From IMG/VR virus record IMGVR_UViG_3300007734_000861, positions 1 to 29,959 of that record: a DNA stretch of 29,959 nucleotides; one strand, given 5' to 3'. Both the position numbers and the translations under genes were made by a program. Below are positions 1 to 29,959 of the stretch, piece by piece. The notes below the pieces were generated by a model. The model was not told the DNA's origin. It saw only the letters and a program-made list of their open reading frames with translations, and did no database searches. How positions within the stretch are numbered: position 1 is the stretch's first letter; every line of letters begins with the position of its first letter. Origin of the DNA: a virus.

Positions 1-30
1 GACTATACAAATTAAGATAATAATATTTTT

Positions 31-62
31 AATCCCAATAGTTTATTTATTGGGATTTTTTG
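31..62 (+). terminator. Intrinsic terminator of a gene upstream of the window
   Basis: The inverted repeat AATCCCAATA / TATTGGGATT is followed by a T run. It should end transcription entering from the left edge. The next promoter begins within a few bases of its T tract, so the two units are tightly packed. Confidence 0.8.
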
Positions 63-64
63 TT

Positions 65-72
65 TATCTTTG
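65..72 (+). promoter_or_regulatory. Bacteroidetes-type -7 box TATCTTTG with overlapping palindrome
   Basis: TATCTTTG matches the Bacteroidetes housekeeping -7 consensus TAnnTTTG. No TTG is seen 19-20 bases upstream, only a T-rich stretch, so the -33 element is weak. The 3' part of the box lies in a perfect inverted repeat TTTGTTT-TAT-AAACAAA (69-85) that also covers the expected start site. That repeat could be an operator or a leader hairpin. It should drive the three small genes at 93-778. Confidence 0.55.
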
Positions 73-92
73 TTTTATAAACAAATAAGATT

Positions 93-278
93 ATGAAAAT
101 AGTAATAAAAAGAAATGAGAACCACCCTAAAGTTACAATTGACTTAAATGATTTTCATTATGCGTATCAAATTAGAAATGCTATTGAGTTAGCGTTAAAA
201 ATTGAAGGAATTGAAGAAAGAATAATATCAGAAGTATTTAATCATTATGAAGATGTTAAACAAGAACCTAACAAATAA
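93..278 (+). CDS. Small hypothetical protein, 61 aa
   Basis: I do not recognise a family. The product is a 61-residue charged protein without a signal peptide or membrane segment. Its first part alternates in a way that suggests a beta-strand, and the rest (about residues 25-55) looks helical and Glu/Lys rich. The ATG is chosen because it sits in the AAATAAGATT start element about 20 bases after the TATCTTTG box. It is the first gene of a three-gene run with the genes at 283 and 560. Its TAA lies inside the second copy of the start element, four bases before the next ATG. Position and promoter suggest an early accessory gene, which is inference. Confidence 0.75.
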   Translation: MKIVIKRNENHPKVTIDLNDFHYAYQIRNAIELALKIEGIEERIISEVFNHYEDVKQEPNK

Positions 279-282
279 GATT

Positions 283-540
283 ATGGAAAAAGAACCTAAA
301 TTAGTTAATACAATTAATAAAGATGAATTGGGTATACCTAAAGGTGTCTTAATAGGATTAATAGGGGATAATAAACAAAAAACACTTTATGCGGTGTATG
401 AAAAAACACCAGCACACGGGAGTAAAGAACATAATGTAATCTTATCTCCTTTCAAAACTAAAGAAGATGCGGAACAAAGTAGAATTAAATATGGTTATAA
501 CTCCAATAATTATTACGTAGATATTTTGAAATATGAATAA
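283..540 (+). CDS. Small hypothetical protein, 85 aa
   Basis: I do not recognise a family. The frame could start at 247, but that ATG lies inside the previous gene, whereas the ATG at 283 carries the repeated AAATAAGATT element, so 283 is preferred. The 85-residue product is soluble. It has a predicted strand-rich middle (GVLIGLIGDN, TLYAVYEK) and a C-terminal part with ILSPFKTKEDAE, which resembles the small single-domain accessory proteins of large phages. It sits four bases after the stop of the previous gene, so translation is probably coupled or re-initiated. Confidence 0.72.
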   Translation: MEKEPKLVNTINKDELGIPKGVLIGLIGDNKQKTLYAVYEKTPAHGSKEHNVILSPFKTKEDAEQSRIKYGYNSNNYYVDILKYE

Positions 541-559
541 CATAGACAAAAATAAGATT

Positions 560-778
560 ATGGAACAATCAGCAGTAGAATGGTTATACAACAACCTACT
601 TCCAAACCCAATATCAAATGAAGATATTGAGTATAATGAAGCAGTATTTGAAAATGCTAAAGAAATGTTTGAGAAACAACAGATGGAATTTGCAAATTGG
701 TGCAGAATACAAGACAATAAATACACAACTAGAGTTTTAACTATACAACAATTATTAGAAAAATTTAAAAACAAATAA
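560..778 (+). CDS. Small helical phage protein, 72 aa
   Basis: The N-terminus (AVEWLYNNL) and the FENAKEMFEKQQMEFANW stretch resemble short helical proteins common in phages of Bacteroidetes, typically with AVEWL and AKEMEKQQ motifs and no known function. I recall the pattern but cannot verify it here. An earlier in-frame ATG at 533 overlaps the previous stop. I prefer 560 because it carries the repeated start element. The stop TAA lies in the fourth copy of that element, followed by a terminator, so this is the last gene of the short unit. Confidence 0.75.
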   Translation: MEQSAVEWLYNNLLPNPISNEDIEYNEAVFENAKEMFEKQQMEFANWCRIQDNKYTTRVLTIQQLLEKFKNK

Positions 779-785
779 GATTATG

Positions 786-810
786 AACCCACTTTTTTAG
801 TGGGTTTTTT
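786..810 (+). terminator. Intrinsic terminator after the small-gene unit
   Basis: The stem AACCCACT / AGTGGGTT with a T5 loop is followed by a T run. It directly follows the fourth start element, so the ATG at 783 would encode only Met-Asn-Pro-Leu-Phe before its stop in the hairpin. Confidence 0.85.
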
Positions 811-838
811 GTTTATATCAATTTTTATATTATCTTTG
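809..838 (+). promoter_or_regulatory. Bacteroidetes-type promoter of smpB
   Basis: TTG at 809-811, a 19-base spacer and TATCTTTG at 831-838 give a full Bacteroidetes housekeeping promoter. The smpB ATG is only four bases after the box, so the transcript should start at or next to the start codon, giving a leaderless or nearly leaderless mRNA. The -33 element overlaps the T tract of the preceding terminator. Confidence 0.8.
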
Positions 839-842
839 TCGT

Positions 843-1280
843 ATGAAAAAATCAATTAACATCGTCAATAAGAAAGCCAAGTTTGAGTATTCATTTTTAG
901 AAACCCTAATTGTGGGAATCAAATTAGTTGGTTCAGAGGTGAAGTCCATCCGTCAGGGAAAGGTCTCCATATCTGAAGGGTATTGTTATTTCAACGAAGG
1001 TGAGTTGTTTATAAAGGGGATGAACATCTCTGATTATGGTTATGGGTCATTCCACGAGACCGTTAAGGATAGAAAACTATTAGCCAAGAAAAAAGAACTT
1101 AATAAGTTGGAACGTGAGTTAATCAACGGGACAACCATTATTCCTTATCGTGTCTTCATAAACGATACCGGATTGATTAAAATGGAGATTGCTCTTGCCA
1201 AAGGGAAGAAACTCCACGATAAACGAGATAGTATAAAATCTCGGGACATTGAAAGAGATATAAAAAGGGACTTGAAATAG
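843..1280 (+). CDS. smpB: SsrA-binding protein SmpB
   Basis: SmpB binds the tRNA-like part of tmRNA and carries it into the A site of stalled ribosomes for trans-translation. The 145 residues match the family along their length. They show an N-terminal NKKAKFEYSFLE start, a GSEVKSIRQGK turn (about 31-40), an EGYCYF strand, a DRKLLAKKKEL segment, and the near-invariant ALAKGKKLHDKRDSIKSRD stretch (about 117-135). The C-terminal tail ends at DIKRDLK and appears somewhat shorter than many cellular SmpB tails, which enter the mRNA channel. The gene has its own host-like promoter, and a terminator hairpin overlaps its stop. A tmRNA gene lies 0.5 kb downstream on the other strand. Phage-encoded SmpB is uncommon. 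Family assignment is very secure; use during infection is inference. Confidence 0.96.
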   Translation: MKKSINIVNKKAKFEYSFLETLIVGIKLVGSEVKSIRQGKVSISEGYCYFNEGELFIKGMNISDYGYGSFHETVKDRKLLAKKKELNKLERELINGTTIIPYRVFINDTGLIKMEIALAKGKKLHDKRDSIKSRDIERDIKRDLK

Positions 1281-1291
1281 TCCCTTTTTTT
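1263..1291 (+). terminator. Intrinsic terminator of smpB
   Basis: The stem AAAAGGGACT / AGTCCCTTTT with loop TGAAAT is followed by more T. The smpB stop codon (TAG, 1278-1280) lies at the loop and 3' arm, so the terminator is built into the end of the gene. Confidence 0.85.
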
Positions 1292-1340
1292 ATTATATTT
1301 AATTATCAGTTCAATAATAAACAAATAAAAAAAAGAAATT

Positions 1341-1700
1341 ATGGTAGATTTAACATCGTTCATTATGGGTGTAGGTTTGGTTCTCGGGGTACTGGGAGTT
1401 GGGGTTATGATTATGATGTACAAACAAATTAACAGATTAAAAAATAAATGTTTCAGTATGGAACAATCACAAGGACATATCTATAATGATATAAACAGAG
1501 TAAGTGAGGAATTACATCGTCGTATAGATGGTGAGATTAGAAGAACAGACGATTTATTTACTGATAGTAATAGATATATAAACTCTAGAGTTGAGGAAAC
1601 ACACAAAGGTCTTGATGACGTATATAGAACTATTGATTCAAGATTAGATAAATTAGTAACTAAATTAAATCCGGTAACAAAGGATTTATTACAAGATTAA
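1341..1700 (+). CDS. Membrane-anchored coiled-coil protein, 119 aa
   Basis: The family is not recognised. Residues about 5-28 form one hydrophobic Gly/Val/Met-rich transmembrane segment (MGVGLVLGVLGVGVMIMMY). A basic stretch (KQINRLKNK) follows, then a long heptad-like helical part with HRRIDGEIRRTDDLF and DSRLDKLVTKL. The product is probably an N-in, membrane-anchored coiled coil with a cytoplasmic C-terminus. The start is the first ATG, preceded by an A-rich leader. It converges on the tmRNA gene and shares a bidirectional terminator with it. Such small inner-membrane proteins in phages can serve in lysis control or superinfection exclusion, but nothing in the sequence decides this. Confidence 0.75.
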   Translation: MVDLTSFIMGVGLVLGVLGVGVMIMMYKQINRLKNKCFSMEQSQGHIYNDINRVSEELHRRIDGEIRRTDDLFTDSNRYINSRVEETHKGLDDVYRTIDSRLDKLVTKLNPVTKDLLQD

Positions 1701-1730
1701 AAAATAAACATTTGAACTGATAACAAAAAA

Positions 1731-1753
1731 ACCCATCATATGATGGGTTTTTC
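1731..1753. terminator. Bidirectional terminator between the 1341 gene and tmRNA
   Basis: ACCCATCATATGATGGGT is a perfect palindrome flanked by A7 on the left and T5 on the right, so it can terminate both the plus-strand coiled-coil gene and the minus-strand tmRNA. It lies four bases beyond the tmRNA CCA end. Confidence 0.8.
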
Positions 1754-1756
1754 TTT

Positions 1757-2153
1757 TGGTGGAAGTGCGGAGACTCGAACTCCGGTGTTACTTGTATTAC
1801 CTATTAAGGACTACACGTTTAGGTCATTGTTTAAGCTAACAATCCGAAATTTCACAATTCCCTTATTTTTAGAGTGGTTCGGTTTACTGAGAACTAATCC
1901 TCCACTTGTACCTTTTCGGATAGGTACCACACCTTTGTAGGAACTCCTGTTGCTGGGTTATATGTTCACCGACCCCAATGTGAGTGTGCTTACGCTACGT
2001 TCACAAGCTCGTCTTGACGTACAAGACCTACTAGAGCCATTTTGTTTAAAACGTTTCCGTCTAAATTGTTGTACCCATAGATTTAAGTGATAGAGAACAT
2101 CTCACTACGTGCCCCGAATAACTATTACGAATAGTCAATTCCGTGTCACTCCC
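1757..2153 (-). ncRNA. ssrA: tmRNA (transfer-messenger RNA), about 397 nt
   Basis: Read on the minus strand, the RNA starts GGGAGTG and ends CACTTCC-A-CCA, giving a seven-pair acceptor stem (one G-U) with an encoded CCA end. GGAATTGAC just after the 5' stem matches the conserved D-loop-like GGnUUnGAC of tmRNA. Near the 3' end CGGAG-TTCGAGT-CTCCG forms the T arm. The middle holds the tag frame: TAGTA directly before GGT, as in tmRNA resume sites, then a short frame ending in TAA at 1990-1992. The length fits one-piece tmRNA (about 350-400 nt). A promoter lies immediately upstream and a terminator immediately downstream. It rescues stalled ribosomes together with SmpB, encoded at 843-1280. Pseudoknots were not folded in detail. 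Confidence 0.95.
1990..2028 (-). other. tmRNA tag reading frame: GLVRQDELVNVA-stop
   Basis: Following TAGTA, the frame GGT-CTT-GTA-CGT-CAA-GAC-GAG-CTT-GTG-AAC-GTA-GCG-TAA encodes GLVRQDELVNVA. A resume codon for Gly fits Bacteroidetes tmRNAs, whose tags usually begin with G and, as I recall, resemble GENNYALAA. This tag is longer and keeps neither NYA nor the LAA end; only the final Val-Ala resembles known variant degrons. The exact resume codon is inferred from the TAGTA context. If it were one codon earlier or later, the C-terminus would not change. Confidence 0.8.
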
Positions 2154-2167
2154 ATATTTTGATACCA

Positions 2168-2197
2168 CAAAGATAATACATTTTTGGATAAATCCAA
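2168..2197 (-). promoter_or_regulatory. Bacteroidetes-type promoter of tmRNA
   Basis: On the minus strand, TTG (2197-2195), a 19-base spacer and TATCTTTG (2175-2168) form a full promoter. The -7 box ends 14 bases before the mature 5' end, so the precursor would have a very short 5' leader. The architecture is the same as in front of smpB. Confidence 0.82.
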
Positions 2198-2205
2198 ATA
2201 AAATT

Positions 2206-2214
2206 ATATTTATT
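2206..2214 (+). promoter_or_regulatory. Candidate late-promoter box ATATTTATT
   Basis: The box lies 16 bases before the ATG at 2231, in the divergent region shared with the tmRNA promoter. It matches the box seen before most virion genes in this window. Confidence 0.4.
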
Positions 2215-2230
2215 ATTAAAATAAATATCA

Positions 2231-3586
2231 ATGCCGGATACAAAGAGCTTTCACGGGATGAAAAACATATTATTAGACAATGACGATTGGTTGGTTGTAG
2301 ACCCATTGGACTATGATGCCTTTGTGTATTACGCTCCGGAAAAATTTAAAGGTAGTTGGAATCAATTTAGAGAGGGGGATACTTACTTTATTATAGATAA
2401 AAATCTCCAATTAAATAATGGTTTGGTTACTTATACGATTCATAAAGAGGATGGTAAGATTGAATATTATAATGCCTATGGTACTGCTCGTCCAAAAAAT
2501 GATATTCTGTATAATTTTCCCGATGAGGTTAAATCAGTTGCTGAAGATATTATTGGTGTTGGTGAAACGTATAAGTTATTAACTAAAATTGTCAAGGGTG
2601 AACAAGTTAGTAGTCGTGAGTTAGAGAATACTGACGATGCTATTTACGATTTTAAATACACCCCTAAAGCACCAATCAAAAGTAAAATAGATTTAAGGTT
2701 TGATGAAGATGACTATATTAAGTTATTCAACCCTAGTGATGATGATATGTGGTATTACAACGCCATTACCGGAAACTACGACACCTATGAGTGGGAAGAT
2801 GATTATCAGGCAACCGAAGATTTTAAGGAGGGGTATTTTTTTAATCAATTTAACGAAGAAAACCTTAAAAAGGTAAAACAAATTCTTTCAATCATTTCTC
2901 CTGAATCTGTTGAATTAGAAACTGATGAACAAAAATCAGAAGCTGCGGAAAAATTACTTGATATGTTTGGGAATGAAATAGGTAATATTATTTATGAATA
3001 TACTTCAGAAAGTAATCAATGTAAAACTAGAGGATTTAACAAAATGATTGAAGATGATTTTTGTAATCCATTTTACAATTATGGTATTATTACAAAACAT
3101 TGTCTTAGAGAATATTTTACTAGCGTTGGAATGTTATTGGCTTTATATGATACAATGGGGGACAAAACATTAACCATAAGTGAATTATTGTTTAGAATTG
3201 GTTCAGATATGGATATTACAGGATGGAGTGAGTATATTTATGAACTTGATTGTGTGGATTTTAACCAAGAATCATTTGATTCCGAATGTTCAAGATATTT
3301 GGATAAAATTATTGATAAACTTGAGGATGAATCTCAATATGAAGATATCTATGCGTATGCCGATATATACAAACGACTTGATTCTAAATTTAAAATAAAT
3401 AACCGATATAAAACTAAATCTGGAAGAGAATTTTTTTATAGAGGTATTAATGTAAGAAATAACCGAATACTTATTGATGTCTTTAAAAAAGAAGGTGGAA
3501 TGGAAAGTAGAAGTTATGATGAACAAGAATTTGAAAATTTTTTAGTGTCTCCTGACTTATTTGAAGGATTTATTAGAATAAATTAA
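2231..3586 (+). CDS. Large hypothetical protein, 451 aa
   Basis: I do not recognise a family. The 451-residue protein is acidic and rich in Asp, Glu, Tyr and Phe, with no signal peptide or membrane segment. An N-terminal part (about 1-100) contains GDTYFIIDKN and VTYTIHKEDGKIEYYNAYG, which look like paired beta strands. The middle has many acidic clusters (DEDDY, NPSDDDMWYYN), and the C-terminal third (about 390-451) again looks strand-rich (FYRGINVRNNRILIDVFKKEGG). It starts at the first ATG after the divergent tmRNA promoter and precedes the peptidase by 42 bases. The repeated YY-rich acidic segments suggest a mainly extended structural or binding protein, but no function can be named. Confidence 0.8.
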   Translation: MPDTKSFHGMKNILLDNDDWLVVDPLDYDAFVYYAPEKFKGSWNQFREGDTYFIIDKNLQLNNGLVTYTIHKEDGKIEYYNAYGTARPKNDILYNFPDEVKSVAEDIIGVGETYKLLTKIVKGEQVSSRELENTDDAIYDFKYTPKAPIKSKIDLRFDEDDYIKLFNPSDDDMWYYNAITGNYDTYEWEDDYQATEDFKEGYFFNQFNEENLKKVKQILSIISPESVELETDEQKSEAAEKLLDMFGNEIGNIIYEYTSESNQCKTRGFNKMIEDDFCNPFYNYGIITKHCLREYFTSVGMLLALYDTMGDKTLTISELLFRIGSDMDITGWSEYIYELDCVDFNQESFDSECSRYLDKIIDKLEDESQYEDIYAYADIYKRLDSKFKINNRYKTKSGREFFYRGINVRNNRILIDVFKKEGGMESRSYDEQEFENFLVSPDLFEGFIRIN

Positions 3587-3616
3587 AGATATATTTTTTA
3601 ATTTAATTATTTTTCC

Positions 3617-3624
3617 TATCTTTG
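3617..3624 (+). promoter_or_regulatory. -7 box TATCTTTG before the peptidase
   Basis: TATCTTTG lies four bases before the ATG at 3629. At the -33 distance (19 bases) only TTT is present rather than TTG. As with smpB, the transcript would be leaderless or nearly so. Confidence 0.6.
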
Positions 3625-3628
3625 CCCT

Positions 3629-4447
3629 ATGGAAAGAGATTATCAATTATTAAAAGATGTATTGTCGGTTCCGACAGTTACATATCACGAAGACAGAATG
3701 GTGGAATTTCTAATCAATTGGTTAGAAGAAAATGGTATTCCATTTAATGTGGATGAGTATAAAAACATTTATGCCATCAAACAAACAGATGAGAATGTGG
3801 AATACTTCCCTTGTGTGATTGCACATACGGATACGGTTCATAACCTTGATACGATTAATATTGTTGAAGAGATGTTACAGAATAGTCAGTATGAAATTAA
3901 ACCAGCTTTAAAGGCGTATAACGATTTTGATGAACCAACCGGAATTGGTGGTGATGACAAATGTGGTGTTTATGCTTGTTTGGAATTATTAAAAGAATTA
4001 CCGAATCTGAAAGCGGCATTTTTTGTATCAGAAGAAACCGGATGTCACGGGTCCAAAAAGGCTGATGAGAATTTCTTTATGAATGTTGGTTATGGGATTC
4101 AGTTTGATGCACCTGGTAATAGAATGGTCACAGAAGTTTGTATGGGAACAAGATTATTTGAGAGAGATAGTGAGTTCTTTGAAACCTGTAATGGTGTGTT
4201 AAATGAAAATTTTGGTGGGGAACAAGAATACTTTTCAAATCCTTATACTGATGTTTATGCGTTGAAAAACAAATTTGACTTCTCCTGTATCAATTTTGCG
4301 ATAGGTTATTACGATTATCACACAAGAAATGAGTATGTGGTTGTTGAGGATGTTTATAATGGAATAGAGACCGGTAAAAAGATGATTCAAGAATTGGGGA
4401 ATAAAAAATACCAATATAAAGTGGAATCAAAATTTAAAATGTTTTAA
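3629..4447 (+). CDS. M20-type metallopeptidase, 272 aa
   Basis: This looks like a zinc aminopeptidase or dipeptidase of the M20/M28 clan. The metal-site pattern is complete: H66-x-D68 (VIAHTDTVH), D109 in GIGGDDKCG, the E135-E136 pair in FFVSEETGCHGS, D160 in QFDAPG, and H231 in DYHTRNEY. The protein is 272 residues, shorter than typical PepT/PepV enzymes near 400, and there is little room for the usual lid/dimerisation domain between D160 and H231, so it may be a minimal catalytic-domain form. It has its own TATCTTTG box and a strong terminator, so it is a separate unit. It may degrade small peptides to recycle amino acids or trim peptidoglycan peptides; the substrate is unknown. Confidence 0.85.
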   Translation: MERDYQLLKDVLSVPTVTYHEDRMVEFLINWLEENGIPFNVDEYKNIYAIKQTDENVEYFPCVIAHTDTVHNLDTINIVEEMLQNSQYEIKPALKAYNDFDEPTGIGGDDKCGVYACLELLKELPNLKAAFFVSEETGCHGSKKADENFFMNVGYGIQFDAPGNRMVTEVCMGTRLFERDSEFFETCNGVLNENFGGEQEYFSNPYTDVYALKNKFDFSCINFAIGYYDYHTRNEYVVVEDVYNGIETGKKMIQELGNKKYQYKVESKFKMF

Positions 4448-4471
4448 GAGACTTCGGTCTCTTTTTTTTTT
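4446..4471 (+). terminator. Intrinsic terminator of the peptidase gene
   Basis: The stem AAGAGAC / GTCTCTT with a stable TTCG tetraloop is followed by a long T run. The stop codon overlaps the 5' arm. Confidence 0.9.
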
Positions 4472-4476
4472 ATATG

Positions 4477-4485
4477 ATATTTATA
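4477..4485 (+). promoter_or_regulatory. Candidate late-promoter box ATATTTATA
   Basis: The sequence ATATTTATAAATAAAA lies 13 bases before the ATG at 4499 and right after a terminator. It is one of about a dozen such boxes in front of virion-type genes. Confidence 0.6.
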
Positions 4486-4498
4486 AATAAAATATTTT

Positions 4499-5596
4499 AT
4501 GAAAAAACTATATTTCTTAAATGAAGAAGAAAAAAATAGAATTTTAAACCTTCACGAGAGTGCAACAAAACGTCAATATTTAATGGAAACACCCTTGACG
4601 GATTTTTACGATAAATTACCTGCTGAGACCAAAAAGAAATTTACTGCTATGAATAATACTTGGCAAGATGGTGGGACTAGGGAAGGTGATATGTTAAATG
4701 TACTGAAAACATTTACAGCTGACGATTACAATAAATATAATCAATATTTGTTATTACATAAAAATAGTTCTGACCCTCTTGAGTATTCATCATTTCAAGA
4801 AATTATCAATGGTGAAATGGGTAAAGATAATTTGCAGGATGTTATTAATATTACCAATCAATTAAAAAATATGGGTGTTAACGCAACATATGTTAAAGAT
4901 AATATTGCCGATTTGCATCCAAATTCATTTAAAATTGGTGGTCCTGATACTAAAGGTGTTGCAAGTGATGCTAATTGGAATAGTATATACGCTTGTGTAA
5001 CCAAAGCAAAAGGGGCTACCCCAACAACACTAAGTGATAAATCAACTGCTTACATTTTAAATGGTTATGTATATTACAATAATGGTTTTAAAAGAAAACA
5101 ACCGGTAAAGACTAATAAATCAGAAAAATATACTTGTAATTCACCTGAATTTAAAACCGGAGTATCAACTGAAGATAAAGCAAAAAAATTACAACAATAT
5201 AAACAACAAATTATTACTAATACAAGTAATACTACAAAACAAATTCAAAAATTCTTAGGTTTACCCGAAACAGGTATTATGGATTCCGGTTTATTACAAA
5301 AAATTAATGAAAAATTAAATGGTAAACCACAAGAGGCTCCTAAAGCTGATGTTACTACACAACCAAAAGCTGAACCATTACAACAACTGACTACGGCGGG
5401 TGTTAAAACACAACAATTAACTACACCATCTACGGAACAATTAACCGCAGGATTACAACAACAACAACAAAAAGCTGCCGAAGCAGCAAAAACTCCACCT
5501 ACAAACAAAGAAAAAAGACAAGAGAGACGAGATTTGAGAGCCTCTAATAGAGCAGAATTGCAAGCTTTAAAAGATAAACAAAGAGGTAATCAATAA
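4499..5596 (+). CDS. Predicted virion protein with processed leader and PG-binding-like domain, 365 aa
   Basis: Residues 1-30 form a leader with EEKNRILNLHE and ATKRQYLME. It is nearly identical to the leader of the protein at 6273 and related to that at 8789. It ends in L-M-E, which fits the (I/L)xE site of T4-type prohead proteases. The body is of unknown type. Residues about 244-273 (QIQKFLGLPETGIMDSGLL) resemble a peptidoglycan-binding (PG_binding_1) half repeat. The C-terminus is low-complexity, with a Gln run (LQQQQQKAAEAA) and a basic end (KEKRQERRDLR). A late-type box precedes it. It is the first gene of a run of four that continues into a peptidase-like protein and a transglycosylase. 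It may be a virion-packaged cell-wall protein; leader processing is inference. Confidence 0.75.
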   Translation: MKKLYFLNEEEKNRILNLHESATKRQYLMETPLTDFYDKLPAETKKKFTAMNNTWQDGGTREGDMLNVLKTFTADDYNKYNQYLLLHKNSSDPLEYSSFQEIINGEMGKDNLQDVINITNQLKNMGVNATYVKDNIADLHPNSFKIGGPDTKGVASDANWNSIYACVTKAKGATPTTLSDKSTAYILNGYVYYNNGFKRKQPVKTNKSEKYTCNSPEFKTGVSTEDKAKKLQQYKQQIITNTSNTTKQIQKFLGLPETGIMDSGLLQKINEKLNGKPQEAPKADVTTQPKAEPLQQLTTAGVKTQQLTTPSTEQLTAGLQQQQQKAAEAAKTPPTNKEKRQERRDLRASNRAELQALKDKQRGNQ

Positions 5597-5614
5597 AATT
5601 AATAAAATAAGATA

Positions 5615-6271
5615 ATGAAAAAAGTTATATTAGAAGAAATTGAAAATATGAAATACCTTTTGGGGTATAAACGAGGTGTTGTTATTTCTGAACAGGATAG
5701 TAAAACTATTGCAGCAAACATTGATTCAGGTAATTTGGGAAATATTGACCCAAAGGCTGCTGAGGCAATTAAAGTAGCTCAAAGTATGGTTGGAGGGTCT
5801 AAATTAGGTGTGGAAGTTGGTGGTATTACAGGTGCCAACGCAGGTACTACTCCACCGGCAGGAACTCAACCACCAGCAGGTACTACTCCACCGGCAGGAA
5901 CTACTCCACCGGCAGGAACTACTCCACCGGCAACAACAACTCCGGTAACACCGATAAAAATTGGTGTGAAATACCCTTCAATAGAAGAATTGCAAACATC
6001 TTTAAATACTAAGTTTAAAAATACATTAAATGTGGATGGTAAATATGGACCTAAAACTGCATCAAGTGTACTAGCGGCATTACAACAATCACCCGCAAAT
6101 AGTACTGAAACAAATACTCCACCAAATATTGTTGTTGGAGACCCAAACTCTGATGTTGCTAAAAAAACCGCTGAGGCAAATGCTCAGTCAAATGATGTGA
6201 CAAATACAAATACACCACCTGCGGAAAGTAATACTAATTCTGGCGGGGAAAATTTTGACGAATATGATTAA
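5615..6271 (+). CDS. Predicted virion protein with PG-binding-like domain, 218 aa
   Basis: The N-terminus reads MKKVILEEIENMKYLLGYKRG and then VVISE-Q. It is a different leader type from its neighbours, but ends likewise in I-S-E (after residue 26), a candidate prohead-protease site. A Gly/Thr/Pro linker with repeated AGTTPP units spans about residues 76-108. Residues about 121-156 (SIEELQTSLNTKF, NVDGKYGPKTASSVLAAL) match the PG_binding_1 pattern with its G-x-Y/F-G-P-K-T turn. The C-terminus is an Asn/Thr-rich tail. The start carries AAATAAGATA-ATG, like the small genes at the left end. It lies 18 bases after the 365-residue gene and one base before the next, so it is co-transcribed. A likely role is binding peptidoglycan during entry or in the tail. 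Confidence 0.75.
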   Translation: MKKVILEEIENMKYLLGYKRGVVISEQDSKTIAANIDSGNLGNIDPKAAEAIKVAQSMVGGSKLGVEVGGITGANAGTTPPAGTQPPAGTTPPAGTTPPAGTTPPATTTPVTPIKIGVKYPSIEELQTSLNTKFKNTLNVDGKYGPKTASSVLAALQQSPANSTETNTPPNIVVGDPNSDVAKKTAEANAQSNDVTNTNTPPAESNTNSGGENFDEYD

Positions 6272-6272
6272 T

Positions 6273-7466
6273 ATGAAAAATTTATTTATAATTAACGAAG
6301 AAGAAAAAAATAGAATTTTAAATCTTCACGAAACGGCAACTAAAAGACAATATTTGTCTGAACAATCTTTAAATTTAGGTCAACAAGAAAAACCTGAACA
6401 ACCAGTTGTTGGTCCACAAACACTTGAGAATAGTGGTGCTATAATTAAACAAGGTTCAGGTAATGACCCTTACGTCTACGCTAAATTAGGTGATAATTTT
6501 TATTACGCCAAATCATCTGATGGTGATAATCCTATTTGGGTTTTGGCGACAATTGATGGTGCAATTAAGTCAATTAAATCTAAAATTTATAACGAAAATT
6601 TACCACCAATAAAAACAATTAAAGCTCCGGAAAAAGGTAAAACTAAAATACAAACTCCAAAGAAAAGTGATGGTTCTAACAAAAAATTAGTTAATAAAAA
6701 TAAAACTAATACTGGCGGTGAGAAAATGCTTCCAAAATTAAAACAACAAGGATTTAAAATTGATAAAAGTTCAGGGTTTAATCCTGCTAAGGGTTATTAT
6801 GTTTCCTCGTGTAAACAACACGGATGTGCCGAGTATACAAACGATATGTTAAATACAAGTTTGGGTGATGCTTGGCAAGCATATTCTAAAGTTAACGCCG
6901 AAACACCTGTGTCATCATCATTAGTTCAAAAAATGACAAATTTATTTAATAAAATGAATAAAAGTGGTGAAATTCCACAATTAGAAAATAAAGGTCCGTT
7001 TGATGCTGAGGCAAAAACAATTATTACTGAATTAATACCTGACCAATCTCAATTTCAAAATCTACCAATTGGTACTGTTGTCGGATTATATTATCCTGGT
7101 TCAGTAAATTATGACTTGGCATTTTTTCAATCAGCTATTGGAAAATCTCGTGATGAGAATGGTAATCTACATAATGTGATTGCAAAACCTTATTTCTGTA
7201 AAAATCCAAATAGTTGTTCATCAACAACTTGGGGTCAAAATGACTTAAATAAAAATGTAAAATTTTATCCTGGTAAAACATTATCAAGTGGTAAATCGTT
7301 TGCCCCTGTTACTCACTTAGGTTTTATAGGATATATAGATAAAAACGGTATTCCATATATTGTCCACGAAATATCATCACATTCTTCAGGACAAGTTTTC
7401 GCGTTTCCTGTTAATAAATTAGGTAACGGCAGATTATCAATTGTTTGGTCAGGTAAACCAGTGTAA
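6273..7466 (+). CDS. Predicted virion NlpC/P60-like cysteine hydrolase with leader, 397 aa
   Basis: The start at 6273 is chosen over 6255 because it gives MKNLF followed by EEKNRILNLHE, aligning with the leader of the 4499 protein. The leader ends RQYL-S-E (residue 30), a candidate prohead-protease site. Residues about 58-107 form a small strand-rich unit (YVYAKLGDNFYYAK, WVLATIDGAIK). The C-terminal half has C185 in HGCAEYTND, IGTVVGLYYP, H348 in THLGFIGYIDKNGIPYIVHE and H365. This is the Cys-His arrangement expected of NlpC/P60 or CHAP-type peptidoglycan endopeptidases or amidases, though distant. It lies between a PG-binding-like protein and a lytic transglycosylase. The enzyme class is an inference of moderate strength. 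Confidence 0.7.
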   Translation: MKNLFIINEEEKNRILNLHETATKRQYLSEQSLNLGQQEKPEQPVVGPQTLENSGAIIKQGSGNDPYVYAKLGDNFYYAKSSDGDNPIWVLATIDGAIKSIKSKIYNENLPPIKTIKAPEKGKTKIQTPKKSDGSNKKLVNKNKTNTGGEKMLPKLKQQGFKIDKSSGFNPAKGYYVSSCKQHGCAEYTNDMLNTSLGDAWQAYSKVNAETPVSSSLVQKMTNLFNKMNKSGEIPQLENKGPFDAEAKTIITELIPDQSQFQNLPIGTVVGLYYPGSVNYDLAFFQSAIGKSRDENGNLHNVIAKPYFCKNPNSCSSTTWGQNDLNKNVKFYPGKTLSSGKSFAPVTHLGFIGYIDKNGIPYIVHEISSHSSGQVFAFPVNKLGNGRLSIVWSGKPV

Positions 7467-7470
7467 TAGG

Positions 7471-8367
7471 ATGAAAAAAGTAATTAAACTAACCGAATCG
7501 GATTTAATTAATATTGTTAAACGAGTCTTGGAAGAACAACCAGACCAAAAATTTGACACGCCTTACAATAAAGAGTTGTTGAGGAACGCAAATAAACCAT
7601 TACCCCAAAAATATAAATGTATGACTCCGGAATTTTCACATTCAGTGGAATATGCAATATCAGAAGGGGTTGAACCATTTTGGGCTAAATATGCTTTGGG
7701 TATTTTGGGTAGAGAATCTGATTTTGGTAATGTAATGGGTAAGTTTGGTATAAAGGCGGTTCCTGAATACATAATGAATAAAATGTCCGAACTAATACCG
7801 GGATTCAAAGAGGTTTTACAATGGGGGGCAAAAAAATTCTTTAATAAAAACAATTGGGTACCAAGTATGGGGGTTGCTCAGATGACACCCGACATTGCAA
7901 AAAAGTATAATGTAAATTTAGAAGACTTAATGAGTGTTTCAGGGTCATTAGTCGCTGCGTCAAAATATTTAAAAAAATTATATAATGAAACAGAAAAATA
8001 TTACGACTCAAATCAACCATCTAAAATTATTTATAACAAACAATTAATAGACAATCCTTCATCATCAGGAAATGCTGCTTTAGACGCTGCAATTATGTCT
8101 TATAATTTAGGGTCATCTAAATTTAAAAAACAATATTGTAAAACAAATAGCTCAGAATATTTAGCTCCTTGTAATTCACCAAATGGACAATATCAACCAT
8201 TTCCAAAAGACAAACCAAATTTTATATTAAAGGTTGATAAGTCTCAAGTTATCAAAAATTATGTTCCAACAATAAAAACTAAAACAGGTGATAATAAGTA
8301 TATTAGTAATACAGGGTATTTAAAAGAAGTTGTTGGGTACGCAAATAAATTTAATTGTATTAAATAA
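7471..8367 (+). CDS. Lytic transglycosylase (SLT-like) with leader, 298 aa
   Basis: The enzyme would cleave glycan strands of peptidoglycan. E82 in ILGRESDFG fits the catalytic Glu, SMGVAQMTP (132-140) is the conserved S-x-G-x-x-Q-x-x-P block, and AAIMSYNLG (about 205-213) is the A-x-x-x-YN-x-G block. An insertion of about 45 residues separates the first two. The start at 7471 is preferred over 7441 because it avoids overlap with the previous gene. It gives MKKVIKLTESDLINIVKRVL followed by EE-Q, a leader I recall as frequent in uncultured phage proteins, with L-E-E at 20-22 as a candidate cleavage site. There is no signal peptide, so it is not a secreted endolysin. A virion-associated entry enzyme is more likely. 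Confidence 0.83.
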   Translation: MKKVIKLTESDLINIVKRVLEEQPDQKFDTPYNKELLRNANKPLPQKYKCMTPEFSHSVEYAISEGVEPFWAKYALGILGRESDFGNVMGKFGIKAVPEYIMNKMSELIPGFKEVLQWGAKKFFNKNNWVPSMGVAQMTPDIAKKYNVNLEDLMSVSGSLVAASKYLKKLYNETEKYYDSNQPSKIIYNKQLIDNPSSSGNAALDAAIMSYNLGSSKFKKQYCKTNSSEYLAPCNSPNGQYQPFPKDKPNFILKVDKSQVIKNYVPTIKTKTGDNKYISNTGYLKEVVGYANKFNCIK

Positions 8368-8371
8368 TTTA

Positions 8372-8683
8372 TTATAATTTACTCAATTTTCTTGCCTCAA
8401 TTTCCATAGGTCCATATTTTCTACCATATTTTTTATATTCATAAATGTATGTAAAATAGAATCCAAAAAATCCCATTCTTTGATATTGTGACCAATGAAT
8501 CATTTCGTGTTTTAATATTGATTTATCGGTCTTATATTTAGATTCAATAAATGTCCCAAATGGAGGAATAGTTGCAGCCATTTGACTACCAGGAATGTCA
8601 AAAGGTATGTAATATATTTTATCTTTTTTAGTGGTAATGTATAATAAAAAAACACAAGATACTATTAAAAAATATTTTTTCAT
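8372..8683 (-). CDS. Small membrane-anchored HExxH protein, 103 aa
   Basis: The start at the Met giving MKKYFLIVSCVFLLYI is preferred over the longer frame (8731), because the promoter box lies inside that extension. Residues 3-17 form a hydrophobic anchor or uncleaved signal. H59-E60-x-x-H63 (ILKHEMIHWSQ) is a zinc-protease motif. GFFGFYFTYIYEY follows as a second hydrophobic stretch, and then MEIEARKL, where E94 or E96 could be the third zinc ligand of a gluzincin-like site. Similar short HEMIH proteins occur in Bacteroidetes, from memory. It lies opposite the virion genes and converges on the transglycosylase gene with only four bases between the stops. It could be a small membrane protease or a zinc-binding protein; the substrate is unknown. 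Confidence 0.75.
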   Translation of the reverse strand: MKKYFLIVSCVFLLYITTKKDKIYYIPFDIPGSQMAATIPPFGTFIESKYKTDKSILKHEMIHWSQYQRMGFFGFYFTYIYEYKKYGRKYGPMEIEARKLSKL

Positions 8684-8701
8684 AATGATTAATTTAGAAT
8701 A

Positions 8702-8731
8702 CAAAGATATATATAATATTATTAATAACAA
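8702..8731 (-). promoter_or_regulatory. Bacteroidetes-type promoter of the HExxH gene
   Basis: On the minus strand, TTG (8731-8729), a 19-base spacer and TATCTTTG (8709-8702) form a full promoter. The same spacing is found before smpB, tmRNA and clpC. The leader to the ATG at 8683 would be about 10-15 bases. Confidence 0.8.
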
Positions 8732-8763
8732 AAAAAAATTTATATTCTCTTTTTTTTTGTGTT

Positions 8764-8772
8764 ATATTTATA
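8764..8772 (+). promoter_or_regulatory. Candidate late-promoter box ATATTTATA
   Basis: The box lies 16 bases before the ATG at 8789. It lies back to back with the minus-strand HExxH promoter. Confidence 0.55.
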
Positions 8773-8788
8773 ATAAACTACTAATATT

Positions 8789-9208
8789 ATGAAAAATTTA
8801 TTTAACGACATCTCTAAAGAGGAGAAAAATAGAATCCTTGAGATGCACTCAGGTAAAAAAAATGTGATTTTTGAAGACGATATGACAGGTATGGACACTA
8901 ACATCAATGAGGTAACACCTAAAGATTATGTTTTAACAGACCACGCAATGGGAAAAACATATCCCTTTTTAATTAAAAAAAACACACCAATAATTGTAAA
9001 AAACGGGATTATAAATATTAAATGTTTTGTTGGTGATGTTATATCAACAAGTATGATTAGTGATGGTATTAAACCTAAGGATGTGAAAATTGTTAGGTCT
9101 GAAATTGCAAAATTTGATTGTAAAAGTGGCGCCTTTAATTTAGGTGAAGAAGAAACAAATGAAAATAATTTATCAACATATCTTATGTCTAAATTTTGTA
9201 GAAAATAA
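8789..9208 (+). CDS. Predicted virion protein with processed leader, 139 aa
   Basis: The leader MKNLFNDISKEEKNRILEMH is related to the leaders of the proteins at 4499 and 6273 (shared EEKNRIL and a following His). Its conserved part is followed by VIFE-D, giving I-F-E (residues 27-29) as a candidate prohead-protease site. The remaining 110 residues are of unknown type, with a strand-rich core (FLIKKNTPIIVKNGIINIKCFVGDVI) and two or three cysteines. The gene has its own late-type box and ends at a bidirectional terminator shared with clpC. Shared leader and promoter class suggest it is packaged in the virion with the other leader proteins, which is inference. Confidence 0.72.
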   Translation: MKNLFNDISKEEKNRILEMHSGKKNVIFEDDMTGMDTNINEVTPKDYVLTDHAMGKTYPFLIKKNTPIIVKNGIINIKCFVGDVISTSMISDGIKPKDVKIVRSEIAKFDCKSGAFNLGEEETNENNLSTYLMSKFCRK

Positions 9209-9218
9209 ATTAAATAAC

Positions 9219-9248
9219 AAAAAAAGAGGACTATTTGTCCTCTTTTTT
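9219..9248. terminator. Bidirectional terminator between the 8789 gene and clpC
   Basis: AAAAAAGAGGAC-TATTT-GTCCTCTTTTTT is symmetric, so it can end both convergent genes. The clpC stop codon lies in the loop. Its core GAGGACTATnTGTCCTC recurs in the terminator at 28481-28508. Confidence 0.88.
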
Positions 9249-11276
9249 AATTCTACTCTTTTTTACCTTTTCCGGTTTAACTACTACTTCTTTATCTACA
9301 GATACAAGGGTGTATGATGTACCTTCCACCATATTTCCTTTGATAATCTCTTCAGATACAAAATCCTCAATCTTATCTTGGATTGCTCTTTTGATTGGTC
9401 TTGCCCCATAGGTCTCATCAAATCCAACTTCAGAGATTAGGTCTAAAATTGACTCATCAAATGTGATATCGTATTTCAATCCAACCAATCTTTTGGATAA
9501 TTTATCCAATTCCAAAGTCACAATTTTCTTAACATCTTCTTTAACTAAAGAGTTGAAGATAACAACCTCATCAATTCTGTTTAAGAATTCCGGTGTAAAG
9601 AATTTTTTAAGTTCTTTTTTAAGAGTCTCACGTTTGTATTCCTCTTCGGCGTAAGAACTATTACCCGTTTTGAACCCAACACCCGAACCAAAATCCTGTA
9701 ATTTTTTAACCCCCACATTTGATGTCATAATGATAACACAATTTTTGAAGTTAATCTTTCTTCCCATACCATCGGTAAGGTGACCATCGTCTAATACTTG
9801 AAGAAGTGTTGAGAAGATATCTTTGTTAGCTTTCTCAATCTCATCAAATAGAATTACAGAATAAGGTTTGTTTTTCACCTGTTCAGTTAATTGTCCCCCT
9901 TCATCGTATCCAACATATCCCGGAGGTGCTCCAATCAATCTTGAGATGGTGTGTTTTTCTTGGTATTCGGACATATCCACACGAATCATATTATCTTCAC
10001 TACCAAACATTTGTTTTGCTAGTTGTTTCGCCAAGTATGTTTTACCAACACCCGTTGAACCTAAGAAGATGAATGAACCAATTGGTTTGTTTGGGTCCTT
10101 GATACCAATTCTGTTTCTACGGATTGATTTGGCAATCTTTGAAACTGCTTCAGATTGTCCAATAACTTTATCGGATAGGTTTGCCTCCATCTCGGATAAT
10201 AGTTTGGTTTCATCGGCATTTAATTTGGTTACCGGAATTTTGGTCATATTGGAAACCACCTCATAAACTAAATCCAAACTGATTTCTTTTTTGTGTGAAA
10301 GAAGTTCTTCCTCAAACTTTTTCTTTTCAACTTCAAGTTTGGTTAAGATACGTTTTTCTTTATCACGTAGGTTTGCTGCCTCCTCGTATCGTTGTTGTTT
10401 TACAACATCCACTTTTTCTTGTTTGATGTCTGCGGCTTGTTGTTTCAACTTCTCAATTGATTCCGGCATTTTAATTTCAACTTGACTTCTTGCTCCAACC
10501 TCATCAATGATGTCAAACCCTTTATCCGGAAATTCTCTATCGGTGATGTAACGGTCTGCTAAATCAACACATACTGACAATACTTCATCCGTGTAAGTTA
10601 CCTTATGAAAATTTTCATATTTGTCTTTTACATTTTTAAGAATGATTAAAGTTTCTTCTTTGGTTGCGGCATCCACAACAACTTTTTGAAAACGTCTTTC
10701 TAATGCTCCGTCTTTCTCAAAGTTTTTTCGGTATTCATCTAAGGTTGTTGCCCCAACACATTGAATCTCTCCACGAGCAAGTGCCGGTTTAAAGATGTTT
10801 GATGCGTCCATTGAACCTGATGAATTTCCTGCTCCAACTATGGTATGAATTTCGTCAATGAATACAATGATGTTTGGTGCGTTCTGAAGTTCTTCAATTA
10901 TAACTTTCATTCTTTCTTCAAATTGTCCACGGTATTTGGTTCCGGCAACAATTGATGTCATATCTAAGGATACGATACGTTTGTCCATTAAGTTTCTTGG
11001 ACATTCCCCATTATAAATCATAATGGCAAGACCTTCCACGATTGCGGTTTTACCACAACCAGGTTCTCCGATGATTATTGGGTTATTTTTCTTTCTACGT
11101 GAAAGGATTTGGGCAATTCGTGTGATTTCTCTTTCTCTACCAATTACCGGGTCAAGTTTACCCTCTTCGGCAAGTTTAATTAAATCTCTACTAAAATTGT
11201 CTAATACGGGTGTTGATGAGTCAGTCTTAACTGCTTTATTACCACCATTACTTCCACCATCCATAGATTCTGTCAT
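9231..11276 (-). CDS. clpC: ClpC-type AAA+ unfoldase lacking the N-domain, 681 aa
   Basis: ClpC unfolds proteins with ATP and feeds them to ClpP. Both AAA+ modules are complete. The first has GEPGCGKT (70-77), Walker B VFIDE (about 138-142) and [11 protein letters not shown] (substrate pore region). A UVR-type middle segment with [15 protein letters not shown] (about 296-310) follows. The second has GSTGVGKT (406-413), VILFDE (474-479), the G-V-G-F loop (532-535) typical of ClpP-binding partners, FLNRIDE (564-570) and sensor-2 GARP (624-627). The text closely resembles Bacteroidetes ClpC, which is about 840 residues, but the first 140 or so residues (adaptor-binding N-domain) are missing. They are replaced by a short Gly/Ser/Asn-rich start. 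It has its own host-type promoter. ClpP is not in the window, so host ClpP is the likely partner. Confidence 0.93.
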
Positions 11277-11333
11277 AATTTATTTGTTTTAATTAAGTAT
11301 AAGGATTATTTTCACTTTTTCAAATGATTGGGA

Positions 11334-11363
11334 CAAAAGTAATACAAATATTTGAACGGACAA
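11334..11363 (-). promoter_or_regulatory. Bacteroidetes-type promoter of clpC
   Basis: On the minus strand, TTG (11363-11361), a 19-base spacer and TACTTTTG (11341-11334) match TTG-N19-TAnnTTTG. The leader to the ATG at 11276 would be about 50 bases. Confidence 0.75.
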
Positions 11364-11377
11364 AACAAATTTGAATT

Positions 11378-11386
11378 ATATTTATT
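11378..11386 (+). promoter_or_regulatory. ATATTTATT box very close to the start at 11390
   Basis: The box is only three bases from the ATG. If it works like a -10 element, transcription would start inside the gene, so this copy may be fortuitous or the true start may lie downstream. Confidence 0.25.
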
Positions 11387-11389
11387 ATT

Positions 11390-11731
11390 ATGGAACAAAA
11401 ATCTGCTTGGAAAAAATATATGGATACGATTCATCCGGAATCTGAATTATCTGCGGTTTATAGAAAACTTCGTCACGCATTCCAAAGAGAGGGTTGGACT
11501 CAAAAAGATTTGGAAAGAGCTCCGTATTACCCAAACGATATTATGAATTATTATCAGAAAATATCGTCTTTAATAAAAGATTTAAGAAGTGAATTAACAT
11601 CCTATTTTGGTGATATTGACAATGGTGAGTTTGATGATTATCTTATGGATAAATTAAAACAAATAGATTTAGAAATACCTTTAAAAGATGGCAATATTAA
11701 AAGAAACAATTTTAGGGACGAAGATTATTAA
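11390..11731 (+). CDS. Small hypothetical protein, 113 aa
   Basis: I do not recognise a family. The 113-residue protein is soluble, rich in charged and aromatic residues and probably all-helical (SAVYRKLRHAFQREGW, QKISSLIKDLRSELTSYF). Its C-terminus is polar (IKRNNFRDEDY). The ATG follows the clpC promoter region directly and is divergent from clpC. The 3' end overlaps the KTSC gene by 44 bases in another frame, so the two are transcribed and probably translated together. An alternative Met at codon 11 (MDTIHPES) is possible if the nearby late-type box is real. Confidence 0.68.
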   Translation: MEQKSAWKKYMDTIHPESELSAVYRKLRHAFQREGWTQKDLERAPYYPNDIMNYYQKISSLIKDLRSELTSYFGDIDNGEFDDYLMDKLKQIDLEIPLKDGNIKRNNFRDEDY

Positions 11732-11930
11732 CGAAATCCAATCGTCAAATGTTAAAAAAACCGAATACGATACTGAAACTAAAGTAATGTTGGTTGAGTT
11801 TAATAATGGACAAAAATATGAGTATTCTGAGGTTCCCCACCAAGTATACACTCAATTCAGAATGGCGGAATCACAGGGGAAATTCTTCTCTTCAAAAATA
11901 GTTAAAACTTATACTCATAAAAAACTTTAA
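11688..11930 (+). CDS. KTSC domain protein, 80 aa
   Basis: Residues about 18-78 match the KTSC domain pattern: SSNVKKTEYD, then MLVEFNNGQKYEYSEVP, then QFRMAESQGKFFSSKI, ending near a Tyr (KTYTHKK). KTSC domains are small strand-rich modules often found in phage proteins or fused to other enzymes, and their function is unclear. Here the domain is almost the whole protein. The ATG at 11688 lies inside the previous gene, in another frame. No later Met leaves the domain intact, so this start is preferred. It precedes the nucleotidyltransferase gene by 30 bases. Confidence 0.82.
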   Translation: MAILKETILGTKIINEIQSSNVKKTEYDTETKVMLVEFNNGQKYEYSEVPHQVYTQFRMAESQGKFFSSKIVKTYTHKKL

Positions 11931-11948
11931 CAATTATAGATATTTAAG

Positions 11949-11956
11949 TATTTATA
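11949..11956 (+). promoter_or_regulatory. Candidate late-promoter box TATTTATA
   Basis: GTATTTATAG lies four bases before the ATG at 11961, so a transcript starting six or seven bases downstream would be leaderless. Confidence 0.45.
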
Positions 11957-11960
11957 GTTA

Positions 11961-12698
11961 ATGAGTAATCTTAAAAGTATATTATCAAGTTTTCATTTAC
12001 AAGACGAACTAAATCCAAAGATTTGGGAATCGTCTGATAAAATGTCTCCTAAAGTTAGGGAGAGATTATTAGAGATTGCTTATGAGTTTATAGAATTTTT
12101 AGGGGTTGATGTTATTATATCCGATGTTGTAATGACCGGTTCACTTGCAAATTATAATTGGTCACAATATTCCGATGTGGATTTACATTTAATTGCTGAC
12201 TTTGACCAATTCTCTGAAAAAGAACTTCCATTATATGAAGAACTCTTCAAATTAAAAAAAACTTTATTTAACGACAAACACAACATCAAAATATATGGTT
12301 ATGATGTGGAACTCTATGTTCAAAATGATGTTGAGGCACATTTTAGTAGTGGAGAGTATTCAGTATTATTTGATGAGTGGAAAAACAAACCTAAAAAAGA
12401 AGATGTTGAAATAGACACTGCGTTAATTAAAACTAAATCTGAACATTGGATGAAAATTATTGATGAAGTTATTGATGATTCAAAAGAAAAATCAATGGAA
12501 TCCGGTGTTGATAGTATTAATAAGGTTAAAGATAAATTAAAAAAATATAGAACTGCTGGTCTTGAAGATGGTGGTGAAATGTCGGATGAAAATTTAGTGT
12601 TTAAAGTTTTGAGAAGAAATGGTTATATTCAAAAACTATTTGATTTTCAAAATGAATATCAGGATAAAAAACTTTCTTTAAAGGAAAAATCAATATAA
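11961..12698 (+). CDS. Nucleotidyltransferase-fold protein, 245 aa
   Basis: The protein carries the core of the polymerase-beta-like nucleotidyltransferase fold: G60-S61 in MTGSLANYNW, then D72-x-D74 in YSDVDLHLI as metal ligands, and DVELYVQ (115-121), where E117 or D115 could be the third acid. HFSSGEYSVLFDEWKNKP follows, a pattern I recall from phage nucleotidyltransferases. The C-terminal third is helical and charged. The substrate is unknown; members of this fold modify RNA ends, proteins or small molecules. It follows the small KTSC gene and precedes a hairpin and the virion operon. The metal-binding acids look intact, so it should be active. Confidence 0.8.
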   Translation: MSNLKSILSSFHLQDELNPKIWESSDKMSPKVRERLLEIAYEFIEFLGVDVIISDVVMTGSLANYNWSQYSDVDLHLIADFDQFSEKELPLYEELFKLKKTLFNDKHNIKIYGYDVELYVQNDVEAHFSSGEYSVLFDEWKNKPKKEDVEIDTALIKTKSEHWMKIIDEVIDDSKEKSMESGVDSINKVKDKLKKYRTAGLEDGGEMSDENLVFKVLRRNGYIQKLFDFQNEYQDKKLSLKEKSI

Positions 12699-12711
12699 TT
12701 AACAATAAACC

Positions 12712-12742
12712 GTTCAGAATTATAACATTTTTAATTCTGAAC
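12712..12742 (+). promoter_or_regulatory. Perfect 11-bp inverted repeat between the nucleotidyltransferase gene and virion operon
   Basis: GTTCAGAATTA / TAATTCTGAAC with a nine-base loop forms a strong hairpin. It lacks a T tract and abuts the late-type box at 12743. It may be a terminator of unusual form, an operator or an RNA-stability element. Confidence 0.6.
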
Positions 12743-12751
12743 ATATTTATA
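12743..12751 (+). promoter_or_regulatory. Candidate late-promoter box ATATTTATA of the virion operon
   Basis: ATATTTATATATAAAATA begins right after the inverted repeat and lies 31 bases before the ATG at 12783. It would serve the five tightly spaced genes up to terminase at 18922. Confidence 0.6.
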
Positions 12752-12782
12752 TATAAAATAATTCCAAACAAAAACATATAAA

Positions 12783-14333
12783 ATGGGAAACAATTTAAGA
12801 CCGGTTGGTAGCGAAAAACTACAAGGAATGGAGAAAATCCAACGTATTATGGAAATCGCTAGATACAAAGAAAATATACCTACACCTATTAATGAGGATA
12901 AATCTACTGAATATACTAAAGTTTTAGCTAACGGTAAAACTTATAAAATTGATAAAGAAAAAAGTGGTTACATTATTAAATGTAGTTTAACTGAATCAAC
13001 AAATGAGTTTGATTATATGGAGCCTATGAAAAATAGAAAATACTATTCATCATATTCTCAAGCGTTAAAAAGACTTAATTTAGTTGCTAAAGAAGTTAAT
13101 GTTAATGAAGGTAACGAAAAGAATGTTAATTTATTTTACGAAAGTCCTCAAGAGGCTACTAAGTATATTTTAAAAATGAATGGTGGTGAAACATCAGAAC
13201 AAGCGGCACCAGCTCCGGCACCTGCACCAGCTCCGGCACCTGCACCAGCTCCTGCTCCGGCACCTGAACCTGCTCCTGAACCAGCACCACAAGAACCTGA
13301 AGACATTGATGTAGATGTTGATTTAGAAGATGATGACAACGAAGAAGTTACTTTAAAATCAATTCAAAAATTAACAGGTAAATTGGCTCAAAAATTAAGA
13401 GCGTTCCAAGAAACTGAAGAAGGTCAACAAGAAATGACTTCTAAAGATTCAAAATATGTAATTAACTCAATTTTATCGGCATTAGATTTGGATTCAATGG
13501 AAGAAGAAGATAAAGAAGAAATTGTTGATAAAATAGAAGGAACTGAAGATGAAGGTATGGGTGATTTTAATCCGGACGAAATGGGTGATGAAGAACCTGA
13601 CTTTGGAGGTGAAGAAACTCCTGAATCTCCTGAAGGTGAAATGGGTGAAAGTTTTATGCACGATGATGTTGAAGAAGACAATCCTGATGATTACGATTTT
13701 GATTTATCAAAATTTGATTTAGAAGATGGTGATGATGAGTTTGAAGAACTTGATATTAAACCAAGACATCCAAAACATAGAAGTTTACACCATCCACATA
13801 TTGAACCTCATCACGCAGGTCACCTTGAAGATATGATTGAAGGAATTTTTACTGAATCTAAAGTTGATAAAATTATTGAGGGTTATTTTAAAATAGATTC
13901 AAATGAAAAAAAATTATTAGAGTCTAAGAAAAAACAAGCTAAGGTAAATGCTGAAAGTAAAAGAAGAGAAGATATGAAAGGTAAAAAATGTAAGACTTGT
14001 GGTAAAGGTACTTACCAAGATGAATCTTACATGGATGATTTAAAGGGAATTCTTCATTGTACTAACTGTGATGAGAAAATTCAAAGATATAAGTCAAATG
14101 AAAACAATATGAAATACACAACTACATTAGAAGGATTCGTAAATGAAAGTAAAAAAGTTAAAATTAATAAAATCAAACAATTATCTGAAAGTATTTCTCA
14201 AGAAGTTGGTGCAAGAAAATTAATGGAAAAATATCCAAACGCTAAATTGATTGGTAAAACAAACAGACAAAACTTGGTATTTGAAATGAATAACAAACAA
14301 TTAAGAGTTAATACAAAAGGTCAGATTATATAA
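12783..14333 (+). CDS. Predicted virion or assembly protein with zinc ribbon, 516 aa
   Basis: The exact family is not recognised, but its place at the head of the terminase operon suggests a structural or assembly role. The N-terminus has a helical stretch (EKIQRIMEIARYKEN) and then TPINE-D, with I-N-E (36-38) as a candidate prohead-protease site. A Pro-Ala run (about 140-172) forms an extended linker, followed by a very acidic stretch. A conserved-looking helical unit (SIQKLTGKLAQKLRAF, YVINSILSALDLD) comes next, then more acidic sequence and a His-rich patch (HPKHRSLHHPHIEPHHAGH). Finally there is a zinc ribbon with C403, C406, C426 and C429. The stop overlaps the next start (TAATG). Confidence 0.75.
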   Translation: MGNNLRPVGSEKLQGMEKIQRIMEIARYKENIPTPINEDKSTEYTKVLANGKTYKIDKEKSGYIIKCSLTESTNEFDYMEPMKNRKYYSSYSQALKRLNLVAKEVNVNEGNEKNVNLFYESPQEATKYILKMNGGETSEQAAPAPAPAPAPAPAPAPAPAPEPAPEPAPQEPEDIDVDVDLEDDDNEEVTLKSIQKLTGKLAQKLRAFQETEEGQQEMTSKDSKYVINSILSALDLDSMEEEDKEEIVDKIEGTEDEGMGDFNPDEMGDEEPDFGGEETPESPEGEMGESFMHDDVEEDNPDDYDFDLSKFDLEDGDDEFEELDIKPRHPKHRSLHHPHIEPHHAGHLEDMIEGIFTESKVDKIIEGYFKIDSNEKKLLESKKKQAKVNAESKRREDMKGKKCKTCGKGTYQDESYMDDLKGILHCTNCDEKIQRYKSNENNMKYTTTLEGFVNESKKVKINKIKQLSESISQEVGARKLMEKYPNAKLIGKTNRQNLVFEMNNKQLRVNTKGQII

Positions 14334-14743
14334 TGAGTTATTTAATATATGTTAATGAATTAGGTCCTAACTATAAGGGTGATAACATATATGAATTTAT
14401 TTTCTCGGATAGTTCTGAAGATGTTTGGGGTGAAGCTTGGGAATCAAAACCATCAAATGGTTACCCACTCCCACCGGACATAGAACACATTAAAAAAGTA
14501 GGAGTTTTGAAGAATGACCAAATCACAATGTCAGTAATTCAAAACTCTGACTATTTTTCAATGATAGATTCAATGGATGATATAATCGCATTATGTTGGG
14601 AAAATGAGAGTGAAGATGTTGATTTCACTCGACAAAAAAGATTGGTTTTTAAGTTTGGAGAAACAGAACAATCAGTCAAAGATAAATTATACGAAAGAGA
14701 TATCGTATTGGAATTTGAAAAAACAATTGAATATGAACACTAA
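14333..14743 (+). CDS. Hypothetical protein in the terminase operon, 136 aa
   Basis: The family is not recognised. The 136-residue acidic protein starts with strands (YLIYVNELG, IYEFIFSD). A Trp-rich segment (VWGEAWESKPSNGYPLPPDIEHI) follows, then a strand-helix part (KVGVLKNDQITMSVI) and a segment with SMDDIIALCWENES. The C-terminal part (LVFKFGETEQSVKDKLYERDI) could be another strand-helix unit. The start shares one base with the preceding stop and the end overlaps the next gene by 11 bases, so translation is coupled in the virion operon. It is probably a small structural or chaperone-like protein of the head or neck. Confidence 0.78.
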   Translation: MSYLIYVNELGPNYKGDNIYEFIFSDSSEDVWGEAWESKPSNGYPLPPDIEHIKKVGVLKNDQITMSVIQNSDYFSMIDSMDDIIALCWENESEDVDFTRQKRLVFKFGETEQSVKDKLYERDIVLEFEKTIEYEH

Positions 14744-15731
14744 TCAGAAAAAATTAAAACTAGTGATGGAGGGGATTAAAGCCTCTACTCTAAATAAAAT
14801 GACCGATAGTCAGGTTGATGTGTTGTTCAGTAAATTACAAGAACAAGTTACTGAGGTACCCGGTAAAAAAACATATAAAGTAGGGCCAGCAGGTGGTAAG
14901 GTTGGTAATTTAAATATTACACAAGACCCGAGCACTAAAGAAGTTATGGTAACTGCTACGGAAAGTGAAATTGATGAGGACGCGGATTTAGATGATTCTG
15001 CTGAAAAAGATAGTGGTTTTGACCCTTACGCAGGTAATAGTGTTGGAAACAATGATGGTCCATCTAAAGATGATGGATTTGGTGGTGGATATAATGGAAT
15101 GGGTATGTTTGAAGAAAAAGAAATTGACGAAAAATTTGAATCAAAAAAACAACAAAAATATTTTTTTGCTAAATGTGGTGACGGAAAAACAAAAGAACAA
15201 AAAAAATGGTGTAAAATGGCCGATGAGTTTGGAAAAAAGACTAACTTTGCTAAACTTCCTGAAAAGAAAACAGAAACAAAAGAAAATTATCAAGAAATGG
15301 TTAGTGGTGCATTAAATAAAATTGCAATGTCTAAATTAGGTCAGATAAAACCAACTGTTACTATGGGAGAAAGTAAAATTGAAAAAGAAATTATGAGACT
15401 TGTAGAAAAACACATTACACCAAAAATGTCTAAAAAAGATTTTCAAAATCTTTTAGAAGGAGACACAAAAACTGCTCCGGCAAAACCAAAGGTTAGTCCG
15501 GGAGTAAAACCAAAACACCCATTCCAACCGGACCCTAATAAAAAAGGAGCTCCAAAAGCGAAGAAAAGAGTGATGGACAAGGATACAAAAACTGCACCGG
15601 CAAAACCAAAAGTTAATCCTGGTACTACACCAAAACATCCTTTTGCTCCGGACCCTAATAAACAAGGAGCTCCAAAGGCGATTAAAAAAGGATTACCAAG
15701 TTTTTTAAAATTTAATCAGTTAGGTCTTTAA
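14733..15731 (+). CDS. Predicted virion or assembly protein with tandem Pro/Lys repeats, 332 aa
   Basis: The start at 14733 (MNTNQKKLKLVMEG) is preferred to 14604 because it overlaps the previous gene only at its end. The N-terminal 40 residues are helical and contain KLQE-Q, with L-Q-E (35-37) as a possible prohead-protease site. The middle is acidic and Gly/Asp rich (DDGFGGGYNGMGMF), followed by a basic unit with two Cys (FFAKCGDGKTKEQKKWC). The C-terminus carries two tandem copies of about 36 residues, each with KTAPAKPKV and KHPF-x-PDPNK-x-GAPKA. The repeats are also visible in the DNA (about 15461-15690). No function is recognised. It belongs to the operon ending in terminase. Confidence 0.75.
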   Translation: MNTNQKKLKLVMEGIKASTLNKMTDSQVDVLFSKLQEQVTEVPGKKTYKVGPAGGKVGNLNITQDPSTKEVMVTATESEIDEDADLDDSAEKDSGFDPYAGNSVGNNDGPSKDDGFGGGYNGMGMFEEKEIDEKFESKKQQKYFFAKCGDGKTKEQKKWCKMADEFGKKTNFAKLPEKKTETKENYQEMVSGALNKIAMSKLGQIKPTVTMGESKIEKEIMRLVEKHITPKMSKKDFQNLLEGDTKTAPAKPKVSPGVKPKHPFQPDPNKKGAPKAKKRVMDKDTKTAPAKPKVNPGTTPKHPFAPDPNKQGAPKAIKKGLPSFLKFNQLGL

Positions 15732-15742
15732 TCAAAATAGTT

Positions 15743-17134
15743 ATGAGTGTAAATTTAAAAATGGAAAAAATATTAAAAGTCAAAGGTGGGTTAGATAAAA
15801 AATTGGTTAATGAAGGATTAACTAATAACCAACAAACTATGTTAAACGAAATTAATCGTCGTTTAAATGAAGCTCCTGTTAGTTATGAAGGTCCTGAAAA
15901 AATGGAACCGGGAATTGAAAGACAAATCAATCAAAGAAAAACTCCGTATGCCGAACACCCTGCGTTACCACAAGATGGTGATAGAGATTTTGTTGAGATG
16001 ATATCTTCTCAACGATTTAAGGACTCTGTAGATAAAGTAAGAAGATTTTTAGGTGATACAACACCAATACAAGGAGATAATCCAATGATGGGACTAATGA
16101 GTTCTGTTATGGGTAGTTTACAACAAATTAAAAGAGTTGAAGTTCAACACAAAGAATATCTTGAAAACTTAGCGGTTGATTTAGTTAAAAAAGAATTAGG
16201 TATTCCTGAAGGACAATTGCAATTTGATGTTGAATTAGTTAATGGTCCAATGGGAGCTTCCGAAGGAATGCAAACTCAACCTGAGCAACCGGATGAAGAA
16301 GAAGTTGAAGAAGCGTTCAAAGAAGGTGAAGAACACCAAGAAGAAATAGAAGACTTTATGGATTCTATGGAGAAATTTAATTTAGAGAAAGCGAAAAGAA
16401 GAATGATTAATTCATTAGTTCAAGGTGCGGCATTTAAAGGTGGTCATATGTATACGTTAGTTAGTGATGAAATAAATAGATTAAGTCCAAACTTATTAAA
16501 TTTATACGGTGTAACGCAATCACTAATGGAACATTTATATTGGTTATATCCGGATATGGAAAATATGGCCGGTGGAGGTGGTGGTCAAATGGGACAATCA
16601 GAATCTGACCCTGAAACTGACCCACCAACAATTAAAGCGAAAGCATTTACCTTCCCGTTATTAGTTCACGAGATAGTTAAAGGTATTTATTCATTATATG
16701 GTGACCAAGGATTACCAAATGACCCTGTTCAAAGAAGTATGGTTGTTGGTGCTGAAGATACATTACCATCAGAAATATGGGATTCAAGATTGGGTCCAAT
16801 ATTTTGGGAAAAATTTAGAGAATCGTGGCCTGACAAATTATATGAAGATGACCAAAGACACCTTCAACAATATTTATTTATGAAACTATCTCAACTAGAG
16901 GCAAAAGATTTTATAGTATTGTCAAAAGCTATTATGGCTGATAAACCTGAAGCAAAAGAGGTAATAAATAGAATGGTTAACGAAATCGTTGAAATCCTTA
17001 AGAAACACGAATACGAAACAAAAATGTCTGATGATGACAATGATGATGAGGACGATAATGAAAATTATGGAGATTACGGATTTGATGACTTAGATGACTT
17101 AGACGATATTGATTTATCTTCGTTAGGATTCTAA
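15743..17134 (+). CDS. Predicted virion or assembly protein upstream of terminase, 463 aa
   Basis: The family is not recognised. The N-terminus has two L-N-E sites (MLNE at about 33-36 and RLNE at 40-43), followed by a Pro-rich stretch (APVSYEGPEKMEPG), so it too could be trimmed by the prohead protease. The rest is mostly helical (FVEMISSQRFKDSVDKVRRFL, MMGLMSSVMGSLQQIKRVE). It has acidic loops, a Gly run (AGGGGGQMG), a large predicted globular part (HEIVKGIYSLYGDQG, RLGPIFWEKFRESWPD) and a strongly acidic C-terminus (DDDNDDEDDNENYGD, LDDLDDIDLSSLGF). Lying directly before terminase, it may act in head assembly or at the packaging vertex. That is inference from position. Confidence 0.77.
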   Translation: MSVNLKMEKILKVKGGLDKKLVNEGLTNNQQTMLNEINRRLNEAPVSYEGPEKMEPGIERQINQRKTPYAEHPALPQDGDRDFVEMISSQRFKDSVDKVRRFLGDTTPIQGDNPMMGLMSSVMGSLQQIKRVEVQHKEYLENLAVDLVKKELGIPEGQLQFDVELVNGPMGASEGMQTQPEQPDEEEVEEAFKEGEEHQEEIEDFMDSMEKFNLEKAKRRMINSLVQGAAFKGGHMYTLVSDEINRLSPNLLNLYGVTQSLMEHLYWLYPDMENMAGGGGGQMGQSESDPETDPPTIKAKAFTFPLLVHEIVKGIYSLYGDQGLPNDPVQRSMVVGAEDTLPSEIWDSRLGPIFWEKFRESWPDKLYEDDQRHLQQYLFMKLSQLEAKDFIVLSKAIMADKPEAKEVINRMVNEIVEILKKHEYETKMSDDDNDDEDDNENYGDYGFDDLDDLDDIDLSSLGF

Positions 17135-17155
17135 AAATTACCGACAACATTATGT

Positions 17156-18922
17156 ATGTCAAATTTAACAAGAGAACAAGTACTTATTGAGTACGTAAAA
17201 TGTAGTAGAGATATTGAATACGCCCTTAAAACGTATTTAGAAACTTACGATAACACCGTTAAAAAATATGTTCCATTAGAACTTTTTCCGGACCAAGTAA
17301 CATTACTTAATGATTACGAAGAATACAATGAAAATATAGCTTTAAAATACAGACAGGCCGGGGTATCAACCGTTACCGCGGCTTGGATGTCTAAAAAACT
17401 AGTATTTGCAAGAAAAGAAACTCCCGAGAAAATATTGATTATCGCCAATAAGTTGGATACTTCATTGGAGATGGCAAACAAAATTAAATCCTTTGTTGGT
17501 CAATGGCCATCTTGGACGGGTATAGATTTTGATAAAGCAAAAAATTCACAAAGACACTATAAATTAACAAATGGATGTGAGGTCAAAGCCGTTGCAACAT
17601 CTAAGGATGCCTTGCGTGGATTTACACCTACGATACTTGTATTTGATGAGGCGGCGTTTATTGAAGCCGATAGTGACTTTTGGTCTGCCTGTATGGCGTC
17701 CCTATCTACGGGGGGTAAAGTAATTGTGATTTCAACACCAAATGGTTATGACGCAATTTACTATGAAATATATGACCAAGCGTTACGTAATATGAATGAC
17801 TTCAAAATTACGGAGATGTTTTGGTATAGAGACCCTAGATATACAAAAGATTTATATTTTGTTAAAACGGAAAACATAATCCATTATTTATTAAACAAAG
17901 AAGAATATAACCCTAATGATTTTATTGATTGGGGTAGTAAATCATATGATGCAAGAAACTTTGATGATGTTAAATTACTAATGGCTGACGGATACAAACC
18001 CTGTTCATCTTGGTTTGAGGCGATGGTAAAGAAATTAAAATACGATAAACGTAAAGTATCTCAGGAGTTGGAATGTAACTTCTTAGGTTCCGGAGATAAT
18101 GTATTTGATTCTCTTATGATGCAAAATATTCGTGAAAATATGGTTCTTGAACCTATTAGTAAAATGATGGGTAATGCTCTTTGGATTTGGAAAGACCCAA
18201 TTGTTGGTCATAAATACATTATGGGTGTCGATGTTTCCCGTGGGGATTCTGAAGATTTTAGTTCATTTCAAATTATAGATTTTGATACCCAAGAACAAGT
18301 TGCGGAATATGTGGGAAAATTACCTCCTGATACAATGGCGGAAATTTGTCATAAATGGGCAACAATATATTCTTGTTTTGTGGTAATTGATATCACCGGT
18401 GGAATGGGTGTTTCAACCGCCAGAAAACTACAAGAAATGAATTATAGGGATTTATATGTTGATGGTCTTGATTTGTCAAACAAATGGAAATATGACCCAA
18501 AAGCAATGGATAAAATTCCTGGAATAAATTTTAACAATAAAAGGGTTCAAATTATTGCGTCATTTGAAGAAGTGATGAGACATAAATTTAGAATTTATAG
18601 TGCTCGTTTATACAACGAGATGAATACCTTTGTTTATATCAATGGTCGTCCTGACCACCAAAAAGGACATCACGATGACTTAATTATGTCAATTGCGATG
18701 GCAACTTACGTCGCAGAATCTTCTTTTAGTAAATTAAGTAAGGTTACCGAACAAACCAAAGCAATGATTGATTCTTGGTCTGTGAGTAATAATGAAGCAA
18801 TTAAAGAGAATATTAATTTTGACCCTGTTATTCCACATTACCAAGATAGAATTAATCAATTTGGTAGCCAACAAGTTAGTCGTGAAGATTATCAAAAATA
18901 TGGTTGGTTATTTGGTATGTGA
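17156..18922 (+). CDS. Terminase large subunit (T4 gp17-like), 588 aa
   Basis: TerL is the DNA-packaging ATPase and headful nuclease. The ATPase part shows a P-loop KYRQAGVST (64-72), Walker B TILVFDE (158-164) and the coupling motif ISTPNG (191-196). The P-loop lacks the usual Lys after the last Gly; K64 at its start probably serves, as in other deviant terminase P-loops. The nuclease part has an RNase H-like acid set: D358 in MGVDVSRG, D411 in VVIDITGG and D506/D507 in HHDDLIMS. The 588 residues are close to T4 gp17 (610). It is the last gene of the 12743 operon, 21 bases after the 463-residue gene, and is followed by a late-type box for the surface-protein genes. Confidence 0.95.
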   Translation: MSNLTREQVLIEYVKCSRDIEYALKTYLETYDNTVKKYVPLELFPDQVTLLNDYEEYNENIALKYRQAGVSTVTAAWMSKKLVFARKETPEKILIIANKLDTSLEMANKIKSFVGQWPSWTGIDFDKAKNSQRHYKLTNGCEVKAVATSKDALRGFTPTILVFDEAAFIEADSDFWSACMASLSTGGKVIVISTPNGYDAIYYEIYDQALRNMNDFKITEMFWYRDPRYTKDLYFVKTENIIHYLLNKEEYNPNDFIDWGSKSYDARNFDDVKLLMADGYKPCSSWFEAMVKKLKYDKRKVSQELECNFLGSGDNVFDSLMMQNIRENMVLEPISKMMGNALWIWKDPIVGHKYIMGVDVSRGDSEDFSSFQIIDFDTQEQVAEYVGKLPPDTMAEICHKWATIYSCFVVIDITGGMGVSTARKLQEMNYRDLYVDGLDLSNKWKYDPKAMDKIPGINFNNKRVQIIASFEEVMRHKFRIYSARLYNEMNTFVYINGRPDHQKGHHDDLIMSIAMATYVAESSFSKLSKVTEQTKAMIDSWSVSNNEAIKENINFDPVIPHYQDRINQFGSQQVSREDYQKYGWLFGM

Positions 18923-18924
18923 TA

Positions 18925-18933
18925 ATATTTATT
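18925..18933 (+). promoter_or_regulatory. Candidate late-promoter box ATATTTATT
   Basis: The box lies two bases after the terminase stop and 12 bases before the ATG at 18946. It should drive the two Pro/Thr-rich surface-type genes. Confidence 0.55.
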
Positions 18934-18945
18934 TAAAAAGAATAA

Positions 18946-20580
18946 ATGGGTATCTCAGATAGAAAGAGAAGTATTGAAGTTCCAGTTAGTATAAATCTAG
19001 ATTTAACACAAGAAACAAAACCAAACCAAGTAATTGTTCAAAACAATTTTAAGGGGGGTGATTTTGTTAGTAGAAAAAAATCAGGTAATATTATTGCGGG
19101 CTCAAAACTTAATGTGGATGGTCAAGGGATTTTTACTGTTAAAAATGGTGATAACAATAATATTAAAAAATATTTTCCTAAACCTACCCCTGTAAGTGAA
19201 GGTAATCCTCCGACTCCAACACCAACTCAAACTCCAACTAATACACCAACAAATACGACAACTCCAACAGTAACACCAACAGTAACTCCAACAACAACAA
19301 TATTGTATTGTGATATAAATTATTATGTTCCGGCAACACCAACTCCAACACCAACACCAACCAATACTATAACACCAACGGTAACATCAACAGTAACTCA
19401 AACACCAACTCAAACTAATACTCCGACAGTAACATCAACATTAACTCAAACACCAACTCAAACAAATACTCCAACAATAACTAATACACCAACCAATACA
19501 ATAACACCATCTCAAACTCCAACATATACGCCAACAAAAACAATGACTCCAACACCAACATCTACAATTGGTTCCACACCTCCTGTAACTCCGACTCAAA
19601 CATCAACGCCTACTCAAACAAGTACTAACACACCAACACCAAGTACTACAACTACAATGACACCTACAACTACAATGACACCTACAATGACACCTACAAG
19701 AACAATGACACCTACAATGACACCTACAATGACACCTACAAATACAAACACACCTACAAATTCAATGACGCCAACTCCAACACCGACAAATAGTGTTACT
19801 TGTAATTGTTTAACATTTGTTAATAATTCATCTCTTATGTTACCGTATAACTATACTGATTGTAACGGTAATAATATTAGTCGTATAATTCATAACAATC
19901 AAACAATAACTGTTTGTGGAACAAATCCAGAATCACCTAAAGAGGTTAACATAACAATTGGTGTTTGTAATGAAACTTGTATTGTTGATTGTTTTGAATA
20001 TACTGTAACATTAACTAGTGAAATTCGTTGTGTATTTACATTGACACCTTGTTGTGATAACAAAATAGCGTCTCCTTATATTTTAACATCAATAGAAGGG
20101 TCAGTAACATTCTACTCTACAACATATCCGGTAATTACAGAGGGTGCCGGTATTATTGATGATAATGGAACCGCTTGTGCGAAATCGTGTAATACATATG
20201 ATGTGTATTCTGAAATTGGTAGTACAATAATATTCCAACCTTGTTGTGGTGAATTAAGAACATCTCCGTATGTGATATTACCTAAGGATTCAAAACCACT
20301 TGTAATATGTTCAGCAATATTACCTAATAGTGATTATAAAAATAGTAAAATTGAAAATAAAGGTAAGTGTCCGTCTTGTGCCGTGAATTGTGATAGATAT
20401 GATGTAGATGCACCAGTTAATACCACAATAACATTTAACCCTTGTTGTGGTGAAGAAAAAAAATCTCCGTATGTGATACAGGAAGATGATTTATTACCAA
20501 TTGGATTATGTTCATCAACAACACCAGGTATTGACACTTTTGGTAGTGTTACTAAAATTGGTCAGTGTCCATCTTGTTAA
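18946..20580 (+). CDS. Pro/Thr-linker, Cys-rich surface-type virion protein, 544 aa
   Basis: The protein has three parts. Residues 1-78 form a soluble N-terminal unit ([21 protein letters not shown]) that may anchor it to the capsid or tail. Residues about 79-284 are a long Pro/Thr repeat of PTPT, TPTQT and MTPT units, expected to be an extended stalk. Residues 286-544 are Cys-rich, with three related units containing PCC followed by SPY (TPCCDNK..SPY, QPCCGEL..SPY, NPCCGEE..SPY), ending in PSC. The family of these units is not recognised. There is no signal peptide. Its place between terminase and portal, where T4 has tail sheath and tube genes, suggests a virion decoration or fibre, possibly binding host surface glycans. 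The next gene is 12 bases downstream. Confidence 0.8.
19180..19794 (+). repeat. Pro/Thr-coding imperfect tandem repeat, first copy
   Basis: Degenerate short repeats such as ACTCCAACACCAAC and ACAATGACACCTAC (several copies near 19655-19740) encode the PT stalk. A block around TATTGGTTCCACACC-like sequence coding [19 protein letters not shown] is shared with the next gene. Confidence 0.9.
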
Positions 20581-20592
20581 AAATAAAAAATT

Positions 20593-23382
20593 ATGATAGT
20601 ATTAAATAGTAATAACTTTAACGGAAATTTATGTAATATAATATTTTACCCCCTAAGTGGTGGAACAATTTATTTGGGTGTAAATGAATTACCTTATGTG
20701 TATGACGCTGATTACGTCTATGGATTATATGATGTTAATTTTTTTATATTAAATAAAGATTGTACAATAACAATTGACCAACCAGATGTAACACACACTC
20801 CAACACCTACAATGACTAATACACCTACAATAACTCCAACCAATACTATAACACCAACTCAAACAATTACTCAAACAATTACTCAAACACCCACAAATAG
20901 TGTTACGCCAACTAACACGCCAACAAATAGTGTCACACCAACAAAAACCGCAACCCCAACTCTTACTCCGACACCAACGGCAACTATTGGTTCCACACCG
21001 CCTGTAACTCCTACTCAAACATCAACACCTACTCAAACACAAACTAACACACCAACGGTTACTCAAACACCAACACCAACCAATACGACAACGGTAACTC
21101 CAACCAATACAACAACACCAACTGTTACACCGACATATACTCCAACACCAACGCCACTACCATCATTCAAATCAATATGGAAAACATCATTAACTTCTGC
21201 TCTCTCAACTAACGCATACACAGTTCAGTTACCATACCTTGTATCAGGTACTTACAGTGGTTTTATTGATTGGGGTGATGGAAGTATATCTGCAAACACT
21301 TATGCTAATAGAACACACATATATTCAACATCAGGAGGTACTTGGTTAATTAAAATTTCGGGAGTAATTAATGGATGGAGTTTTACCACAGGTATTGATA
21401 GTACCAAAATAATTGAAGTATTACAGTGGGGACCTTTAAAATTAAATTACCAAGCCGGGTTTTACGGTTGTCAAAATTTAACATTATTAAATGTTGTGGA
21501 TGTTTTAGATTTTTCATACTCAAATAGTGCCGTACAATGTTTCGCGTTTTGTTCTTCTATAACTAAAATAAATAACATAAATTCTTGGAATATGTTAAAT
21601 GTTACCTCAACTAATAATATGTTTCAGGGGTGTTACAATTTTAATGATAATATATCAAATTGGAATGTTTCGGGGGTTACAAGTATGTATGCAATGTTTG
21701 ATTCGGCTTACGATTTTAATCAAAATATTGGTTCTTGGGATGTTAGTAATGTTATCAATATGTCAAGTATGTTTCAATATTCGTCGTTTAATAATGGTGA
21801 GTCGTCATCAATTAACAATTGGATTACATTGAGTGTTACAGATATGAGTAATATGTTTTTAAACTCACCAAAGTTTAACCAACCTATTGGAAATTGGAAC
21901 ACCTCAAATGTTGTTAATATGAGTAATATGTTTAATGGTGCTATATTATTTGACCAAAATATTGGTTCTTGGAATGTTAGTAAGGTAACCAATATGAATC
22001 AAATGTTTCGTAGTGCCACACAATTTAATAATGGGTTAAGTCCATCAATTTACGTATGGAACACTTCAAAAGTTACAAATATGGGAGGAATGTTCTATGA
22101 TGCAACATTATTTAATCAGGACATTGGTGGTTGGGATATGAGAAAAGTTACTAATATAGTATCTATGTTTAGAGGAGCAACTCAATTTAACAATGGTAAT
22201 TTTAATACTATCAGAGAATGGATTATTACAGGTTCAACGTCTTTAAGTCAACTTTTTTATAAAGCTATCAATTTTAATCAACCAATCGGTGATTGGGATG
22301 TTTCAAGAGTTACTAACATGAATAGCACATTAAACAGTGCCGAATCATTTAATCAACCATTATCAGGATGGAATGTTTCAAAAGTTACTACTATGGGAAG
22401 TTTGTTTCAAGATGCAAAATTATTTAATCAAAATATTGGTAATTGGAATGTTAGCGGTGTGACAACTTTAGTTTCAACATTTTATGGGGCAATCTCATTT
22501 AATAATAATAATTCACCATCAATTAGTGGATGGACAACATCTAAAGTTACAAGTTTAGAAAATACATTTAGAGAATCGGCATTTAACCAACCGATTGGAA
22601 ATTGGGATACTAGTAAAGTTACTAATTTACATACAACATTCTATAGTGCAACAACTTTTAACCAACCATTGTCCGGTTGGAATGTATCGGGAGTGACTAC
22701 TATACAACATACTTTTGGTTATGCGACTAATTTTAATCAAAATATTGGTAATTGGAATGTTTCTAATGTTACTAATATGTCTTTAGTGTTTGATAACGCA
22801 ACATCATTTAACAACGGAAATTCGTCGTCAATTAGTGGTTGGACAACAAGTAAAGTTAATGATATGACTGGTATGTTTAGTTACTCAAATAGTTTTAATC
22901 AACCTATTGGAAATTGGAATGTCTCAGGAGTTACAAATATGGACTCAATGTTTAGAGAGTGTGATATTTTTAATCAACCATTATCAGGGTGGAATGTAAG
23001 TAATGTAGAAAATATGCGTATAATGTTTTATAAGGCAACCAACTTTAATCAACCTATAGGTAATTGGGATGTGAGTAAAGTAAATAGAATGGATAATATG
23101 TTTAATTCCGCAACGAGTTTCAATCAACCTATTGGAAATTGGAATATATCCGGAGTAACTAATTTTGGGTCTTTTATGGCTGGTAAAACACCATTGACAT
23201 TCTCAGCAACAAACTTAGACAATATTTATAATGGTTGGGTGACCAAAAATCCTAAAACAGGTATAACAATTACTTTTAGTACAGCTAAATTTACGGCAGC
23301 AGGTCAAGCAAGTAAAAATATATTAACAGGTTCAACCTTAAGTGGTGGTTACGGTTGGATAATAATCGATGGTGGAATATAG
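20593..23382 (+). CDS. BspA/DUF285-repeat adhesin-like virion protein, 929 aa
   Basis: The N-terminal unit (1-66) is of unknown type. Residues about 67-190 form a Pro/Thr stalk homologous to that of the previous gene. Next comes a PKD-like strand unit with [10 protein letters not shown] and THIYSTSGG, ending in WLIKISGVI. Residues about 332-860 contain roughly 21 copies of a 25-residue repeat of the form WNVSxVTNMxxMFxxAxxFNQPIGN, which is the DUF285 (BspA-like, surface protein) leucine-rich-type repeat. Such repeats mediate binding to proteins or cell surfaces. Five repeats are longer, with FNNG and SSI. There is no signal peptide, cell-wall anchor or lipobox, which favours a virion component over a host-surface protein. 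It is probably a receptor-binding or decoration protein. Confidence 0.88.
20791..21165 (+). repeat. Pro/Thr-coding imperfect tandem repeat, second copy
   Basis: The same kind of degenerate ACTCCAACACC-type repeats is seen as in the first copy. It includes a strongly similar block coding [19 protein letters not shown], so the two stalks share ancestry or have recombined. Confidence 0.88.
21586..23175 (+). repeat. About 21 tandem 75-bp repeats encoding DUF285 units
   Basis: Each unit encodes about 25 residues beginning at Trp (W-N/D-V-S-x-V-T-N-M) and ending FNQ-x-IG-N/S. The copies diverge at DNA level, so they have been kept by selection rather than newly expanded. Confidence 0.88.
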
Positions 23383-23393
23383 GACAAAGTAAA

Positions 23394-23402
23394 CTATTTA
23401 TA
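23394..23402 (+). promoter_or_regulatory. Candidate late-promoter box CTATTTATA
   Basis: The box lies 28 bases before the portal ATG, in the short gap after the repeat protein. Confidence 0.5.
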
Positions 23403-23430
23403 TAAAGAAAATTATATTTAAATTTAAAAT

Positions 23431-25317
23431 ATGGAAAATAATCAAAATACAGATTTAACAGTTTGGCAAAGACTTTCACAAGCCTTTGGCCCAAATTCGT
23501 TATTAAATCAAGACTACCCAACATATAAGCTTGACAAAAAAGAGTTATTAAAAACCACTTCTCAAGCAGAATACGAAAGAGAAAAATTACAAGCACAACA
23601 AACTTTTTATTTATCTAATCAATGGACAAAAATTGAAAGTAATTTATATACTCAAGCCGTTTATTATGAACCAACCCGTTTAGCATCATTCTATGATTAC
23701 GAGTCAATGGAATATACTCCCGAAATATCTGCGGCGTTAGACATTTATGGTGAAGAATCTACAACTGTAGATGAAAATGGATATATGTTACAAATTTATT
23801 CTGAATCAAAAAGAATAAAATCAATACTAGCAGATTTATTTAACAATGTGTTAGATATCAATACAAACTTAACTATGTGGACAAGAAATACTTGTAAGTA
23901 TGGTGATAACTTTGTTTATTTAAAATTGGATTCCGATAAAGGTATTGTTGGTTGTATGCAATTACCAAACATTGAAATTGAACGTTTGGAAAGAGGTATG
24001 GCGGCAAAAGCGGCAAATGTTGAAGAACCGGCAGAAAACAAAGGGTTAAGATTTAAGTGGAAAGCAAAAGATATGGAGTTTAACTCTTGGGAGGTTGCTC
24101 ACTTCCGTTTATTAGGTGATGATAGAAAACTTCCTTACGGAACTTCTATGTTAGAAAAGGCAAGACGTATTTGGAAACAATTATTATTATCTGAAGATGC
24201 AATGTTAATTTATAGAACATCAAGAGCACCTGAAAGACGTGTATTCAAAGTATTCGTTGGGAATATGGATGATAAAGATGTTGAAGCGTATGTACAACGT
24301 GTGGCAAACAAATTTAAAAGAGACCAAGTTGTTGATTCTAAAACAGGTAATGTAGATATGAGATTTAATCAAATGGCCGTTGACCAAGATTACTTTATTC
24401 CTGTTAGAGACCCAGCGGCCGCATCACCAATTGATACATTACCGGGAGCAACAAACTTATCTGAAATTGCCGATATAGAATATATCCAAAAGAAATTATT
24501 GACAGCGCTTCGTGTTCCTAAAGCATTTTTAGGTTTTGAGGAAACTGCGGGTGACGGTAAAAATTTATCTTTAATGGATATTCGTTTTGCAAGAACTATC
24601 AATAAGATTCAAAAATCTATGATTGCTGAATTAAATAAAATAGCAATTATTCATTTATTTTTATTAGGTTTTGAAGATGAATTATCCAATTTTACACTAG
24701 CATTAACAAATCCGTCATCTCAAGCGGATTTATTAAAAATTGAACTTTGGAAAGAAAAAATTGCGTTATATCAACAAGGTGTTGCGGCAATTGCGGGAAT
24801 TGCTCCGGTATCAGTATCGTGGGCTAAGAAACATATTTTAGGGTTTTCTGATGAGGATATTAAACTTGATTTACAACAACAAAGAATTGAAATGGCTGTA
24901 GGTGCAGAATTAACTAATACTGCGACCATAATAACACACACAGGTATTTTTGATAATATAGATAAATTATATGGTAACTCACCATCAGGTACAACAGGTG
25001 GAGCTGCGGCACCATCATCACCACCACCGCCAGGAGGTGGAGGTTTTGGAGGAGGAAGTTTCGGTGGAGGAATGGAAGATTTAGGAGGACCTGAACCGGG
25101 TGGAGAACCTGAGGCAGGTGGTGCACCTGAGGCAGCTCCTGGACCTACACCGGGAGGTGAAGCGGAAGTAACCCCTGAATCATTTAAACGAGATAATTTA
25201 AAAATATTAGTTGAACAGTCGTCTCTAACTGAAGATGAATCTTACATTGATTTATCTAAAGGAAAAAATTCTTTAGGAGATATTGAGGCTCAATTAAGTA
25301 AACTTTTAAAAGATTAG
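23431..25317 (+). CDS. Portal protein (T4 gp20-like), 628 aa
   Basis: The portal forms the dodecameric ring for DNA passage at the head-tail vertex and nucleates head assembly. The text follows T4-like portals: YEPTRLASFYDYESMEYTPE then ISAALDIYGEEST near residues 75-110, DLFNNVLDINTNLTMWTRN with the GDNFVYLKLD core, SWEVAHFRLLGDDRKLPYGTSMLE, RAPERRVFKVFVGNM, TLPGATNLSEIADIEY, and LTALRVPKAFLGFEE. The C-terminus (about 515-585) is a Gly/Pro/Glu-rich low-complexity tail, followed by a short acidic helix. Length is above T4 gp20 (524) because of this tail. It has its own late-type box and is followed by a helical protein in the position of T4 gp67/gp68. Confidence 0.93.
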   Translation: MENNQNTDLTVWQRLSQAFGPNSLLNQDYPTYKLDKKELLKTTSQAEYEREKLQAQQTFYLSNQWTKIESNLYTQAVYYEPTRLASFYDYESMEYTPEISAALDIYGEESTTVDENGYMLQIYSESKRIKSILADLFNNVLDINTNLTMWTRNTCKYGDNFVYLKLDSDKGIVGCMQLPNIEIERLERGMAAKAANVEEPAENKGLRFKWKAKDMEFNSWEVAHFRLLGDDRKLPYGTSMLEKARRIWKQLLLSEDAMLIYRTSRAPERRVFKVFVGNMDDKDVEAYVQRVANKFKRDQVVDSKTGNVDMRFNQMAVDQDYFIPVRDPAAASPIDTLPGATNLSEIADIEYIQKKLLTALRVPKAFLGFEETAGDGKNLSLMDIRFARTINKIQKSMIAELNKIAIIHLFLLGFEDELSNFTLALTNPSSQADLLKIELWKEKIALYQQGVAAIAGIAPVSVSWAKKHILGFSDEDIKLDLQQQRIEMAVGAELTNTATIITHTGIFDNIDKLYGNSPSGTTGGAAAPSSPPPPGGGGFGGGSFGGGMEDLGGPEPGGEPEAGGAPEAAPGPTPGGEAEVTPESFKRDNLKILVEQSSLTEDESYIDLSKGKNSLGDIEAQLSKLLKD

Positions 25318-25326
25318 ATATTTATA
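25318..25326 (+). promoter_or_regulatory. Candidate late-promoter box ATATTTATA
   Basis: The box directly adjoins the portal stop codon and lies 13 bases before the ATG at 25340. Confidence 0.55.
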
Positions 25327-25339
25327 ATAAAAATTAGAT

Positions 25340-26059
25340 ATGAAAAATTTTGGATTACTAAAATCAAGAATAGAAAATATGTTATTAGAATCATACGCTA
25401 ATGACACATTCAAAAACGAATTAAAAACATTTAAGAAACTTGTTATTGAAAATAAAAACATTAGCAAATTGTTTTATTTATACGATGAGTTGGGTTCACC
25501 AAAGTCATTAAGTGAATCTTACTGTAACGAATACATAAATGAATGTATTAAAATTTACGAAAATACCGTAAATAAAATAAAACAATCTGATATCAATAAA
25601 TTAGTTACTTGGGTTGGAAATAAAAAAATTGAAAATGGATATACAAATATTGATATATTATTTTCTAGTGATGTTTTAACTATTGAGTCAAAAATTAAAA
25701 GTAGAAAAGTTATTGCGGAATCTCTTAAAAAATTACCGGTAACTAAAACTGAAGGTATTGATTTACCATTATCGACAATGGTTAGTGTTGCCAACAAAAC
25801 TATTAAAAGTTATATTGATGGTTTAAACGAATCAGATAAAAAAGAATTAATCGCTTTGTTGTCGGAAGATGACTCAACATTAAATGAAAAATACATCACA
25901 CTTAAAGAAGGTGTGGTTACAAAACTAACAGAAATGAAAAATGACAGCACTGATAATTCAATGCAAACAAGAATTGATGAAACTATATCAAAAGTGATTT
26001 CTGAAAAATACGATAAACTTACGTATTTCAAACTTAAGAATCTTAAAGAGAATCTTTAA
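25340..26059 (+). CDS. Helical protein next to portal, possible prohead-core component, 239 aa
   Basis: The family is not recognised. The 239-residue protein is almost entirely helical and rich in Lys, Glu and Asn (KNELKTFKKLVIEN, EYINECIKIYENTVNKIK, MVSVANKTIKSYIDGL). The N-terminus MKNFGLLKSRIENMLLE-S has L-L-E (15-17) as a candidate prohead-protease site. It occupies the place of T4 gp67/gp68 between portal and prohead protease, so a prohead-core role is plausible but unproven. The stop overlaps by three bases the stop of the convergent ribosomal-protein gene, with no terminator visible between them. Confidence 0.72.
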   Translation: MKNFGLLKSRIENMLLESYANDTFKNELKTFKKLVIENKNISKLFYLYDELGSPKSLSESYCNEYINECIKIYENTVNKIKQSDINKLVTWVGNKKIENGYTNIDILFSSDVLTIESKIKSRKVIAESLKKLPVTKTEGIDLPLSTMVSVANKTIKSYIDGLNESDKKELIALLSEDDSTLNEKYITLKEGVVTKLTEMKNDSTDNSMQTRIDETISKVISEKYDKLTYFKLKNLKENL

Positions 26060-26250
26060 TCATTATCAGAATTGAACTTTTTTTGGACATACTTAGCCTT
26101 AGAAAGTTCATTTCTCTTAATAACAGATTTCTTAACAAATTCCTTTCTTTTAAAAAGTTCCCCACTTTGACGAGTCTTAATAACTTTACTCTTATAAAGT
26201 TTTAAAGCCTTTTCAATCGTTACGTTGTTATTTAGTTTTACTATTATCAT
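26056..26250 (-). CDS. rpsU: Ribosomal protein bS21, phage-encoded, 64 aa
   Basis: bS21 is a small basic protein of the 30S platform near the 3' end of 16S rRNA. The 64 residues align well with the family: MIIVKLNNNVTIEKALKLYK, then SGELFKRKEF and KKSVIKRNELSKAKYVQKK. The C-terminal AKY matches the A-x-Y seen in Bacteroidetes homologues from memory. The longer frame upstream (to 26295) has no family match. I take the Met giving MIIV, but an ATG three codons earlier (26259) has AGGA nine bases upstream, one of very few Shine-Dalgarno-like sites in the window. It is the only minus-strand gene among the head genes. In Bacteroidetes bS21 helps sequester the anti-Shine-Dalgarno, so a phage copy may retune host ribosomes. 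Confidence 0.9.
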   Translation of the reverse strand: MIIVKLNNNVTIEKALKLYKSKVIKTRQSGELFKRKEFVKKSVIKRNELSKAKYVQKKFNSDND

Positions 26251-26344
26251 ATAATACATATATCTTCGTCCTACAAAAAAGTTTTGACATTGCACATAAA
26301 AATGTCTATTATTTTAAAAAATAAACGAGAAAATATGAAAATTA

Positions 26345-26815
26345 ATGAAAAAGGGAAAAACTTCTTTCCTACAAGGTTTCAAAACAGCAAAGATTGTTTA
26401 CGGAACTGTAGATTCTATCAATCTTAAATCTCTCTACTTAAACATCCAAACTTGGGTTGAACCAATATACGAATGTGATAATTGGACAAGAACAGTTCTT
26501 AACCTAAGTAGAAGTATTAAACACTCAATATATGAGTCAATAAACAAACAAATATTTAATGAAAATTTTATTGTAGATTTAGATTTAAGGTCCAGCGGGC
26601 TTAATTTAAATAAAAAATCATTTATGAATCTTGAAATAAATTTTTATATAATCCAAGAAGATTTGGATTTTAAAGGAAATGAAATCAAAGAATCTTTACA
26701 ACAAATAACACAAAAAATTTTTAAAGATAATTTTTTAGATAATGAAAATTTTAATTTTTATCTAACCAAAAAGAGTAAATTAACAGAAGAATTGTTACAA
26801 ACCGAGAATGTTTAA
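26345..26815 (+). CDS. Hypothetical protein in the head gene cluster, 156 aa
   Basis: The family is not recognised. Residues 1-40 are basic then strand-rich (FLQGFKTAKIVYGTVDS, LKSLYLNIQTWVEP), residues 45-70 look helical with WTRTVLNLSRSIKHSIYESI, and the rest alternates strand and helix (FIVDLDLRSSGLNL, NLEINFYIIQED). The absence of a signal peptide or membrane segment and the position just ahead of the prohead-protease region suggest a small head or neck protein. It lies divergent from bS21 across a 94-base gap with no clear TAnnTTTG box. Its stop is in the same frame as the downstream GIY-YIG gene, 21 bases before that gene's TTG. Confidence 0.72.
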   Translation: MKKGKTSFLQGFKTAKIVYGTVDSINLKSLYLNIQTWVEPIYECDNWTRTVLNLSRSIKHSIYESINKQIFNENFIVDLDLRSSGLNLNKKSFMNLEINFYIIQEDLDFKGNEIKESLQQITQKIFKDNFLDNENFNFYLTKKSKLTEELLQTENV

Positions 26816-26823
26816 TATTTATT
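26815..26823 (+). promoter_or_regulatory. Candidate late-promoter box ATATTTATT
   Basis: The box overlaps the last base of the preceding stop codon and lies 13 bases before the TTG start at 26837. Confidence 0.4.
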
Positions 26824-26836
26824 ATTAAACCATATT

Positions 26837-27511
26837 TTGGATAAAACATTTATATATACTTTAAAAGACCCAATAACTGACGAAATTAAATACGTTGGTA
26901 AATCTGACGACCCTAAAAGTAGGTTAGTTGAGCACCTTAAAAAATCAAAATATACTAAAACATATAAAAACAATTGGATAATATCTTTATTAGATAAAGA
27001 TTTAAAACCAATATTAGAAATATTAGATGTGGTTGATGTAGATAATTGGGGTTTTTGGGAAAAATACTGGATATCTCAATTACGGACTTGGGGTTTTAAA
27101 TTAACAAATATTAGTGAAGGTGGTGATGGTGGTAATTTTGGAATTGATTGTAATAAAAAAATATCATTAAAATTAAAAAATAGAATTTTTTCAGAAGTTA
27201 CTTTGGAGAAAATGAAATCATCCGCTAAATTAAGAAAAATTACGGATGAAGGTAGAAAAAAATTATCTTTAAGTAGAATGAGTTTTAAAAATCCGATGTT
27301 TGGTAAAAAACAAAGTAAATTTTGTATTGAAAGTAAATTTAAACCCGTTATTCAAATTTCATTAGATGGTGACATTATTAAAGAATGGGGTAGTTTAAAG
27401 GAAGTCTCTGAATATTTACTAATAAATAGAAACACTATCAGAATGGTTTGTCAAAATAAACGTAAAACCGCAGGTGGTTATAAATGGAAATTTGTAGAAA
27501 AAAATGAATAA
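26837..27511 (+). CDS. GIY-YIG homing endonuclease with NUMOD modules, 224 aa
   Basis: This is a free-standing homing endonuclease. The catalytic GIY-YIG unit is near the N-terminus (FIYTL at 5-9, YVGKS at 19-23, then R and EHLKKSK). A middle part with KISLKLKNRIFSEVTLEKM and FKNPMFGKKQS resembles NUMOD3 DNA-binding motifs. The C-terminus (KPVIQISLDGDIIKEWGSLK, NRNTIRMVCQNKRKTAGGYKWKF) matches NUMOD1/IENR1 units. No ATG precedes the GIY motif, so the TTG at 26837 is the start. Its end overlaps the prohead-protease start by eight bases, which suggests insertion immediately upstream of that gene with translational coupling. No intron or intein boundary is visible in the neighbours. Confidence 0.9.
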   Translation: MDKTFIYTLKDPITDEIKYVGKSDDPKSRLVEHLKKSKYTKTYKNNWIISLLDKDLKPILEILDVVDVDNWGFWEKYWISQLRTWGFKLTNISEGGDGGNFGIDCNKKISLKLKNRIFSEVTLEKMKSSAKLRKITDEGRKKLSLSRMSFKNPMFGKKQSKFCIESKFKPVIQISLDGDIIKEWGSLKEVSEYLLINRNTIRMVCQNKRKTAGGYKWKFVEKNE

Positions 27512-28235
27512 TTTAAAAATTAATACTAATAATGAATTAAATAAAAAATCAATTCTTATTGAATACGATGCGGGTTATATTAATCCAAATGACAATCGTA
27601 ACGAAACGTTAATTAGAGAATCTAATGATATGTTAGACCACTCTAAACCATTTGAATTTTATGCAGTATTACAAAAATATAATACCCCAAATAGAAATGG
27701 TAGAACATACCCTGAACGTATATTAAAAAGAGAGGCCGAAAACTATAAAAAAATGATTAAAAAGGGTACTGCCCTATCCGAGTTAAATCACCCGGAATCA
27801 TCTCTAATTGATTTAGATAGAGTGTCTCACGCAATCACAGAAGTATGGTGGGAAGGAAATGTTCTAATGGGTAAGATAAAATTACTTACTTCTCCGGGAT
27901 ATCACGAAAGAGGTATTGTATCAACTAAAGGTGACTTAGCAGCAAACTACCTTAGACAAGGGGTTACGTTAGGAATATCCTCAAGAGGTGTTGGTTCCCT
28001 TAAAAAGATTGGTGAACAAAATGAGGTACAAGATGATTTTGAATTAATTTGTTTTGACTTAGTATCGTCACCATCAACTCCGGGAGCTTATCTATTCTTA
28101 AATAAAGAAGATAAAAATCTTTACGATGAGAACTTAGAAGAAGAGAAAAAAATGAGTGTTGAAAGACACGTTGGGGATTCTGGAAATAAATCGCTTGACT
28201 TAATGAAAAAATTAAACGATTATTTGGGATACTAA
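27504..28235 (+). CDS. Prohead core protease (T4 gp21-like), 243 aa
   Basis: The protease digests scaffold and trims capsid and core proteins during head maturation. The pattern is that of the T4 gp21 family: FYAVLQKYNTPNRNGRTYP (about 53-70), catalytic His H96 in SELNHPESS, SHAITEVWWEGNVLMGKI, the catalytic Ser region GISSRG (157-162), VQDDFELICFDLVSSPSTPGA (175-195). T4 gp21 cuts after (I/L)xE, and several proteins in this window carry such sites after short leaders. The start ATG lies within the end of the GIY-YIG gene; an N-terminal stretch of about 40 residues precedes the conserved core and may be removed by self-cleavage. Confidence 0.94.
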   Translation: MNNLKINTNNELNKKSILIEYDAGYINPNDNRNETLIRESNDMLDHSKPFEFYAVLQKYNTPNRNGRTYPERILKREAENYKKMIKKGTALSELNHPESSLIDLDRVSHAITEVWWEGNVLMGKIKLLTSPGYHERGIVSTKGDLAANYLRQGVTLGISSRGVGSLKKIGEQNEVQDDFELICFDLVSSPSTPGAYLFLNKEDKNLYDENLEEEKKMSVERHVGDSGNKSLDLMKKLNDYLGY

Positions 28236-28249
28236 ATAAATAACAAAAA

Positions 28250-28459
28250 ATGGAAGAAAAGTATTTTATCGCAAAAGTTACCTTAGACTCACTTGATGAG
28301 GCGTCAGGAAAGATTAAAAAATTAAGAGAAGAAAAATTAGTTAGTGGTTACAACCCTACTGATGTAGAGGCTAAAGTTACCAAAGTTTTTGAACATTATA
28401 CAATGGAGTGGAGAATCACAGCTATTGTTGAGAGTAAAATTGACGAAGTAATTGAGTAA
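28250..28459 (+). CDS. Small hypothetical protein between protease and scaffold, 69 aa
   Basis: The family is not recognised. The product is a compact 69-residue protein with a strand-helix-strand look: EKYFIAKVTLDS, a Lys/Glu helix with ASGKIKKLREEKLVSG, then DVEAKVTKVFEHYTMEWRITAIVES. This could be a small ferredoxin-like fold. It follows the protease gene by 14 bases in the same unit and ends just before a terminator. Its position between gp21-like and gp22-like genes hints at a core or assembly function, but nothing confirms it. Confidence 0.75.
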   Translation: MEEKYFIAKVTLDSLDEASGKIKKLREEKLVSGYNPTDVEAKVTKVFEHYTMEWRITAIVESKIDEVIE

Positions 28460-28480
28460 TTAAAATTTTAATTATCAAAC

Positions 28481-28508
28481 AAAAGAGGACTATATGTCCT
28501 CTTTTTTT
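28481..28508 (+). terminator. Intrinsic terminator before the scaffold gene
   Basis: AAAAGAGGAC-TATAT-GTCCTCTTTT plus further T. The core GAGGACTATnTGTCCTC is the same as in the terminator at 9219-9248. Confidence 0.88.
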
Positions 28509-28528
28509 ATGCTTTTTATTTTTAGGTG

Positions 28529-28537
28529 ATATTTATT
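28529..28537 (+). promoter_or_regulatory. Candidate late-promoter box ATATTTATT (upstream copy)
   Basis: The box is followed at 28539 by a ten-codon frame (MYKKPDVILV, stop at 28571). It is the first of two late-type boxes ahead of the scaffold gene. Confidence 0.4.
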
Positions 28538-28595
28538 AATGTATAAAAAACCTGATGTGATTTTAGTTTAATTTAAACTTTTTTCATATTGGGAG

Positions 28596-28604
28596 ATATT
28601 TATA
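28596..28604 (+). promoter_or_regulatory. Candidate late-promoter box ATATTTATA of the scaffold gene
   Basis: GATATTTATATATTAAA lies 22 bases before the ATG at 28627. As the second of two tandem boxes it fits the high expression needed for a scaffold. Confidence 0.6.
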
Positions 28605-28626
28605 TATTAAAAACTATATAAAAACA

Positions 28627-29959
28627 ATGGCAAAAGAAAAATCTTTAGTTGAAGAGGCTATCATCCAAATGAAAAATTTGGAAGAAGCGGTAGCTGAAAA
28701 TGCAAAAGGAATACTTGCTTCTACTATGAAACAAGAAATCAAAGACTTAGTAAAAGAATCTTTATCTGAACAAGAAGATGACGAGATTGAAACCGATGAC
28801 GTTGAAATGGATGAACCAATGGGTTCTGATGATATTGCCGATATTGATATGGGTGATGATGAATCAGACGAAGAAGGTGACGAAATGGATACTGATGATA
28901 TGGACGACGACGAAGAAGATATGGACTTCGATGACGAAGAAGATATGGACGACGAAGAAGACACTATCGACTTAACTGACGCTGACGATGAAGAAGTACT
29001 TAGAGTATTTCAACTTATGGGACCGGATGATAACATTGTTGTTACAAAAGACGACAAAGGAAATACTCATTTAAAAGATGAGGAAACCGGTAAAGAGTAT
29101 ATGATTGTTGGAGAAGGTGAAGAAGAAGAAATGGATGAATCTTGGGAAGAAATGGACGAATCTGAAGAAGAAATGGATGAAGACGAAGATATGGATGACG
29201 AATCTATCGAAGCTATTGTTGAAAGAATGTTTAGTTCTGACGACGATATGGACATCGAAGATGAAGACGATATGGATTTTGAAGAAATGGACGAAGAAGA
29301 AATGTACGACGAAGGAATCGTTTATGAAATCGAAATGGATGAAGAAGACGAAGAATTAGAAGAAGATGATATGGAAGACCAAGTTATGGAATCTAAAAAA
29401 ATGTCTATGAAACCTAAAGGTGTTGGAATGGGAAGTCCTTCTAAATTCAAATATGACAAATCTCCAAATTTGGGTACAGGATTCAAAACTAAAATGAAAC
29501 AAGGTCCAAGAACTATGGGAACAGGTAAAGCTAAATTTGAATATAAAGAAGGTGAAAACTCTGGTAGTAAACTTGGTAATAACAAAATGGTGAAAAAAGT
29601 TGAGTCAAAAGAACAATATACTGAAAAACCTAAAACTACGGTTAAAAAAGCAGAAACTAAAGAAGGAGTTCGTACTTTAGGTATGGGTTCTAATTTCAGA
29701 AAAGGTGGTTTACCAAAACCTTTCGCTCATTCAAGTGCCAATACAGCTATTAAAGAAAATGCTTCAAACAAAGAATTACAAATTCTTAGAGAAAAAAATG
29801 AAGAGTATAGAAAAGCACTTAATGTTTTTAGAAGTAAATTAAACGAGGTTGCAGTATTCAACTCAAACTTAGCTTACGCTACACGTTTGTTCACTGAACA
29901 CTCAACAACTAAAAAAGAAAAAATAAATATCCTTAGAAGATTTGATGATGTTGAAACTT
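28627..29959 (+). CDS. Prohead core scaffold protein (T4 gp22-like), partial at right edge
   Basis: The gene is open to the end of the window (at least 444 codons). Residues 1-50 are helical (VEEAIIQMKNLEEAVAENAK, GILASTMKQEIKDLVKESLSE), a pattern I recall from scaffold proteins of T4-like giant phages. L-S-E at the end of this stretch is a possible self-maturation site. Residues about 50-250 are extremely acidic, with repeated MDD, EEMD and DDE runs. A basic Gly/Lys region follows (KPKGVGMGSPSKFKYDK), then a long helix (KELQILREKNEEYRKALNVFRSKLNEVAVFN) before the edge. It follows the protease in the gp21-gp22 order, and a major capsid gene is expected next. The scaffold shapes the prohead and is then degraded. 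Confidence 0.85.
   Translation, partial: MAKEKSLVEEAIIQMKNLEEAVAENAKGILASTMKQEIKDLVKESLSEQEDDEIETDDVEMDEPMGSDDIADIDMGDDESDEEGDEMDTDDMDDDEEDMDFDDEEDMDDEEDTIDLTDADDEEVLRVFQLMGPDDNIVVTKDDKGNTHLKDEETGKEYMIVGEGEEEEMDESWEEMDESEEEMDEDEDMDDESIEAIVERMFSSDDDMDIEDEDDMDFEEMDEEEMYDEGIVYEIEMDEEDEELEEDDMEDQVMESKKMSMKPKGVGMGSPSKFKYDKSPNLGTGFKTKMKQGPRTMGTGKAKFEYKEGENSGSKLGNNKMVKKVESKEQYTEKPKTTVKKAETKEGVRTLGMGSNFRKGGLPKPFAHSSANTAIKENASNKELQILREKNEEYRKALNVFRSKLNEVAVFNSNLAYATRLFTEHSTTKKEKINILRRFDDVET

Follow-up and report, generated by a model that had tools for sequence, protein, structure and literature searches.

Modular N-terminal leaders as putative capsid-targeting propeptides in bS21-encoding Bacteroidetes jumbo phages

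The closest described counterpart of the leaders studied here is the CTS of phage T4 (on IPI, IPII, IPIII and Alt), a brief N-terminal stretch with (I/L)xE at its end that is cut by gp21 and is common to proteins with unrelated mature parts. T4 gp21 cleaves after L/I-X-E, the targeting propeptides that it removes comprise 10-19 residues, and the protease possesses such a site close to its own N-terminus (PMC9026906). The giant phages SPN3US (gp245) and phiKZ (gp175) resemble the present case in that they pack many proteins whose N-termini are trimmed after xxE; for SPN3US, eight processed proteins were reported, and most head-protein propeptides exceed 100 residues (PMC5694885). In phage P1, the first 30 residues of DarB suffice for delivery of a foreign protein to the capsid, and no consensus among the Dar N-termini was reported (PMC9024508). 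Finally, according to the available part of Chen et al. 2022, bS21-encoding Bacteroidetes jumbo phages have genomes of up to 331 kb, with bS21 in reverse orientation inside their terminase-portal-protease module; that part deals with bS21 and how it is expressed rather than with leaders or packaged proteins (PMC9723584). We found no description of the leaders reported below in the open-access literature.

Here we analysed a 30-kb viral contig (29,959 nt, hereafter the window) together with its relatives. The phage shares with T4 an S77 protease, a gp20-like portal and a gp23-like capsid protein (MCP). However, in comparison with the T4 CTS, the jumbo-phage leaders belong to several unrelated types, are often longer (15-43 aa) and often followed by Gln, and number about 30-40 per genome against a handful in T4; moreover, leader swaps are visible between phages, and targeting is here predicted from sequence. 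SPN3US and phiKZ differ in using other motif classes (AxE, SxE) and in belonging to a different phage lineage, whereas P1 DarB lacks a family of interchangeable leaders. We consider it likely that the leaders represent a much enlarged, modular set of T4-type capsid-targeting propeptides in bS21-encoding Bacteroidetes jumbo phages.

Leaders and head module of the window

The initial annotation had described five genes with N-terminal helical leaders ending in LME, ISE, LSE, LEE and IFE, and all five were recovered. They represent three unrelated types, all encoded on the + strand. Type A, defined by the motif EEKNRIL-x-x-H, comprises the leaders of gene 4499-5596 (4499..4588, 30 aa, ending RQYLME↓T, with ↓ for the predicted cut), gene 6273-7466 (6273..6362, 30 aa, RQYLSE↓Q) and, in a short-spaced form, gene 8789-9208 (8789..8875, 29 aa, VIFE↓D), whose body received no assignment; the core common to these three genes, and RQYL-x-E in the former two, were confirmed as originally proposed. 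Type B (KxIxLTESDLxxIVKRVLxE) is found in gene 7471-8367 (7471..7536, 22 aa, VLEE↓Q), ahead of an SLT lytic-transglycosylase-like body. Type C is the leader EIENMKYLLGYKRGVVISE of gene 5615-6271 (5615..5692, 26 aa, GVVISE↓Q), where the PG_binding_1-like body has the predicted mature N-terminus QDSKTIAANIDSG, right after the Glu of VISE. Further leader types occur in relatives, and lengths range from about 15-19 aa in types D and E over 22 in B, 26 in C and 29-30 in A to 43 in the leader of gene 15743. The latter (15743..15871, + strand) ends in LNE↓AP and belongs to the conserved gene 15743-17134. Additional candidate leaders on the same strand are 14733..14843 (LQE↓Q; gene ending at 15731), recognised from its sequence and from orthologues, 12783..12896 (INE↓D; gene 12783-14333) and 11961..12029 (IWE↓S; gene 11961-12698, with a nucleotidyltransferase-like body). 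An AlphaFold2 model of the 6273 product (6 sequences) placed a low-confidence helix at residues 9-28 of the leader; its mean pLDDT of 41 was too low for a fold search.

The bodies behind the five leaders were mutually different, as the initial annotation had held, the best cross-match among them reaching E = 0.04, which is chance level. Their designation as cell-wall-type domains stood only in part: sub-threshold Pfam matches favoured SLT in 7471 and PG_binding_1 in 5615, 4499 showed just a very weak C-terminal PG_binding_1-like stretch, and 6273 and 8789 had no Pfam support. Relatives of 6273 keep the leader and the middle domain and differ in their C-terminal domains.

Downstream lies a head module, with the large terminase subunit (17156..18922, + strand), the T4 gp20-like portal protein (23431..25317, + strand) and, in the same module as the portal, the prohead protease (27504..28235, + strand). 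The gp21-like protease noted earlier at 27504 proved to be a true Peptidase_S77 (PF03420, 85.2 bits against a curated cut-off of 27), with a putative site of its own, ILIE↓Y, at residue 20. It is followed by a gene for an acidic protein (28627..29958, + strand) that continues past the window and has a conserved LSE↓Q at residue 48; from its position between protease and MCP, its product is a candidate prohead core or scaffold protein. Ribosomal protein bS21 (26056..26295, - strand; PF01165, 31.8 bits) is encoded inside the module. Because such a reverse-strand bS21 in the terminase-portal-protease region is what the available part of PMC9723584 reports for the bS21-encoding Bacteroidetes jumbo phages, we assigned the window to that group. 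The window also encodes a tmRNA, SmpB and a Clp-type ATPase.

Protease searches recovered at least 80 relatives, the longest parent contigs measuring 318 and 309 kb; these two were read along with six others (whole or in part) and two of about 295 kb. The MCP showed LINE followed by Ala in every sequence found, at the position expected for the end of the gp23 propeptide, and there was a weak alignment with T4 gp23 over the propeptide region and into the beginning of the mature protein. Nearly all sequences of the acidic core protein contained K-E-S-L-x-E-Q (x = S, T, F, K, N or R), and nearly all proteases had ILVE or ILIE followed by Tyr at the N-terminus. The predicted cut-site type of the leaders is thus also present in the T4-like MCP, the core protein and the protease of the phage. 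Among leader-bearing contigs longer than 150 kb, 27 of 32 contained the S77 protease. In the remaining five it was not detected; the portal family was absent from them too, and in one the MCP was cut off by the end of the contig. This fits a missing head module, though these phages may instead have a different head type.

The terminal site and the exchange of leaders

To follow the leaders beyond the window, we ran degenerate DNA patterns of the leader cores against viral contigs and read proteins from the matches. With the terminal site outside the pattern, these scans returned hundreds of leader relatives. The type B pattern stopped four residues ahead of the Glu, and among the matches listed Glu stood at the predicted cut in 116 of 116 distinct leaders. 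In the same set, P3 was I in 92, L in 17, V in 4 and M in 3 (I or L in 109 of 116), P2 was hypervariable with an entropy of 2.7 bits (N, K, S, E, Q, R, A, I and others), and from P2' on the entropy of 3.7-4.1 bits equalled background. A fixed hydrophobic residue, a free one and a fixed Glu, followed by background, is the imprint expected of an (I/L)xE protease. In type A, [ILVM]xE occurred within 18 residues behind the helix His in all 57 distinct leaders, at offsets of +2, +8, +10, +11, +12, +13 and +14, whereas shuffled tails contained it in 15.6 ± 3.2 of 57 (maximum 27). Type C leaders showed VISE or VVSE followed by Gln in 19 of 19, again at a fixed position that the search pattern did not include. 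These counts refer to related sequences and not to independent events; nevertheless, common ancestry by itself would hardly leave both P2 and the spacing free to vary.

Each leader has an additional, earlier [IL]xE near residue 7, so that the motif alone gives no unique cut position. This earlier motif may cap the helix or be a second cut; we prefer the distal site as the cut since conservation ends there. In type D (MKxIITESQYxxLxE), 90 of 102 leaders had the site, the second site being absent in the other 12 as well as in most related 'ITEN' proteins. The initial annotation had proposed collecting such leaders from relatives and looking for a conserved (I/L)xE, with homologues that keep the leader and lack the site speaking against it. 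The conservation held for types A, B and C, which keep xE; against it stand the 12 type D leaders and seven type A homologues in which the Glu is retained with T or N two residues before it (TLE or NLE). One further type A homologue has TKE at the nominal site.

A second line of evidence stems from homologous bodies that start at the predicted cut behind unrelated leaders. Of 28 distinct partner leaders, 12 had an [ILVMF]xE ending exactly on the join and 21 had one ending no more than one residue from it, against a background of about 0.9 per other offset. A longer list of 114 exact joins had been pre-filtered for the site on both sides and includes divergent homologues, and hence only the 28-leader set serves as the swap test. 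The body of 15743 (AP-x-x-Y-E/D-GPE) occurs behind six or more different leaders, counting relatives, all ending in [IL]xE↓AP and including MKTYKKRINE↓AP and MGNLTEKELDRIVNKIINE↓AP. Similarly, a LysM-domain body stands behind MAKRFIITEEEKGDILSKYGLVSE↓ or MAKIIRLTESDLNKIVKRVIEE↓, a body starting QLGNFGDIRN behind MKIIISESQYKILNE↓ or MTNRTIIKQILNQFLTE↓, and a DHH-like body behind MKIIITESQYRQIIKE↓ or MVFINMRKKLISE↓. The notion of a swappable address tag is thereby borne out, homologous bodies being joined to unrelated leaders at the Glu.

Abundance, specificity and putative cargo

Near-complete relatives of 308-318 kb contain about 30-40 leaders each. In four near-complete genomes with mechanical gene calls, [ILVMF]xEQ occurred at residues 11-40 of 33 of 338, 27 of 331, 15 of 329 and 22 of 325 proteins, and an internal window of equal size contained mostly 4-9 such proteins, which marks an N-terminal excess. 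Profile-defined leaders in these genomes numbered 31, 40, 15 and 35, of which 27, 34, 13 and 33, respectively, had a downstream site. Other protein starts are leader-like as well, e.g. MRLTNTLSTLITE and MKLIESIRQIITE.

When the type B profile was run over 1634 proteins, the best 31 all matched within their first 30 residues. With the same profile the core proteins ranked only 157th, 158th and 345th of 1634, which lent no support to the idea that the leader helix is a copy of the core protein helix. The type B leader is phage-specific, its core having at least 120 matches in viral contigs, whereas prokaryote genomes totalling 257 Gb yielded 4 stretches. The leader alone gave no tblastn match in isolate phages. 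As a control we used the T4-like cyanophage Mel-JY01, a Microcystis phage isolate whose protease is the nearest among isolates (42 % identity) and whose head module contains bS21 and an MCP with a QLISE↓A site; its first 140 kb showed no N-terminal site excess (6 of 171 versus 10 of 158).

The tagged proteins are mostly small and of unknown function, and many of these are spread across the genome. Domains found among 71 tagged proteins included PG_binding_1, LysM, SLT, OmpA, pterin-4a-carbinolamine dehydratase and several DUFs, the known domains mostly with one member each.

A proposed loading system and its alternatives

The fixed site, the modularity and swaps of the leaders, the protease and the matching capsid and core sites are read directly from the sequences. 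One alternative sees in the leaders uncut docking helices that bind a virion part or an assembly intermediate, with the terminal Glu in the binding surface. It would agree with conservation along the whole leader, beyond the site, and with those homologues that have no I or L two residues before the Glu. Yet we judge it unlikely, as a binding surface needs no hypervariable residue between two fixed ones, [ILV]xE is kept although its distance from the helix varies by as much as 12 residues, and an identical site type recurs in MCP, core protein and protease.

This recurrence is also left unexplained, along with the joins exactly at that site, if the leaders have nothing to do with the head and act as localisation or regulatory tags, e.g. 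to direct proteins to an intracellular phage compartment or to control their degradation. We give this idea very little credence, even though many tagged bodies are small, without known function and scattered over the genome, and the window has its own tmRNA, SmpB and Clp-type ATPase. Least credible of all, to the point of being nearly negligible, is that gene duplication left the leaders behind on bodies that diverged, the xE being a by-product of helices rich in Lys, Glu, Ile and Leu: such a composition and the earlier short [IL]xE of each leader would fit, but only 15.6 of 57 shuffled tails gave a site, the Glu is fixed in 116 of 116 among the matches listed next to a variable neighbour, and the same body occurs with unrelated leaders.

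Returning to capsid-targeting propeptides as the preferred reading, we envisage that the short amphipathic leader helix would bring the protein into the prohead, probably through core binding, that the S77 protease of the phage would cut behind the terminal [I/L/V/M]-x-Glu, and that the body would stay in the capsid. Tag and body are independent modules, with several unrelated tags, one cut-site type and bodies that swap tags at this very point. Bacteroidetes jumbo phages might in this way load some 30-40 proteins per genome, cell-wall enzymes included. We infer from the sequences that the tagged proteins are packaged, cleaved and ejected with the DNA. With less confidence, we lean towards a general modular loading code, in which several unrelated leader families and one head protease would serve some 30-40 or more proteins per capsid, or nearly one gene in ten, with new leader-cargo combinations arising by recombination at the cut site.

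If such a code holds generally, cargo repertoires would be readable directly from genomes. If our reading is right, the N-terminal tag would list, by sequence alone, the head-carried and probably injected proteins of abundant uncultured phages, among them cell-wall enzymes, proteins with LysM or DHH domains, and numerous small proteins of unknown function in which roles in host takeover or anti-defence may naturally be sought. In each genome, dozens of 'hypothetical proteins' would then form a class that can be tested, since their mature N-termini are predicted, and the tags themselves could become tools to load cargo into capsids.

Leader-bearing genes

Relatives of window gene 6273 at two related loci (L128:6374-7606 and L139:6115-7338) have its leader and middle domain in common but differ from it in their C-terminal part, for which Pfam returned no match. 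This part carries an S-x-G-C-I/V-like motif which, judged by eye, resembles L,D-transpeptidases. In two viral contigs related to the window, G001 and G002, many genes start with MKxIITEN/S; members of this second class, MKxIITE[NS], share only their first eight residues, and most are without a second (I/L)xE site, the T4 gp21-type cleavage motif. These proteins may be cut after ITE, or else not be packaged.

Trans-translation genes

The window encodes a trans-translation pair, with a tmRNA (1757-2153, - strand; Rfam RF00023, 70.5 bits) near an SmpB gene (843-1280, + strand; PF01668, 159 bits), and also a ClpA/ClpB-like ATPase (9231-11276). Although Rfam matched the tmRNA, ARAGORN did not find it.

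Variation around the head genes

The prohead protease gene is separated from a conserved gene for a 156-aa product by an inserted GIY-YIG/NUMOD3 homing endonuclease gene (26837-27511, + strand); at the matching site, the related contigs G001, G002, G004 and G009 contain no homing endonuclease. In the 269-kb contig G033, the record behind locus L372, the S77 protease and the gp20-like portal each occur twice, reflecting either two head modules or an assembly joining two genomes. Between the terminase and portal genes of the window lie two genes with long Pro/Thr-rich repeats (18946-23382, + strand), the second with seven DUF285 (BspA-like) stretches, and their products are perhaps head or surface fibres.
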